A stretch of DNA of 64,000 nucleotides from a bacterium (GTDB lineage Bacteria; SZUA-182; DTGQ01): positions 99,645-163,644 of the forward strand of contig JBFLZW010000010.1 in NCBI GenBank assembly GCA_040755755.1, read 5' to 3'. Below the pieces are notes generated by a model, which worked only from the letters and a program-made list of their open reading frames with translations, ran no database searches and was not told where the DNA came from. A program made the translations under genes and the position numbers. Shown here piece by piece: positions 1 to 64,000 of this stretch. Each line of letters opens with the position of its first letter. Within the stretch, counting starts at the first letter, position 1.

Positions 1-1755
1 CATTAACCGGTTACCCAAAGTGTCCTTAAATGAACCCATCGCCTTGACAACCGCTCTTACCGGCCCATTTTCTTCAATCACGGCTCCTGAATCAGCGTCA
101 TTTTTTGAATCATAGGTTTCATTCATCTTTAATGTATGAGTTGTGCCATCCAATAAGGTGTAAGTCCTGTTTTCATAACCTACCATAGACAAGCCTCCTG
201 AATTATTGGGAAGGACAAGTCTTTTACCATTAACCACAACCTCGTCAAACAGGTTAAAATTTCGTTTCTTTAACCTGAATTGGGCCGGGCCGGTATCTAT
301 GATAATATAATCACCATTATCAGCGGCCAGGGCAGAGCCACCGGAATTGCCCGTTCCTTCAACCAGGTTGATAACTGCCAAATAGTCTTTTGGAACACTT
401 ATCTGGGTATCTACGAGCACCCATTTGAGGTTGCCATTTGGCCAATAGGCCAGAGGTCTGAACTGCTGGATGTTTGCACCACGCAACCCAAGTTGAGCAA
501 TGTCAGTAATTCCTGAATCCTCTGCCAGAGGAATTCCTACGGTCAGGGGTTCATTAATTCTGTCCATTCCCGGCATAGTACGTATTTTACCTGTCCGGGC
601 ACAGTAATCGCTGTCTTGAGTCAAGGCTTCATGAACAGTAATTGGAACATGCAAACCAGCAACCGGAGGATCACCGGGATCCTCATGACCCCCTGGATCA
701 CCCGGATTGCCGGGATCATCAGGGTTATTGGCGATGGTAAATGCCGTGGTCAGTCTGGTATAATTCCAGTTCTTATCATAGGAATAGGTATCCAGGTAGT
801 ACCGGCCATTTTCATATCGGGTTGTATCAATAAATAAGCTGTAAGAGGGGGTCCTGGCTATCTTTATCGACTTTGAAGTTTCTCCTTCTTTTGACCAGTA
901 AAATTCTACCCTTTCAATGCCTGATTCATCGTGAGTTATTGCTTCTATGTTCAAATTTCCACTTTTTGTATCACCACTTTCTACACCAAAGATGTCCAGG
1001 CTGGGAGGGTCTGATTCGATGGTCCCAAGAATTTTGCCGGCACCGAGATCCATGGCTTTATATCCAACCGCATCGAAATAGGTACTGTGAGCCGAATCCC
1101 TCATGATTGAATTTTCGGATGGACGAAAAAGACCCGCTTCACAATAACGGGCCCCTTCATAGGGAGGAGTGTCGATCAAATCAGACCATTTTTCATTGCT
1201 AGGTTGATCATGGATATTCAGGGTACGCTTACTCAGACCATCGCATTTCCAGGCAGTAGCCGGAGTATGGTATTCATCGTCCAGTTTTCCAATGACATGG
1301 CCAAGTTCGTGAGCAAGAACAACATAACTACTAGAGTATTTATAGAGATGCACCGATGATTGGCCATAGCTTTCCTGACCATCGTAATTGTGCAAAACGA
1401 TCAGGATATCACAGGGAGTCTGAGCGGCAAGAGAATTAATTTTTGCCTGATCAAGGTCCTGGCCCGATACCGGGGAATTGGCATCTATCATCCAGACATT
1501 AAACTTGGCATAGTTATTGACAAACCAATTAACGGTGAGTATTCTGCTAAGGTTTTCAGCTACCTTGGCTTCATATGTTTGCATCTCGTTTGACGTGAAC
1601 CCCGATCCTATGAACGTCAAGTCAATGTGGGTCGAAGGGTCACCATTGTCAACTATTTTTGTGACTCCCTGGTTATCATACAGGCAGGCAGAAATGGACA
1701 ACGCTGCAATCAGAAGACAAATCAAGAGAAGATAAGATTTTAGCTTGCTGGACAT
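1..1755 (-). CDS. Secreted M64-type zinc metallopeptidase lipoprotein with YetA/PcRGLX-like C-terminal domain (partial)
   Basis: The reading frame is open from an ATG at 1755 to the left edge (585 codons seen, C-terminus missing). Residues 1-24 form a lipoprotein signal ending in the lipobox LSISAC. Residues 149-162 read HELGHVIGKLDDEY, the zinc motif HExxH plus DEY typical of IgA-protease-like M64 peptidases, and NSIMRDSA near 215-222 fits the same fold. A Gly/Pro/Asp-rich linker (about 344-364) leads to a second region whose FRPLAYWPNGNLKWVLVD stretch resembles the N-terminal domain of exo-rhamnogalacturonan lyase/YetA-like proteins. GAGG lies about 8 nt upstream of the ATG. It should be a surface-anchored protease with a carbohydrate-related module. 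The M64 call is strong and the second domain is moderate. The missing end could carry a sorting signal. Confidence 0.8.
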   Translation of the reverse strand, partial: MSSKLKSYLLLICLLIAALSISACLYDNQGVTKIVDNGDPSTHIDLTFIGSGFTSNEMQTYEAKVAENLSRILTVNWFVNNYAKFNVWMIDANSPVSGQDLDQAKINSLAAQTPCDILIVLHNYDGQESYGQSSVHLYKYSSSYVVLAHELGHVIGKLDDEYHTPATAWKCDGLSKRTLNIHDQPSNEKWSDLIDTPPYEGARYCEAGLFRPSENSIMRDSAHSTYFDAVGYKAMDLGAGKILGTIESDPPSLDIFGVESGDTKSGNLNIEAITHDESGIERVEFYWSKEGETSKSIKIARTPSYSLFIDTTRYENGRYYLDTYSYDKNWNYTRLTTAFTIANNPDDPGNPGDPGGHEDPGDPPVAGLHVPITVHEALTQDSDYCARTGKIRTMPGMDRINEPLTVGIPLAEDSGITDIAQLGLRGANIQQFRPLAYWPNGNLKWVLVDTQISVPKDYLAVINLVEGTGNSGGSALAADNGDYIIIDTGPAQFRLKKRNFNLFDEVVVNGKRLVLPNNSGGLSMVGYENRTYTLLDGTTHTLKMNETYDSKNDADSGAVIEENGPVRAVVKAMGSFKDTLGNRLM

Positions 1756-2104
1756 AATGTTTTCCTCACCCGGGGCTTCCTGAACCCTGTTCTCCCCCAA
1801 CCCAGTGTTAATAAAATACTCCAAGTTGATAAAAACTCTCCTCTGCTGTTTATGAGAGATCTTTATACCCACATCGCAGAACTCAGGACAGAAATTGTTA
1901 TTACATAGTTTACTTATTTTTTCAGTAGATTTCCAGTGGCAAGATATTTTTATCGTTTTCAGTTAACCTTATAGATATTCATTTCGTTATTTACAATACC
2001 TATAAATATAGTATAGACAGGCTCAGAAATCAAGTTAAAAATAATTATATTTATTTATATATGATCATTATTTACTTAACTGATCCTGTATCAGTAAGTA
2101 TCTT
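1756..2104. other. AT-rich intergenic region
   Basis: About 350 bp between the metallopeptidase start and the flippase stop. It is AT-rich, especially 1970-2080, and must hold the promoter of the metallopeptidase. I see no open frame with coding character, no RNA gene and no clear terminator. Confidence 0.5.
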
Positions 2105-3577
2105 CTAGTCAGAACAATCTGCCAGTGGTGTTTTGGCCCTCACCTTGCCGATGATGTTTTTCACATCATCGAGGATGTCTCTTGAAAAAATAGATATATA
2201 CAATACGTAGAAAGCTGCACCGATCAGGATGTAGGTGGACATGCTGAGAATGGATACAGTATCTTTGAAGAGGGCAGTTTTTATCAGGGTGATGAAGATA
2301 AACATCAGGAGTGACCCGATCAGGGGCATGCTGACTACCTTAAAAAACCTGCTGAATGAGACGTCAACCTCTTTCAACACATGGTAGAGAAGGTAGCTGA
2401 ATTCCAGCGGGTAGATAATCAGCCAGGAGAGGGCAACAGCGAGCAGGCCATACTGAATGGTAGCAAGGAAAGCCAGAGGCAACAGGGTGGCGCACAGCAG
2501 TGAATAGGTGAATAACTGCCTGGTTTTTCCAACGGATTTAAGAACAGTAAGTAACACACCGGTGTATGAGTAGGCGATCCCTAAAAGGCAGAATACTCTG
2601 AAAACAGGGAGACTGGGAAGCCATTTTGGCGTCATGACAATGACAAAAATTTCTTCGGAAATGGCAGACATACCCAGCAGGATAGGAAGGGAAAAGATTG
2701 AAATAAAATAGGTGAGCTTTAAGAAGTAATGCTGTAGATCTTCTCTGCTATCCTGAACTTTTGTGAATACCGGGTAGGTGACCTTATTAACTATTACAAT
2801 GACCTTATCGATAGCTATTCTGGAGAAATCCATGGCCACTCCATAGTAACCCAGTGATTTCTCGCCAAGGAATTTGCCAATGATAATCGAATCGCTTTTT
2901 TGACAGACGTAATTCAGCAGGTGGTGGCCGGTTATGGGGATTCCGAATCTTAGGAGGTTATAGATCCTCGAAAAACTGAAATAAAGCTGCGGCTTCCAGC
3001 GGGAATAGTAGAGGATGATAATGCAGGAAGCAAAGTTTTGCAGCAGCGTGCACATAACGAGGCTCCAGACACCATATCCCATGAATGCCATCACCAGACT
3101 GACTGCATTGCTGAAAACAACCGATATAAACTCCGCAAGCGATATTTTTTTGAATTCAAGATTTCTTGCCAGCAGGCTATTCGGTATTCCCTTTACGGCC
3201 ATGAGGAAGGTTACAATACTTAAGGCCCGAATTATATGGATAAGCTCCTGATTGCCGAAAAACAGGGCGATGATTTTGGCAAGGAACCAGGTGGCGAAAC
3301 ACAGGCACAATCCGAAGGTCAATGAAAACCAGAATGCGCAGTTGATATCCTCGATGGTCAGATTTTTTTTCTGGATCACGGTTTCGCCCATGCACAGATC
3401 GTATACGATAACGATGACCGCTTCGTATACCAGGGCCATGTTCATCAATCCAAAATCGTTCGGGGAGAGCAACCGAAGCCAGGCCAGGGTCACGAGCCAT
3501 GAAAACAGTTGTCCAAAAAATTTGGCGGCTCCAATCCAGAATACACTTTTAACGGCCTTTTCGGCTAAATCCCGCAT
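2105..3577 (-). CDS. Wzx-like polysaccharide flippase (MOP superfamily)
   Basis: The protein (about 490 aa) is made almost entirely of hydrophobic segments, about 12-14 predicted membrane helices, after a short basic N-terminus (RDLAEKAVKSVFWIGAAKF). That start and the LSPNDFGLMNMA stretch are typical of Wzx/RfbX-type flippases, which move lipid-linked oligosaccharide units across the inner membrane. I chose the ATG at 3577 rather than an in-frame start at 3643. The later start overlaps the upstream amidotransferase by only 13 bp, while the earlier one would lie deep inside it. It is the last gene of the long minus-strand exopolysaccharide operon. No kinase or polymerase domain is present. 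Confidence 0.85.
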   Translation of the reverse strand: MRDLAEKAVKSVFWIGAAKFFGQLFSWLVTLAWLRLLSPNDFGLMNMALVYEAVIVIVYDLCMGETVIQKKNLTIEDINCAFWFSLTFGLCLCFATWFLAKIIALFFGNQELIHIIRALSIVTFLMAVKGIPNSLLARNLEFKKISLAEFISVVFSNAVSLVMAFMGYGVWSLVMCTLLQNFASCIIILYYSRWKPQLYFSFSRIYNLLRFGIPITGHHLLNYVCQKSDSIIIGKFLGEKSLGYYGVAMDFSRIAIDKVIVIVNKVTYPVFTKVQDSREDLQHYFLKLTYFISIFSLPILLGMSAISEEIFVIVMTPKWLPSLPVFRVFCLLGIAYSYTGVLLTVLKSVGKTRQLFTYSLLCATLLPLAFLATIQYGLLAVALSWLIIYPLEFSYLLYHVLKEVDVSFSRFFKVVSMPLIGSLLMFIFITLIKTALFKDTVSILSMSTYILIGAAFYVLYISIFSRDILDDVKNIIGKVRAKTPLADCSD

Positions 3578-5505
3578 GTCAGAATTTCGAGCTCCCCGGA
3601 AAAATTTACGCTTGGTTGAGTGTCTATAAATATCCTGTGCCAAAGCTCCAGAGTGATGAGCGATATAATCGCTGCCTCCGAACCCGATGCGTAATCGGTA
3701 CGGCCTGACACAAAGTCTTCAACCATTTTGGTTATAAATTTCCTGCTGAAATAGCCACGGTTTAAGGTTCGGGAATCCAGGAGTATATCCCTCACATAAT
3801 GAGGTATCTTCCTGATAAGCCATTCCTGAATTGGCATGGCAAATCCCTGTTTCTTCTTTTTCAGAGTATATTCCGGAAGCAGGGGCCGCAAAGCTTCCTT
3901 CATGAGGTATTTTCCAGCGCTGCCCCTGATCTTTAAATCCGTTGGGATGGTAAGGATAAACTCTACCAGTTCGAGATCATGAAAGGGACTTATGGCATTG
4001 AGGCCATGAGCCATGGTCATCCGTTCCACCTTGACCATGAGATCATCCGGAGCATAGGAAATCATGTCGAAGTAAAGAATTTTATTCAAAAGGTCCTGAT
4101 CCGAAACATGCTCATAGATAGAGCGGGCTATGGAAAGGGGATTGTTTTGGGCATTGATCTTCAGCATGTCAGCGCTGTAGAGACATTGTTTGAGCAGCTC
4201 CGGGATCGGCATATCCAGGATTACCCGCTGTTCCTCGATCGGATGGGTCTGCCGGTAAACCATTCTCTTGGTCCTGTCCAGCAATGAGTTGCTGCCCGCG
4301 GACAAGGTCATGCCTGTCAGCATCCGGTTTACGCTTTTGCATTTGAGAAGCCGGAACGGCAGGCAGTCATGCTGTAAGCTGCGGAGGGCTTTAAAATGGT
4401 GACCCGATCCGCCAAGAAGCTGGTCCGGAAAGTCGCCGGTTAAAACATCGCTTCCCTGTTCCCTGGCAAGTTGAGCGGCAAAATAGGATGGGATAGCCGA
4501 GGTATCGGCAAAAGGTGCATCGTGGTGATAGACTAACTTTTCCAGCAGTGAATGAAAGTTATCATCAAAATCAACCAGAATTGTATAGTGGTCAAGGCCG
4601 AAATAGTCAGCGACCACTTTGGCGTCATTTATTTCATTATACCGTTCTTCCTTGAATCCTGCGGTAAATACCTTGAACGGCTGCCTCCCTTTGAGCTCAT
4701 ACATGACAGCGGCAACTGCACTCGTATCGAGTCCGCCACTCAGGAAAGCTCCGGCATCCGGGTATTTCCTCAAGCGTCTTGATACTGCATTTTTGAAGGT
4801 CTCAAGGAATTTTTCCCGATAATGGTTTTCCGGTGTATCCTGGCCATTCAACCGGTATTTGATTTCCCAGTATGATTTTTCACTGATATTTCCATCTTTG
4901 CAGACGAGTATATGCCCCGGTTTCACCTGGTAGATTGATTCAAATAACGTGTCCGGGTTTGGAACATATCCATAGGAGAGAAAATTATTCAGACTCCGTA
5001 AACTGACTGATTTTTCAAAGTCCTCACAGGTAAGAATTGCCTTGATTTCTGAAGCGAATATCATGGCATTTTTCAATCTGGAATAAAAAAGAGGCTTATA
5101 ACCCAACCGATCCCTGATGAGTAATAATTGAGGTATACTCTCATCCCAGACGGCAATGGCGTATGAGCCGTCGATTTTCTCTCCAAAATTAACTCCGTAT
5201 TTGCTGTAGAGCTGGAGGATAAGATCAGCGTTCGAAAGAGAACCAGGATCGAAGCTCTGGTCGCGTACGCTGAAGATATCACCATCTATCACCGCCAACA
5301 GCCTCTTCGAATTGTCATAAACATACTCTTTGAGATATCCATGCGGTTGGTGAGACCTGACGCCAAAAGCCCCCCAGCCTTTCAAAGACTGCACCTTGCA
5401 GTCTGCTCCCCGGTGTTGCATCGCAGCAACCATCCGGGAAAGTAACTCCTCCCCTGTACCTGGTGCCTCAGCGGACCAATAGGTAATGCCGGCTATTCCA
5501 CCCAT
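3565..5505 (-). CDS. Asparagine-synthetase-like amidotransferase lacking the catalytic N-terminal Cys
   Basis: 646 aa with the class-II glutamine amidotransferase domain at about 1-190 followed by an Asn-synthetase domain. The latter contains the PP-loop FLSGGLDTSAVAAV (near 255) and the C-terminal KKKKQGFAMP block. Family members start MCGI, where Cys2 is the glutaminase nucleophile. Here codon 2 is GGT (Gly), so the protein starts MGGIAGI. Glutamine hydrolysis should therefore be lost, leaving ammonia use or a different ATP-dependent amide-forming reaction, as known for beta-lactam-synthetase-like relatives. It overlaps the ATP-grasp gene by 13 bp and is translationally coupled to it, suggesting sequential modification of the same sugar or lipid substrate. 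A second, intact homologue lies at 11828-13771. Confidence 0.88.
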   Translation of the reverse strand: MGGIAGITYWSAEAPGTGEELLSRMVAAMQHRGADCKVQSLKGWGAFGVRSHQPHGYLKEYVYDNSKRLLAVIDGDIFSVRDQSFDPGSLSNADLILQLYSKYGVNFGEKIDGSYAIAVWDESIPQLLLIRDRLGYKPLFYSRLKNAMIFASEIKAILTCEDFEKSVSLRSLNNFLSYGYVPNPDTLFESIYQVKPGHILVCKDGNISEKSYWEIKYRLNGQDTPENHYREKFLETFKNAVSRRLRKYPDAGAFLSGGLDTSAVAAVMYELKGRQPFKVFTAGFKEERYNEINDAKVVADYFGLDHYTILVDFDDNFHSLLEKLVYHHDAPFADTSAIPSYFAAQLAREQGSDVLTGDFPDQLLGGSGHHFKALRSLQHDCLPFRLLKCKSVNRMLTGMTLSAGSNSLLDRTKRMVYRQTHPIEEQRVILDMPIPELLKQCLYSADMLKINAQNNPLSIARSIYEHVSDQDLLNKILYFDMISYAPDDLMVKVERMTMAHGLNAISPFHDLELVEFILTIPTDLKIRGSAGKYLMKEALRPLLPEYTLKKKKQGFAMPIQEWLIRKIPHYVRDILLDSRTLNRGYFSRKFITKMVEDFVSGRTDYASGSEAAIISLITLELWHRIFIDTQPSVNFSGELEILTCGI

Positions 5506-6755
5506 GAGGATATCCTTTGTGTTACTTGTTTTGACATATCAGTGATCATCAGGGCAAGGGAAATAAGGAATGGCAGGGGATCCTTTCTATCCCAGACCGC
5601 GTAATTGATGTTCCCGCCCAATTTATGAAGTATATCCCCCGGTTTTTTTCTCCGGGTGAACAATTCGCTGGTGAAATGCTTGATAAAGCCATCTTCGGCA
5701 ATCCAGGTAGCTGGCTGATATTTTGAGGAGGAGGATGGAGGCCTGCCTTTGCCAGTGAGGTCAGAGTAGGCGACCAGAGGGAGGTTGATGCCAAAGCTTC
5801 CACTCAGCCGGTGCTGGTCCCAGAACCGGGGATTTATTTCAATCAGGTAATAGATTCCGGTGGCAGGGTCCCTTTTGTACTCAATTTCCGATGTGCCGGT
5901 AAATCCGATAAATTTTAACAGGCGTTTGCTGCATTCAGTGATTTCATTATTAACAGCGCTTTGAACAACAATCCCGGTACCGAACCTCTCCGGTCTCTGG
6001 ATTCTCTTTCGGGTATTGAAAGAAACCAGAACATGAGAATGCCGGTCACAATAGGAACAAAAGGTATAAATATCGTCATCCGCACCCTCGATATATTCCT
6101 GCAGCAATACCGTAGGATTGATGTGCTTGAATCTATTGTATTCCCGCCAAAGAGTTTTCTCGGATGGGCAATAAATCGCTTTCCTTTTTACAATCTTCCA
6201 AATTCTGTCTTTTCTCCAGTCAGCCGCACGAAGAGGTTTTATGATAACCGGGTAGTCAATTTGAGAGCTTATTGAACCTAATTCATCCTCTCTGCCAATT
6301 ACATATGTTTTCGGTGTAGTGACATTGCACCTTTTGGCAGCTTCAAACAATTTCCACTTATCCATGACCGTATTCAGGGTGTTCTTTTCCGGCAGGGCAA
6401 TGATAAAATAGGGTTCGAGTTTTTCCCGGTACCTGTTGAGGAAAAGAATATCATGGTCTCTGGTGGGGAAGATGACCGGCTTTTGGGTTTCTCTTTGAGC
6501 AAGGGCTATCAGAAACTGAGAGAGCCTCTCCGGTTCGGCCTGAGAATCCGGAGAATGGAAAAAATTAACATATCTGCTATAATTACCGCATGCCCATCTT
6601 TTCGATCCTATTCCGAAAACCTTTATCCCTGTTTCGGCAAAAGATCTGGCGATGCCAAGTCCCGTATATGCTAAGTTGAGTATGAATACCGATGGAAATC
6701 CACGTGAATCGAGGTCAACTTCCGTATCAAAATCAATTTTTAATTTTGGATTCAA
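5493..6755 (-). CDS. ATP-grasp ligase (carbamoyl-phosphate-synthase-like)
   Basis: 420 aa. After an N-terminal pre-ATP-grasp region (IARSFAETGIKVFGIG, about 34-49) comes the ATP-grasp fold. It has the PVIIKPLRAADWRKD nucleotide-binding loop near 170-185, LLQEYIEGADDDIY near 220, and the metal-binding LIEINPRFW near 310. Such enzymes form carboxylate-amine bonds through an acyl phosphate. Stand-alone ATP-grasp proteins of this type are common in exopolysaccharide clusters and probably attach an amino acid or similar group to a sugar; the substrate cannot be deduced. It overlaps the GNAT gene upstream (23 bp) and the amidotransferase downstream (13 bp). Confidence 0.85.
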   Translation of the reverse strand: MNPKLKIDFDTEVDLDSRGFPSVFILNLAYTGLGIARSFAETGIKVFGIGSKRWACGNYSRYVNFFHSPDSQAEPERLSQFLIALAQRETQKPVIFPTRDHDILFLNRYREKLEPYFIIALPEKNTLNTVMDKWKLFEAAKRCNVTTPKTYVIGREDELGSISSQIDYPVIIKPLRAADWRKDRIWKIVKRKAIYCPSEKTLWREYNRFKHINPTVLLQEYIEGADDDIYTFCSYCDRHSHVLVSFNTRKRIQRPERFGTGIVVQSAVNNEITECSKRLLKFIGFTGTSEIEYKRDPATGIYYLIEINPRFWDQHRLSGSFGINLPLVAYSDLTGKGRPPSSSSKYQPATWIAEDGFIKHFTSELFTRRKKPGDILHKLGGNINYAVWDRKDPLPFLISLALMITDMSKQVTQRISSWVE

Positions 6756-7944
6756 TCTCGTGCTTTCCTCTTCTTATGAGGTTGTAACAACCGGTTAACA
6801 ATCTGTACATATTCTCTTGCGTGGAGCGTCTGGATATCCGTATTTCCAGTAAATCCCGTGAATAGTTCTCCCACATTTCCTTATAACCGGCACCCTGGCC
6901 TCCTATCTTGAGAAAATCATACTCCTTATAGCCTTCATGAATCGCCTCCTCTATGCAGTAGCTGTGCAGCAGCAATCCAAGCCGTACATGGGTATTTTCG
7001 TGAGGAATAAGCCCAGCCTGGAAAAAATGAATTTTGTTGTCAAAGGCAAAATTATAATTAGCGGCCACGGGTCTGTTCTCTAAATGTAAAAAGCACAGCT
7101 TTAACCAGCCGTTATTGAATGCCAGAGGTATCAGTTTCTTATGGAATGCCTTCCATTTCCGGCTGAAAAAAGCTCCGGGCTGTCCCTTGCCCTGCCATCT
7201 GTGCTGATGCAAGGCTTCCAGATCATCGAATGCTTTCGAAAGCTCATGTTCATGCTGAACCACATGATAGGTTCCTGACAGTTTATTGAATTCTTTTCTC
7301 CCTCTGGTGATCTTGTAGCGGAGACTTCCCTGAATGGATTGAAGATATTCATCCCAGGTATCAGGGAGTTTAATCAAGATGCTCGGAGTGCGTTTGGTGA
7401 TTTGAAAATTTAACCCATTCTTTCGGGCAGCCTCATGGAGCAGGGTTGAAGCAGGAGACTCGGCGGAAACGTTTTCTAAAATTATTTCATCCCAGGCAGG
7501 GAGACCGGAAAGGCATTTCACCAGGCCATCGATAAAGTCTTTTTCTCTGCCTTCCCGAATGATCAAATCAAGATAATCGGAAACAACGTTTCTCTCACTG
7601 GTTCTGCCGGAACCGAGGAAACCTGCGGTTTTGTACGGTAATAACTTGAAATACCGGATATTTTCACGGTGTATCGAAAGAGGAGCTATCCCGATGATTT
7701 CCTCACCTTCAGATCCGAGAATAATAAACAGATATCTTTCATCACCATAGATTTCCCACCAGGTATACAGCCATTCCCAGGTCTGGGTTATGGCCCTGTT
7801 TGAGCTTCTCTGAACAAGTCTGTTCCAGACAGTGTGAAGGCTTTCAAATTCCTCGGAATTATCAATAATCCTGAAACTTAATCCGCGAGGCGAGGATAGT
7901 TCCGTATCCAGTATTCTGGATTTTATCAGAGCTGAGTTACTCAA
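6733..7944 (-). CDS. GNAT/FemAB-type acyltransferase (CelD/BcsL-like)
   Basis: 403 aa with two GNAT-like halves. RITQTWEWLYTWWE-type N-terminal sequence and the C-terminal FQAGLIPHENTHVRLGLLLH and YDFLKIGGQGAGYKEMWEN blocks are typical of acetyltransferases of the CelD/BcsL group associated with exopolysaccharides. The only good start is TTG at 7944. It overlaps the stop of the preceding rhodanese as TTGA and has GGAAAA about 8 nt upstream, so its translation appears coupled to ribosomes ending at 7941. This coupling is indirect support that the rhodanese frame is read through its internal UGA. The acceptor is unknown. Confidence 0.82.
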   Translation of the reverse strand: MSNSALIKSRILDTELSSPRGLSFRIIDNSEEFESLHTVWNRLVQRSSNRAITQTWEWLYTWWEIYGDERYLFIILGSEGEEIIGIAPLSIHRENIRYFKLLPYKTAGFLGSGRTSERNVVSDYLDLIIREGREKDFIDGLVKCLSGLPAWDEIILENVSAESPASTLLHEAARKNGLNFQITKRTPSILIKLPDTWDEYLQSIQGSLRYKITRGRKEFNKLSGTYHVVQHEHELSKAFDDLEALHQHRWQGKGQPGAFFSRKWKAFHKKLIPLAFNNGWLKLCFLHLENRPVAANYNFAFDNKIHFFQAGLIPHENTHVRLGLLLHSYCIEEAIHEGYKEYDFLKIGGQGAGYKEMWENYSRDLLEIRISRRSTQENMYRLLTGCYNLIRRGKHEIESKIKN

Positions 7945-8411
7945 TGTTTTCCAATGAGAATTTTTCCATTTCTTACGAGGACAAAACCTGCTTTCGGCAT
8001 CTCATCAAGCCCGCCTAAGATACACAGTGCATTTGTATATCCCTGCTCACGTAATAAGATCGCTGCACGAGCGCTCTGTGCCTCACCCGCTCACCTGCAG
8101 AAGAGTAAAATTGTCTGGTCTTTTGGATATGGGAGGTTAATTTTCTCCAGCGTCGATAAAGGAATGTTAACAGATCCAAGAATACGTCTGCTCTTGTAGT
8201 AATTTGCTCCATCAACTGAAATCAGGATGGCTTTGCCGGATTTATAGATTTCAAATGCCTCTTGAATGCCAATTCTTTTTGCACTTTGAGTTTCTTCTCG
8301 ATACTCGTTAACTATATCTTCATGTGAGGCATTCTCGGATGTCGCCCAAACCGGGTATGGAGGGCACAAGAGCAGGATACCAAGGGCAAGGACCGGAATA
8401 ATTTTCAGCAT
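7941..8411 (-). CDS. Secreted rhodanese-like protein, probable selenoprotein (in-frame UGA at codon 107)
   Basis: 156 aa if the UGA at 8091-8093 is read as selenocysteine. ATG 8411 has GAGG five nt upstream. Residues 1-23 are a signal peptide (MLKIIPVLALGILLL...VWA). The rhodanese fold follows with ILISVDGANYYKSRRILGSV and then the active-site loop LLFCR-UGA-AGEAQSARAA. The same frame continues with LLREQGYTNALCILGGLDE to a normal stop at 7941. The UGA sits where CxCP-type rhodaneses (pattern CxCPxEAxSAR) carry their second Cys, giving CRU. A small hairpin follows the UGA at SECIS distance (8065-8081). Sulfurtransferase-like thiol/selenol chemistry in the periplasm is inferred. Otherwise it is a pseudogene with one nonsense mutation. 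Confidence 0.75.
8065..8081 (-). promoter_or_regulatory. Candidate bacterial SECIS hairpin
   Basis: On the transcript, nine nt after the UGA, GCAC-A-GA pairs with UC-GUGC around an apical GCGC loop. The loop starts 17 nt after the UGA with a G, within the spacing and loop rule known for bacterial SECIS elements recognised by SelB. The stem is short, so the call is tentative. Confidence 0.45.
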
Positions 8412-8443
8412 AGTTACCTCTATAATTTCCACTGGTTATCATC

Positions 8444-9391
8444 TTAAAGAATTTGAGATAATTCCCAGGGGTACCACCGCTTCAGTGCAAATGCTTCAGT
8501 ATGGTGATTGTTTGAACCTATTATCGTTGTTACTGCACAGTTAAAATGAAGTTTCCGCAATATATTGAACATCTCAGGGCTGTACTGGGCTTCTTTGCCA
8601 AATGGATAAGCAAAACTGCTCACCTGTTTACCAACCTTTTCCTCGATCGTTTTTTTTGATTGCTGGATTTCCTCTTCAGCCACAGCAAGCGGTATCCTGG
8701 TCAATATCGGATGGTTGACGGTGTGGGCCCCAAAGGAAATCCCCTGTTCAGACATCTCCCGGATTTCATCCCAGCTTAACATGAGGTTATCAAGCTCCCT
8801 GAAATCATTAACTGCAAGTCTTATGCCCAATTCATCGAGCAGACGGAGCCGCTGCTCATCGGGACAATCTTTGAAATATCTCATGACCTTCTCGGATGCA
8901 GCAAACTTTTCCTCTCTGGTTCGCAGGGGAGCGGTAATGCGCTTATCAGCGGCAAGCTCCAGATATGTTTTGTCTGTTTTCATAAACATGAAGCGCAGCT
9001 TGATAAACCAGGGTGCGATCCCGCTTTCAACATAGCTCGTAGTTACAAAAATAGTAGCCGGAACCTGATATTTTTTCAGAATCGGGTAAGCTTTCTCAAA
9101 GTTATCTTTGAACCCGTCATCAAAAGTGATGGCTACACAACCGCGCAGGGATTCTCCTTTTTGGGATCTCTCCATGATTTCGTCAAGTGACATAACATGG
9201 TAATTCTTTACCAGGAAGGCAATTTGCCGTTCAAAATGACTGGTTGATGTTTCCGGATAAAAGCCGTTGGGCTTATCGGTTATCATATGATAAGGCAATA
9301 CGAAAAATCTCTCTAAAAGAAGACTGAAACGGTAAATTTTAGCCTTAAATAACAACTGCTTGCATGCGCTTTTCACTGGGGACGGTACCAT
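8444..9391 (-). CDS. Polysaccharide deacetylase (NodB/CE4 family)
   Basis: 315 aa. The CE4 motifs are visible: FDDGF at 90-94 (motif 1, metal and base Asp) and GAHTVNHPIL near 220 (motif 2, metal-binding His pair), followed by SFAYPFGKEAQYS (motif 3-like Arg/Pro loop region). It should remove N- or O-acetyl groups from the nascent or finished polysaccharide. There is no clear signal peptide, only a basic N-terminus with a hydrophobic patch (about 20-35), so it may act in the cytoplasm or at the membrane. Five bp separate it from the upstream glycosyltransferase. A second deacetylase domain in this cluster is fused to the exosortase. Confidence 0.88.
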   Translation of the reverse strand: MVPSPVKSACKQLLFKAKIYRFSLLLERFFVLPYHMITDKPNGFYPETSTSHFERQIAFLVKNYHVMSLDEIMERSQKGESLRGCVAITFDDGFKDNFEKAYPILKKYQVPATIFVTTSYVESGIAPWFIKLRFMFMKTDKTYLELAADKRITAPLRTREEKFAASEKVMRYFKDCPDEQRLRLLDELGIRLAVNDFRELDNLMLSWDEIREMSEQGISFGAHTVNHPILTRIPLAVAEEEIQQSKKTIEEKVGKQVSSFAYPFGKEAQYSPEMFNILRKLHFNCAVTTIIGSNNHHTEAFALKRWYPWELSQIL

Positions 9392-9396
9392 GGTGT

Positions 9397-10704
9397 CTAT
9401 TCCTTTGAAACAGGGATGAGCTGATAGTTACCTGAAGGCTTTTGGGGAGCTTTCACCTTCCCCAGTTTTTGAAGCAGTTTTTCAGCGTTTCCCAGCCAGG
9501 TAAATTGATTCATCACTTTCTCCTTTGCCCTCCTGCCCATACGGTTTCTCATCTTTCCATCATCCAGCAATTCTCTGATTTTCATCCTCAATGATACCGT
9601 ATCATTGGGTGGAAACAGGCTTCCGTCTTCACCGTCACGGATTATCTCCCGCAGAGGAGGATAATCCGCTGCAATCGGCGGGACTCCCAGAGCCATATAT
9701 TCAAATATCTTCATTGGCGAACCATGCATATTCGAGCCCGCCATCAAGCCTATGTCAAAGAGCTCAATATATCGTGGAACATCCTGATAATCGACAAAGC
9801 CGGTTATCGTAACCCTGTTCTGGATATTCAAGACATTGATGAGTTTTTCAAGATCTTTCCGGACCGGTCCATCACCTACCAGTAAGACATGGATATCCAT
9901 TTCCTCAAGAAGATCATGGACAGATTGAAGGAGAAAATCCAGGCCATGCCAATATACGAATGCTCCAACGCAGCCGATTACATATCGGGCTTGAATACCA
10001 AGATATTCTTTCCTCAGTTTTTTCGATGGAGGTATCTCAAACCGTTGAGGATCTATGGCATTGGGCAGGACTAAAATTTTTTCTTCGGGGATTTGCCGGT
10101 ATTGATCGAGGATCAATTGCTTAAAGTGGTGAGTAATGGTTATCAAAAGGTTTGCTTTTTCAAATACTTTTCTCTCTATCGACCGTGCCATCTCCTTGAG
10201 GGCGCAGGGCCTCGATCTTTCAATGACAGTTGCATCGTTTACCTCAAGCACGAGGGGAATTCCATATCGTTGAGCCAGAAAAGTCGAAGCAAAGTTGTTG
10301 AGAGCGTATCTCTCATATAAAAAGTCATATTTATAAAGGCTTAACATCTTACGTAAACTTTTATAGGCATAAACGTTATAGCCAAGCTCCATAATTTCAA
10401 AGGCAACCTGAGGTGTGTTTTTACTCACCATGTGCCAGAACCTGTTTAACAATGAACCATGAGAACCATTATTTGCGCTTGCAGTCTCAGGTTTTACTGA
10501 TACGGCAAAAGGGTCGATTCCGGGAGGACCGATAATGTCGACCTGATATCCGCAATTTTTGAATCCTCCTGCCATGCCCCGGATATGAACACCCTCTGCA
10601 CCTTGTCCCTGGGTGCGGTGATGGAAAAGAATCCGGCTGCTCCATGCCCGTGGCTGAAACCGCTCGGCATACTGAGAATCAGCTTTCAGTAAAGCTTCAG
10701 GCAA
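9397..10704 (-). CDS. Glycosyltransferase, GT4 family (GT-B fold)
   Basis: 435 aa with an N-terminal acceptor-binding half starting at RILFHHRTQGQGAEGVHIRG (about 24-43) and a C-terminal nucleotide-sugar half. The latter has VLPNAIDPQRFEIPP near 225 and the GT4 signature GSPMKIFEYMALGVPPIAAD near 340-360, whose Glu contacts the sugar-nucleotide. It should add one sugar to the lipid-linked repeat unit. The start is a TTG overlapping the stop of the acyltransferase by 8 bp, since no later start keeps the N-terminal strand. It is part of the exopolysaccharide operon. Confidence 0.88.
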   Translation of the reverse strand: MPEALLKADSQYAERFQPRAWSSRILFHHRTQGQGAEGVHIRGMAGGFKNCGYQVDIIGPPGIDPFAVSVKPETASANNGSHGSLLNRFWHMVSKNTPQVAFEIMELGYNVYAYKSLRKMLSLYKYDFLYERYALNNFASTFLAQRYGIPLVLEVNDATVIERSRPCALKEMARSIERKVFEKANLLITITHHFKQLILDQYRQIPEEKILVLPNAIDPQRFEIPPSKKLRKEYLGIQARYVIGCVGAFVYWHGLDFLLQSVHDLLEEMDIHVLLVGDGPVRKDLEKLINVLNIQNRVTITGFVDYQDVPRYIELFDIGLMAGSNMHGSPMKIFEYMALGVPPIAADYPPLREIIRDGEDGSLFPPNDTVSLRMKIRELLDDGKMRNRMGRRAKEKVMNQFTWLGNAEKLLQKLGKVKAPQKPSGNYQLIPVSKE

Positions 10705-11803
10705 TTGCTTGTATCCCTTTTTGAAATAAAGAGGCCAACAGCATGGTCACCATCAGGAGAAATGCAAACTGAACTGATAGACTCAGTATGGAGCTGCCCG
10801 AAACAATCGGGTTATACTTGATTAACAAAGCTCCATGCAACAGAAACAACTCATAAGAAATATTGCCGATATAGGTGAGAAACTGGCTATAGTAATTCCA
10901 GGACCCGATGCATGCGAAGAGATAGATCAATCCCATGCAAAAAAGGATGCCGATGACTTCACTGGCAAATTCATACACGATGGAGGGTATGACAGTAATT
11001 ACGGCAGGCAGGAAAAATGATTTAATCCCTATGCTCAAGACTATGCACAACAGGGATACGCCAAAGAGGATTGGTTTATTTTTGGTATTGGTAAACGATT
11101 CCCTGAAAAACGGATGATAATAGCCTAACGCGCAGCCGACCGGGAAAGCGAAGATCTGATTCCAGCCGAGATGAGTGACATAATAGTTCAGGGAGAACAT
11201 TATCGCTGAACAGGTCAGGAGAAAGAGCATAACCTTCTTCCTGCCGGGTAGAGAAGCAGCAACAAAAAACAAAATGTACCATAAAATTAACACGGTAATA
11301 TACCACCGTACGTAATCGATATGGCGTGTTGTGGTATTGATATTGATTCCCAGGAAGGTTAACAGGATATCTCCTGATGGATAGGATCTTCGCAGAATCA
11401 GATAGTCTAATACAATCAATAAAACCGTTGCAATCCAATAGGGTACCATTACCCTTTTCATTCTCTGGAGAAAATAATCTCTCAAGCCGGGCTTTTTGTT
11501 TTTGCTCGACATAGTCAGGCCATAGCCGGAAAGGAGAAAGAATAAGGCAACGGCATCACCACTGAGGATGATACTGCTTTTTGTCTTTGACACATGAAGC
11601 CACAGGTGTCCAATAATCACCAGCAAAATGGCCAGACCTTTGAGTTGACCTGTCTGTAACTTGTCAAGGAGTTGTGAATCAGCCTTTTTCAAGGTAAGAA
11701 AAGAGGCAATGAGCAGGATCGAAAAAATCACCGCATTGGTCAAATTGGCATTACCTGCGGATAACTTGGCGACTTCGTAATTGGTGAAAATGGACTGGAA
11801 CAT
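10697..11803 (-). CDS. Acyltransferase 3 family O-acetyltransferase
   Basis: 368 aa and about ten hydrophobic segments. The LKGLAILLVIIGHLWLH stretch near 54-70 carries the family's conserved His in the first membrane helix, and LFFLLSGYGLTMS near 88-100 is the second signature. Members of this family transfer acetyl or succinyl groups to sugars on the outer side of the inner membrane. Start ATG 11803 has GAGAAG directly upstream and lies 24 bp after the upstream asnB stop. Presence of both acetylating and deacetylating enzymes implies regulated acetylation of the polymer. Confidence 0.88.
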   Translation of the reverse strand: MFQSIFTNYEVAKLSAGNANLTNAVIFSILLIASFLTLKKADSQLLDKLQTGQLKGLAILLVIIGHLWLHVSKTKSSIILSGDAVALFFLLSGYGLTMSSKNKKPGLRDYFLQRMKRVMVPYWIATVLLIVLDYLILRRSYPSGDILLTFLGININTTTRHIDYVRWYITVLILWYILFFVAASLPGRKKVMLFLLTCSAIMFSLNYYVTHLGWNQIFAFPVGCALGYYHPFFRESFTNTKNKPILFGVSLLCIVLSIGIKSFFLPAVITVIPSIVYEFASEVIGILFCMGLIYLFACIGSWNYYSQFLTYIGNISYELFLLHGALLIKYNPIVSGSSILSLSVQFAFLLMVTMLLASLFQKGIQAIA

Positions 11804-11827
11804 TTCTTCTCGCTTATTGTCGGGAGG

Positions 11828-13771
11828 TTATTTTTCTTGGATATCCTGGAGCCAGTTTCTTCCCCAAAACTCAAAAAACAGGATACTCCACAATTCTGCC
11901 GAATACTCTCCTGATCCGGCCTGATGCTCCTTCCACAGAGTGGCAACGGTTTTTGTATTCAGATACCTTTCACAAATGGAGCCTTTCTCGAAGACGGAGC
12001 TTTCAAACATGGTTTTTAAATCATTCTTCAGCCACCCGGAAATCGGCATCGAAAACCCCATTTTTCTCCGATACAAAATTTCCTCCGGGACCAGGGGTTC
12101 GATTGCTTTTTTGAATATGTACTTTGGCTTCTTCCCCTTGAGTTTCAGGCTGGAAGGTATGGTTGCCACCAGTTCCACAAATTCGTGGTCCAGCAGCGGG
12201 ACTCTCACTTCGAGGGCATGGGCCATACTGGCCCGGTCTACCTTGGTGAGGATATCGTCAACCAGATAGGTTTTAAAATCAACATATTGTACTCTGGAAA
12301 GCGGATCGTCGGTATTGGCCCGTTCATAATATTCGTGAAACAGGCGGGATGGATGATAGCCATGCAGCTCTTTTTTCAGGTCGGGATTCAGAATGCTTTC
12401 CCTGAACTGGCCAAAGCAGGACATGGAGTTATAAAACCCTTCCACGGGATCAAGAGAGAGGTTTGTCAAAAGCGTTTTGGCCCGAAACATCTGGGGCAGC
12501 CAATCCGCCTTGGGATACAATCTGGCTAAGGTACCGATGATATTCTCTCGTACCGAAGCAGGGAAAAGGGACCGGGCGGTATTTTCCAGCCGGTCGAAAT
12601 AGTAGCGCCGGTAACCGGCAAAATTTTCATCACCGCCGTCACCGGAAAGCGCCACCGTCACTTTTTGCCGTGCTGCCCAGGAGACGTAATAGGTGGGAAT
12701 GGCAGAGGAATCAGCAAAGGGCTCATCAAAAAACCAGGTCAGTTTTTCCAGGGCCTCTACGGCATTTGGCGAGATCTGCATTTCATAATGATCCGTTTTA
12801 TAGCGATTCACCATCAATCGGGCATAGGGGAGCTCATTGAACTTTTCTTCATGAAAGCCGATGGAAGTTGTCTGCACCGGCTTTGGCACGAGGAGGGACA
12901 TCAGGGCCACGACTGCACTGGAATCCACCCCGCCACTTAAAAAGGCACCTAACGGCACCTCGCTGATAAGCCTGATGGAAACAGCCTCCTTCAGTTTGGC
13001 CAGAATCGCTTCACACCACTCACTCTCTGTCTGGTGGGTTGTTTCACCGAAATTCAGGTCCCAATACCTGTTGAGCGTAATTTCGCGGGATCGTACCGTG
13101 AGGGTGCATCCGGGGAGGAGCTTGGCGATTCCCTGAAAAATAGTTTTCGGGGCCGGGACATAGAGCAGGGAGAAGTAGTCATTGAGGGCTTCCAGGTTGA
13201 GGTCTCTGGATATTTCGGGATGTTGCAGAATGGCCTTTATTTCTGAGCCGAACAGGAATTTGGTCTGGTCTGCATAAAAATAGAGAGGCTTTATTCCAAG
13301 CCGGTCCCTGGCTAAAAAGAGCGTCTGAGCTTTTTCATCCCAGATGGCGAAAGCGAACATGCCCCGCAGCCTCTTGACGCACTCTTCTTTCCATTCTTCA
13401 TAGGCATGAATAATGACTTCGGTATCGCAGTTGGTTTTGAACCGATGTCCTTTATTGCGCAGCTCGGTTTTCAAGTCGGGAAAATTATAGATCTCGCCAT
13501 TAAAGGTAATCCAGACGGTTTCATCCTCATTGGTCATCGGCTGGTGACCTGAAGAAAGGTCGATGATACTGAGCCGGGTATGAACGAAGCCGACATTCCC
13601 TTTTCCGGGAGTGATCTTCCACCTGGGTGTTGGTGGATCGGCCTGGGTGCTGTTCAGAAAATATCCTGCATCATCAGGCCCACGGTGTTTCAGCACTTCA
13701 GCCATCGTCGTGAGCAAAGATTCGCCAACCGGCCGATCCTGGTAATAGAGTATCCCTGAGATTCCGCACAT
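11828..13771 (-). CDS. asnB: Asparagine-synthetase-like amidotransferase, exosortase A system type
   Basis: 647 aa starting MCGISGILYY, with the nucleophile Cys2 present. I chose ATG 13771 because it places Cys at position 2 and lies 7 bp after the upstream gene; a longer frame to 13846 would overlap that gene. Glutaminase domain about 1-200 (LKHRGPDDAGYF, FVHTRLSIIDLS, FNGEIYNF), synthetase domain with FLSGGVDSSAVVAL near 265 and LSGDGGDENFAGY near 360. Its context and length match the amidotransferase group found next to exosortase A. It contrasts with the Cys-less paralogue at 3565-5505. The substrate is presumed to be a sugar acid or lipid-linked intermediate. Confidence 0.9.
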   Translation of the reverse strand: MCGISGILYYQDRPVGESLLTTMAEVLKHRGPDDAGYFLNSTQADPPTPRWKITPGKGNVGFVHTRLSIIDLSSGHQPMTNEDETVWITFNGEIYNFPDLKTELRNKGHRFKTNCDTEVIIHAYEEWKEECVKRLRGMFAFAIWDEKAQTLFLARDRLGIKPLYFYADQTKFLFGSEIKAILQHPEISRDLNLEALNDYFSLLYVPAPKTIFQGIAKLLPGCTLTVRSREITLNRYWDLNFGETTHQTESEWCEAILAKLKEAVSIRLISEVPLGAFLSGGVDSSAVVALMSLLVPKPVQTTSIGFHEEKFNELPYARLMVNRYKTDHYEMQISPNAVEALEKLTWFFDEPFADSSAIPTYYVSWAARQKVTVALSGDGGDENFAGYRRYYFDRLENTARSLFPASVRENIIGTLARLYPKADWLPQMFRAKTLLTNLSLDPVEGFYNSMSCFGQFRESILNPDLKKELHGYHPSRLFHEYYERANTDDPLSRVQYVDFKTYLVDDILTKVDRASMAHALEVRVPLLDHEFVELVATIPSSLKLKGKKPKYIFKKAIEPLVPEEILYRRKMGFSMPISGWLKNDLKTMFESSVFEKGSICERYLNTKTVATLWKEHQAGSGEYSAELWSILFFEFWGRNWLQDIQEK

Positions 13772-13778
13772 CGCTTTA

Positions 13779-15101
13779 TCAATCAGCTCCTGACAATATG
13801 GTTGAATGGTGACTGTATTCTCTCCGGGCGGCCAAATCACGGTCATGGCCTTCCTGCAGGAGAGACTCCAGTTTTTCCATGCAGGCGGACCAGTTATACC
13901 AGGCTCTTACCTGCTGGCGCGCCCTGGCTCCCAATTTTGCCCTGAGATCTTCATCTTCCAACAGGGTTATTGTTGCACGCGAAATGCTGTCCTGATCGTT
14001 GCCTACCAGGAGATGTTCTCCCGGTACTGCATGAATGCCCTCGATGGTTTTGGAAGTGGTAACTATAGCCCTGCCCATGGCCATAGCCTCCAAAACCTTG
14101 TTCTGTACTCCCCGGCCCAGCCGCAGAGGGATGACACAAATATCAGCTCTCTGGTAGTAGGGCCTTACATCTTCGACAAAGCCGGTTACCCTGATAGTAT
14201 CTCCATTATCGAGGGCTCTTACCTTCCGTCCGGGATTGCTGCCGACGATATAAAACCGTACTTCCGGTACGGCTTTCCTGATCATGGGGAAAATCTCCTT
14301 ACTGAACCAGATCACTCCGTCCGCATTAGCATGATAGTCCATGGCCCCGGTAAACAGGAGAACAGGATAGCCGCTCTTTTTCCCGGGAGCTGAATACAGC
14401 GAAGAGTCCGGAGGGAGAGGATGCAGCTCGTCAGGATCGAAATAGTGATAATCGACGCCGTTGGCAATGACGGTCAACCGGCAGATATGAGGATTCCGGG
14501 TTTGAAAGATCTCAGCCTCTTTTTGGGAAATGACTACCGAGTGGTCAAAAAACTCCGCAGTTTTCCTCTCGTAGCGGGCCAATCTTCGGCCCTCCAGCCG
14601 ATAGATGCGGGAGAGGGGAAAGGATGCAGTCTGTCCGTACTGGAGCCATTTATCAGAATCCACATCGCAAAAATCCATAACCAGGCGGGGAGCAGAGGGT
14701 GCACCGGAGCTGCGCCTGCCAAGGGCAGGCGAGCGGAAGATGTACTCAGCCATCGGCGAGGAAAAGCACAGAATGCAATCAAAAGCCACAGTTGCCAGCA
14801 AATGGTCAACTGCCGTTTGCAGGGTTTTGGCATAAAAGTAGGGTATGGAAAGAGATTCTCCGGAAAAAAGAGCGAATACGCTTTTCAATTTGGCAATCCG
14901 GGGATTGACAGGCACTATCTTCACCTGCTGACAATAAGCCAGAAGATCGTCTCCATAGTGAAGATCTTCCGGATTATCCGCCAGACAGCAGAGATAAATC
15001 TGGTGCTTCTTTGATAACCATTTGATCTCATTGAATGAGCGAATCTTATCCCCTTTGTTGGGAGGATAAGGGATTCTATGCGCAAGGTAAAGTATTTTCA
15101 T
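13779..15101 (-). CDS. Exosortase-associated sugar transferase (GT4, EpsH1-type)
   Basis: 440 aa. The N-terminus MKILYLAHRIPYPPNKGDKIRSFNEIKWL is characteristic of the glycosyltransferases found beside EpsH/exosortase genes. The C-terminal half has the GT4 nucleotide-sugar binding block (GRGVQNKVLEAMAMGRAIV near 345-365) with the conserved Glu. It should act in repeat-unit assembly. A short, low-complexity insertion (RRSSGAPSAPR, about 127-137) departs from the family pattern. It is followed after 7 bp by the intact asnB homologue. Confidence 0.88.
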   Translation of the reverse strand: MKILYLAHRIPYPPNKGDKIRSFNEIKWLSKKHQIYLCCLADNPEDLHYGDDLLAYCQQVKIVPVNPRIAKLKSVFALFSGESLSIPYFYAKTLQTAVDHLLATVAFDCILCFSSPMAEYIFRSPALGRRSSGAPSAPRLVMDFCDVDSDKWLQYGQTASFPLSRIYRLEGRRLARYERKTAEFFDHSVVISQKEAEIFQTRNPHICRLTVIANGVDYHYFDPDELHPLPPDSSLYSAPGKKSGYPVLLFTGAMDYHANADGVIWFSKEIFPMIRKAVPEVRFYIVGSNPGRKVRALDNGDTIRVTGFVEDVRPYYQRADICVIPLRLGRGVQNKVLEAMAMGRAIVTTSKTIEGIHAVPGEHLLVGNDQDSISRATITLLEDEDLRAKLGARARQQVRAWYNWSACMEKLESLLQEGHDRDLAARREYSHHSTILSGAD

Positions 15102-15124
15102 TCGGCCTATACCGGGAATACTTT

Positions 15125-16273
15125 TTATACCAGATACTTCGACAGGGATGGTCCGATAGTCTGGGTAACCCAGGGGGGCAGCTTTTTCCAGAGCTTTATC
15201 TTTCTCTGGTACTTGGGATTTGCAGGGCTGAGATTGGGCATTTCCGTGAGCCTGTTCAGGAAGTACTGGTAATACAATGGCTTTGGCTCAAAACCCCAAT
15301 GTCTTTTAAAATGGAATGATCCGGTATTTTCCTTGCTTCTTCCGAAATCGAAAAAGCGATAGCCGTTTTCACAGCCATATTTCATTAATTGCCAGTACAT
15401 AAAGTCATTGGGTGCCAGATCCCGGTATTCAACCAGGGAGCCCGCATAATACGGGAGAACCTGGTCTTTATAGAAGAACGTGAGAACTCCGGCAATCGGC
15501 AGCTTGTCCTGGTTCTGGATGATGAGCAGAAGGCAGTTTTCCTTGAATTCATCGCAGATGTTCTCGAAAAACCTGAAGGTAAAAAGTGGTGTTCCCAGAT
15601 TATGGAAGCTCCTCGCCAATACACTGTAAAATGACTTCAGGTTATGGTTTCCAAACTCGAAAGAAAGGTTAAATTTTTCACCCTGCCGGATCATGCGCCG
15701 GGCTTTTCTTGGAATGGCCTCCATGTTTTGGTCAAGGTCCGGGAATATCTCCCGTTTGAAGTTATAATAGAGGCTCTTGAGTGCAAGCCCATTGAGCAGT
15801 TTATCTTTATACCGGAGCTCAAGATAGTCGAGTCCCTGGCTTTTGGTAATTTCCACAGCCCGTTGCAGTAATAAATTTTCTATCTCGGTGTTATTGGCAA
15901 GTGCACCCCCGACTTCTGCAAAAGGGCTGGAGATTATAAACTTTCCAAAAAGAAAGCTTTTGATGAAGAAGAGAGGAAGTACGCCTGCAAGGGTGGTTTG
16001 AGATGATCTCTGATCATCAGGGGTAATGGCTTCCGGCGGGTCGAAGGTCTGCTCGGCGAGCAGGTAACAGGGACTGTGCCCGAAGGTCTTTTCGACAATA
16101 TTTTTCCAGCCGATGAGGTGAAAAAAACTCCCATCCGGATGTGCTTTGACGTAATTATCCCACGCTGGTTGATCATTTGGCCGTAACTGCCTGATTGTTA
16201 TGGTCGCTTTTCTGGAATCGGTTTTCTGAAGGTCGATCATCTGCTGACTTGAGTGAGGTGTAAGAGTGGCCAT
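15125..16273 (-). CDS. FemAB-like protein of PEP-CTERM/exosortase systems
   Basis: 382 aa with two GNAT-like domains. SFFHLIGWKNIVEKTFGH (about 49-66) and the C-terminal FDFGRSKENTGSFHFKRHWG (near 325-345) are the hallmark blocks of the FemAB-like family linked to exosortase loci. Related Fem proteins transfer amino acids to peptidoglycan, and the role here is unproven. The ATG at 16273 has AGGAGA about 12 nt upstream. It overlaps the exosortase fusion gene by about 100 bp, so an internal start such as ATG 16240 is possible. It belongs to the same operon. Confidence 0.85.
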   Translation of the reverse strand: MATLTPHSSQQMIDLQKTDSRKATITIRQLRPNDQPAWDNYVKAHPDGSFFHLIGWKNIVEKTFGHSPCYLLAEQTFDPPEAITPDDQRSSQTTLAGVLPLFFIKSFLFGKFIISSPFAEVGGALANNTEIENLLLQRAVEITKSQGLDYLELRYKDKLLNGLALKSLYYNFKREIFPDLDQNMEAIPRKARRMIRQGEKFNLSFEFGNHNLKSFYSVLARSFHNLGTPLFTFRFFENICDEFKENCLLLIIQNQDKLPIAGVLTFFYKDQVLPYYAGSLVEYRDLAPNDFMYWQLMKYGCENGYRFFDFGRSKENTGSFHFKRHWGFEPKPLYYQYFLNRLTEMPNLSPANPKYQRKIKLWKKLPPWVTQTIGPSLSKYLV

Positions 16274-18074
16274 TGGTGTTCACTTTCTCCTGTAATCCGT
16301 GCTCCTTACCGTCGATATCCATAAGATACTGGAAGCAGGTCGTGAAGTGGCATTGTTCGAAATTCTGTACGAACTGGAACAAGTTAGAGAGAGTTTTATT
16401 CAGGTTTGTGTAGTGTCTGAATTTCCCGTAGAGTGAGGCTTCTTTTACCACAGGCTGCTCCGGGTCAATTTCCCACGGATGCAAATAGAAGAGATAAGCA
16501 TGGTCATTTTTGAGTATGTATCGAACACCCATTATAAATGCTGGAAAGGGTATCAGGCGGAAATATCCACCTCCTCCCCAGGGAAGAACGCAATCCGAGA
16601 AGGTAATATTACTGATAGGAAGCTCGTATAAATTTTCCGAAACCTTGTGAGCGATACCTTTTTTCCAATTTCCGGCTAAAGCCAACCGCCCGTATCGAGC
16701 ATTGACGCCGAATGAATTAAAACTTGAATCGTAAAGGTACCCGCACTCTTCAACCATTTTCAGAATTTCATCACTGATAGAGAAGCTCGGAGCGCGGTAG
16801 CCAAGAACAGGAAAGCCAATGATATCTTCCAGGAGCATTTTACTCCTGGCAAGATCATCTTCCATATTTTGGCTTGATTGCCGGGAACAGAGCATATGGT
16901 TATATCCATGAGATGCGACTTCATGTCCGCGGGAATGGATCTCCCGGACAAGGCCGGGGATTCGCTCGGCGAGCCACCCAAGTACAAAGAATGTGGCTTT
17001 TACTTTGGCCTCGTCAAAAAAATCCAATAAGCGATAGGTATTTTTCTCTACTCGCAGATCTTTATTCGGCCAGTCAGCAAAGGGGATAACCGGCTTAAAG
17101 TTTTCCACCTGGAACCAGTCTTCAACATCAATGGTCAATAAGAGAGAAGGTCTTTCAGGGGGTGAATTGGAGAAACCGATTTCATCTTTTCTCTCCGGGC
17201 AGTGGTTATATATGAGCGGTTCCTGATGGACTACTGTTTTCCCACCTGTTCCGAGCCGGCCAAGAACATTATGGAAGCCAAGGAGCAGGAGTAATCCGAG
17301 AAGGAAGACCACCATTCCTGAAAACTCATGGAGGAAACCCTGGGCAACTGCGGCACCAAAGCGGCTGGCAAACCCGGCTGTCATACTGAGCCGAAACACA
17401 TTAGCCATGATGGCAATGGGTATGGCTGAGAGAAACAATAGCCATTTCTTTATCCAGGAATGACTGGAAAAATACGCGAATGCCGAGCTCAGGGCCAGGA
17501 GTGAGACCAGTGAGCGAAGGCCGGAGCAGGCATCCACGACCTCCAGGGTCGTATTGGCCAGGTACAGAACATTTCCCTCCCGCACAATGGAAATCCCGAT
17601 GGTTTTGATGAGGTTTTCAGCCATAGCCGAGGAGAATATCTGCAGGGGAAAGGCAATCGCATTCCAGATGATGGCCGGGATCGGGACCATGAACAGGAGA
17701 TAACCCAGGGGAAAAGCGATCTTGCGGGTAATTCCTTTTCCCAGGAGAAAGAACGAAAGGCCAAAGAGAGATATGATGACAGCCAGTCTCATGGTAAACA
17801 GCTCGGCACCGAGGTTGCTCACAATATGCACTGCCATCCCAAGAACGAGGAGCACTATTCCCCAGTTGCCTGATTCCACAGAATACGAAGACAGCTCTTT
17901 TCTCTTATGCCATATCATCGAGACCGCAAGAAGAGGAATGAAAAAACCATGTGAATAGTTAGGGTCTTCCATCCAATCCCTGCCGAGCTCAATAAGAGTA
18001 GTGCTAAAGAGCATAAAGAATGAAGACAGTAAAATAGTCATATAAAGGTAAGTTGAGGAGAGGAGTTTTTTCAT
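16173..18074 (-). CDS. xrtA: Exosortase fused to a PEP-CTERM-locus polysaccharide deacetylase
   Basis: 633 aa in one uninterrupted frame. Residues 1-275 are an exosortase: about eight membrane helices and the catalytic triad positions Cys183 (EVVDACSGLRS), Arg228 (NVFRLSMT) and His249 (GFLHEFSG). Residues 310-600 are a CE4 deacetylase of the type normally encoded as a separate gene beside exosortases: TIDVEDWF at 314-321, SHGYNH at 388-393, GYRAPSFSI near 425, and a C-terminal LHPWEIDP. The exosortase half should cleave PEP-CTERM proteins at the periplasmic face, and the fusion would tether the deacetylase there. It lies between epsI and the FemAB-like gene. If a stop was lost between two once-separate genes, the fusion is derived but still open and full length. 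Confidence 0.9.
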   Translation of the reverse strand: MKKLLSSTYLYMTILLSSFFMLFSTTLIELGRDWMEDPNYSHGFFIPLLAVSMIWHKRKELSSYSVESGNWGIVLLVLGMAVHIVSNLGAELFTMRLAVIISLFGLSFFLLGKGITRKIAFPLGYLLFMVPIPAIIWNAIAFPLQIFSSAMAENLIKTIGISIVREGNVLYLANTTLEVVDACSGLRSLVSLLALSSAFAYFSSHSWIKKWLLFLSAIPIAIMANVFRLSMTAGFASRFGAAVAQGFLHEFSGMVVFLLGLLLLLGFHNVLGRLGTGGKTVVHQEPLIYNHCPERKDEIGFSNSPPERPSLLLTIDVEDWFQVENFKPVIPFADWPNKDLRVEKNTYRLLDFFDEAKVKATFFVLGWLAERIPGLVREIHSRGHEVASHGYNHMLCSRQSSQNMEDDLARSKMLLEDIIGFPVLGYRAPSFSISDEILKMVEECGYLYDSSFNSFGVNARYGRLALAGNWKKGIAHKVSENLYELPISNITFSDCVLPWGGGGYFRLIPFPAFIMGVRYILKNDHAYLFYLHPWEIDPEQPVVKEASLYGKFRHYTNLNKTLSNLFQFVQNFEQCHFTTCFQYLMDIDGKEHGLQEKVNTNGHSYTSLKSADDRPSENRFQKSDHNNQAVTAK

Positions 18075-18098
18075 TGGATAATCCGGACCCCTTATATC

Positions 18099-18755
18099 TC
18101 AGGAGGGTATATATGCCTGGAGCACAGGGATAAGTTGTTGAGTAAACTCTTTCAAATAGTTGACAGTTTCTTCTTCACTGACTGCAACCGGGGCCAGGAG
18201 CCTGACCATGGCTTCATCCGTTCTGTGCCGGGTAATGGAGTCGGTAACCAGGTAAATTTTCTGCATATATTCGGAGGTCATAAATCTTCCCCGGCCCTGG
18301 TACCAGTAAAACATGACCTGCCGATCATTTCCCCGCTCTAGGAGAACATTGTTGACGGTGATATTTTGCCCCTGAAGATCAGGAGAGATAATCGTCGTTT
18401 TTCCGGTTCTGGCAAAATTCCAGCCGGCCCCGGGCATACAATTTTTGGGAGAATGAATGATATCGCCTTTCCGCTGGCGTTGATAAAAGCCGATGTAAAG
18501 CTCAACCGGGGAGCCGTCAGGGGTACGATAATTGCACAGGATCGAATCATCGACACCGAGCTTTTGGTAGATTTTCTGGTCAAAATGCTCTTCCTTGCCG
18601 GTCCACTCGCCTATTTGCCTGGGAAAGGTTGAAAAGGGCTTGCGAGAAGGAATATTTTCATCCCGACTCAGGTATTTGAGGCAGCCCATCGTTACCAGCA
18701 TAATGGCAGCAGCTATAACAATCCGAAAAGGAGATATTTGCTTGACAGGAGACAT
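18099..18755 (-). CDS. epsI: EpsI family protein
   Basis: 218 aa with a single N-terminal hydrophobic anchor (about 11-26) and a periplasmic domain matching EpsI: FPRQIGEWTGKEEHFD, then YYIGFYQRQRKG-like and HSPKNCMPGAGWNF with the conserved Cys-His region. EpsI is a standard partner of exosortases and is sometimes fused to their C-terminus; its biochemical role is not settled. Here it is separate and the exosortase carries a deacetylase instead. It starts at ATG 18755 after a 212 bp gap, so it may begin a second transcript within the cluster. Confidence 0.9.
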   Translation of the reverse strand: MSPVKQISPFRIVIAAAIMLVTMGCLKYLSRDENIPSRKPFSTFPRQIGEWTGKEEHFDQKIYQKLGVDDSILCNYRTPDGSPVELYIGFYQRQRKGDIIHSPKNCMPGAGWNFARTGKTTIISPDLQGQNITVNNVLLERGNDRQVMFYWYQGRGRFMTSEYMQKIYLVTDSITRHRTDEAMVRLLAPVAVSEEETVNYLKEFTQQLIPVLQAYIPS

Positions 18756-18967
18756 GTATTTTTTTGTTTAATTACTTGCCGGAAATGTGATACTATTATA
18801 CTATATTGGTGCCTAACGGTCGGATTTCAATGGCATAGCTTCGCCCCGTGAAGTCAAGGCTCTTTTCCATTCCGGTCGATAATCAGAAAACAAGACCCTG
18901 ACTCGCAGAATAACGAAAATGATGTTGTCTGTCCTCTCCTTGAGGAGAGTATGAGAGGGTTACCGTA
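18756..18967 (-). promoter_or_regulatory. Intergenic gap with possible promoter for the epsI-flippase segment
   Basis: 212 bp separating epsI from the chain-length gene. Read on the minus strand, TATAAT occurs within an AT-rich tandem (ATACTATT-type repeats, 18789-18806) about 40 bp before the epsI ATG. A 6-bp hairpin (CTCTCC/GGAGAG, 18934-18949) follows the chain-length stop without a clear T-run. I infer a possible internal promoter and weak terminator. Confidence 0.3.
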
Positions 18968-20587
18968 TCACTTCAGGAAAAATAAGGTAAAGGTAGAGGT
19001 AACCGCCAATTCTCTTACTATTATCAGCAATACCGAAATAACAAACATTCCGGCTGTTGATAAAAACAGTATATCCCCTTTTCTTTTTCTTTTTTTATCT
19101 TCCTCTGATATTATGAGAGGGATACCAGCCAGTACAGGGTAATCGAAATATGCCCTGGCTTCATCCAGGTTCTTTGGAGAACTATCAAAATGTTGGAGCA
19201 GATAAATTGTGGCGAGAGCACTCAGGAGACCAAGGGCCATGCTGATTACTATAAGTTGAGGTCTTTTCGGCTTGCTTGGAATCAACGGTAATTGAGCCAG
19301 GTCTATGATCTGGAAATTACTGCCTTTTTCCCGTAATTCAAGCTCCCGTGATATCCTTGCCTCTTCCAGTTTATTCAGGAGGGTCTTATAAATTCCAGCA
19401 TTGACATCATAACCTCTTTGTAATTGAATCAACTCTTCTTCAAGTTTGGGTATATTTTGAACCCTCTGTTCGTATTCTTCTGTTTTTTCCTTATATTCCT
19501 GCACGCGTGCTGCCAATACATCGATCTTGATCTCGATATTACCCAAATCCTGTCTCATTTGTTGATACATGGGATTCAACGCTTCAGTTGTTGAGTCTGC
19601 TCTCTTGTGTTCCTCAGATGCTTTCTTTTCTCCCCTGCTTTTGTTTTTATTTTTATTCTTGGCCTCTTCAGCAATCTTTTGCTCGATTTTTTCTATCTGC
19701 GCTTTGGTGCTGATTACTTCCGGATACTTTTCAGTATATTTATTCAATAAATAACTGAGCTGAAGCTTTAATTGAGCCAATTGATTTTCTAAAGGCTGAG
19801 TGTCACTGCTGCTGGAGCTGAAAAACAGGATAAGAGGCTGTTCCGCAGCAAGCTGATGTTCCAGGAGGGATTTCTGAAGCCGTGCTTCCTGGAGCTCTCT
19901 TTCCGTTTCGGTGAGTAAATTCCTGTACTCTTCCAGTTTTTTGAGGTTATCGCCTTCCTCGCCCGGTAATTGTCCTAAATTTTGTTCTTTAAATACCCGG
20001 ATCGCAGTTTCTGATTCCTCAAGTTTTTTCTTGTAAGTGCTGAGTTGTGCTTCAATAAAGGAGAAGGCATCTTGAGCATGACCTCTGGTTGCACCTAAAT
20101 TCTCTTCAATGAAAAGATTACAGATAGTATTAACGACATTCTGGACTACTTTTGGATTATCGCCTCCGTATGATATTCGATAGAGATTTTTACCGGTGAT
20201 TTCTATGCTGGTAGATTCTCTCATCCTTTCAATCAGCATTTCAAGCTCAAGAGGTGTCTTGATCTTCAGGTCCAGATCAAGCTTTTTGATAACCTGAGTC
20301 AGTCTGCTTCTGCTCAAAATAAGTTGCCTGATGGTGGTTAATCTTTCAGCGGGAGTCTGCGTTACAGCCAGGCCTTGAATGAGAGGATTAATGATTTTGT
20401 CTTTCTCGACGAGTATAGTTGCAGAAGCTGTATACACTTTTGGGGCCATATAACTATAGACAATGCCTATTATGGTAATGAGTGCAAAGATAGCTAAGAA
20501 TAGATATCTCCTGCGGGTTACCATATCGAGAAATGAAACTATCGTATATCTACTTTCTACTTTCTTTGTATTTGGCATTGACCTCAA
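18968..20587 (-). CDS. Wzz/GumC-type polysaccharide chain-length determinant (exosortase type)
   Basis: 539 aa. A membrane helix at about 30-48 (YLFLAIFALITIIGIVY) and another near 505-520 bracket a long periplasmic region rich in coiled coil (about 180-400). The Wzz-like N-terminal sequence VYTASATILVEKDKI follows the first helix, and the Pro-rich PLIPSKPKRPQ precedes the last helices. This is the layout of polysaccharide co-polymerases. No Walker-type tyrosine-kinase domain is attached and none is in the window. It would control polymer length in the inner membrane and work with the Wza-like protein at 22108-23094. Confidence 0.9.
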   Translation of the reverse strand: MRSMPNTKKVESRYTIVSFLDMVTRRRYLFLAIFALITIIGIVYSYMAPKVYTASATILVEKDKIINPLIQGLAVTQTPAERLTTIRQLILSRSRLTQVIKKLDLDLKIKTPLELEMLIERMRESTSIEITGKNLYRISYGGDNPKVVQNVVNTICNLFIEENLGATRGHAQDAFSFIEAQLSTYKKKLEESETAIRVFKEQNLGQLPGEEGDNLKKLEEYRNLLTETERELQEARLQKSLLEHQLAAEQPLILFFSSSSSDTQPLENQLAQLKLQLSYLLNKYTEKYPEVISTKAQIEKIEQKIAEEAKNKNKNKSRGEKKASEEHKRADSTTEALNPMYQQMRQDLGNIEIKIDVLAARVQEYKEKTEEYEQRVQNIPKLEEELIQLQRGYDVNAGIYKTLLNKLEEARISRELELREKGSNFQIIDLAQLPLIPSKPKRPQLIVISMALGLLSALATIYLLQHFDSSPKNLDEARAYFDYPVLAGIPLIISEEDKKRKRKGDILFLSTAGMFVISVLLIIVRELAVTSTFTLFFLK

Positions 20588-20614
20588 GATGTTCTCTCCT
20601 CACACAAAGCGATG

Positions 20615-22072
20615 CTAAAATACGAATTTTAAGCCAAGACTGGATTTATGATTACTGTACTCATCAGTCGGAATATCCTTCTGCGGCAGCAGATCATATG
20701 CGGACTTTTTTTCCAGGTATTGGTAGCCAAGCTCAAAAAAGGCATTCGTGCTCATCTTGTACGATAACCTGCATTTTCCATCATAAAGCTTCTGCCGACG
20801 ATTTTCCGGCTCATAGTTGGATTCAGTATAATTACCGTTCAGATATACGATTAGCGGTTTCAGTATCTCCCATCTCAAGGCCGCTCCTCCCCCGGAGGAT
20901 GTATCTTGCCTGGTATCTAAATGATAGGTATAGTTAGACTTTGTCCAGGCACCATTGAGGGAAAGTAAGATAGATCTGGATATTTTCCAGTCCAGATTGG
21001 CGGTTCCATGGTAGGATTTGTCTGACCGCTCTTCCGAGTAAGAGTTGTCTGACGTCTCTTCCGGGCCATAATCCAGGAAATTGTAAGTTGCACCATATCG
21101 AATAATAACTTTTTGATTAAAAAGATCATGCTGGATATTGCCCGAAACCTTGTGAGAGATATAAAAATCGTTGTTTATCTCGTGGGTTGGCAAATAGGAA
21201 GAAGACCTGGTATATCCGGCAGTGATGAGGGTCCTTTTTATCAGGGAAATGTCTATTTGTGAGTCAATAACTTCATAGTCATCTTTTTTGTCCATCTCAT
21301 CTTTTTTCCAAACATGCCCTATTCTTCCCCTCACCCTCACTTTTGATTTCACAAGGTCAAGAGCCAGGCCACCGCTGGCTCCCTGTTCCGAATAAGAAAG
21401 CGTGTCCTCAGAAAAATCCGTATGGGAATACCAGTATCCCCCGATGATCGAAACGTTTTTGCTCAGCCTGCATTGAAGATCAGCATTTTCCTCTTGATAT
21501 TCACTGTTCTCAAGGTCTTCTTCTTCGTCTTCACGCTCATTCCTGTATTTTCTTTCTGAGTAGGTATGAGCCAGAAGGATATTCCATCGTTTCCCGATTT
21601 CCTTTTCCAGATAGGGAGTAACTGAAAAGCAGTTAAGCCTGGCAGTATTGTCCGCCAATAATTCTTCCCTTTCGTCTACCTTGATAAAATCGTAGGTATC
21701 ATTGCCTTTCATACCTATTTTCAATTTTGATCCCGGAGTTATCCCTGTATCCCAGGAACCGGTGTGATGATATTGATTTTCCTGGTGATAGGTATCATGG
21801 TATGTTAAATTCGCGCCATAACGAAGGTTGAGGTAAAAATTGCTTTCTGCCTTGTCAAAAGATACGGATGGAACAATATGGGTAAGACGATCACTTTGTT
21901 TATCCCGGTCAGTCAGGTAAACGTTATCATCATAGATTTCTTCTACCAGGACATTGGTCAGCAATTCAGCTCCCCTGATCCTCGCAGCCTCTCCCGGCTG
22001 GACCGTCAGGAAAGAAGACAATACAACAAAGAAATAAAGCAGAAGATGTAATCCTGTATTTTTCTTCATCAT
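20615..22072 (-). CDS. Outer-membrane beta-barrel protein of exosortase/PEP-CTERM loci
   Basis: 485 aa with a signal peptide (about 1-30, ending in VQPGEAA) and alternating-hydrophobicity strands throughout, rich in aromatic residues and ending in Phe (SSLGLKFVF), as expected for an outer-membrane barrel. The position between the chain-length and export genes and the N-terminal VEEIYDDNVYLTD motif match the uncharacterised barrel family associated with PEP-CTERM systems. It may help the polymer cross the outer membrane or act as a porin-like accessory. Acidic insertion EREDEEEDLENSEYQEENAD (about 180-200) is unusual and probably a surface loop. Confidence 0.85.
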   Translation of the reverse strand: MMKKNTGLHLLLYFFVVLSSFLTVQPGEAARIRGAELLTNVLVEEIYDDNVYLTDRDKQSDRLTHIVPSVSFDKAESNFYLNLRYGANLTYHDTYHQENQYHHTGSWDTGITPGSKLKIGMKGNDTYDFIKVDEREELLADNTARLNCFSVTPYLEKEIGKRWNILLAHTYSERKYRNEREDEEEDLENSEYQEENADLQCRLSKNVSIIGGYWYSHTDFSEDTLSYSEQGASGGLALDLVKSKVRVRGRIGHVWKKDEMDKKDDYEVIDSQIDISLIKRTLITAGYTRSSSYLPTHEINNDFYISHKVSGNIQHDLFNQKVIIRYGATYNFLDYGPEETSDNSYSEERSDKSYHGTANLDWKISRSILLSLNGAWTKSNYTYHLDTRQDTSSGGGAALRWEILKPLIVYLNGNYTESNYEPENRRQKLYDGKCRLSYKMSTNAFFELGYQYLEKKSAYDLLPQKDIPTDEYSNHKSSLGLKFVF

Positions 22073-22107
22073 TATTCTCTCTTACGACAGCTTTCATTTC
22101 AAGAGGG

Positions 22108-23094
22108 TTATAAGATACCTGCCGGCACATGGACTGTATCGCCCGGCTCCAATTTTATGTTTTTTTCCAACTTCCCTTTTTTCATGATATCTTTCAATTT
22201 CACCTTGATAACGGCTGCCTTGCCCTCTTTACTATTCCCCTGGAGTGTTTTCCTGACGATTCTCGTATCATTTAAATCTGCATCCTCGGTAGGACCGCCA
22301 GTCATTAACACTGCATCAAGAACCGTAATGCCATTTTTATAAGTTATCGTTCCAGGGGCTTTTACTTCACCGATTATCGTGATTCGCTTGGGAAAATTGT
22401 CCGGTATATAGATCACATCATCCGGGAGAAGGTCAACATTCTGGTTTATGTCACCTTCTTCAACCAGCTTTTCAAAATCTACCGGCAACCGCTTGTTGTT
22501 CCGCAAGATGTAAGCCTTCTTAAGGTCAGCGTTTTGGGCTAAAGTCAAACCACCACTCATTGCCAGGAATTGCAATAAATTCGTCTTTCTTTTTAAGACA
22601 ATCACGCCGGGAGAGCTTGCAGCACCTATCACATAGATCTTATAACTGTTGATACCTTTCACAACGACCGATACTTCAGGATTACTGATGAATGAAGCAA
22701 GTTTTTCGGTAATTATTTTCCGCAAATCCTCGGTAGTTAAACCGATTATTCTGAGATCGTTCACCAAAGGGAAAGATATTTTCCCGTCTGGCCTGACTAT
22801 AACCTCCTGGTTGAGATGTTCGTTCCCCCAAACAGAAATCTGGAGGACATCTTCGGCTCCAATTTTGTAATCATCGTCATGGTCATTAGAGTCTATCCGA
22901 AAAGTGGGGACGGCTCCAATGCTGATGCTGCCGCAACCACTCACTCCCTCTCCCCTGGGGGGAGAGGGTTGGGGTGAGGGGGACTTTTCGGATAGGCCCT
23001 TAGTCGCCACAGCATGGAGATGACTAAAATATCCTGAAAACAATAATAAGGTGGAGAACAGTAAGGCTATGACATATTTTGACTTGCCTGGCAT
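22108..23094 (-). CDS. Wza-like polysaccharide export protein with repeat-derived insertion
   Basis: 328 aa. Signal sequence at about 1-30, then the polysaccharide biosynthesis/export domain (YKIGAEDVLQISVWGNEHLNQEVIVRPDGKI, from 77) and two SLBB-like domains (YVIGAASSPGVIVL, ITIIGEVKAPGTITY). It should form the outer-membrane exit channel. Residues 38-51 (SPSPQPSPPRGEG) are encoded by a copy of the CCCTCTCCCC/GGGGAGAGGG dispersed repeat (22945-22982) that lies in frame just after the signal peptide. The lipobox-like Cys normally closer to the N-terminus is at 54 (VSGCGS), so the insertion may sit between the signal and the acylated Cys. It is the first gene of the minus-strand cluster. Confidence 0.9.
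   Translation of the reverse strand: MPGKSKYVIALLFSTLLLFSGYFSHLHAVATKGLSEKSPSPQPSPPRGEGVSGCGSISIGAVPTFRIDSNDHDDDYKIGAEDVLQISVWGNEHLNQEVIVRPDGKISFPLVNDLRIIGLTTEDLRKIITEKLASFISNPEVSVVVKGINSYKIYVIGAASSPGVIVLKRKTNLLQFLAMSGGLTLAQNADLKKAYILRNNKRLPVDFEKLVEEGDINQNVDLLPDDVIYIPDNFPKRITIIGEVKAPGTITYKNGITVLDAVLMTGGPTEDADLNDTRIVRKTLQGNSKEGKAAVIKVKLKDIMKKGKLEKNIKLEPGDTVHVPAGIL
22945..22982. repeat. CCCTCTCCCC-type palindromic repeat inside the export gene
   Basis: Copy of the dispersed CCCTCTCCCC/GGGGAGAGGG family also seen at 40005, 40205, 42863 and 49325, here within the coding sequence of the Wza-like protein and translated in frame. Confidence 0.85.
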
Positions 23095-23260
23095 CGATTT
23101 CCTTCCTTATCTATCTTTCTATCACGCTATGAGGAATAGACTCTGCGATTCGCTGATATTTTTCTCTTCGACATAAGTGAAAGCTTCCTTCGGAGAAGCA
23201 GGAAGGGGACCCCTGTCACCCGATGCGATCCGATGGCAGAGGGTAGCGAATTGCGTGATC

Positions 23261-23289
23261 TGGCCAGAATGATCCTTGCATAGTATAAT
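23261..23289 (+). promoter_or_regulatory. Candidate sigma70-type promoter for the siroheme protein gene
   Basis: TATAAT at 23284-23289 is preceded, after exactly 17 bp, by TGGCCA at 23261-23266 (4 of 6 matches to the -35 consensus). It lies 58 bp upstream of the ATG at 23347. Confidence 0.4.
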
Positions 23290-23346
23290 GAGAGGGGGAG
23301 AGACGCTAACCGGAAGAAAAGTCAAATTTACCAAGAGGGATAACCT

Positions 23347-24183
23347 ATGAAATGGACAAGTCAGGCCGAAGAGGCTGTATCAAAGATACCCTTCTTTATT
23401 CGAAAACGGGTGAGAAAGCGAGTCGAAGAGGAGGCGCTTCGCTCCGGGGCCCAGGAGGTCAACCTCTGTCATGTTCAGACATGCCAGAAAAGGTTTATTG
23501 ATAGCATGGAGCAGGAAGTCAGGGGATATCGAATTGAGACATGTTTTGGTTCAGCAGGATGCCCTAACCAGGCAGTACCAGGCTCAGGTTTAGTCCAAAG
23601 CCTGGAAGCCTGCCTTTCCGCCAGAAATCTGAGGGATTTTCTGAAAAACCACGTTACAGGGCCGTTAAAGATGCACCATGACTTTGTAGTTTCGGTCTCC
23701 GATTGCCCGAATGCCTGCTCACGCCCTCAAATCGTAGATATCGGGCTCATCGGTGCCAGCAGGGTAAAAATTTCTGACAAGCCGTGCAGTCAGTGCGGCG
23801 CTTGCGGTAATGTCTGTAAGGAACAGGCTGTCTCGCTTTCACCGGGCATGGATGCCCCGCTCATTGATCCAAACCGCTGCCTTTCCTGCGGCCAGTGTCT
23901 CAAAGTCTGCCCTGCGGGAACCCTCCAGCAGGCAGACACCGGCTATCGCATCCTGATAGGAGGAAAGCTTGGCCGACATCCTCGACTGGGAACAGAGCTC
24001 CCCGGCATTTACTCAAGGGAAGAAGTGCTGAAAATCGTGAACCAGTGCCTTGATTTTTACCTGCTGCATAATAAGGAAGGAGAACGCCTTGGCGAGACAA
24101 TCAAGAGGGCAGAAGATATGGATTTTTTCCCCAGGCTGATCGGAGAGAAACAACCAGCAGTATTGGCCAGCGGATTCAGGTAA
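23347..24183 (+). CDS. Small siroheme sulfite-reductase-like protein with two extra [4Fe-4S] ferredoxin clusters
   Basis: 278 aa. C66-x5-C72 (CFGSAGC) and C120-x3-C124 (CPNAC) form the cluster/siroheme binding pattern of sulfite and nitrite reductases. They are followed by two ferredoxin motifs, CSQCGACGNVC (147-157) and CLSCGQCLKVC (178-188, then P). The combination resembles AsrC-like and other small anaerobic sulfite-reductase-related proteins, so electron transfer to a sulfur or nitrogen oxyanion is likely, but the substrate is not determined. GAGGG precedes ATG 23347. No partner reductase subunit is next to it; the following gene is a frameshifted flavodoxin-like reductase. It is a hallmark of anaerobic metabolism in this genome. 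Confidence 0.85.
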   Translation: MKWTSQAEEAVSKIPFFIRKRVRKRVEEEALRSGAQEVNLCHVQTCQKRFIDSMEQEVRGYRIETCFGSAGCPNQAVPGSGLVQSLEACLSARNLRDFLKNHVTGPLKMHHDFVVSVSDCPNACSRPQIVDIGLIGASRVKISDKPCSQCGACGNVCKEQAVSLSPGMDAPLIDPNRCLSCGQCLKVCPAGTLQQADTGYRILIGGKLGRHPRLGTELPGIYSREEVLKIVNQCLDFYLLHNKEGERLGETIKRAEDMDFFPRLIGEKQPAVLASGFR

Positions 24184-24198
24184 AGGAAAGGAACAAAG

Positions 24199-24821
24199 AT
24201 GTTTCTGAGCATAATACCCTTTATAATCGCCTCTCTTCTGTCAGGGGCGCACTTTATGAGAGCCGGAAGTTTCAACCATGCTCTTGCTGGAGCAGCGATG
24301 CAGGCGCTGCACAGCAATGGGCATGAGGTCGTCTTTCACGATCTCTACCAGGAGCGATTTGATCCTGTTCTCCCGGCTGAAGAGATTCCCCGGGGGGCTG
24401 CGCTCGACCCGGTCGTCAAAGCGCATTGCGATGAAATCACTGCGGCTGACGGGATTATTATCATCCATCCCAACTGGTGGGGACAGCCACCGGCGATTCT
24501 CAAAGGCTGGGCTGACCGGATATTTCGCCCGCAAAGGTGGCCTGTGAATTCCCTGAGGGCGGTGGCGGCGAGGGAATTGCGGTTGGTCTGTTGAAAGCGG
24601 AAACAGCGATTATCTTCAACACCTCGAATACGCCGGAGGAGAAGGAACGCGAAGTGTTCACCGATCCCCTTGAAGCTCTTTGGAAAAACTGTATCTTTGG
24701 CCTGTGCGGAGTTAAGAATGTTCATCGGCGAATGTTCGGAGTCGTGGTCACAAGCTCAATCGAGCAGCGGAAGAGCTGGCTGAAGGAGGCTCAGGAGCTT
24801 GTCAGAGGCTGTTTCCCCTGA
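24199..24821 (+). pseudogene. NAD(P)H:quinone reductase (flavodoxin-like fold), frameshifted
   Basis: The first frame (24199-24594) encodes GSFNHALAGAAMQAL, then HPNWWGQPPAILKGWADRIFRP, typical of MdaB/YwrO-type FMN reductases, then turns into non-homologous sequence. The expected continuation, EFPEGGGGEGIAVGLLKAE, followed by FNTSNTPEEKE, LWKNCIFGLCGVKN and RMFGVVVTSS, is in another frame up to 24821. The switch falls at about 24530-24540, where five nt separate the RP codons from the downstream frame. One small indel therefore disrupts the gene. The N-terminus (MFLSIIPFIIASLLSG) is also longer and more hydrophobic than usual. It could be a real pseudogene or a sequencing error. Confidence 0.75.
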
Positions 24822-24886
24822 TTTTTCCATTTGCGGATTTACGCGCTGTATACTTATCCTGCTGCCTATTATGGTGAATATCCACC

Positions 24887-24923
24887 AGCCGGAAAGCCCC
24901 CGCCACAGGGGGGCTTTCCGGCT
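24887..24923. terminator. Strong bidirectional hairpin terminator
   Basis: A 15-bp perfect stem (AGCCGGAAAGCCCCC paired with its complement, 24887-24901 with 24909-24923) around a 7-nt loop. It is followed by GCGCCTTTTT on the plus strand. It lies between convergent genes and could end both. Confidence 0.7.
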
Positions 24924-24957
24924 GGCGGCTGCGCCTTTTTCCTCTGAGGAAAAGCCC

Positions 24958-25125
24958 TTATGTTTCCCTTTCAGGATTTTCCTTCAAATGTTTACCGATG
25001 ATCTTGCTCAGTTTCCTTGCCGTTTCCGCCGCTTCTCTGATATCGATTGCGGGACCAAACCCCGGAAGCCTTTTCCGGGAAATCTCTTTCAGTTCTTTAA
25101 GCTTTTCGTTACTGATATCTATCAT
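24958..25125 (-). CDS. Small 55-residue protein downstream of the DUF362 gene
   Basis: ATG 25125 begins 3 bp after the stop of the DUF362-family gene and has GGGAGG about 12 nt upstream, so translation is probably coupled. The product is charged and helical in character (MIDISNEKLKELKEIS, then REAAETARKLSKIIGKHLK) with a central Pro-Gly turn (RLPGFGPAID). No Cys, no membrane segment and no known domain recognised. Amphipathic helices suggest a small binding partner or chaperone of the upstream product, but this is inference. Confidence 0.5.
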   Translation of the reverse strand: MIDISNEKLKELKEISRKRLPGFGPAIDIREAAETARKLSKIIGKHLKENPERET

Positions 25126-25128
25126 GGT

Positions 25129-27768
25129 TCACCATACCTCCCCGTTCTGAAACCTGGCTGTAAAGACCTTTGCGGAAAAGTCCGGATCATACTTTGGATT
25201 TTGCTCTCCATTGGGAAGAAATTCTCTACTGCTTATTTCCCTGATATCGGGTATCCCTTCAGGGTTATAGGCAGCAGGTGAAAAGTAGGGTACGGAATCC
25301 GGCACAAAGAGGATAAATTCTCTGCCGGTTGCCTCCGAAAAGGCTTTGGCATTTGCGTAAAGGTGATCGTGTATTATGGACATTTCAAAGCCGTAGCGTG
25401 CAAACTGCAGGCTGGGCCATTTGGGGATTCCCCTCCTGCCGGTCCCGTAGGTGATCTGGAAAAAGGGATCCATACCTTCCGGCCCTGTTGCCAGCGCCAA
25501 GGCAACAGCCACAGCCAGTGAGTCCAGAAAAACTTTCAGGCTCTCGACATGGCGGGCTTCCAGCCCGGTGGTATCGATATTCCAGGCTTTATTGGCATAT
25601 TTCAGCATTCTTGAATAGATGAAGAAATCACTGTGGTGTATCTCACCCTTTCCTGCCAGATGAGAGCCAATGCCGGCTACAGAAAGAAAGCAATCCCATC
25701 CGCCCTCTCTCCCCAGTTCGAGGTCATCGATAACGCCATCTCCATTCTCATCCAGGGACATGAACTCATCGGAGTACCCGGGGTTATAGCCATAGGCTGC
25801 CTGAGTCAGGGCATCGGTTGCCCGCGCATATGCCAGCACCGTAGTCTGCAGATCCCAGAGGGTATTCAACTGGCTGAAATAGAATTCCCGAGTCATGATA
25901 TCTTCGAATTTTCCCTGCTCAATCCTGCCAAGGTGGCCGTCTTTCGATGCCAGACGCGATGGTTTTGAGGCTGCCGTATCCGCTCCCTTCACATAATAGC
26001 ACAGCTTCCCAAGCCCCCTGCCTGCACTGTAGCCGAAGAGCGTGGATCTGGACAGACGCGAATCAACCCCAAGACGGGTAACGATTGACTTGCGGGCCTT
26101 GTTATACCAGGGCACCGGTACACTTCGGAGAAACCGAGTGGGAGCAAGAGAACTTCTCGGCACATTTTTGAACATATACCGGCTGCAGAGCAGATCAAGG
26201 GCCACAGGGTCTTTCGAGGCAAAGATAAGGCCCTCGTCCTGGGCCACACCCGTGCCGCCGCCGGAATGGTCGATGTTTATCGCCTGGATAGAATCAACGA
26301 TGTGCAGTATGCAAGGTACCTGGCTTTTCAAGGCCAGATTGATGTCTACCATCGTGCCGTCAAGCCCGGAATTCGGGGCCCTGGTTATCCGAAGCGGCAT
26401 TCCCTCTTCATTTGCCTCTTCCACGTACCATCTGGCATGATAGACTCCTCCTTTCTTTTCCCCTCCCGGAACACCTCCTTTTATGCCTGACGGGTAAGCA
26501 TGCGGATAGGCATATGCCCAGTCATGAGTGCCTGGATCATGATCATGCCCTGCGCACATCGGCCATCCTCCTATTCCGAGGTTCTTGATTGCATTGGTAA
26601 TGACCGTCAGGGCGTGGACTTTTAAAACCGGACAGTTGATCAAAACACTTCCCGGATAGTTATCCGGGTCGTTCGGATCTCCGATGAGCGCCTTGTGGAT
26701 AATAATTCCTTCCTTATAGTTGTCGCCGCCATCGGGAACAGGCACTGACCGGCCGCGGTCAAAGCGCTCGGCATTATTCAAATCATACACCATGAGCTTG
26801 CCTTTGCGGGTGGCCTCGCCAGGGGTGAGGTGATTTCCCGTAATGCCGTCCAGATAGCCGTTCATCGGGTTATCATGAGAATCGAGAGGCGTTGTCGTTT
26901 CTGCCAGATATTTTCTGATGAAATAGAAAGGCCATCCTGCCCAGTACGTGGTGCCGTCCGGAAGCGGAAATCCGCACCCTTCCATCAGCGCTTCCGGCGG
27001 ACAGTTAACCAGTGCAGAGTGAGAAGGGATCATGGCTCCAGCTTCACCGAGGGCCATCTGATAATAGGCAATGCCCAGTTTTTCGTGGAAAAACCGCATG
27101 AGTGCAGCAATAAATGTCCAATTGGTCGCAGCGACAAGGCCTGTTGTCAAACCCGGCGAACCATCACCGCTCAGGCTGAGAGCTTCGGGATTAACCAGAT
27201 TCGGCTTAAAAAACAGTTTCTTCCCTGAATTGATTTCACCCTTGATTCTATCTTCAAGGTCTTCCTCGCGTAAGACGGGCCAGAGTGCATGGCCCAGGTT
27301 ATCATAGGTGTAATCAATCCGCTGTTTGATCTGCCTCCAGGCTGTATCATCCTTTTCCTGAATATGCTTTTCAAGCAGGGCAGGTATATCGCCATAGGCG
27401 CTGGCCGGGTTGAGCCTTACAGCGCCGATCAGGGAACCCCCGTCACCGGGGCCGTCGATATCGGATCCCTGTCCATACACAATTCCCTTCAGTCCGAATG
27501 TGTTGAGACAGAGACCGATAGTCCCGACTCCCGCGGCTTTCAAGAATTGACGCCTGCTGAATCCGCCCTTTCGACATACTGGTGACGACTCGATCTGCAC
27601 TGCCGGCCTGGTGTATTTTCCCGCCTGTCTGCCCCAACCAGATGTCCTCCGGCAACCCTTCGATTTCGTGCCCGGTTGAGCAGGCAGACGTGATTCGTCC
27701 GGGTGCGGACAAACCGGTATTTCTTCGCTCATCGCTTTCTGTGGATCTTTTTCAGGACCTTTGGCCAC
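25129..27768 (-). CDS. Tat-exported DUF362-like protein with an EF-hand-like loop
   Basis: About 879 aa from GTG 27768, chosen because AAGGAGG lies 8 nt upstream; an ATG at 27816 is possible but lacks such a site. A long N-terminal extension precedes the twin-arginine signal SRRQFLKAAGVGTIGLCL (about 72-89). The central region SVLINCPVLKVHALTVITNAIKNLG and GLIFASKDPVALDLLCSRYM match DUF362 proteins. DENGDGVIDDLELG (near 700) is a calcium-binding EF-hand-like or dockerin-like loop. DUF362 proteins are often found with iron-sulfur clusters, yet I see no CxxCxxC ferredoxin motif here. It should fold in the cytoplasm and be exported to the periplasm. Its function is unknown. Confidence 0.75.
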   Translation of the reverse strand: MAKGPEKDPQKAMSEEIPVCPHPDESRLPAQPGTKSKGCRRTSGWGRQAGKYTRPAVQIESSPVCRKGGFSRRQFLKAAGVGTIGLCLNTFGLKGIVYGQGSDIDGPGDGGSLIGAVRLNPASAYGDIPALLEKHIQEKDDTAWRQIKQRIDYTYDNLGHALWPVLREEDLEDRIKGEINSGKKLFFKPNLVNPEALSLSGDGSPGLTTGLVAATNWTFIAALMRFFHEKLGIAYYQMALGEAGAMIPSHSALVNCPPEALMEGCGFPLPDGTTYWAGWPFYFIRKYLAETTTPLDSHDNPMNGYLDGITGNHLTPGEATRKGKLMVYDLNNAERFDRGRSVPVPDGGDNYKEGIIIHKALIGDPNDPDNYPGSVLINCPVLKVHALTVITNAIKNLGIGGWPMCAGHDHDPGTHDWAYAYPHAYPSGIKGGVPGGEKKGGVYHARWYVEEANEEGMPLRITRAPNSGLDGTMVDINLALKSQVPCILHIVDSIQAINIDHSGGGTGVAQDEGLIFASKDPVALDLLCSRYMFKNVPRSSLAPTRFLRSVPVPWYNKARKSIVTRLGVDSRLSRSTLFGYSAGRGLGKLCYYVKGADTAASKPSRLASKDGHLGRIEQGKFEDIMTREFYFSQLNTLWDLQTTVLAYARATDALTQAAYGYNPGYSDEFMSLDENGDGVIDDLELGREGGWDCFLSVAGIGSHLAGKGEIHHSDFFIYSRMLKYANKAWNIDTTGLEARHVESLKVFLDSLAVAVALALATGPEGMDPFFQITYGTGRRGIPKWPSLQFARYGFEMSIIHDHLYANAKAFSEATGREFILFVPDSVPYFSPAAYNPEGIPDIREISSREFLPNGEQNPKYDPDFSAKVFTARFQNGEVW

Positions 27769-28158
27769 TTCTTCTACCTCCTTGCGTTTGTTGGAGAAAT
27801 TCTGGCAGATAACCATCCATATGGTGAGTAGCGGGATTGTAACAAAATTTTACCTCATTGTGTAGCAGATCTTACAAAAAATTAGCAGAGTTTTTGCAGA
27901 AAACTCTGTCCAACACTTATGTTTCGGCCCCCGGCTCCTGAATTCTGTCTTCTGTCTTTTCTTTACTGGCCACTGGCCACTGGCCACTGGCCACTGACCA
28001 CTGACCACTGATCACCGGCCATTAAACTTATGCGCAAATGGATGATTTTGGAAATATACAAGAGGAACTCCTCGTTAAAGCACTTTTACGGCCATGAACC
28101 GTGTTTGATGTTTTGAAAGTAAGCTTATAAAATATCAACAAATCAAACAGGTATCTCT
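27769..28158. other. Intergenic region with ACTGGCC/ACTGACC tandem repeat
   Basis: No gene recognised. The stretch 27966-28018 is a tandem of CACTGGC and CACTGAC units. A related tandem is found in inverted orientation at 35245-35277. The rest is unremarkable. Confidence 0.6.
27966..28018. repeat. ACTGGCC/ACTGACC microsatellite
   Basis: Seven-nt units, five of the ACTGGCC type followed by three of the ACTGACC type, ending in CTGATCAC. The same unit recurs as its reverse complement at 35245-35277. Confidence 0.8.
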
Positions 28159-28317
28159 CTACCGGACACTTTTGAGGTAACAACCGCGAATGAACGCGAA
28201 TGAACGCGAACTGAACAAAGAGGACTCGATAATGAAGGCAAATCAAAAGAATTTATTAGCGTCTATTCGTGTGCATTCGCGGTTGATTACAGGAATTGAA
28301 AAAAAAGTGTCCGGTAG
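28159..28317. mobile_element. MITE-like element with 15-bp terminal inverted repeats
   Basis: CTACCGGACACTTTT at 28159-28173 is exactly inverted at 28303-28317. A second inverted pair (20 nt, about 17 matching) lies inside at 28181-28200 and 28266-28285, containing GAATGAACGCG direct repeats. No transposase is inside (159 bp). A lone copy of the terminus, CTACCGGACACTTT, is at 33912-33925. This is consistent with a non-autonomous transposable element and a remnant end. Confidence 0.55.
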
Positions 28318-28379
28318 CGAAACAGGTATAATATTTGCAATTACGATTCTCCCAAATGGATGGAGAAAGGATTGTATCG

Positions 28380-30086
28380 ATGAGAGCCAAATATGGAGCC
28401 CACTGCTCCCGCCTGCTGATATGCCTGATCCTGGTCCTGATCACGGTCCTGACCTGTTTCTGCCTGGTTTTTGACGGACGGGGGGAAGCCTTTATTTTCG
28501 ATGACTTTGAATATTGGGATTCCCCCTTTGATCACGGATGGCAAAGCTCAGATTATGCTTACCCGGTCATGGGATATGGGGCAGGGTATGGCCAAATTTC
28601 CACCCGGCTTGATCCGGCTGAAGGGAGCAGGGTCCTGACGGTGCATTGCCTGCCTTCCGTTTTCAACGGATTGCAGCCATATTGCCTGGCAAATTATAAC
28701 CTGCCGGACCCTGAGGCCGGTACAGCGCCAAGGATGGCCGGTTTCAGTTACAAGATGAAGGCCCCTGTCAGCTTTGAAAGCTTTACTCAACTGAGGTGCT
28801 TTCTGCTGGTCAGGACGCGGGAGAGCGGATCGCTCTGGTTATGTTATCTTCCGGTTGAGGGAGAGATGGTGCAGGATTTGGGGAATTTTTCCCCTGATAT
28901 CCCTCCGCCCCCGGAGATTTCCGCATCCGGCCCCATTCGCTGCCTCGGTTATCCTGCCGGACGGGAGATTCAGGATTCCACCTGGCATTGTCTGGTCCGC
29001 AACCTGCAGGAAGACCTTGATCAGGCCGTTCAGGAGGGTCTTTTACCTTCGCCGCAGAGTCTTGAGGGCATCTATGGGATTGTTTTTTCCGGAAACGAAT
29101 ACTCTCTTGACGAAATCACCTTTTCCGATGACCTGTCGCGCTACGAGAATCATCACCCTTTTATCTGGAATCCGGGACCACAGTTTGCCACCCTGTTCGA
29201 GCCCTTTGAGTTGATTCTCTATGCCTCTGACCCTGAGAACAGGAAACTTGCCTTCCATATTCAGGTCAATGGATGGGGGATTCAGGGACTTCCTGCTGAT
29301 GAAGGGTTTTCTCTCCGGGAACTGGATCCTCACGATTATCCGGACGACCCATATCTTGCCAGCGACCCGTCTCTTCAGAGGGCACTGATAAGCTTTACCG
29401 CCCAATATTTCGAGGACCTGCTGGTGACAGTCATGGTATCTGACGGATACACCAATGATATCACCATGTTTCCTCTGTCAGTGGTCAATTACCCTGTGCA
29501 GAATTATCCTCCCCTCATTCAGCGATCCGGAATGCGCTCCCGGTTTGTAGCCTATGTAGGAGAGCCTTTCGTGCATCAGGTCAGGGTGTTCGATAAAGAT
29601 TATGATCAGCTTACCTATTCTGCGACCATCGACGGTCTGCCCGCCTATCAATTCGGCCCCTGGCAGGAAGCCCTTATCGATCCCCACACCGGTCTGATTC
29701 GATTTACCCCCCAGTTTGAGGGTTTTTTCGAGCTGGCGGTAACTGTTCGGGACGAAAAAGGGGCTACCGGTCAGACTGTCTGGGATCTGACCATAGTCAA
29801 CCGGGGTACCTGGCTCAATCACCCGCCGGTACGGGTGGTAAATGTCCCCAGCCCGCAAATGGTCCGCGCCGGAGAGCTGTATACTGTGGCTACCGGCTTT
29901 GTCGATCCTGATGGCGAAGACCTGTATTACAGCACCAATATCGGAACCATGACCCCGGACGGAACTTATTCCTTCCTGACCTACTTTCCCGGTCAGTATT
30001 GGGTAAGCATTGTTGCCTACGATGTTCACGGAGCCCGCAGCTACCTCGATTTTCTCCTCGATGTGCAGCCCTGGTGGGGATATTGA
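28380..30086 (+). CDS. Secreted protein with Ig/cadherin-like repeat domains
   Basis: 568 aa from ATG 28380, preceded by AAAGGA at 8 nt. A long hydrophobic N-terminal segment (LLICLILVLITVLTCFCLVF, about 11-30) acts as signal peptide or anchor. The N-terminal half (FIFDDFEYWDSPFDHGWQSS onward) resembles a beta-sandwich carbohydrate- or lipid-binding module. The C-terminal half has two or three putative-Ig/cadherin-like repeats, each with DPDGEDLYYST- or DKDYDQLTYSA-type calcium-binding turns (near 405 and 520). There are no catalytic motifs that I recognise. It is probably an extracellular adhesion or scaffold protein. No PEP-CTERM or LPXTG signal follows the end (DVQPWWGY). Confidence 0.75.
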   Translation: MRAKYGAHCSRLLICLILVLITVLTCFCLVFDGRGEAFIFDDFEYWDSPFDHGWQSSDYAYPVMGYGAGYGQISTRLDPAEGSRVLTVHCLPSVFNGLQPYCLANYNLPDPEAGTAPRMAGFSYKMKAPVSFESFTQLRCFLLVRTRESGSLWLCYLPVEGEMVQDLGNFSPDIPPPPEISASGPIRCLGYPAGREIQDSTWHCLVRNLQEDLDQAVQEGLLPSPQSLEGIYGIVFSGNEYSLDEITFSDDLSRYENHHPFIWNPGPQFATLFEPFELILYASDPENRKLAFHIQVNGWGIQGLPADEGFSLRELDPHDYPDDPYLASDPSLQRALISFTAQYFEDLLVTVMVSDGYTNDITMFPLSVVNYPVQNYPPLIQRSGMRSRFVAYVGEPFVHQVRVFDKDYDQLTYSATIDGLPAYQFGPWQEALIDPHTGLIRFTPQFEGFFELAVTVRDEKGATGQTVWDLTIVNRGTWLNHPPVRVVNVPSPQMVRAGELYTVATGFVDPDGEDLYYSTNIGTMTPDGTYSFLTYFPGQYWVSIVAYDVHGARSYLDFLLDVQPWWGY

Positions 30087-30123
30087 TAAATGAGAAATTG
30101 AGGGGAGCCAGAATAAAGGTTGT

Positions 30124-30195
<72 letters not shown>

Positions 30196-30202
30196 TGCTC
30201 CC

Positions 30203-31906
30203 TTACAGTGTCACCATGTGTGGTGAGACAGAGGAGGAATGGCATGCCTGGCAGTCAGGGCCCATCCAGGACAGCCCGGCCTGAGTGGTATGGCAGAGCG
30301 TGCAGTTGTTATAGCCAAGGGGTAGAGCACTTTCGGTATGGGTAGCTGCATGGCAGTTGATGCACCATATCCCGCCATGACCTGCGGAACTCATGAAAAT
30401 TGCAGGCAGGTTTTCTGAATGCAACGGGTCGTGACAATCGGCACAATGGGGCATGCCAAGCTGTCCGGGAATCAGCATCTGGTGGTTTTCCGCATCCAGT
30501 AAACTTCCATGACAATCCACACACCACAAGCCAACCTGGCCATGCACACCGGTCAGACAGCCGGTTGGATGGCACTGGTAGCAGTTGTCAATGGCAATGC
30601 CGGCCCGGTAGGCATGAATATGGACTACATTGCCCAGGTTATGGCAAATGCTGCACCTGCCCCAGGTGTCAGAGACAGCAATATGGCCTGGCGGTGCAGG
30701 ATGGCAGAAATCGCAGGAAGTGTTTCTGCGGTGAGCCACGGTGGTAACTGAAGCAGCATCCACCCAGGCCGTGACCAGGTAATCGGCGGACCCAGCCCCT
30801 TCGGCCAGACCCTCGTAGAGTTGCAGATCGGATCGAAAGAGAACCATATTGCCTGTCTGTCCGGTTGTCTGGACCGTGAAGGCAGGAGCGACCGGGAGGA
30901 GAAATCCATCCTGGTCAAGAGTCTGCGCCCGGATCGGGAGGTTTTTATCCCAGATGCCAAGTTGAAAACCCGCATTGAGCCAGCTCAAGGGGTCCCAGCA
31001 GTACATTCCGCGCGTTGGATTGGCCATGACCAGTGAAGCAACCGAAGATGCTCTGCGTCCGACAGCAGGCAGAGTGAATGGTTTGCCATTCAGATACGTG
31101 GATGGCGAAAACTGAGAATTAATGAAAAAAGGAGTAAATGGAAATAAGGCCAGGTTGTAGAAGCCTGAATAGCCGCAAGAGGAAGAGGGCGAAAAAGAGG
31201 CGGCCTGGCTGGGAATATAAAAATTCGGGGACCCGCCGGAGGCCAGCCTTGAATCCGGAATATAGTAGCCGGTGTTCGAGATAAAATAGCTACTGCCGGG
31301 AATATTGTAATAACCGGAGCTGTACCCTGTGCTTGAGGCATAGCTGTTGTTCGGGAAATAGTAGCTGCCGCTGGTGAAGTTGTAACTGAGGTAGGGGAGG
31401 GGAGTAGCCGGGCTCATCGACGGGTAATAGTACTCACTGGTAGAGCTCATGCGATTCAACAATCCGGCTGAGCTTGAGGATGTCACATCCGGCAGCCGGG
31501 CAGGTGGATAGTAATAGGACGGGTTGGCCGGAAAGGCGCTCTGGGTCTGCGGGAAGTAGTAAGCAGAAGTCAGATTTCCAGCGGTGCCGGAGGAGGAAGG
31601 CGCATAGGTGTTATAAATGTAATAGGTATTGCTCTTCGCATAATAATAACTATTGTTGGCGTTATAGGCACTATAGGCATTATTATAGATATTATTATAG
31701 GTATTATAGGCATTATGAGCAGCATTGGCGTTAGCGTTATGAGCGTTATCGGGAATATAATATTGAGTGTTGGTTTGGGCAATAACGGCCGGGAGGGAAA
31801 AAAAGGCGATGAATGCGGTTAACGCGAGCAGGTAGTTTATTCTTTCGGGTTGATAAACCCTCATCATTCGAAGGCAATATAGAATGCCAAAAGGTTTCCT
31901 GCTCAT
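30203..31906 (-). CDS. Octaheme c-type cytochrome with Tyr/Asn-rich repetitive N-terminal region
   Basis: 567 aa. Eight CxxCH heme-attachment motifs lie in the C-terminal 210 residues: CDFCH, CSICH, CYQCH, CVDCH, CADCH, CINCH, CTLCH and CQACH, with extra His residues as distal ligands. A signal peptide (INYLLALTAFIAFFSLPAVIAQ, about 23-44) precedes about 200 residues dominated by Tyr, Asn, Ser and Pro. Recurring YYFP, YYIP and YYYP units sit there, preceded by an NAYNTYNN stretch, and no known fold is apparent. ATG 31906 follows GGGGGCGG closely; ATG 31867 is an alternative. It should be a periplasmic or surface electron-transfer protein, with the aromatic low-complexity region as spacer or matrix-binding element. 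Confidence 0.85.
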   Translation of the reverse strand: MSRKPFGILYCLRMMRVYQPERINYLLALTAFIAFFSLPAVIAQTNTQYYIPDNAHNANANAAHNAYNTYNNIYNNAYSAYNANNSYYYAKSNTYYIYNTYAPSSSGTAGNLTSAYYFPQTQSAFPANPSYYYPPARLPDVTSSSSAGLLNRMSSTSEYYYPSMSPATPLPYLSYNFTSGSYYFPNNSYASSTGYSSGYYNIPGSSYFISNTGYYIPDSRLASGGSPNFYIPSQAASFSPSSSCGYSGFYNLALFPFTPFFINSQFSPSTYLNGKPFTLPAVGRRASSVASLVMANPTRGMYCWDPLSWLNAGFQLGIWDKNLPIRAQTLDQDGFLLPVAPAFTVQTTGQTGNMVLFRSDLQLYEGLAEGAGSADYLVTAWVDAASVTTVAHRRNTSCDFCHPAPPGHIAVSDTWGRCSICHNLGNVVHIHAYRAGIAIDNCYQCHPTGCLTGVHGQVGLWCVDCHGSLLDAENHQMLIPGQLGMPHCADCHDPLHSENLPAIFMSSAGHGGIWCINCHAATHTESALPLGYNNCTLCHTTQAGLSWMGPDCQACHSSSVSPHMVTL

Positions 31907-32659
31907 TCCGCCCCCTTGCCGGTTGATGCGTGTTGCCGGATATCTCTCTCATGTTCTGACAACTCGATCCGGGTCGTCTGAAGGTACTCACGCTAACCTT
32001 AAACCCACAACCTCAAACTCACAGGAACCCTTATCGATATCCAGGGAATGCATGACCCCGTGGCCTATCTTATCGAAAATTCAACTAATACAATAAGAAT
32101 TAGCATTTTTTGTGCCAATGAGCGGGGAGGAGCCCTTACGGGATGTCCTGCGCATGCAAGGCCCCCTTTAATACCCCTGATGTCCCGCTGCCGGAGCCCT
32201 TCTGCCTCTGGTTTGCTGCCCCAGGGCGCATGCTGCAAACTGGATCGGAAGAGATGGGGAGAGGCTGTGTAAAGAAGATGAAAAATCGTAAAATTTATGC
32301 CATGACAGGACATGGACTGCCTGTGTGTGATATAATAGGCTGACTTTTCCGGCTCTCCCCAAAAAATATACCAGCAATTCACTATTACCAGAGGCAATCC
32401 GGCAAGATAATATTGTCAAGATAAATTTTATTGAGTAATTAACTTGACTGATATTCCGCCTAATAGAGTATATTAAGGAAGGTGAGCATCAGCGGTTTTT
32501 CCAGAGGTTGAATAAGGACCAGACTGACTATCCTCTTCGTTTTACTTCCTGTTTATCACTGCTCATAGTACAAGACAAGCTCATAAGCAGTGCTCCAGAC
32601 ACGCTTCGTATAATATGTCCTGACTGACATGATTGGGTCATCGTACAAGAGAGGGACTT
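31907..32659. other. Intergenic region between divergent cytochrome and repeat-protein genes
   Basis: About 750 bp. It must hold promoters for both divergent genes. I looked for GEMM-type and cobalamin-type riboswitch landmarks on both strands and found none convincing. The short open frames here lack coding character. Confidence 0.4.
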
Positions 32660-33580
32660 ATGTGTGAATTTTTCAGTGCAATACTTACCAAAGATAGTGT
32701 TATTTACAACGCCAACACCGATAGTCACGAAGATTTGCTCGAGAAATCAGGATTAAAAGATACTGACCGGGAACCGGACTTTGTCAGGGTTGAATTATTA
32801 CCCAGGGATAAAGACATTTTCAACCAAAAATCCACGAACTGGTACTTGAAGACGGACCAGGACATTTTTCCTGCATGGTTCAATAGAAAAGAAGCAGAAA
32901 AAAGAACCAAAGAAGCACTCGCCACGGTATGGCAGGAGAGATTCATTGTCGATAATCTTGAGTGGCAGATCAGAAGAGATCAGCGGCTGTTCGTTAACAA
33001 CTCGAAGGTCAAGGTTTTCGACAGCAGAGAGAAGACCTCTTCACGGCTGCCGATCAGACTCTTGAGGTTTCCTGCAACACTCGCTGCCTTAACTACGGCG
33101 TTCCCGCAATCTCTGCCGCTCCTTCCTTATATGTACAGGAACAGCAGCATATTTTCCGGCAACTCTTTCGCCATATTATACGGTAATTCATCAGGGCTGT
33201 TTTGCAGCAACGCATCGGGCGAGCTCCACGACAATTCATCCGTCGTACTGTGCGATAACTCCCTGGCTATATTATATGATAATTCAAAAGCCGTACTTTT
33301 CGACAACTCGTCAGCCGTGATACTCAGCAAAAATGCCCAGGTAGAAGATAACAGCAACGGCAGCGCTTATATTAAAGATTTGACCGAAGACCCGAACTGG
33401 ACGGAGAATTTAAGCTGGAACCTGGACCCAAAGGGAGTGCAGAGAATTGCCTATCGATTAAGCATGATCCTTCGTGAACAGGAGAGGCAAGCGAGGGATA
33501 CCATCAATTATTATGAAAGCCAGTTGTGTGATGAACGCAGAATTCTCGCTTACTATGAAAAGCAGATCAATCAGAGATAG
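32660..33580 (+). CDS. Hypothetical protein with octapeptide beta-helix-like repeats
   Basis: 306 aa from ATG 32660 (GAGAGGGA a few nt upstream). The N-terminal domain (MCEFFSAILTKDSVIYNANTDSHEDLLEKSGL, to about 125) resembles a widespread but uncharacterised domain seen in phage-associated and metagenomic proteins that also carry short tandem repeats. Residues 161-230 form a strict 8-residue repeat with Asn every eighth position (168, 176, 184, 192, 200, 208, 216), consensus NSxAVLYD. Such periodicity suggests a small parallel beta-helix. The C-terminal part (RIAYRLSMILREQERQARDTINYYESQ) is helical. No enzymatic motif, signal peptide or membrane segment. A phage or mobile-element origin is possible. 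Confidence 0.65.
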   Translation: MCEFFSAILTKDSVIYNANTDSHEDLLEKSGLKDTDREPDFVRVELLPRDKDIFNQKSTNWYLKTDQDIFPAWFNRKEAEKRTKEALATVWQERFIVDNLEWQIRRDQRLFVNNSKVKVFDSREKTSSRLPIRLLRFPATLAALTTAFPQSLPLLPYMYRNSSIFSGNSFAILYGNSSGLFCSNASGELHDNSSVVLCDNSLAILYDNSKAVLFDNSSAVILSKNAQVEDNSNGSAYIKDLTEDPNWTENLSWNLDPKGVQRIAYRLSMILREQERQARDTINYYESQLCDERRILAYYEKQINQR

Positions 33581-34068
33581 GCTTAAAAAGTATATGAAGA
33601 AAAGTATATGAGGAATAGATAATACTCATCATCATCGGGCATGCACAGCTTTGCATGCTGAAACGGCATAGTGAAGGGCACTGCTCACCCATGGTGGCCG
33701 GGCAGAGGAAACCTGAATCAATCTTTTTTCCCCCCAAAAAAGTGAAATTTCAGTGTTACTTAATAAGGTTTGCTATTTCACCTTGACAAGCTAACTCACC
33801 TTAGATTACTATTAAATATAATATGTTTCTATCATGAAGTAATTTATATATCATTCTACTTCGTATTCTACACTCTACTATCTTGGATGAGCATTTAATA
33901 TATTTTACTCACTACCGGACACTTTCAAGGGAAAAATAAAGGCGTTCCCATCGTCATTCCCGCCTGCGCGGGAATGACGCGGTGTGACGCAGAGGTAGGG
34001 AATCAGGCTGTAACAATCTGGTAATGCTCCCTCTTGATTCATGATGGGGGAGAATAGAGAACAGAGCA
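33581..34068. other. AT-rich intergenic region with repeat remnants
   Basis: No gene recognised. It holds a lone CTACCGGACACTTT terminus (33912-33925) and a 12-bp palindrome (33952-33979), and is otherwise AT-rich (33760-33910). Confidence 0.5.
33952..33979. repeat. CGTCATTCCCGC palindromic repeat
   Basis: Perfect 12-bp stem CGTCATTCCCGC / GCGGGAATGACG around CTGC. This is a widespread bacterial intergenic palindrome type. Confidence 0.75.
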
Positions 34069-34470
34069 ATGTCCATACAGAAGTTCCATGGTAAGGGTGA
34101 GAAGATCCTCATTGTTGAGGATGAAGAGGATATTCTCAAACTCACGGCAGCACTGCTTCGGAAAAACAACTATTCTGTGAGCGAGGCATCAAGCGTACAA
34201 GAGGCACTGGACATTTTCAGGCAAAAAAAAGGGGAATTCAGCCTGATATTAAGCGACTACAGGTTGCCTGATCAGACTGGCCTTGATTTGATTAATCAGC
34301 TTCTCTTATATCGCCCGGAATTGCAGATTCTCCTGGTTAGTGGCTATGCTATTCCAAAGTCACAATGGGCCGTTATCCGGGAGAAAGGATACCGGTTTCT
34401 TCAAAAGCCGTATACGCTGTCCGATCTGCTTCAAACTGTGAGAGAGATGATCGAGCCAGGAGATCAATAA
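34069..34470 (+). CDS. Single-domain response regulator (receiver only)
   Basis: 133 aa, CheY-like. The acidic pair in LIVEDEEDIL (about 14-23), phosphoacceptor Asp in LILSDYRLPD (near 62), Ser/Thr region LLVSGYA and Lys in LQKPYTL (near 113) are all present. No output domain follows. The sequence resembles receivers attached to hybrid kinases or used as phosphorelay intermediates. No kinase is adjacent: neighbours are an octapeptide-repeat protein and, convergently, a foldase gene. Its partner is elsewhere. The ribosome-binding site is weak (AGAACAGAGCA). Confidence 0.88.
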   Translation: MSIQKFHGKGEKILIVEDEEDILKLTAALLRKNNYSVSEASSVQEALDIFRQKKGEFSLILSDYRLPDQTGLDLINQLLLYRPELQILLVSGYAIPKSQWAVIREKGYRFLQKPYTLSDLLQTVREMIEPGDQ

Positions 34471-34491
34471 AACGCTCTTTTGTGCCCGGCC

Positions 34492-35229
34492 TTATGTTCG
34501 TGTAAGGCTTTGCGCAATCCATTCATTGAATATCCGGTCTTTTATCCCATTTCTAACCTCCTGGCTGGCAAGATCGGCTTTCATAACCTCCTCGACCAGG
34601 ATCACCTGAAACAGGTCATTGATTTTAAACGGGCCAAGCACATCTTCCGGTGAAGCGTTAAATACCCTGGCAGCTAATTCGGGTCCAAGCAAATGACGGG
34701 ATACCAGGCCAACATGACCGCCGGAATATTTGCTCTTTGGGTCCAGAGAATATTTTCTGGCCAGGCCGTGAAAATCTTCGCCATCCTCGGTCACTTGCAT
34801 GATAATCTCATTGGCCAGATTCTCTTCTTTGACAGCGATGATGGAAATTCTGGCCAGATCGAAGTCAGAGCGGTTATTGACAAAATATTCTTCCACCTTC
34901 TTTTCGTCAGCCAGGTGTTCTTTGAGAAGATCGGTTAACAGGGCCGATTCACAGAAGAATTCAAAGTCAGTTAAGGTCAGTCCTGCATTTTTCAGAAAGG
35001 CAATCATGTCCCTGGCTGAATAGAGGTTGCGGGCTTTCCTGAAATTATCGGCAAATGTCTGAAGCTGGCCGTCAGTAACTGTCAACCCCAGTTCCTCTGC
35101 CTTTTTCCGGGCTTCTTTCTGCCTGATGATTTCAGGATAGATGCTGTAAGCCATACCGGTTAAGGCAAGATATTTCACTATTTCTTCATCCGAAATTTTT
35201 CCCTGAGCATAGCCTGTTTCCATAGTCAT
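34492..35229 (-). CDS. Parvulin-type peptidyl-prolyl isomerase of the peptide-export operon
   Basis: 245 aa. An N-terminal SurA-like helical region (about 10-110) precedes a rotamase domain with ARISIIAVKEENLANEIIMQV, then FHGLARKYSLDPKSKYSGGHVGLVSR (about 152-178) and FKINDLFQVILVEE. There is no signal peptide or membrane anchor, so it appears cytoplasmic, unlike SurA or PrsA. Genes of this type accompany HlyD and cNMP/C39-type ABC transporters in other bacteria (known, for example, from cyanobacterial clusters). That suggests a chaperone role for the exported GG-leader peptide or the transporter. It is the last gene of the minus-strand export operon. Confidence 0.8.
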   Translation of the reverse strand: MTMETGYAQGKISDEEIVKYLALTGMAYSIYPEIIRQKEARKKAEELGLTVTDGQLQTFADNFRKARNLYSARDMIAFLKNAGLTLTDFEFFCESALLTDLLKEHLADEKKVEEYFVNNRSDFDLARISIIAVKEENLANEIIMQVTEDGEDFHGLARKYSLDPKSKYSGGHVGLVSRHLLGPELAARVFNASPEDVLGPFKINDLFQVILVEEVMKADLASQEVRNGIKDRIFNEWIAQSLTRT

Positions 35230-35244
35230 TCTCCCCTCTAGTGA

Positions 35245-35277
35245 AGTGGTCAGTGATCAGTGGTCAGTGGTCAGTGA
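35245..35277. repeat. GTGGTCAGT microsatellite (inverted copy of the 27966 type)
   Basis: Tandem GTCAGTG units between the foldase and HlyD genes, reverse complement of the tandem at 27966-28018. Confidence 0.7.
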
Positions 35278-35325
35278 CGCAAGGCGTTATCCAGCGCCGT
35301 GGTCGAAACACTGTTTCCTCCCTGG

Positions 35326-36720
35326 TTATCTCATTTTTATCTTGCGAAACAAAAGGGAAAAGATACTTTTTTTCTCGGTGACCAGCTCTGCGGTCGCTGT
35401 CATACCGGGTTTCAGAAAATATTTTTTCCCCTGAATTTCAAAGTACGGCTTTCGGAGGCTCCCTCTGATATGGTAGATAAATCCCTGTTTTTTATCTTCA
35501 ACGGCTGAGGGAGAAATGGAAAGCACCTTTCCGGACAAGGTTCCGTAATCAGCATAGGGGAAGGCATCGAATTTATAGTGGATGTCCATACCTGCTTCGA
35601 TAAAGCCGATGTCTTTGTTGGCTATCATGATATCCATATAAAGGGGGCTGTCTAGCGGGAGAATAGTGCACAGAAGATCGGATTCCCGGACGTATTCCCC
35701 CCTGTTTCTGAAATAAAGCTCCGAGATTATGCCTGCCCTGTCTGCCCGTATGATGGTCCCTGTATCTTTTTCATCGGCTGCTTGGAAAGAAGGATCGATG
35801 CCTGAAGAAGTATTTCCCTGCAGCGAGAGCATCTTTTCGTTCATGTTCAATTCATGACGAAGCGACTGAATGACGGTCTTTTCTTCAAGTTCGAGGTTTT
35901 CAATCTCCTTCTGAAGAGCGGCCATTTTACTTTCAGCACTCGCTTGGGCATTTTCGATCTCCTGTTGCAGGATACGGTAATCTTTTTCCGTAATGTTCTT
36001 CTGGGAAATGAGCTTATTCACTTCTGCACCCGCCCGCTCGAACCGGCTCTTGATATTGTTATATTCCGCTATGGAAGTAAGCTGTTTTTCAAACAGCTTC
36101 CGGGTGTTTTCATACTCTTTCTCCAGGTTTTTCACTTCCTTGTGCCAGAAGGCAAGGTCGATCTCAAGTGCATGCAGGGAAAGCCTGTTCTGCTCAAGCT
36201 GCAATCTCTTTACCGTGAGCGTGTTCAGCAGATCGCGTTTGATGCGCTCCAATTCGTCCTGAGAGGATGATATGCTGTTGTGGTAGTACTCCTCCTTCAG
36301 AGGGATTGCAGCATGCAGCTCGTCGATTCTCGATCGATACGAGATCGCCTCCTTTGACAGGATGAAAAAGAGCGGTGCGCCCTTTTCAATACGCTGTCCC
36401 TCGGAGATCGCTATCTTCTCCAGGTATCCGTTCCTGTCGGAAAGGACCCTGATGGCAGGTGAATCGGGCCGGGCAAGGGATAAGCCTTCCACGACAATAT
36501 CGATTTTGCTGAGCAGGGAATAGACCAGGGCAACGGCCAGCATCAAGACCATGATATAGATCAATCCCCTGGCAAACAGGTTCGGCATCCTTTGAAGATG
36601 CTCCGTTACCAGATAATTCTCCGAAGGCGAGTCAGCCGGTGTTATCTTCAGCATATCCGGCTGGTCAATCTCCCGGTCTTTCCGGTCTGTGTTTTCTGCG
36701 GTTTCCCTGGCAGATTCCAT
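35326..36720 (-). CDS. HlyD-family membrane-fusion protein
   Basis: 464 aa. A single N-terminal membrane helix (about 53-72, GLIYIMVLMLAVALVYSLL) is followed by a barrel-sandwich lipoyl-like half (ILSDRNGYLEKIAISEGQRIEKGAPLF). A long coiled-coil hairpin (about 125-300) and the returning lipoyl half with beta-barrel (IIRADRAGIISELYFRNRGEYV, then FIEAGMDIHYKFDAFPYADYG) complete it. It should bridge the inner-membrane ABC transporter and the outer-membrane TolC-like channel. It starts 22 bp after the ABC transporter stop. Confidence 0.9.
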   Translation of the reverse strand: MESARETAENTDRKDREIDQPDMLKITPADSPSENYLVTEHLQRMPNLFARGLIYIMVLMLAVALVYSLLSKIDIVVEGLSLARPDSPAIRVLSDRNGYLEKIAISEGQRIEKGAPLFFILSKEAISYRSRIDELHAAIPLKEEYYHNSISSSQDELERIKRDLLNTLTVKRLQLEQNRLSLHALEIDLAFWHKEVKNLEKEYENTRKLFEKQLTSIAEYNNIKSRFERAGAEVNKLISQKNITEKDYRILQQEIENAQASAESKMAALQKEIENLELEEKTVIQSLRHELNMNEKMLSLQGNTSSGIDPSFQAADEKDTGTIIRADRAGIISELYFRNRGEYVRESDLLCTILPLDSPLYMDIMIANKDIGFIEAGMDIHYKFDAFPYADYGTLSGKVLSISPSAVEDKKQGFIYHIRGSLRKPYFEIQGKKYFLKPGMTATAELVTEKKSIFSLLFRKIKMR

Positions 36721-36742
36721 AACAATTCCCCAAAGTCAGACC

Positions 36743-39700
36743 CTACAAATTCAACTGCTGATGATTCAGGTAATGATACAGTCCACGCCTGGCCATCAGC
36801 TCTTCATGCGTCCCCTGTTCGATGATTTCTCCATTATCCATCACGAAGATGACATCCGCATTCCGTACCGTACTCAGCCTGTGGGCAATGATGAGAGCGG
36901 TTTTTCCTTTCAGAATGACCCGCATGTTCTTCTGAATGGCCTGTTCGGATTCCGTATCGAGCGAACTGGTGGCTTCATCGAAGATAATGATTTTCGGATT
37001 CCGATACAGCACCCGGGCAATGGCGATCCGCTGCTTCTGACCGCCCGAAAGCTGAAGCCCGCTGTCACCGACCCTGGTTTCATACCCCTGGCCAAGGCCG
37101 GTAATGAAATCATGAGCATTGGCCAGTTTTGCAGCCTCCATGACCTTGTCCATGGTTTCTTCCGGATCGCCGAAGGAAATATTTTCGCGGATGCTTCCAT
37201 TGAAGATAAAGCTGTCCTGAAGGATAAATCCCACCATATTCCGCAGGCTGGCGAGATCGATATTTTTCAGGTCGCATCCGTCGATGGAAATTTTGCCCTC
37301 CGTCGCATCGTAAAGCCTGGCAATGAGCTTTACCAGGGTCGATTTGCCGGAACCGCTTCGCCCGACAATGGCCGCTGTCTGGCCGGGAGCGATTCGTAAG
37401 GTTATGTTGGATAGAATAGAGGGGGCGTTCTCTCCTCCGTACCGGAAAAAAACCTTCTCGAAAGTGACCTCACCCCGCGGCTCTCTGATCACCATGCCTG
37501 TTGCCTCTTCCATCGATCCGGGAAACTCAGCTCTGGCGGTGAATACGTCATTGAGCAGATCGACCGAGACCAGTGTCTGCTGGATGCTGTCCCAGGCGGT
37601 TATGATCCGGTTGATCGGCGTTATGACACTGCCCATCAGGGCCATAAAAGCCATCAATTCACCGACGCTGATGGTGCCCTGCATGACCTTTTGGGCTCCG
37701 TACCAGAGAATGATGGTCGAGCTTAACGAGCCCACAAAGTCTCCCAGGGAATGAAAATACATGGCCGTGGTAAAAAGCCTGAAGTCGATGTTCAGGCTTT
37801 TGATATACTTATCCTCCCATTTCCACCGCGTGGGATATTCGATATTCATGGCCTTGACCGTATCGATTCCATTGATCGATTCGATCAGGTGCGATTCGCA
37901 CTCACCCTGAGCGGCAAAGGAATCGACATTCAGTCTCTTGAACAGGGGCGTAAATATCAGCGTGATGGCGATAAAAACGGGCATGAACAAAAGGGCCAGG
38001 GCGGTCATCTGCACGTTGTAATAGAACATCAGCGACAGGTAGACGATGATCAGGATGGTATCGAGAATCATAGTCAGGGCCGTGTTGGTCAGGAAGCTGC
38101 GGATCTTTTTATTCTCACCGAACCGGGAGATGAAATCGCCGACTTTACGCACCTTGTAATAGCCCAGGGGCAGGGAAAGCAGGTGCTTGTAAAAGGCCAC
38201 CAGCATTCTGAGATCTATTTTCATGCTGGTATGTACAATCAGGTATTGCCGCAGGACCCGCACCAGGAACTGGAAGATCAGAATGAGAATCATTCCGGTC
38301 AGCATGATATTCAGCATGGAAGAATTGTTATGGAACAGGACCTTGTCGATCACGTTCTGGGTAAAGATGGGGGTAGCCAGAGCGAAGAGATTCATGAGGA
38401 TCGATGCCACCAGGATCTCCAGAAGGATCAGTTTATAGGGACGGACAAACTGGATGAAGTTCCTGAACGATGTCGTATCCTCGGTCTGTTTCTCAAATTC
38501 CGGGGTAGGCTCGATCGTGAGGGTTATCCCATTCCAGTTATCCTGAAATTTCCCCCTGGGGTAGGTGCGAAGACCGAGGGCCGGGTCAGCCACCCGGACA
38601 TTCTTTTCATCCGCCCGGAAAACAACCACATAATGATACCCCTGCCAGTGTACTATACAGGGAAGGTGGATGGACAGCAGGGTATCGTAATTCAGCTTCA
38701 TCCCCCGGGTGGAAAAGCCCAGTTGCTCCGCCGCCGAAGCAAGATTGGCCAGCGATGAGCCGCTGAGATCGACATGAGCCATGTCTCGCAGCCTGCTCGA
38801 AGAAAAATTCTTCCCGTAATATTTGGCGATCATCATGAGGCAGGTTGTGCCGCAGGTCATCTGATCGTGCTGCATGATAAAAGGAAAGCGGATGTTCCGG
38901 TAATACAGGGAAAAGAATCTCTTCCCAGGGCCTGGTTTTTCCGGGAGAGAAGCTGCTGCCTCGCGGTCAGCGGAGGCATCTTTGTGAACCTGAATATCCT
39001 GGAGGCCGGCCATCTCCTGTTTAATGATTTCCTGGTAGGGTATCGGCGGCTTATCGGTCAGGTAAGAGAGAATGCGGTCTTCGAATACCTTTTTTATTTT
39101 TGGCGAATGGGTCACCAGCTCATGAAAGGTCTCTTTGGCAAGGGAGAATAAGGTACAGTTGGTGAGGCAGATCACATCCGCATACCGCTGGCTGTCCTCC
39201 ACCAGGGCCTTTTCACCGAAAAAATCGCCTTCACGGAGAAAATTGATTATCTCCTGCCGTTTTCCCTCCCACCTGATCACCTTCAGCTTTCCGCTTTCTA
39301 TCAGATAAAATTTATCCGGCTTGGCATTCTGCCTGAAGACTACATCGCCCTCTTTGAAAAATTCCAAATGAAAATTCTGCACCAGGTACTGCAACTGGTT
39401 TGGCGGTATGGACGACAGCTCCGTGCACGATTTCAGGAACTGATGAATGGAGGTGGCTCGAATAAACTTGTCAAAATATTCTCTCAACTCGGGTTTGGAA
39501 TACACGTAGTCGTAAAAAAGCTGATGGTCGATGGATATGATAACGCTGTCTTCCACTGCCCGGGCCGCTGCATTTCTGGGCTTGTCGGTAATGAGGGCTG
39601 TTTCGCCGAAGTGGTCCCCCCCGCTTCTGACCCCGAGATTGATCTCCTGGTTTTTTTCGTTTCTCTGGAGGATGCGGACCTTTCCGCTGTAAACAAGGTA

Positions 39701-39856
39701 AAATTCCTTTCCTGAAGCACCCTGATCAAAGATAAGCTCACCGGCCTTGACCGATTTGAGCTCAGCCATCCTGGTCAACTGGGCCAGTTCCTCATCGCTG
39801 AAGATGGAAAAGAGCGATATCTTCCGGATAAAATGATGGAGATCGTTGATATCCAT
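36743..39856 (-). CDS. Peptidase-containing ABC transporter with two cyclic-nucleotide-binding domains
   Basis: 1037 aa. Domain order: two cNMP-binding domains (about 10-125 and 140-265; GDHFGETALI and GDFFGEKALVED blocks), a C39 peptidase (about 325-450; catalytic Cys in MQHDQMTCGTTCLM, His in GYHYVVVF, Asp in VADPALG), six membrane helices (about 470-760) and an ATPase with Walker A GRSGSGKST, signature LSGGQ, and Walker B IIIFDEATSSLD. The C39 domain cleaves double-glycine leaders before transport. A GG-leader peptide lies at 42407-42586. The cNMP domains imply that a cyclic nucleotide gates transport or processing. It is the core of the export system. Confidence 0.95.
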   Translation of the reverse strand: MDINDLHHFIRKISLFSIFSDEELAQLTRMAELKSVKAGELIFDQGASGKEFYLVYSGKVRILQRNEKNQEINLGVRSGGDHFGETALITDKPRNAAARAVEDSVIISIDHQLFYDYVYSKPELREYFDKFIRATSIHQFLKSCTELSSIPPNQLQYLVQNFHLEFFKEGDVVFRQNAKPDKFYLIESGKLKVIRWEGKRQEIINFLREGDFFGEKALVEDSQRYADVICLTNCTLFSLAKETFHELVTHSPKIKKVFEDRILSYLTDKPPIPYQEIIKQEMAGLQDIQVHKDASADREAAASLPEKPGPGKRFFSLYYRNIRFPFIMQHDQMTCGTTCLMMIAKYYGKNFSSSRLRDMAHVDLSGSSLANLASAAEQLGFSTRGMKLNYDTLLSIHLPCIVHWQGYHYVVVFRADEKNVRVADPALGLRTYPRGKFQDNWNGITLTIEPTPEFEKQTEDTTSFRNFIQFVRPYKLILLEILVASILMNLFALATPIFTQNVIDKVLFHNNSSMLNIMLTGMILILIFQFLVRVLRQYLIVHTSMKIDLRMLVAFYKHLLSLPLGYYKVRKVGDFISRFGENKKIRSFLTNTALTMILDTILIIVYLSLMFYYNVQMTALALLFMPVFIAITLIFTPLFKRLNVDSFAAQGECESHLIESINGIDTVKAMNIEYPTRWKWEDKYIKSLNIDFRLFTTAMYFHSLGDFVGSLSSTIILWYGAQKVMQGTISVGELMAFMALMGSVITPINRIITAWDSIQQTLVSVDLLNDVFTARAEFPGSMEEATGMVIREPRGEVTFEKVFFRYGGENAPSILSNITLRIAPGQTAAIVGRSGSGKSTLVKLIARLYDATEGKISIDGCDLKNIDLASLRNMVGFILQDSFIFNGSIRENISFGDPEETMDKVMEAAKLANAHDFITGLGQGYETRVGDSGLQLSGGQKQRIAIARVLYRNPKIIIFDEATSSLDTESEQAIQKNMRVILKGKTALIIAHRLSTVRNADVIFVMDNGEIIEQGTHEELMARRGLYHYLNHQQLNL

Positions 39857-40004
39857 AGCTATCCTATAGCTATCCTGTCGATTGATTTAACTTGACTTAA
39901 CTTACCTTAAGTTCGTTAAGGGCACATGAACTTCGTTAATGGCACCTGCACCCCCTTGCCCGGAGGGCAAGCAGCCCCCCTCGCCCTCTTGGAGGGCATA
40001 TATT

Positions 40005-40042
40005 CCCCCTCGCCCCTTTGGGGAGAGGGCCGGGGTGAGGGG
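40005..40042. repeat. CCCTCGCCCC-type dispersed repeat
   Basis: Palindromic CCCTCGCCCC/GGGGAGAGGG unit with trailing GGGGTGAGGGG. Same family as 22945, 40205, 42863 and 49325. Confidence 0.85.
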
Positions 40043-40071
40043 CTTTTTTGGTAAGTAGCCTCCATCAAATA

Positions 40072-41958
40072 CTATCGCCCCGCCAGGGAGCAAATGTAGG
40101 GTGGTGGGGCTGCTTTTTTGCCCCACCCAATACCGCACGCGATCTCTTTATCGAGCCTGACTGGCCGCGGATTTATCGCGCTGTGTACTGAGGGCAGCGA
40201 TTTTCTCCCTCGCCCCTTTGGGGAGAGGGCCGGGGTGAGGGGCTTTTGGGGTAAGCAGCCTCCATCAAATACTATCGCCCCTCCAGGGAGGAGAAAAAAA
40301 TAGTGCAATAAGCAATTATTTTCTCCCGGCTTCCGACTCCCGACTTCTGACTCCTGACTCCTGACTCCTGATATAAGGTCTTGCATTTCCCTTCTCACCA
40401 GGTAATAGGTGCCGATGAGCATTAGGTAATCCATTTTTGTGTTGAGCAGAGCAAGCTTTGCGTTGATGAAGGCAGTCTGATAATCGAGAGTATCCAGAAC
40501 AGTGCTTTTCTCTCCCACCAGCCGCTCTATTTCGTTTTCGAGATTTTGCTTCGAGATGGCAGCGATCTTTTCATTTAAGGCCATGTTATTCCCCGCTGTT
40601 TCCATATCATCCCGCAGCTCGCTGACCAGGTTTTTGATTTCCTCCCGGCGATTGCCTATCTGGATCATAAGCTGCCGCTTTTTATTTTCCGCTGCCGCAA
40701 GGTCGGCCTGAGCAGCCGTATTCTTCAGGGGAAGGCCAAGTACGCCGGTGATGAGGGCACGGTAATTGCTCGAAGAGATATCTCCAATTGACCGTGACCA
40801 TTCCTGATGATCATAACCATCTATTCCGAATTCCAGGGATATCGTAAGATCGGGTTTTCGGTTGTTTGCAGCTTTTTCTCTTTCTTTTTCAGCTAACCGT
40901 AACTGATGAGCATAATTTGCCAGAATAAAATCCATCTTTTCTGATCTGACCTGCGTATCCGGCCAGGAAGGCGATGGAAAGGAAGCAATCACGGAATCCG
41001 GCTGAGTGGAAAGGATAATCCCTGGATCTGTATCTGAATTTGTATTTGAATCTGATTGGGAGGTATTATATGAAGTATTACATGAGGCATTATATATGGA
41101 GAGCATAAGATCATGCTCTTTTTTCCGCTTTTCGTTTTCCAGATCGGCTATTTCCTTATCCTGAATAAGCAGGGTTGCTTGCACCTTATTTAAGGTTGTT
41201 ATCGGGAGTTTTTGCATCTTCACTTTTTCGTTTACCACATTATATATTTCTTGCGTATTTTTTCTTATTTCGCGTTTCAGCCGGAGCTCTTCTCCCGTCA
41301 GATACAGCGAGAAATAGCTCCTGAATACCTTAAAAAGAATGGTATTTTTCTCATCCTCAAGTTTCTGTATAGCCAGTTCCCTGCGTATGCCGGCCTTATG
41401 GATTTCGAAATCTGCCATTTCCCTGCCCCAACCCTTTAATAAGGGCTGATCATATTTGAAAAAGATGGTCGATGTATACTCATCCTGATGAACGCGCGGA
41501 GCATAATATGTGATCCGGTCACTTTTGGTCGAAAAATGCAGGGATGATGTTCCGGCCAGGGAATGCCTTTTACTGAGGGAAAGATCGTAGTCCATGATGT
41601 GGTGATCCCGGTAATTAGCAGCCGTCAAGACATCCCAGGAATACGTGCCCATTTTACTGCTCATCTTCAGGTAAGGAAGGTAAACAGCCTCCTGATAATC
41701 AACCTCCTGGTCGGCTGTATTTTTATCCAGAAGATAATACCGGATATCGGTATTCTTCTGGAGAGCTATGTTCAGGCCATCGGACAGCGAGAGAGTGACA
41801 GCCGTGCCGGTTTTCCCGTCAGCGGGTTCATGGATGAGCAGAAAACTCATCAGCGCAAGCATGAGCATAAGGATATGGAGATGGATATGGGTGTAGATGT
41901 GGATATGGGTAGAGAAGAGAATGATCGCCGGTTGCATTGTATTACCGAATCTTTTCAT
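40072..41958 (-). CDS. TolC-like outer-membrane efflux protein with repeat-derived C-terminal tail
   Basis: 628 aa from ATG 41958 (a GTG at 41979 is also open). A signal region with an odd THIHIYTHIHLHIL stretch encoded by GGATATGG-type repeats is followed by two TolC-like helical/barrel repeats (SLSDGLNIALQKNTDIRYYLL; long coiled coils near 200-300 and 440-530). TolC proteins should end near residue 530 (LIGTYYLVRREMQDLI). The frame instead continues about 100 residues through the GACTCCT microsatellite (SGVRSQESEVGSRK), a CCCTCTCCCC repeat (LTPALSPKGRG) and a third repeat, ending at 40072. The tail is probably non-functional. The protein forms the outer-membrane channel of the peptide exporter. 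Confidence 0.85.
   Translation of the reverse strand: MKRFGNTMQPAIILFSTHIHIYTHIHLHILMLMLALMSFLLIHEPADGKTGTAVTLSLSDGLNIALQKNTDIRYYLLDKNTADQEVDYQEAVYLPYLKMSSKMGTYSWDVLTAANYRDHHIMDYDLSLSKRHSLAGTSSLHFSTKSDRITYYAPRVHQDEYTSTIFFKYDQPLLKGWGREMADFEIHKAGIRRELAIQKLEDEKNTILFKVFRSYFSLYLTGEELRLKREIRKNTQEIYNVVNEKVKMQKLPITTLNKVQATLLIQDKEIADLENEKRKKEHDLMLSIYNASCNTSYNTSQSDSNTNSDTDPGIILSTQPDSVIASFPSPSWPDTQVRSEKMDFILANYAHQLRLAEKEREKAANNRKPDLTISLEFGIDGYDHQEWSRSIGDISSSNYRALITGVLGLPLKNTAAQADLAAAENKKRQLMIQIGNRREEIKNLVSELRDDMETAGNNMALNEKIAAISKQNLENEIERLVGEKSTVLDTLDYQTAFINAKLALLNTKMDYLMLIGTYYLVRREMQDLISGVRSQESEVGSRKPGENNCLLHYFFLLPGGAIVFDGGCLPQKPLTPALSPKGRGRKSLPSVHSAINPRPVRLDKEIACGIGWGKKAAPPPYICSLAGR
40089..40188. repeat. 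About 90-bp dispersed repeat, copy 1
   Basis: Begins GCAAATGTAG and holds TTTTTTGCCCCACC, AATACCGCACGCGATCTC, ACTGGCCGCGGATTTA and CGCGCTGTGTAC. A second copy is at 47988-48080 between cas8c and cas7, and the tail module (GCGGATTTACGCGCTGTATAC) recurs near 24834. Confidence 0.75.
40205..40242. repeat. CCCTCGCCCC-type dispersed repeat within the TolC-gene tail
   Basis: Same palindromic family as 40005-40042. It is translated in frame as part of the LTPALSPKGRG tail of the TolC-like protein. Confidence 0.85.
40325..40373. repeat. GACTCCT heptamer microsatellite in the 3' end of the TolC-like gene
   Basis: Units of CTCCTGA and CTTCTGA matching the array at 30124-30195. It marks the point where the TolC-like sequence loses family similarity. 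Confidence 0.75.
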
Positions 41959-42406
41959 AAAGATGCCGGGATTGCCCACGAGACAAGCTGATACGGTGCC
42001 AGGTTAGTAACTTTGTTAATAATAAATCTCTTGTATGGTTTTTTCTGAGAGTGGCAATACAAATATTTTTTCGTCCTGACTTGAACATGGCTTCGTATTC
42101 CGCCTTTGGGCTCTAATTTCATGCTGAAAAAAATTACCGATAATGTTTCAAACCAGACTTTTTTTACAGGATGTCTGTCATCTTTTTGGACATTTTCCCA
42201 TAGACCTTGAATATTTAGCTGGAATGGCCGATGAAATAATCAGGTGAGATGATGATGAGGATAGTTTTAATTTTAAATCCTCACCTCGATCCACCTGTTC
42301 CCGCTCAATACTACAAGCAAAGGAGGACAAAAGGTAAGCCAAAAATTGGTAAGTAGTAATCACTTTACCTTGCATTAACTTCTTTAACGATAAAGGAGGA
42401 TAAATC
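41959..42406. promoter_or_regulatory. Divergent intergenic region of the peptide-export locus
   Basis: About 450 bp between the TolC-like gene (minus) and the GG-leader peptide (plus). It should contain promoters for both. It is AT-rich with GGTAAG direct repeats (near 42331-42355). A minus-strand open frame (42178-42438) overlaps the peptide start and lacks support. No other gene seen. Confidence 0.4.
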
Positions 42407-42586
42407 ATGCAGGAAAAAGTTGAAGTTACCAGAATCAAAATTAATGACCTCAGTGAGGATGAAAGACTGAAAGTAGAAGAAATGAAGAAGATTTTAGGCG
42501 GCTACAACACCTCCCGTGCCTGGTATGCATTGTTTGGCGATTCCAAAGGCAATGGAGGAATCTTTGATTTTGGCGAAGCAGGATGA
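42407..42586 (+). CDS. Double-glycine-leader peptide (candidate secreted peptide/RiPP precursor)
   Basis: 59 aa, ATG 42407 with GGAGGA 6 nt upstream, TGA at 42584-42586. The charged, helix-prone leader (KINDLSEDERLKVEEMKKIL, 11-30) ends in Gly31-Gly32, the cleavage pattern of C39 peptidases. The 27-residue core starts YNTSRAWYALFG and ends FDFGEAG; it is Gly/aromatic-rich, has no Cys, and includes Ser/Thr only at N-terminal positions. The leader resembles EEMKK-I-GG leaders of small peptides in related bacteria. The gene is divergent from a TolC/ABC-C39/HlyD/foldase operon, so it is the likely cargo. No lanthionine or radical-SAM modification enzyme is in the window, so the peptide may be exported unmodified. 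Confidence 0.75.
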   Translation: MQEKVEVTRIKINDLSEDERLKVEEMKKILGGYNTSRAWYALFGDSKGNGGIFDFGEAG

Positions 42587-42622
42587 GAAGCACGTTGAAC
42601 CGACTTTTTTCTCCATATCTTC

Positions 42623-42679
42623 ACCACGAAGATCACGATGATATTACCTGTTGCCTGTTATATTCGTGATCTTCGTGGT
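42623..42679 (+). terminator. Inverted repeat after the GG-leader peptide gene
   Basis: Perfect 16-bp arms ACCACGAAGATCACGA / TCGTGATCTTCGTGGT (42623-42638 and 42664-42679) with a 25-nt loop, followed by AAAATAAAAATT. It could act as terminator for the peptide gene, but CACGAAGATCACGA is also a common dispersed-repeat type. Confidence 0.4.
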
Positions 42680-42862
42680 AAAATAAAAATTCCCCGCCCC
42701 ACTTTCCACCATCCATTTCCACCGTTCCCCGGGAACGGTTTCATATTCCGTTTTGTTTCCCCGGAACGATTTCATACCAGCATTTTTCTCCTTCGGCCCC
42801 CTGTTAGGGCAATGCCATTAACAACTGAAGGGCAGGCATTGAGCTGAGGGCAGCCTCCTTTT

Positions 42863-42929
42863 CCCCCTCGCCCCTTCGGGGAGAGGGGCGTTGGTCGCGG
42901 ATAATCCTTAAGTTAATGCCATTGCCCTC
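42863..42929. repeat. Composite dispersed repeat upstream of cas3
   Basis: CCCTCGCCCC/GGGGAGAGG palindrome followed by TTGGTCGCGGATAATCC and TTAATGCCATTGCCCTC. The same two modules in the same order occur at 49325-49403 between cas7 and cas4. Confidence 0.8.
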
Positions 42930-43260
42930 TGGGGAGAGGGAGAAAGAGGCAAAAGGGCAGGGGAGGGGAGACAACTTGTCGCGTATTTAAGTTCTGTACA
43001 CAGTTTTACCCTTCCAGACAGGCAGGGGCAAGGGATTAAGTTGAGTGCTCAGTTGCCAGTGGGCTGTGAGCTGCGGCCAGCAGGTACTGGCCGGTGATCA
43101 GATATATTCATAGTATTTCCAATTTTTCTTTGATATGTTACAATATCAGGAAGAATTTATTCACTCGCCCCTTTGTAAAGAATGAAGGAGGGTTTTTACC
43201 CATCCAAATATAATCTTATAATCTGACCGCTGATCTTTTCAGCACAAAGGATGATAGCCA

Positions 43261-45486
43261 ATGATAAAAGCTGACGAACCGATCGCCCATGTGACGGAGG
43301 ATGGCCGTAGGCAATCTCTCTATGATCATTTGACTGGCACTGCCGCACGAGCGGCAAAGATGGCAGGAGAGTTCGACTGTGCAGAATGGGGAAGACTGGC
43401 CGGGCTTTGGCATGACCTTGGCAAGTATTCCAAAGACTTTCAGCAGATGATCCGTACCGCAGATGGCATGGATGCACATCTTGAAACTAAGCAGGGGCAG
43501 GGACGAGTGGATCATTCTACGGCTGGTGGCATCTATTCAATTGAACAATTCGGCAAGGTTGGCCGCATTCTCGCCTATCTCATTACTGGCCACCATGCCG
43601 GACTACCTGACTGGCAGACTGAGAGCTCAGGAATGGCCGCTTTAGCCCAGCGTATTAAAAAAGCTGAACTGCTGAAAGTGATGATTGCCTCAAACCCTCC
43701 ACCTGAAATCCTGAAGCAGGGGGTCCCAAAAGAAAAGCCAAAATCCGGTTCAGATCCCGCTCTCTGGATACGGATGCTTTTTTCCTGCCTTGTAGATGCT
43801 GATTTCCTCGATACAGAATCCTTTCTTGAGCCACAAAAGGCGCAGTCCAGGGAAGGATACCCAGGGCTTTCCGAGTTGCTGCCGATGTTCACGGCATACA
43901 TGGAGAGCAAGCAAAGGGATGCGGATGATACTCCGATCAACAGGCTTCGGGCGCAAATACTTCAACGGTGCAGAGAAATGGCCTCGCACCTGCCAGCGAT
44001 TTTCACCTTGACAGTTCCTACCGGCGGAGGAAAGACCCTCTCATCCCTGGCATTTGCCTTGAATCATGCTGTATTGTATCAAAAGCGGCGGATTATTTAT
44101 GTCATTCCCTACACGAGCATCATTGAACAGACTGCCGACCAGTTCAGGAAAATATTTCCTGACGCCGTTGTAGAGCACCACAGTAACCTCGATGCATCCG
44201 AAGCCCGGCGGGAAACCAGCAGAAGCCGTTTAGCCTGTGAAAATTGGGATGCACCTGTCATTGTCACCACTTCCGTGCAGTTTTTTGAATCTCTTTTTGC
44301 CAGCCGCACAAGCCGCTGCCGCAAGCTCCATAATATCGTGAATTCCGTCGTGGTGCTCGATGAAGCACAGCTTTTGCCGCCTGAATTTTTAAATCCGATC
44401 CTGGCAGTCTTAAAAGAATTGCAGCAGCATTACGGTGTCACTCTGGTTTTGAGCACCGCCACTCAGCCTGTATTAGGACCGCATAAAGCTTTTGATTTCG
44501 ACTTTTCCGGGCTGCCTGAGATGATCGAGATCATGGATGATCCGCTATCACTCCATAATTCCTTCAAGCGCGTAAAGGTGCAGGTCCCAAAGGATTTGCA
44601 TACCCCGCAGACCTGGGAGCAGCTTGCTTCGGAGCTTATAGAACATCCATCGGTTTTGTGCATTGTTAATCGCCGTGACGATTGCCGTGAGCTTTACCAG
44701 ATACTTTGCCAGCATAAGTCTGAAGGGACTATCCATCTCTCCGCTCTCATGTGCGGCGCCCATCGCTCGCAGGTAATATCCCGGATAAAGCAGCGGCTCA
44801 AAGATACTATACCCACTCGCGTAATCAGCACCCAACTGGTGGAAGCCGGGGTGGATGTCGATTTCCCGGTTGTATACCGTGCTCTGGCTGGTCTTGATTC
44901 CATTGCCCAGGCTGCCGGACGGTGCAACAGGGAAGGCCATCGTGAAGAAGGCCATGTTGTAATCTTTATTCCTCCCAGCAAAATTCCAGCAGGACACCTT
45001 CGGCAGGCTGCCGAGATCGGGCGACAGCTTCTGGCCGAAGAGGTGGATGATCTGCTCGGACCGGAACGCTTCACCAGATTTTTCAAGGAGCTGTATTGGC
45101 TCAAAGGAAGCGGATTGGATGCCGAAGGCATTCTCCATGATTTAGGTAAAGATCCGGAATTCAGATTCAGCTTTCGCACCGCAGCCGCAAAATTCCACCT
45201 GATTGATGAATCATGCCAGGCACCGGTGATGGTTAGATACGGTGAAGGGGCTGAGTTGATTGAAAAACTGACCAAAACCGGACCGGAGCGGTGGCTGCTG
45301 CGAAGGCTTCAGCGGTATGTCATTAACCTGCCGCGCTCACTGCATGGAAAACTGCTGGCTTGTGGTAGTATCAGAGAAATCAGCCCCGGGATTTACATCC
45401 AGGGGCATGAGGCACTTTACCAGGAAGACCTGGGTTTCTGCCCCGATAAGTCAATAATATATGAACCCGATGAACTGCTTGGTTAG
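43261..45486 (+). CDS. cas3: Cas3 helicase-nuclease, type I-C
   Basis: 741 aa. HD nuclease domain at the N-terminus: His23 (YDHLTG), His51-Asp52 (WHDLGKYSKDF), TGHHAGLPDW at 110-119. Superfamily-2 helicase: Walker A PTGGGKT near 255, DEAQ box (VVLDEAQLLPP) near 367, STATQP near 400, and motif VI AQAAGRCNREG near 550. Cas3 is recruited to Cascade-bound DNA and degrades the non-target strand in the 3'-5' direction. ATG 43261 has AAAGGA about 10 nt upstream. It is first in the operon. Key motifs are intact, so interference should be functional. Confidence 0.97.
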   Translation: MIKADEPIAHVTEDGRRQSLYDHLTGTAARAAKMAGEFDCAEWGRLAGLWHDLGKYSKDFQQMIRTADGMDAHLETKQGQGRVDHSTAGGIYSIEQFGKVGRILAYLITGHHAGLPDWQTESSGMAALAQRIKKAELLKVMIASNPPPEILKQGVPKEKPKSGSDPALWIRMLFSCLVDADFLDTESFLEPQKAQSREGYPGLSELLPMFTAYMESKQRDADDTPINRLRAQILQRCREMASHLPAIFTLTVPTGGGKTLSSLAFALNHAVLYQKRRIIYVIPYTSIIEQTADQFRKIFPDAVVEHHSNLDASEARRETSRSRLACENWDAPVIVTTSVQFFESLFASRTSRCRKLHNIVNSVVVLDEAQLLPPEFLNPILAVLKELQQHYGVTLVLSTATQPVLGPHKAFDFDFSGLPEMIEIMDDPLSLHNSFKRVKVQVPKDLHTPQTWEQLASELIEHPSVLCIVNRRDDCRELYQILCQHKSEGTIHLSALMCGAHRSQVISRIKQRLKDTIPTRVISTQLVEAGVDVDFPVVYRALAGLDSIAQAAGRCNREGHREEGHVVIFIPPSKIPAGHLRQAAEIGRQLLAEEVDDLLGPERFTRFFKELYWLKGSGLDAEGILHDLGKDPEFRFSFRTAAAKFHLIDESCQAPVMVRYGEGAELIEKLTKTGPERWLLRRLQRYVINLPRSLHGKLLACGSIREISPGIYIQGHEALYQEDLGFCPDKSIIYEPDELLG

Positions 45487-45511
45487 GGCAAACCTTATGA
45501 AAGGAGGAACC

Positions 45512-46192
45512 ATGCCGAAAATGCCGGAAAAAAGCCGTATCCTGCGGCTTAAGGTCTGGGGCGAAAACGCCTGCTTTACCCGGCCGGAGATGAAAGTCGA
45601 GCGAGTTTCCTACGATGTCATGACACCTTCTGCGGCGCGTGGCATACTGGAAGCCATCCTCTGGAAACCGGCTATTCTCTGGCGAGTCACGCAAATCGAT
45701 GTGCTGAAACCCATCCGCTGGGAATCGGTCAGGCGCAATGAGGTTGGTACAGTCATGTCAACCGACTGCGCAACACCCAAAAAAGGCAGTGGCCAGACTG
45801 GTATGTACATAGAAGATCATCGGCAGCAGCGCGCCGGTCTTTTTCTCCGGGATGTGGCCTATACCATTCACGCATATTTCGAGCTGACGGATAAGGCCGG
45901 ACCGGAAGATACCATTATCAAATTTCAGGAGATGTTTTATCGCCGGACTGAGAAAGGGCAGTGTTTTAACCAGCCTTATCTTGGCTGCCGGGAGTTCAGC
46001 GCTCACTTTGAACCGATTGCCCACGATCAGCCACTCCCTGCGCCGATTTCCACGGGGCGGCATGAGCTTGGCTGGATGCTTCATGACCTGGATTATGGCG
46101 GAGAAGCGCCTATGCCGCGCTTTTTCCGGGCATGCCTGGAAAATGGCCGTCTGGTAATACCGCCATTCGATGATAAGGAGGTGCGGTCATGA
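45512..46192 (+). CDS. cas5: Cas5 (type I-C, crRNA-processing)
   Basis: 226 aa from ATG 45512, chosen because AAGGAGG lies 4 nt upstream; the frame extends to 45461 but would overlap cas3. The N-terminus LRLKVWGENACFTRPEMKVERVSYDVMTPSAARGILEAI is the RAMP fold of I-C Cas5. In I-C systems, which lack Cas6, Cas5 cuts the repeat RNA to leave the 11-nt 5' handle. GDYTP-like Gly-rich loop is replaced by KGSGQTGMYIEDHRQQR (about 89-105). The stop overlaps cas8c as ATGA. Confidence 0.95.
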   Translation: MPKMPEKSRILRLKVWGENACFTRPEMKVERVSYDVMTPSAARGILEAILWKPAILWRVTQIDVLKPIRWESVRRNEVGTVMSTDCATPKKGSGQTGMYIEDHRQQRAGLFLRDVAYTIHAYFELTDKAGPEDTIIKFQEMFYRRTEKGQCFNQPYLGCREFSAHFEPIAHDQPLPAPISTGRHELGWMLHDLDYGGEAPMPRFFRACLENGRLVIPPFDDKEVRS

Positions 46193-47967
46193 TCCTTCAG
46201 GCACTAGCTCAATACTACCAGCGCCTTAAAGATAACTCTCAGGTAGCGCTGGAAGGTTTTCAGAAACAGGAGATTCCTTTCCTGATTATCCTTGATCGCA
46301 AGGGTAATTTTATTGGTCTGCAGGATACACGCCAGGGAGAGGGAAAAAGGAAAACAGGCCGTATTTGCACTGTTCCAAAAGCAGTTAAAAAAACGAGCGG
46401 CATTGCCTCCAATCTTCTCTGGGAGAATCCAGCTTATGTGTTGGGGCGACCCAAGGTAGACAAGAAGAAAGATTTCCCAAAATTGCTGGAACGCGCCAAA
46501 GAGCAGCACGCTTGTTTTATAAGCAATATTCATGAAACCTTTCCTGATCCGGCAGCAGACGAAGGGATTTCCTCAGTAGTCCGGTTTTTGGAACGCGGCG
46601 ATTTCGCTCAGGTATTCGCTCACCCATTGTGGCCGGAAATTGAGGAGAGTGGTGCAAACATTACCTTCCAACTTGAGGGTGACATGGACCTGATATGCCA
46701 GCGTGATGTGGTGATTAAAGCTATTACCAGCGGAGACGCAAATGAAGAAAGAGAGCAGCAACCTTGCCTGATTACCGGTGAACTTGACCAGCCGGTTCGC
46801 CTGCACACTGCCATTAAAGGGGTATGGGGTGCCCAGCCTACCGGCGCCAATATTGTTTCCTTTAACCTTCCGGCTTTTAATTCATTTAGTAAAACCCAAG
46901 GGGAAAACGCACCGATTGGGAAAAAGGCTGAATTTGCCTATACCACAGCTCTCAATACCCTGCTTGCCAAAGGTTCACGGCAGCGTATTCAGGTTGGTGA
47001 TGCCAGCACAGTATTCTGGACAGCAAGGGAAAATTCTATCGAAAGATGGTTCGCCGATCTTTTCGGTGAACCTGCCAAAGAAGTGTCGGACCAGGATAAC
47101 GCAGCTATCCGCAACCTGTACGCTGGACCGACAGGCGGTGCTCCTCCACTGGATGAAGACCTGACGCCATTCTTTGTTCTTGGTCTTGCACCTAATGCTG
47201 CACGGCTTGCGATTCGTTTCTGGTATGCTGGCACAGTCGGCGAAGTGGCCAGAAATATCCGGCAGCACTTCGATGATATCGCTATTCTGCATAGCCCCAA
47301 AGAACCAGACCACCTGTCATTATTCCGCCTGCTGGTATCTACGGCCATGCAGGGAGATTCCAAAAACATCCAACCCAATCTGGCTGGTGAAGTGATGAAA
47401 TCCATCCTGGCCGGAACACCATATCCGAAGACCTTACTCAATGCCGCAATTATGCGGATCAAGGCGGAACAATCCAGGAAGGATAAAAACGGAAACTCAT
47501 TACCCAACGTCTCCTACCCGCGGGCAGCGCTCATCAAAGCGGTGCTGGTGCGGGAGGCGAGATTCTACAGAAAGAGCGAAAAGGAGGTAGGTATGTCGCT
47601 TGATCAAAATAATGCCAACCCTGGTTATCGGCTGGGACGTCTTTTTGCAGTTCTTGAGCGGGCACAGGAATGCGCCAGTCCGGGTATCAATGCAACGATT
47701 CGTGACCGTTTCTATGCTGCGGCCTCCAGCACACCGGTTGTTGTCTTTCCCCACCTGCTCAAATTGAAAAACCATCACATTGCCAAACTCGACAATAAGG
47801 GCCAGGCTGTCAATCTGGAAAAGCAGATCAGTGAAATCATGGCCGGGCTCAGTGATTTTCCATCCCGCCTGGACCTTTGCGATCAGGGACGTTTTGCCAT
47901 TGGTTATTATCATCAGCGGCAGGACACTTCTTTATCAGGAAAGAGGAGCGGTAATCCAAAAGAATAA
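46189..47967 (+). CDS. cas8c: Cas8c large subunit (Csd1)
   Basis: 592 aa. MILQALAQYYQRL at the start, NIHETFPD, then the conserved PTGANIVSFNLPAFNSFSKTQGENAPIGKKAEFAYTTALNTLL (about 218-260) and C-terminal LGRLFAVLERAQECASPGINATIRDRFYAAASSTPVVVFPHLLKL are textbook Csd1/Cas8c. It recognises the PAM, and in I-C systems a Cas11-like small subunit is made from an internal start within this gene. A candidate is ATG 47593 (codon following AAGGAGGTAGGT), an unusually good internal ribosome-binding site. ATG 46189 follows AAGGAGG. It overlaps cas5 by 4 bp. Confidence 0.96.
   Translation: MILQALAQYYQRLKDNSQVALEGFQKQEIPFLIILDRKGNFIGLQDTRQGEGKRKTGRICTVPKAVKKTSGIASNLLWENPAYVLGRPKVDKKKDFPKLLERAKEQHACFISNIHETFPDPAADEGISSVVRFLERGDFAQVFAHPLWPEIEESGANITFQLEGDMDLICQRDVVIKAITSGDANEEREQQPCLITGELDQPVRLHTAIKGVWGAQPTGANIVSFNLPAFNSFSKTQGENAPIGKKAEFAYTTALNTLLAKGSRQRIQVGDASTVFWTARENSIERWFADLFGEPAKEVSDQDNAAIRNLYAGPTGGAPPLDEDLTPFFVLGLAPNAARLAIRFWYAGTVGEVARNIRQHFDDIAILHSPKEPDHLSLFRLLVSTAMQGDSKNIQPNLAGEVMKSILAGTPYPKTLLNAAIMRIKAEQSRKDKNGNSLPNVSYPRAALIKAVLVREARFYRKSEKEVGMSLDQNNANPGYRLGRLFAVLERAQECASPGINATIRDRFYAAASSTPVVVFPHLLKLKNHHIAKLDNKGQAVNLEKQISEIMAGLSDFPSRLDLCDQGRFAIGYYHQRQDTSLSGKRSGNPKE
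47593..47967 (+). CDS. Candidate internal Cas11c small subunit within cas8c
   Basis: In frame with cas8c, ATG 47593 is preceded by AAGGAGG at 47581-47587, 5 nt upstream. Translation from there gives 124 aa beginning MSLDQNNANPGYRLGRLFAVLERAQ. Internal translation of a Cas11 small subunit from the 3' end of cas8c is established for I-C systems, and size and position fit. The exact start is inferred from the ribosome-binding site. Confidence 0.6.
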   Translation: MSLDQNNANPGYRLGRLFAVLERAQECASPGINATIRDRFYAAASSTPVVVFPHLLKLKNHHIAKLDNKGQAVNLEKQISEIMAGLSDFPSRLDLCDQGRFAIGYYHQRQDTSLSGKRSGNPKE

Positions 47968-47987
47968 TTATCCATTTGATTATAAAG

Positions 47988-48080
47988 CAAATGTAGATTT
48001 GGGGGCTTTTCGCCCCACCAAATACCGCACGCGATCTCATCGCCGATCCTAACTGGCTGCGGATTTAGCGCGCAATGTAC
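47988..48080. repeat. About 90-bp dispersed repeat, copy 2 (between cas8c and cas7)
   Basis: Matches 40089-40188: GCAAATGTAG, TTTTCGCCCCACC, AATACCGCACGCGATCTC, ACTGGCTGCGGATTTA and CGCGCAATGTAC. It separates two cas genes that normally abut. Confidence 0.8.
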
Positions 48081-48095
48081 AAAGGAGGAATTTCA

Positions 48096-49199
48096 ATGAA
48101 TACCACGATTAAAAACCGTTACGATTTTGTGCTTTTGTTTGATGTGAAAGATGGCAACCCCAATGGTGACCCTGATGCGGGCAATCTTCCCCGTGTCGAT
48201 CCGGAAACAGGACACGGCCTGGTTACCGATGTCTGCATCAAGCGTAAAGTCCGTAACTACGTGGGGCTGTCAAAGGAGCTGGCAGTTCCCTATGACATTT
48301 ATGTTAAGGAAAAATCTGTTCTTGGCAGGGCTCATGTCCAGGCGTTCAATGCCCTGGGCATTAAACTCGGCGAAGAGGTAAAACTGCCGGTTCCGAAAGA
48401 AATCGTGGAAGACCTGAAAGAAATTGATCTTCCGGAAGGATTGACTTTACTCCTTCCTGATCCTGATGATGAAGCCGAAACAGCCTTTTTAGTCTTGGCC
48501 TCTGATATGGACAAAAAGGAAGCTCAAGCAAAACTGAAAGAGGTAACTCTATCCAAAAAGGCGAAGGACTTCCTTACCAACGCCCTGAAAGCTGCCAAGT
48601 CACGCAAACCCACTGGTGAAGAAGTGGAAAAGGGCAGAGGCAAGATGTGCGAAACTTTTTTTGATGTGCGTACATTCGGTGCTGTAATGTCTCTGAAATC
48701 GGCGCCTAACTGTGGGCAGGTACGAGGGCCGGTACAATTGACTTTTGCCCGCAGCGTGGATCAGGTGGTTCCCCTGGAGCACAGCATAACCCGCATGGCG
48801 GTTGCCACCGAAGCGGAGTCGGAGAAACAGCAGGGAGATAACCGCACCATGGGAAGGAAATATACGGTCCCCTATGCCCTGTACCGCTGTCACGGCTTTA
48901 TCTCGGCATCCTTAGCAGGCCAGACAGGTTTCAGCGAGGATGACCTTTCTCTCTTCTGGGAAGCCCTTATCAATATGTTCGAGCATGACCGCTCAGCGGC
49001 ACGGGGCCAGATGGCGACCCGAAAACTCATTGTCTTTAAACATGATTCAGTAATGGGCAACGCACCTGTTCATAAACTTTTCGATATGGTGAAAGTTGAA
49101 GCCAAAAATGTTCCCGTAAGGGATTTCAACGATTACACTATTATTGTTCCCGGCCAGGATGTCATGCCACCAGGCGTTACCGTTCTCGAAATGCAGTGA
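48096..49199 (+). CDS. cas7: Cas7 (Csd2) backbone subunit, type I-C, with an enlarged insertion
   Basis: 367 aa from ATG 48096, which follows AAAGGAGG at 8 nt; an ATG at 48075 lies before that site. N-terminal [28 protein letters not shown] and the later [12 protein letters not shown] (188-199), [19 protein letters not shown] and [18 protein letters not shown] are the conserved Cas7/Csd2 blocks. Most family members I know are about 285 aa. Here roughly residues 80-180 hold an extra acidic segment ([20 protein letters not shown] and [20 protein letters not shown]) that I do not place. It forms the helical crRNA-binding backbone of Cascade. Confidence 0.96.
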
Positions 49200-49507
49200 C
49201 CCGTTTGGCTACAGATATCTGGGAAAACTCCCAATTATTACTCTACTCAAGGTGGATTCTATCATTCATCCCCACCTAACACCCTCCCTCAAGGGGCAAT
49301 TGCATTACTTGGGGCAGCGTTTTTCCCCCTCACCCCTCTGGGGAGAGGGCGGGGTGAGGGGCATTGGTCGCGGATAATCCTTAATGTTAATGCCATTGCC
49401 CTCAAAAAGGGGGGCGAGGGAATGGATAGGTTTACTATCCTTAAGATGGGTAAGTTATTTTGCAGGAGTTCCCTGGAGACATTGTGGAAAGATGAAAGGA
49501 GGTCACT
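49200..49507. other. Repeat-filled gap between cas7 and cas4
   Basis: About 308 bp. The composite repeat at 49325-49403 occupies the centre. The last 20 bp include AAAGGAGG for cas4. No other gene seen. Confidence 0.6.
49325..49403. repeat. Composite dispersed repeat between cas7 and cas4
   Basis: CCCTCACCCC/GGGGAGAGGG palindrome followed by TTGGTCGCGGATAATCC and TTAATGCCATTGCCCTC modules, matching 42863-42929 in order and orientation. Confidence 0.8.
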
Positions 49508-50140
49508 ATGACTTCACAAGAACTAACCGACCCCATCATGGTCTCCGCCCTGGAGCATTACAGCTACTGTCCCCGTCAGTGTGCCCTCATCCATATAGAG
49601 CATATATGGGACGAGAACATTTACACCATGCGTGGCCGGGATGTGCACGAGAATGTGGATATCGACTCCTCGCACCTGTTGGCTGGCGTCCGCTATGAGC
49701 GGGCGCTGCCGATATGGTCGCGCCGACTGAATATGGTGGGGAAAGCCGATCTGGTGGAGTTTCACGGTGATATTCCCTATCCGGTCGAATATAAATCCGG
49801 CCACCGCCGCACTGGCCACCACGAGGCGATGCAGCTCTGCGCCCAGGCAGTCTGCCTGGAAGAGATGCTCAGCGTAAGGGTGGAGAAAGGAGCGCTCTAT
49901 TGGCATGGCTCACGCGCGCGGAAAGAGGTAATATTTACCGCGTCCCTGCGAGAGCAGCTTGAAAAGGTGGTTTCTGCCGTTCATGAGATGATTGCTAACC
50001 GGCTTATTCCCCCTCCGGTGAATGATAAGCGGTGTAAGGATTGTTCATTGAGAGAATCCTGCCTGCCAGATGTGATCGGTGATAAAACCAGGAACCGGCG
50101 GGCGGCCAGAGAGCTGTTTACTCTGGAACGTCCGGAATAG
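49508..50140 (+). CDS. cas4: Cas4 exonuclease of the adaptation module
   Basis: 210 aa. ATG 49508 follows AAAGGAGG. One Cys near the N-terminus (YCPRQCALIHIE, about 18-29) and three C-terminal Cys (CKDCSLRESC) hold the [4Fe-4S] cluster. The RecB-like nuclease core shows GKADLVEFHGD, VEYKSGHRR and a QAVCLEE motif with catalytic Asp, Glu and Lys. Cas4 trims prespacers and fixes PAM orientation in I-C acquisition. It works with Cas1 and Cas2 downstream. Confidence 0.96.
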   Translation: MTSQELTDPIMVSALEHYSYCPRQCALIHIEHIWDENIYTMRGRDVHENVDIDSSHLLAGVRYERALPIWSRRLNMVGKADLVEFHGDIPYPVEYKSGHRRTGHHEAMQLCAQAVCLEEMLSVRVEKGALYWHGSRARKEVIFTASLREQLEKVVSAVHEMIANRLIPPPVNDKRCKDCSLRESCLPDVIGDKTRNRRAARELFTLERPE

Positions 50141-50226
50141 CGCAATCACAGACTTGTTGTTTGCAGTACCCTTCAATCTGCCGGTATGTCTGAGGATTGA
50201 AAGCAAGCGAAGCGGGAGGAATACAC

Positions 50227-51267
50227 GTGAAACAGTTTCTGAACACGCTGTATGTTATGACCCAGGGAGCTTATGTCTGCCTGGATCATGAGACAGTGAA
50301 GATTGAAGTAGAGGGAAAGGTGCAACTCCAGGTTCCCCTCCATCACCTGGGGGCCATTGTCACTATGGGAAATGTCATGATGAGCCCCTTTATCATGGCC
50401 CGATGCGCGGACGATGGCCGGGCGGTGGTGATCCTTGACCGGAATGGGCAGTTCAAATGCCGCATGGTCGGAAAAACCAGCGGTAATGTCCTGCTCCGCC
50501 AGGCCCAGTATGAGGCGGTCAGGGAACAGGAGCGGACTTTGGCCATTGCCAGAAATATCGTTGCCGGTAAGGTAAAAAATGCCAGACAGATACTTTTGCG
50601 CGGGATACGGGAGAGCGATAATGAAGAAAAGGAGGAGATCGATGCTTTAAAGAAAGCCAGCGATACCATTTCCAATGTCCTGTTCCATCTGAAGGACGCA
50701 AAGGATATTGACGAGGTGAGAGGATTTGAGGGAGAAGCGGCCGAAGCTTATTTTCAGTCCTTCGACCGGATGGTCAAGAAGAGCGAGCGGAAGTTCTTCA
50801 CCATGAATGGCCGAAGCAGAAGGCCGCCGCTTGATCCGGTGAACAGCCTCCTGTCGTTCCTTTATACCCTGCTGCTGAATGATTGCGTTTCAGCACTGGA
50901 AGGAGTCGGGCTCGATTCACAGATGGGTTTTCTCCATGCCCTGAGGCCAGGAAGACCATCATTAGGATTGGACCTGATGGAAGAATTCCGTTCTATATTG
51001 GCGGACCGTCTGGCGCTGACACTGATTAACCGGAAACAGGTAACTGCCAAACATTTCGAGTCCAGACCCGGCGGAGCTATATATCTTAATGATGAGGGAC
51101 GCAAAGCCGTGGTAGTGGCCTACCAGAAACGGAAACAGGACGAATTCCACCACCCGATTCTGGATTCAAAAGCCCCCTTCGGCCTTATCCCTCACATTCA
51201 GGCAAGATTGCTGGCCAGACACCTGCGCGGAGATCTGGAGGCATATACACCTGTTTTGTATTCGTAG
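50227..51267 (+). CDS. cas1: Cas1 integrase
   Basis: 346 aa from GTG 50227, which follows GGGAGGA at about 6 nt; the TTG at 50197 is upstream of that site. MKQFLNTLYVMTQGAYVCLDHETVKIE starts the beta domain. The helical catalytic domain has the Glu in GFEGEAAEAYF (about 173-183), His in MGFLHALRPGRPSLGLDLMEEFR (about 238-260) and the following Asp/Glu, all intact. With Cas2 it inserts new spacers at the leader end. Confidence 0.97.
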   Translation: MKQFLNTLYVMTQGAYVCLDHETVKIEVEGKVQLQVPLHHLGAIVTMGNVMMSPFIMARCADDGRAVVILDRNGQFKCRMVGKTSGNVLLRQAQYEAVREQERTLAIARNIVAGKVKNARQILLRGIRESDNEEKEEIDALKKASDTISNVLFHLKDAKDIDEVRGFEGEAAEAYFQSFDRMVKKSERKFFTMNGRSRRPPLDPVNSLLSFLYTLLLNDCVSALEGVGLDSQMGFLHALRPGRPSLGLDLMEEFRSILADRLALTLINRKQVTAKHFESRPGGAIYLNDEGRKAVVVAYQKRKQDEFHHPILDSKAPFGLIPHIQARLLARHLRGDLEAYTPVLYS

Positions 51268-51397
51268 TGAAGAGGTGTGAGAGCACCATAAAAGTTACCC
51301 ATGAGCCAATGGAATCCTTTTCACTATTTCCTCACTCACCGAAGATGTACAAAGCAACAAGGAGTGAGCAAGTGATTGCGGGTAAGGAACTAAATAC

Positions 51398-51688
51398 ATG
51401 CTGATTATCGTCACTTATGATGTATCTACCGAGACAAAAGCTGGTTGTAGGAGACTGCGGCGGGTAGCCCAGGTATGTAAAAATTATGGCCAGCGAGTGC
51501 AAAAATCCGTCTTCGAATGTCAGGTCAATGATGTACAATTCGAACAACTGCGAAGGAAACTTCTCAAGGAGATCAACAAAGACGAAGACAACCTTCGACT
51601 CTACCGGCTTGTAGGGCAGAGGGACAACTATGTTGAGACATATGGACAGAGCAGGACCCTATTCTTTGATGAACCTTTGATAATTTGA
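51398..51688 (+). CDS. cas2: Cas2
   Basis: 96 aa. [41 protein letters not shown] has the ferredoxin-like fold and the conserved Asp8 after the first strand, and ends FFDEPLII. It dimerises to bridge two Cas1 dimers. AAGGA precedes ATG 51398. It is the last cas gene, 257 bp before the first repeat. Confidence 0.97.
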
Positions 51689-51945
51689 CCAGGCAATAAA
51701 TAGTCTCCACCACCCGCATGCAGGTGGGGTGGGGAGGGGAAGTGTGAAAGGAATAAATGTTATTCAGCGCGAACCTGATGCACCATCGGAAATGCCGGGG
51801 GGGTCGCGGATGAGGTAAGGATATGGTTTTATTAAGCTTGGGAGGAGGTGATACTTTTTATTAGAACATTTTGCAGCCTAAATTTCAGGGGTTCGCGTAA
51901 ATGAGGATTTAAGTATCTGTTTATGTTTGAGGAAATACAGATACT
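51689..51945 (+). promoter_or_regulatory. CRISPR leader
   Basis: 257 bp between cas2 and the first repeat. The first part has a GC-rich inverted region (CCACCACCCGCATGCAGGTGGGGTGG-type, 51707-51732) that may end the cas transcript; the last about 110 bp are AT-rich, as leaders are. The repeat's 3' end ATTGAAAC gives the type I 5' handle, so transcription runs rightwards from here and new spacers enter at 51946. Confidence 0.75.
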
Positions 51946-54900
51946 GCGGCACCCGCCCTCGCGGGCGGGTGAGGATTGAAACCTGACAATCATAAGGGTG
52001 AAAGAGCTCCAGACTTCCAGCGGCACCCGCCCTCGCGGGCGGGTGAGGATTGAAACTGATACTTGAAATGGTACCTCCAACCTTTCCCCGGCGGCACCCG
52101 CCCTCGCGGGCGGGTGAGGATTGAAACTGCCCGATAATCTACGCACGGCCGTGTTGGATAATGGCGGCACCCGCCCTCGCGGGCGGGTGAGGATTGAAAC
52201 TGCCGACCACATACGATGCTGAATAGCAATCTGCTTGCGGCACCCGCCCTCGCGGGCGGGTGAGGATTGAAACTTTGCCCTGTAACCTGCACGAGTGTAT
52301 GCGCGGGAGCGGCACCCGCCCTCGCGGGCGGGTGAGGATTGAAACACCAATTTGGGGAGGATAACAACCTCTGTTATCCTCTCGCGGCACCCGCCCTCGC
52401 GGGCGGGTGAGGATTGAAACCGCGGAGATTGACGCACTCTCCCCAGGTTATCGGGCGGCACCCGCCCTCGCGGGCGGGTGAGGATTGAAACCTTGCCAGG
52501 ACGCCAGCATTTCGGCGTCGGAAGAGCGGCACCCGCCCTCGCGGGCGGGTGAGGATTGAAACCGTACAGCGATAGGGCCTGCTTGTCGTCGCTTTTTACC
52601 GCGGCACCCGCCCTCGCGGGCGGGTGAGGATTGAAACGTTTGATCATGCCTCTGGCTAGCAAGAAATGAACCAGCGGCACCCGCCCTCGCGGGCGGGTGA
52701 GGATTGAAACTTGAATTTTGTCTGAATTACATTGAAGATGACCGGCGGCACCCGCCCTCGCGGGCGGGTGAGGATTGAAACGATCTCCTCAATGATGATG
52801 ATGAGGATGATGAGGAGGGCGGCACCCGCCCTCGCGGGCGGGTGAGGATTGAAACCGCACTAATGATGATGGTGAGGGTCTGTGGATCCGCGCGGCACCC
52901 GCCCTCGCGGGCGGGTGAGGATTGAAACAACCTATCGCGCGCATACACTCGTGCAGGGTATAAGCGGCACCCGCCCTCGCGGGCGGGTGAGGATTGAAAC
53001 AGCAACCTGAATCAATTGCACATCGCTCGTTTCCGCGGCACCCGCCCTCGCGGGCGGGTGAGGATTGAAACATATGTTCCTCCTGGGCTCCAGATCAGAA
53101 GTCCGGCGGCACCCGCCCTCGCGGGCGGGTGAGGATTGAAACTCCGGGATGCGTATCCCGGAGAACCTCAACCTCCCAGCGGCACCCGCCCTCGCGGGCG
53201 GGTGAGGATTGAAACTGGAGTAAAGTTGAGGAATGATGTCAGACCTTTCGCGGCACCCGCCCTCGCGGGCGGGTGAGGATTGAAACCCAAACACCTTAAA
53301 TCTATCGTCTATCTCTACCACGCGGCACCCGCCCTCGCGGGCGGGTGAGGATTGAAACAATCTGAGCCCCAATCAGAATTCTAACATAATCCCAGCGGCA
53401 CCCGCCCTCGCGGGCGGGTGAGGATTGAAACTCGATATACCATGATAGGTATTCTTTACCCATTTCGAGCGGCACCCGCCCTCGCGGGCGGGTGAGGATT
53501 GAAACATAAATTCGGGCAGAGATTTAGTCCAATCACATACCGCGGCACCCGCCCTCGCGGGCGGGTGAGGATTGAAACTGTACAGTTTACCTTTTGATGA
53601 GCAAAAAAAGGAGCGGCACCCGCCCTCGCGGGCGGGTGAGGATTGAAACTCGCTGATCGGGTCCAAGTGGATATCGGCATCGAGCGGCACCCGCCCTCGC
53701 GGGCGGGTGAGGATTGAAACAAAAACCTGCTGGTTTTGTTTCAAGCGCTCGGAATATTGCGGCACCCGCCCTCGCGGGCGGGTGAGGATTGAAACTCCGG
53801 GATGCGTATCCCGGAGAACCTCAACCTCCCAGCGGCACCCGCCCTCGCGGGCGGGTGAGGATTGAAACTTCCCCCAATTAAACAAGGCCCTGATATGTCT
53901 TGCGGCACCCGCCCTCGCGGGCGGGTGAGGATTGAAACATGATGAGTATTAGGATTTACATTTATTTTATTGCGCGGCACCCGCCCTCGCGGGCGGGTGA
54001 GGATTGAAACCAATGTGGGAGGTATTGCATGGGCGTCTACTTTGGCGGCACCCGCCCTCGCGGGCGGGTGAGGATTGAAACAGGAACATTTGCATATATA
54101 ATTTTTGATCTACCTGCGGCACCCGCCCTCGCGGGCGGGTGAGGATTGAAACCACCTCATGTATCGAGGTATTGAAACAGCCAAAATCCAGCGGCACCCG
54201 CCCTCGCGGGCGGGTGAGGATTGAAACATTGTCCGCTCACGGAAGAAGAAAATTAACCTTCGCGGCACCCGCCCTCGCGGGCGGGTGAGGATTGAAACTT
54301 ATCTCCTCGATCCTGCGGATTGGCCGCAGGATGGCGGCACCCGCCCTCGCGGGCGGGTGAGGATTGAAACTGGAAGTCGGGGACCACGGTACTGGACTAT
54401 AGCCAGCGGCACCCGCCCTCGCGGGCGGGTGAGGATTGAAACTTTGATCTCATCCAAATCTTATGTTTGCCGACCTCGCGGCACCCGCCCTCGCGGGCGG
54501 GTGAGGATTGAAACGGCCCCTCCGATCCTCGTAGTGCCACTAAAAAAGCGCGGCACCCGCCCTCGCGGGCGGGTGAGGATTGAAACAACTTTTTGTCAAT
54601 CGGCAGAAAATTTATTCCATCGGGCGGCACCCGCCCTCGCGGGCGGGTGAGGATTGAAACGTGGAGCGCCAGCAAATTGAGCTCTCGGTGCAGCGCGGCA
54701 CCCGCCCTCGCGGGCGGGTGAGGATTGAAACATAGGTCTTTGGCTCAAACTCTGGCAATTCACATAGCGGCACCCGCCCTCGCGGGCGGGTGAGGATTGA
54801 AACAATCTGAGTATCAGCATCTGTGATCTCTACCTTATAATGCGGCACCCGCCCTCGCGGGCGGGTGAGGATTGAAACTCTGGTTTGTTCTTTTGAGCCA

Positions 54901-57900
54901 AAAATCTTTCAGAGCGGCACCCGCCCTCGCGGGCGGGTGAGGATTGAAACGATCCGAGTTAAAATCGATTTTAACCTTGACTCATGCGGCACCCGCCCTC
55001 GCGGGCGGGTGAGGATTGAAACCGACCTAAATTGGTCAAATCCTCGATTCTGGGGAATGCGGCACCCGCCCTCGCGGGCGGGTGAGGATTGAAACTCTCT
55101 GCCGGTACTCTTTGCCTTTCCGGGCAAAAGGCGGCACCCGCCCTCGCGGGCGGGTGAGGATTGAAACATGTTTGGTTCCATTTCTTTTGCTTACCGATCG
55201 AGCGGCACCCGCCCTCGCGGGCGGGTGAGGATTGAAACTATCTGTAGCCACAATGGGATTGTGTTATCTGGATATGCGGCACCCGCCCTCGCGGGCGGGT
55301 GAGGATTGAAACTGATACTTGAAATGGTACCTCCAACCTTTCCCCGGGCGGCACCCGCCCTCGCGGGCGGGTGAGGATTGAAACACCGGGAAGAATCCAA
55401 ATTTGTCGGAAATATCTATAGCGGCACCCGCCCTCGCGGGCGGGTGAGGATTGAAACACTCATCCGACCCATAGTCTCTTTAATCGCCCACAGCGGCACC
55501 CGCCCTCGCGGGCGGGTGAGGATTGAAACAAGATTACGATCAGGATGTTTTGTCGGGCTCGATCGCGGCACCCGCCCTCGCGGGCGGGTGAGGATTGAAA
55601 CTCATTCTCCGGATCCTGAGAAATGAACGATGGAGGCTGCGGCACCCGCCCTCGCGGGCGGGTGAGGATTGAAACCTGGTGTTCCCCAGGGGAGAATTTC
55701 GGTAGTATTTCGCGGCACCCGCCCTCGCGGGCGGGTGAGGATTGAAACACACCGTGGAATCCTGCGTCCTCGATTTCCAATGTGCGCGGCACCCGCCCTC
55801 GCGGGCGGGTGAGGATTGAAACTTTGATACGCCGGTTAAGTTTTTTACCGGCATATCCGGCGGCACCCGCCCTCGCGGGCGGGTGAGGATTGAAACGCGC
55901 CAGTGCTTATAAACATAACTTTCGCTTAACTGCGGCACCCGCCCTCGCGGGCGGGTGAGGATTGAAACTCTCCCCTGGTTGGCCGGTGGCCAGGGGAGTT
56001 ATCAGGCGGCACCCGCCCTCGCGGGCGGGTGAGGATTGAAACGTGGAGCGGCATCAGGTTGAGCTCTCGGTGCAGCTACAGCGGCACCCGCCCTCGCGGG
56101 CGGGTGAGGATTGAAACGTCGAGCGCCAGCAAATTGAGCTCTCGGTGCAGCTGCGGCACCCGCCCTCGCGGGCGGGTGAGGATTGAAACTGATACTTGAA
56201 ATGGTACCTCCAACCTTTCCCCGGCGCGGCACCCGCCCTCGCGGGCGGGTGAGGATTGAAACTTGAGTAAACTTTTGACATTATCCAGCACGGCCGGCGG
56301 CACCCGCCCTCGCGGGCGGGTGAGGATTGAAACACGATATCCACTTCACCGTTTTTCCCGATAATATGCGGCACCCGCCCTCGCGGGCGGGTGAGGATTG
56401 AAACTATGAATACAATAATTACAATTAGTTACAGGGCAATAGCGGCACCCGCCCTCGCGGGCGGGTGAGGATTGAAACCCATATCCCATACTCGATCGGT
56501 CTTTTGCCAGTAGCGGCACCCGCCCTCGCGGGCGGGTGAGGATTGAAACAATTTCCGGGAGTAATTTAGCTATTGCCGAGCGAGCGGCACCCGCCCTCGC
56601 GGGCGGGTGAGGATTGAAACACCCAAAAACTTCCCGCTTTTCCCAAACACCCTAAAGCGGCACCCGCCCTCGCGGGCGGGTGAGGATTGAAACTGCTGAT
56701 TTTTTGCTGCCATTTTGCACCGATTGTAGCGGCACCCGCCCTCGCGGGCGGGTGAGGATTGAAACGTCATTACCATGAGCTCAGCGCAACCCGTTTCCAG
56801 GCGGCACCCGCCCTCGCGGGCGGGTGAGGATTGAAACAAACTAGAGCAAAATGCTTTAGTCAGACATGATGAGCAGCGGCACCCGCCCTCGCGGGCGGGT
56901 GAGGATTGAAACCCATTCTCCTCAATCGGCCTAGTGGTCCTCCCCAGGCGGCACCCGCCCTCGCGGGCGGGTGAGGATTGAAACTTGCCAGGGGAGGGGG
57001 CACCAGGTTTATTGCGACAGCGGCACCCGCCCTCGCGGGCGGGTGAGGATTGAAACGTCGAGAGGGTTATATCATATATATATATAGGCGGGCTGCGGCA
57101 CCCGCCCTCGCGGGCGGGTGAGGATTGAAACAACAAGGGGGTTAATGATCGACGCTTCAAACTCACGCGGCACCCGCCCTCGCGGGCGGGTGAGGATTGA
57201 AACACGTAATCTTTCGCCAATCTCCCAAATATCCGGCAAGCGGCACCCGCCCTCGCGGGCGGGTGAGGATTGAAACATTTTTATATCTCCTCATCCGGCC
57301 GGTTTCCCTCCCGCGGCACCCGCCCTCGCGGGCGGGTGAGGATTGAAACAAATTTGAACCAACTATTGTCCACCTACCACCGCCTGCGGCACCCGCCCTC
57401 GCGGGCGGGTGAGGATTGAAACTGGCTGGCTATGGTTGACCGAATTCGTCCGACATCGCGGCACCCGCCCTCGCGGGCGGGTGAGGATTGAAACGAATGC
57501 CCCCAGCTATCCCCAGAGGACGAAACAAGCGGCACCCGCCCTCGCGGGCGGGTGAGGATTGAAACGGAATCCATCGGTATCAATGCCAAGCTCGGCTATC
57601 GCGGCACCCGCCCTCGCGGGCGGGTGAGGATTGAAACATGTCAGGAGGGATTATGCATGAAAGGTCATATCGCGGCACCCGCCCTCGCGGGCGGGTGAGG
57701 ATTGAAACAACATTATCCAGCACGGCCGTGCGTAGATTATCGGGCGGCACCCGCCCTCGCGGGCGGGTGAGGATTGAAACTCCAGAGAATTTCTCGAATT
57801 CCTCCCATAATACTGCGGCACCCGCCCTCGCGGGCGGGTGAGGATTGAAACCATTCCTCCCCAACTATGGCTGTCCTCCCCTGGTCGCGGCACCCGCCCT

Positions 57901-60900
57901 CGCGGGCGGGTGAGGATTGAAACCCAACCGAAGTACAGTGGGTGGTTATCGCTATCTGCGGCACCCGCCCTCGCGGGCGGGTGAGGATTGAAACAATATC
58001 TCCTGTACCTGTACCGCTATCGATGAATTGCGGCACCCGCCCTCGCGGGCGGGTGAGGATTGAAACTATTCTCCACATCCGGCTATGGTTGTCCTCCCCT
58101 GGCGGCACCCGCCCTCGCGGGCGGGTGAGGATTGAAACCTCATTCGGCCGGGTGATTCTCCCCTGGCTGGCCGGCGGCACCCGCCCTCGCGGGCGGGTGA
58201 GGATTGAAACTCCGACGACCCGCACGGAGTTTGGCGAATTTGGAAATGCGGCACCCGCCCTCGCGGGCGGGTGAGGATTGAAACCGTCTCATCCCACGCA
58301 AGCTCGTAGGTCTGAACTCCCGCGGCACCCGCCCTCGCGGGCGGGTGAGGATTGAAACGACTTGCCAATGCCTGTCCCTTGGTGCATAAACATGCGGCAC
58401 CCGCCCTCGCGGGCGGGTGAGGATTGAAACAGGGTGAAGGGTGGGTTGATGAGTACAGGGCAAGCGCGGCACCCGCCCTCGCGGGCGGGTGAGGATTGAA
58501 ACTCGCTCGTCAGGTTCCGGGATATCGTCAAGCTGTCGCGGCACCCGCCCTCGCGGGCGGGTGAGGATTGAAACCGGCGGCGGTGAGCAGAGAGAAAACG
58601 GTTCGCAGGGCGGCACCCGCCCTCGCGGGCGGGTGAGGATTGAAACGAACTCGTGTTCTACGGACAAAAAATTGCCCGACCGGCGGCACCCGCCCTCGCG
58701 GGCGGGTGAGGATTGAAACTCTTGCCTGGGCTGAAACTCACCGGACAAGAAATGCGGCACCCGCCCTCGCGGGCGGGTGAGGATTGAAACTCAGCGGGTG
58801 TGGCTTAAGTGCAGGAATTGTCATGCGGCACCCGCCCTCGCGGGCGGGTGAGGATTGAAACTGGTTTCGGCAAATTTAACCATTTCTAACCTCCACGCGG
58901 CACCCGCCCTCGCGGGCGGGTGAGGATTGAAACCTAGTGAGTTAGAAGTTACCGTAGACATCCCCAGGCGGCACCCGCCCTCGCGGGCGGGTGAGGATTG
59001 AAACACTCTGGCAGAAATCACAGCAATATGTGATTGCATGCGGCACCCGCCCTCGCGGGCGGGTGAGGATTGAAACAACAAAGGGGTTAATGATCGACGC
59101 TTCAAACTCACGCGGCACCCGCCCTCGCGGGCGGGTGAGGATTGAAACCGGCATCGATAAGGAGATTGCGAAGATTATTTTCGCGGCACCCGCCCTCGCG
59201 GGCGGGTGAGGATTGAAACAGGAGTCCATTTTTCGGCCCCGCCGATATTACAGGTGCGGCACCCGCCCTCGCGGGCGGGTGAGGATTGAAACGGCTTGGC
59301 CTCCACAATCGATTTGGAGCGCACCCAGCGGCACCCGCCCTCGCGGGCGGGTGAGGATTGAAACTCTACCTGGGCCGGGAACCGGCTTTATTACTGTAGC
59401 GGCACCCGCCCTCGCGGGCGGGTGAGGATTGAAACACCTCATGTATCGAGGTATTGAAACAGCCAAAATCGCGGCACCCGCCCTCGCGGGCGGGTGAGGA
59501 TTGAAACTCCTCCCCAGGTTTGGCCGATAACCTGGGGAGAGCGCGGCACCCGCCCTCGCGGGCGGGTGAGGATTGAAACAACCGAGTACCAAAAATGGAA
59601 TCAGAGCTTTAGAGCGGCACCCGCCCTCGCGGGCGGGTGAGGATTGAAACCGAACGTGAAGCTGACGAGCTGATCGATGTAGCGAGCGGCACCCGCCCTC
59701 GCGGGCGGGTGAGGATTGAAACTCGCATCTCTACTTGCCTGAATTGCTGCCCGTATGCGGCACCCGCCCTCGCGGGCGGGTGAGGATTGAAACTCGCATC
59801 TCTGGTAGCCTGAATTGCTGCCCGTACCGCGGCACCCGCCCTCGCGGGCGGGTGAGGATTGAAACGAGAGCCTCGCGCGCGATGTAGACATCAGGCGATA
59901 GCGGCACCCGCCCTCGCGGGCGGGTGAGGATTGAAACTCGCATCTCTGGTAGCCTGAATTGCTGCCCGTACCTGCGGCACCCGCCCTCGCGGGCGGGTGA
60001 GGATTGAAACTCGCATCTCTGGTAGCCTGAATTGCTGCCCGTACCGCGGCACCCGCCCTCGCGGGCGGGTGAGGATTGAAACGTACAGGGAGAGAGCCTG
60101 CTTGTCATCACTCTTTACCGCGGCACCCGCCCTCGCGGGCGGGTGAGGATTGAAACAATCACTTACCTTAAAGTATCACTTTAACTATTGCGCGGCACCC
60201 GCCCTCGCGGGCGGGTGAGGATTGAAACAAGATTGCCAATGCTGCCTGCACTTCGCCCTGGTGCGGCACCCGCCCTCGCGGGCGGGTGAGGATTGAAACT
60301 TGGTATTGTCGTATCGTTGAATATACATCATTAGCGGCACCCGCCCTCGCGGGCGGGTGAGGATTGAAACTCTTCTCTCTGTAATCCATTCGCCAAATGA
60401 TTTCGTGCGGCACCCGCCCTCGCGGGCGGGTGAGGATTGAAACAAGTTATTCCTGATTTTCCGGTAATCAGGGTGACTGCGGCACCCGCCCTCGCGGGCG
60501 GGTGAGGATTGAAACATCTGACTCCTCACGCATGTGGTGGAGCGACAAGCGGCACCCGCCCTCGCGGGCGGGTGAGGATTGAAACCTGCCTGACTTGCAA
60601 ATGAATGCCTTGTACCCTCATAGCGGCACCCGCCCTCGCGGGCGGGTGAGGATTGAAACATCGTATCCTTGGGCATAACCTTGATCTTGCCACGCGGCAC
60701 CCGCCCTCGCGGGCGGGTGAGGATTGAAACTACGAAGGGCACGACGAGCTAAAGCTTGTCTATGGCGGCACCCGCCCTCGCGGGCGGGTGAGGATTGAAA
60801 CGGGTATACTCACTTAATGTGAGCCCGAATTTTTTTGCTGCGGCACCCGCCCTCGCGGGCGGGTGAGGATTGAAACGTGTATCGAACGGGTTGTACAATG

Positions 60901-63838
60901 GGTACGCAAACTCGCGGCACCCGCCCTCGCGGGCGGGTGAGGATTGAAACCCTCCCTGATAACAGATAAAGATTTCGAGGAATAGGCGGCACCCGCCCTC
61001 GCGGGCGGGTGAGGATTGAAACCCTTTCATCCGACCGGGTTTCCCTCCCCTGGCTGGCGGCACCCGCCCTCGCGGGCGGGTGAGGATTGAAACTACTATT
61101 TTACCTTTCCAAAAATCGGGGATTTGTAGCGGCACCCGCCCTCGCGGGCGGGTGAGGATTGAAACTCGTTATCAATGAATGCCTGCGAACACAGAATAGA
61201 GCGGCACCCGCCCTCGCGGGCGGGTGAGGATTGAAACCATATTGGGTATTGGAAAAAGAAAATTATATTAAGCGGCACCCGCCCTCGCGGGCGGGTGAGG
61301 ATTGAAACGGCGGCAGACTCACGGGCTCCTTCAATACATAGCGCGGCACCCGCCCTCGCGGGCGGGTGAGGATTGAAACTAGTCCGATCTGATTGATACT
61401 CAGAGCCTGAATAGCGGCACCCGCCCTCGCGGGCGGGTGAGGATTGAAACTTCTATCGGCTACTTCAGGAGATAGATAATTCAAGCGGCACCCGCCCTCG
61501 CGGGCGGGTGAGGATTGAAACCGTTGACCGTAATAGTAAATTCAATGTAATAGTATCGCGGCACCCGCCCTCGCGGGCGGGTGAGGATTGAAACCTGGAA
61601 CAGACGCTTGGAATACCGCGAACTGAACCGCGGCACCCGCCCTCGCGGGCGGGTGAGGATTGAAACCCGGAGCAGCAATTGCTGCTCAGGATCCCACACG
61701 TGCGGCACCCGCCCTCGCGGGCGGGTGAGGATTGAAACGCTCTCGAGCTGCATCAAGAACATTCTTGGTATTGCGGCACCCGCCCTCGCGGGCGGGTGAG
61801 GATTGAAACCAGTGATTTGTACACTTTGGCAACATAATCAGCCGGGCGGCACCCGCCCTCGCGGGCGGGTGAGGATTGAAACTTACTGGTTATTACCCTG
61901 GTAGTGCTTCCTAACTGCGGCACCCGCCCTCGCGGGCGGGTGAGGATTGAAACCGAAACCTTTCATGAATTGCCAATCATAAACCTTGCGGCACCCGCCC
62001 TCGCGGGCGGGTGAGGATTGAAACATGGCAGTAACCCTGCACCTGATCCACAGGCAAAAGCGGCACCCGCCCTCGCGGGCGGGTGAGGATTGAAACCTCC
62101 CCTGGCTGGCCGGTAGCCAGGGGATCTATCAGCGCGGCACCCGCCCTCGCGGGCGGGTGAGGATTGAAACGTTAGTAGTGTTACTATTACCACTACTGAC
62201 GGTGGCGGCACCCGCCCTCGCGGGCGGGTGAGGATTGAAACATCCCAAGCAAATAATAGATCGCCCTGCCTGATCAGGCGGCACCCGCCCTCGCGGGCGG
62301 GTGAGGATTGAAACCCTCCCTGATAACAGATAAAGATTTCGAGGAATAGTGCGGCACCCGCCCTCGCGGGCGGGTGAGGATTGAAACCAGTATCAGGTGG
62401 CAAAGATAGTACTGTATTGGCTCGCGGCACCCGCCCTCGCGGGCGGGTGAGGATTGAAACATTCTCCTCCTGAGAATTTATATCGGGTAACAGGAGCGGC
62501 ACCCGCCCTCGCGGGCGGGTGAGGATTGAAACAAACTTTTAAAGAGGATATCTATCAGCATTCACCAGCGGCACCCGCCCTCGCGGGCGGGTGAGGATTG
62601 AAACTTTATGCTCAGGATGTTACGAAACCCTTCAGAACGCGGCACCCGCCCTCGCGGGCGGGTGAGGATTGAAACAAAAGCACTTCCCACGCATAGTTGA
62701 CTCCTGCAAGAGCGGCACCCGCCCTCGCGGGCGGGTGAGGATTGAAACTGATAATTATATAGGTTATTTTGGCGGTATTACAGGCGGCACCCGCCCTCGC
62801 GGGCGGGTGAGGATTGAAACTCACCAGAGTTTTGAATAGTGAGAATATCAAGGCAGCGGCACCCGCCCTCGCGGGCGGGTGAGGATTGAAACGATGACGA
62901 TCAGGAGCGGATCGATGGTTTTTTTCAGGCGGCACCCGCCCTCGCGGGCGGGTGAGGATTGAAACCATAATCTTATACCAGCCCGCTACCAATGGAGGAA
63001 AGCGGCACCCGCCCTCGCGGGCGGGTGAGGATTGAAACAATCTCCACATCCGGCCGAGTGGCTCCCCTGGCCTGGCGGCACCCGCCCTCGCGGGCGGGTG
63101 AGGATTGAAACTTTAAAAGTCATATGGCAAATATCGAAAATTGGCCGGCGGCACCCGCCCTCGCGGGCGGGTGAGGATTGAAACATCTCCGTAGAAATAA
63201 CTTTCCCCGACCGCCCGGGCGGCACCCGCCCTCGCGGGCGGGTGAGGATTGAAACACTGGTGGCAAATACGATCCCATACCACGAGATCGCGGCACCCGC
63301 CCTCGCGGGCGGGTGAGGATTGAAACCTGAGTCTGAACAAAATGTATTGTCATCGCTATATCGCGGCACCCGCCCTCGCGGGCGGGTGAGGATTGAAACC
63401 TGTTTATAGAAGTGTTCATTGGGTTGGACAATCAAGCGGCACCCGCCCTCGCGGGCGGGTGAGGATTGAAACAAAATGATGTTGAGAATATCATCGATAA
63501 GTTTTTGGCGGCACCCGCCCTCGCGGGCGGGTGAGGATTGAAACCCGACAACCGTAGCATCGTAAGCTCGTAGCTCACTATGCGGCACCCGCCCTCGCGG
63601 GCGGGTGAGGATTGAAACTCCGACGACCCGCACGGAGTTTGGCGAATTTGGAAAGCGGCACCCGCCCTCGCGGGCGGGTGAGGATTGAAACACCCCACGC
63701 AGGCTCGTGGGTCTGAACTCCCATGAGCGCGGCACCCGCCCTCGCGGGCGGGTGAGGATTGAAACATAACGCTAGGGATAGCCATTAATTGAGTTGAACT
63801 GGCGGCACCCGCCCTCGCGGGCGGGTGAGGATTGAAAC
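51946..63838 (+). CRISPR. CRISPR array, 165 repeats of 37 nt, 164 complete spacers (type I-C)
   Basis: I counted every unit: the first repeat is 51946-51982 and the last 63802-63838. The repeat begins GCGGCAC, forms a 9-bp perfect stem CACCCGCCC/GGGCGGGTG with a TCGC loop and ends GAGGATTGAAAC; all copies I read are identical. Spacers are 33-39 nt (mostly 34-37), average unit 72.3 bp. Type I-C repeats are usually about 32 nt, so this one is longer. The flanking cas2 and leader place the new end at the left. Several spacers are duplicated (for example 52057, 55313, 56190; 53143 and 53796; 60951 and 62315; 59794, 59938 and 60011). All open frames here are by-products of the repeat. Confidence 0.98.
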
Positions 63839-63877
63839 CTACCAAATCAGCCAATTGTCTATCATTGGTCAAATGAT

Positions 63878-64000
63878 TGTGATAATCTAAAATTCCCCCA
63901 TTTTAGGGGTTTGTGACAATGCAAAATTCCCCCACCCCTGACTGAAGTTTCCGGTATTATATGGGCAGAAAAAAACTAAAGACCATGATACCGGAGGCAG
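63878..64000 (+). mobile_element. Left end of a probable IS21-family insertion element (partial)
   Basis: After 39 nt of spacer sequence following the last repeat, two 23-nt direct repeats occur at 63878-63900 and 63912-63934 (TGTGA-AATxx-AAAATTCCCCCA, start-to-start 34 bp). Multiple TGT-starting terminal repeats of this kind characterise IS21-type ends. An open frame begins at 63961 (ATG; alternative ATG 63985), MGRKKLKTMIPEA to the edge, in the position expected for istA. Only 13 codons are visible, so the family call rests mainly on the repeats. Confidence 0.5.
63961..64000 (+). CDS. Start of a possible transposase (IstA-like), truncated by the window edge
   Basis: Thirteen codons, MGRKKLKTMIPEA, open to the edge. 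There is no clear ribosome-binding site. It is called only because it follows the tandem terminal repeats of a probable IS21-like element. Too short to confirm any homology. Confidence 0.25.
   Translation, partial: MGRKKLKTMIPEA

Follow-up and report, generated by a model that had tools for sequence, protein, structure and literature searches.

Does the in-frame UGA that interrupts a rhodanese gene in this bacterial genome end the protein, or does it encode selenocysteine (Sec)? The gene lies on the minus strand of the 64,000-nucleotide stretch of DNA that was analysed (the window), from 8411 to 7941, and its UGA is found at 8093-8091 (minus strand), within the motif C-R-U if read as Sec. Counting from the ATG, the UGA is residue 107 of a 156-residue product that combines a signal peptide-like N-terminus with a single rhodanese domain. 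We consider it very probable, on sequence evidence, that the UGA of this exported single-domain rhodanese is translated as Sec, because the Sec machinery of the host is complete, a hairpin shared by the family follows at a fixed distance and most relatives carry UGA at the same column.

Reading frame, fold and neighbourhood

By direct reading, the gene starts with an ATG (8411-8409) that has a Shine-Dalgarno-like AGAGG ahead of it, and a GTG at 8432 is a possible alternative start. With the TGA taken as a residue, the translation is MLKIIPVLALGILLLCPPYPVWATSENAS...TILLFCR-U-AGEAQSARAAILLREQGYTNALCILGGLDEMPKAGFVLVRNGKILIGKH. Its first residues, MLKIIPVLALGILLLCPPYPVWA (8343..8411, minus strand), read as a probable Sec-pathway signal peptide, and from this N-terminus the rhodanese is probably a periplasmic or exported protein.

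The sequence-only reading had proposed that the UGA splits a rhodanese in its catalytic loop and that the frame runs on as rhodanese to a stop overlapping the next gene. Both proposals were confirmed. The loop around the UGA is FC-R-UGA-AGEAQSARAA, and a PF00581 match (33.8 bits against a cut-off of 22.2) spans the UGA, showing that both halves form one rhodanese domain. The genome search also reported this locus as a single match containing '1 TGA'. After the UGA come 49 sense codons and then the stop TGA (7943-7941), overlapping the TTG (7944) at which the next gene begins. In the rhodanese frame the codon log-odds per codon came to 0.18 up to the UGA and to 0.10 beyond it, both lower than in the adjacent genes (0.22-0.32); each of the other five frames scored negative. 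Since the score after the UGA is positive in the gene's own frame alone, the downstream half is coding. These data also bear on the possibility that the UGA terminates translation and that the 106-residue fragment functions on its own. Such a fragment would comprise the signal peptide and the N-terminal half of the domain, but it would end one residue past the catalytic Cys, with neither the active-site loop nor the final portion of the fold, and it would leave the in-frame conservation of the downstream half unexplained; we regard this as extremely improbable.

An AlphaFold2 model built with 55 relatives had a mean pLDDT of 87.7 (core: 95-98), and the nearest solved folds in the PDB were single- and multi-domain rhodaneses. 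In the model Cys105 follows the strand 100-104 and is succeeded by a loop carrying Sec107 and E110 and by the helix 111-122. The residues C105, C/U107, E110, S113, A114, R115, A117, G124, G133 and G134 are invariant in the alignment, a pattern which suggests that the Cys-x-Sec pair forms the active site together with the Glu and the Arg. The window protein is nevertheless a divergent one, without the DVR motif, without the Pro after Sec and without GGxxAW.

The rhodanese lies within an exosortase/XrtA exopolysaccharide run of amidotransferases, glycosyltransferases, a FemAB-like protein and an exosortase joined to a deacetylase. The next gene (6733..7944, minus strand; 403 aa) has no NCBIfam match, and the upstream gene (8444..9391, minus strand) is polysaccharide deacetylase-like. 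Elsewhere in the window, the exosortase and the XrtA-type polysaccharide deacetylase share one 633-residue reading frame (16173-18074), and two XrtA/PEP-CTERM-type amidotransferases (3565-5505 and 11828-13846) have TIGR03108 as their best NCBIfam match, both below cut-off. A very large CRISPR array (51946-64000) with 165 exact copies of the 37-nt repeat GCGGCACCCGCCCTCGCGGGCGGGTGAGGATTGAAAC and 164 spacers, 162 of them distinct, extends to the point where both window and contig end. None of the other in-frame UGA candidates scanned within the window resembled a second selenoprotein.

The UGA column among homologues

In a first homologue search of 97 genomes, unrelated genomes had UGA at this column too, with loops such as CAUPQEATSAR (L022) and CTUPSEASSAR (L030). 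When the NCBIfam model NF041203 was run over 386 diverse genomes, all four matches that exceeded its cut-off contained a TGA, as did nearly every one of its strongest matches. We also scanned a public genome collection with a degenerate pattern that fixed only the letters TG of the codon, so that TGA, TGC, TGT and TGG all qualified; this pattern, blind to the third base, was chosen to avoid a bias toward TGA. The scan yielded at least 118 matches, and among those listed 113 had TGA, three TGT, two TGC and none TGG. The titles of the listed matches included Chloroflexi, Acidobacteria, Rokubacteria, Gemmatimonadetes, Nitrospirae, Delta- and Gammaproteobacteria, Myxococcota, Eremiobacterota and Methylomirabilota. 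One TGA match, L172, was set aside as its translation is not a rhodanese.

The column is thus mostly UGA and otherwise Cys among the pattern matches listed. The earlier statement that U replaces the second Cys of the loop understates this: with 113 UGA against five Cys among the matches listed, UGA is the usual state in this branch, and the window gene need not descend from a Cys form.

The recurrence of the same UGA in relatives from many phyla also speaks to the quality of the sequence. The assembly is a draft of 88 contigs, and a TGA produced by a sequencing or assembly error would be conceivable on that ground; the single substitution would have to strike precisely the Sec codon of the family, with the SECIS element already in place, and we give this next to no chance. 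It is just as hard to credit that the host, by a code variant or a suppressor, reads UGA as another amino acid. UGA serves as an ordinary stop in this host, including at the end of the rhodanese gene itself, TGG is absent from the column among the 118 matches listed, and both tRNA-Sec(UCA) and sel genes are present.

No counterpart of the window rhodanese was found in the same-genus genome G001, and no relative was found in viral contigs, giving no indication of a phage link. Rhodaneses of this type with TGA inside occur in several copies in some genomes (three in G106, three in G362 and two in G373). In G093, which also has UGA copies, one relative (L060, ~1635, minus strand) carries Ser at the Sec column (CTSPEEATSAR). 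The CxU rhodanese L030 (1471-2100) of the same genome follows, in the same reading frame, a hydrophobic membrane-protein sequence that we take to be DedA-like.

The hairpin after the UGA

With the U of UGA numbered 1, the candidate SECIS hairpin of the rhodanese gene occupies nt 17-37 (8057..8077, minus strand) and consists of a lower helix AGA/UCU, a G.A mismatch and an upper stem CGCU/AGCG closed by the apical loop CGUGC (8065..8069, minus strand), which fits the family loop CG[U/G]G[U/C]. The pairs are C21-G33, G22-C32, C23-G31, U24-A30 and G18-C36, with the mismatch at 20-34, a pair that is G-C or G-U in most relatives. The sequence-only reading had drawn a different hairpin (GCAC...GUGC), which has to be replaced: it folds at just -3.8 kcal/mol, and the homologues conserve an overlapping but distinct register, with the loop starting after 21 nt.

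We scored 109 UGA copies from the matches listed; L172 and copies with short flanks were excluded from the model and from the synonymous-site table. No gaps were needed between the UGA and the hairpin in any of the 109, with the stem at 20-24 and 30-34 and the loop at 25-29 throughout. Third codon positions in the UGA copies are frozen only inside the hairpin. The Ala codon at 22-24, inside it, is GCC in 108 of the 109 (entropy: 0.08 bits), and the Ala codon at 13-15, outside it, uses all four codons (1.79 bits). The other hairpin codons are similarly restricted (Val: GTG in 64 of 65; Arg: CGT or CGG only; Ser: AGY in 108 of 109). Compensatory changes were found at 21-33 (C-G, U-A and G-C), at 18-36 (several types) and at 24-30 (C-G, once U-A), and both the covariation score and the number of paired cells exceeded those of all 500 shuffles and of every slid register. 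Beside the window, U24-A30 in place of C24-G30 occurs in one copy among the matches listed, L093 (Anaerolineae UTCFX2). In three of the five Cys homologues listed, the pair 24-30 is broken. Synonymous recoding with the window's local codon usage gave the four Watson-Crick pairs and the loop in 1.3% of draws, and stem, loop and Ser AGY together in 0.33%.

A covariance model trained on the homologues only, with the window excluded, ranked the rhodanese hairpin first in the 64 kb window (20.4 bits, E 0.0024) and second of six matches genome-wide (E 0.2). Of the six genome-wide matches, the rhodanese one alone has a UGA where it is needed, 16 nt ahead of the start of the model. The best genome-wide match (C45:56829, 23.8 bits) was rejected, having neither a UGA at the offset nor a selenoprotein reading frame, and the third is a CRISPR repeat. 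A second match in the window (63208-63228, 19.3 bits) was dismissed as a chance match in the GC-rich repeat region of the CRISPR array.

The bSECIS model places the loop 16-37 nt after the UGA and specifies a loop of 3-9 nt, an upper stem of at least 4 bp, a G among the first two nucleotides of the loop and an energy of -7.5 kcal/mol or lower (PMC13188914). In its geometry the rhodanese hairpin agrees with this model (21 nt, loop CGUGC, 4 bp, G at loop position 2). In its energy it does not, as the conserved hairpin reaches -5.1 to -5.7 kcal/mol of minimum free energy against the limit of -7.5 kcal/mol. Homologue hairpins have a median of -9.4 kcal/mol, and the same stretch reaches just -4.5 in some UGA homologues. 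In our reading, -7.5 kcal/mol is the filter of a search program and not a biochemical requirement. Folding of the naked RNA, which had been suggested for the 60 nt after the UGA, gave no support: across 35-60 nt the folds were no better than those of shuffled sequences, and the conserved pairs had ~4-23% occupancy (60 nt). Plain folding alone would argue against a SECIS element, and it was the comparison of homologues that settled the matter. An Rfam scan of the region produced only matches below gathering scores, which is uninformative because bacterial SECIS elements are too variable for a general family. The weak stem is the main soft spot of the Sec reading.

The weak hairpin would also fit a decaying gene, whose UGA had arisen as a nonsense mutation and whose remaining frame had not yet begun to drift. 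The divergence of this copy, which lacks several family residues (DVR, Pro, AW), and the lack of a counterpart in G001 point in that direction as well. A chance nonsense mutation, however, would have had to strike the one column where relatives have UGA, with a matching hairpin at the exact offset; frame and coding signal last to the coupled stop, and the family-invariant C, E, S, A, R and GG are all retained. Decay is therefore highly unlikely in our view, and translation of the UGA as Sec is the reading that we follow below.

Selenocysteine machinery and relation to known rhodaneses

The window genome (5.26 Mb, 97.6% complete) was searched for the sel genes, which had been named as a check on the Sec assignment, and selA, selB, tRNA-Sec(UCA) and selD are all present. 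The adjoining selA and selB lie on contig C31 (89910-91283 and 87859-89754, respectively), and selD (L208, 1501-2424) scored over its cut-off and has a single in-frame TGA of its own, in the N-terminal motif where one is expected (GVKSAGUAS). Judged by its sequence, selD is a selenoprotein gene too.

A second full selB is found on contig C2, and the genome has two different tRNA-Sec genes, both with the anticodon UCA; there are precedents for two tRNA-Sec genes (PMC5330540). The two SelB proteins are 38% identical, and the second adjoins the second tRNA-Sec (L004, L005, L012, L013, L204, L211, L215). This SelB2 and tRNA-Sec pair recurs in G001, with 78% identity over the compared part of SelB2, which argues against contamination. 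The host might run two parallel Sec-insertion systems (SelB1/tRNA-Sec1 and SelB2/tRNA-Sec2) that read different SECIS classes, the divergent rhodanese hairpin with its U-A closing pair and G.A mismatch being served by one only, but we think this unlikely.

For the rhodanese, SelB bound to the hairpin after the UGA would deliver Sec-tRNA(UCA) to the UGA. Judging by fold and motif, Cys105 would be the nucleophile, as is classical for rhodaneses, and would accept sulfane sulfur to form a persulfide. Sec107, which lies two positions further along the loop, could then resolve or reduce this persulfide, or the Cys in a different oxidised state, through a Cys-Sec selenenylsulfide that a periplasmic reductant would reopen. 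In the cell envelope the protein may serve as a sulfane-sulfur or thiol redox enzyme. We put forward this specific chemistry of Cys105 and Sec107 tentatively, at somewhat less than even chances.

Standard gene callers would truncate the rhodanese just past its catalytic cysteine. The CxU rhodaneses form a broad selenoprotein group (Chloroflexota, Acidobacteriota, Rokubacteria, Gemmatimonadota, Nitrospirota, Delta- and Gammaproteobacteria and others), far wider than the curated model covers, and the near-frozen SECIS together with the prevalence of UGA over Cys (113 to 5 among the matches listed) provides a signature for annotating many more of them. Their well-conserved SECIS is usable for testing SelB recognition and, as the loop nearly always carries Sec, what selenium adds to sulfur-transfer chemistry becomes directly testable.

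The single-domain rhodaneses GlpE, PspE and YgaP share the fold, with the catalytic Cys between strand and helix. Their loop is shorter, of the CxxGxRS kind, and to our knowledge they have no second chalcogen residue two positions on. TsoB, a rhodanese/DsbD fusion (NF045694), is also a rhodanese-type selenoprotein; it differs in motif and architecture, and the window protein scores 9.6 against its cut-off of 805.

The sequence-only reading stated that Sec-containing rhodanese-related proteins had been described before, and this is correct: the CxU rhodanese is form 3, with the model NF041203 and the reference protein TKB26178.1 (PMC13188914, which credits its reference 13), and is also included in a review (PMC9312934). 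NF041203 (rhodanese_LYCAU, 'rhodanese-related (seleno)protein') is the best NCBIfam match of the window protein (46.8 bits, E 2.2e-12), which shares with it the C-x-U at the same column, the E and SAR that follow and the GG near the end. With 46.8 bits against a curated cut-off of 115, the window protein is a relative and not a member. It has F-C-R-U-A where the family has Y-C-A/S/T-U-P, it lacks DVR and, unlike in the family, its gene lies inside an exosortase/XrtA polysaccharide run. Among 55 aligned CxU members, six reach the level of the NF041203 cut-off (with the E-value as proxy). The CxU rhodaneses of Chloroflexota (e.g. L195, L154 and L124) and of G032, G318 and G180 (L022, L070 and L080) show ~30-35% identity to the window protein, among the highest found, and share its loop and the position of its hairpin; unlike it they keep the Pro after Sec, and those scanned fall below the NF041203 cut-off. 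The CxU rhodanese is thus a known selenoprotein type, and the window copy and much of the breadth of the group lie outside the curated family.
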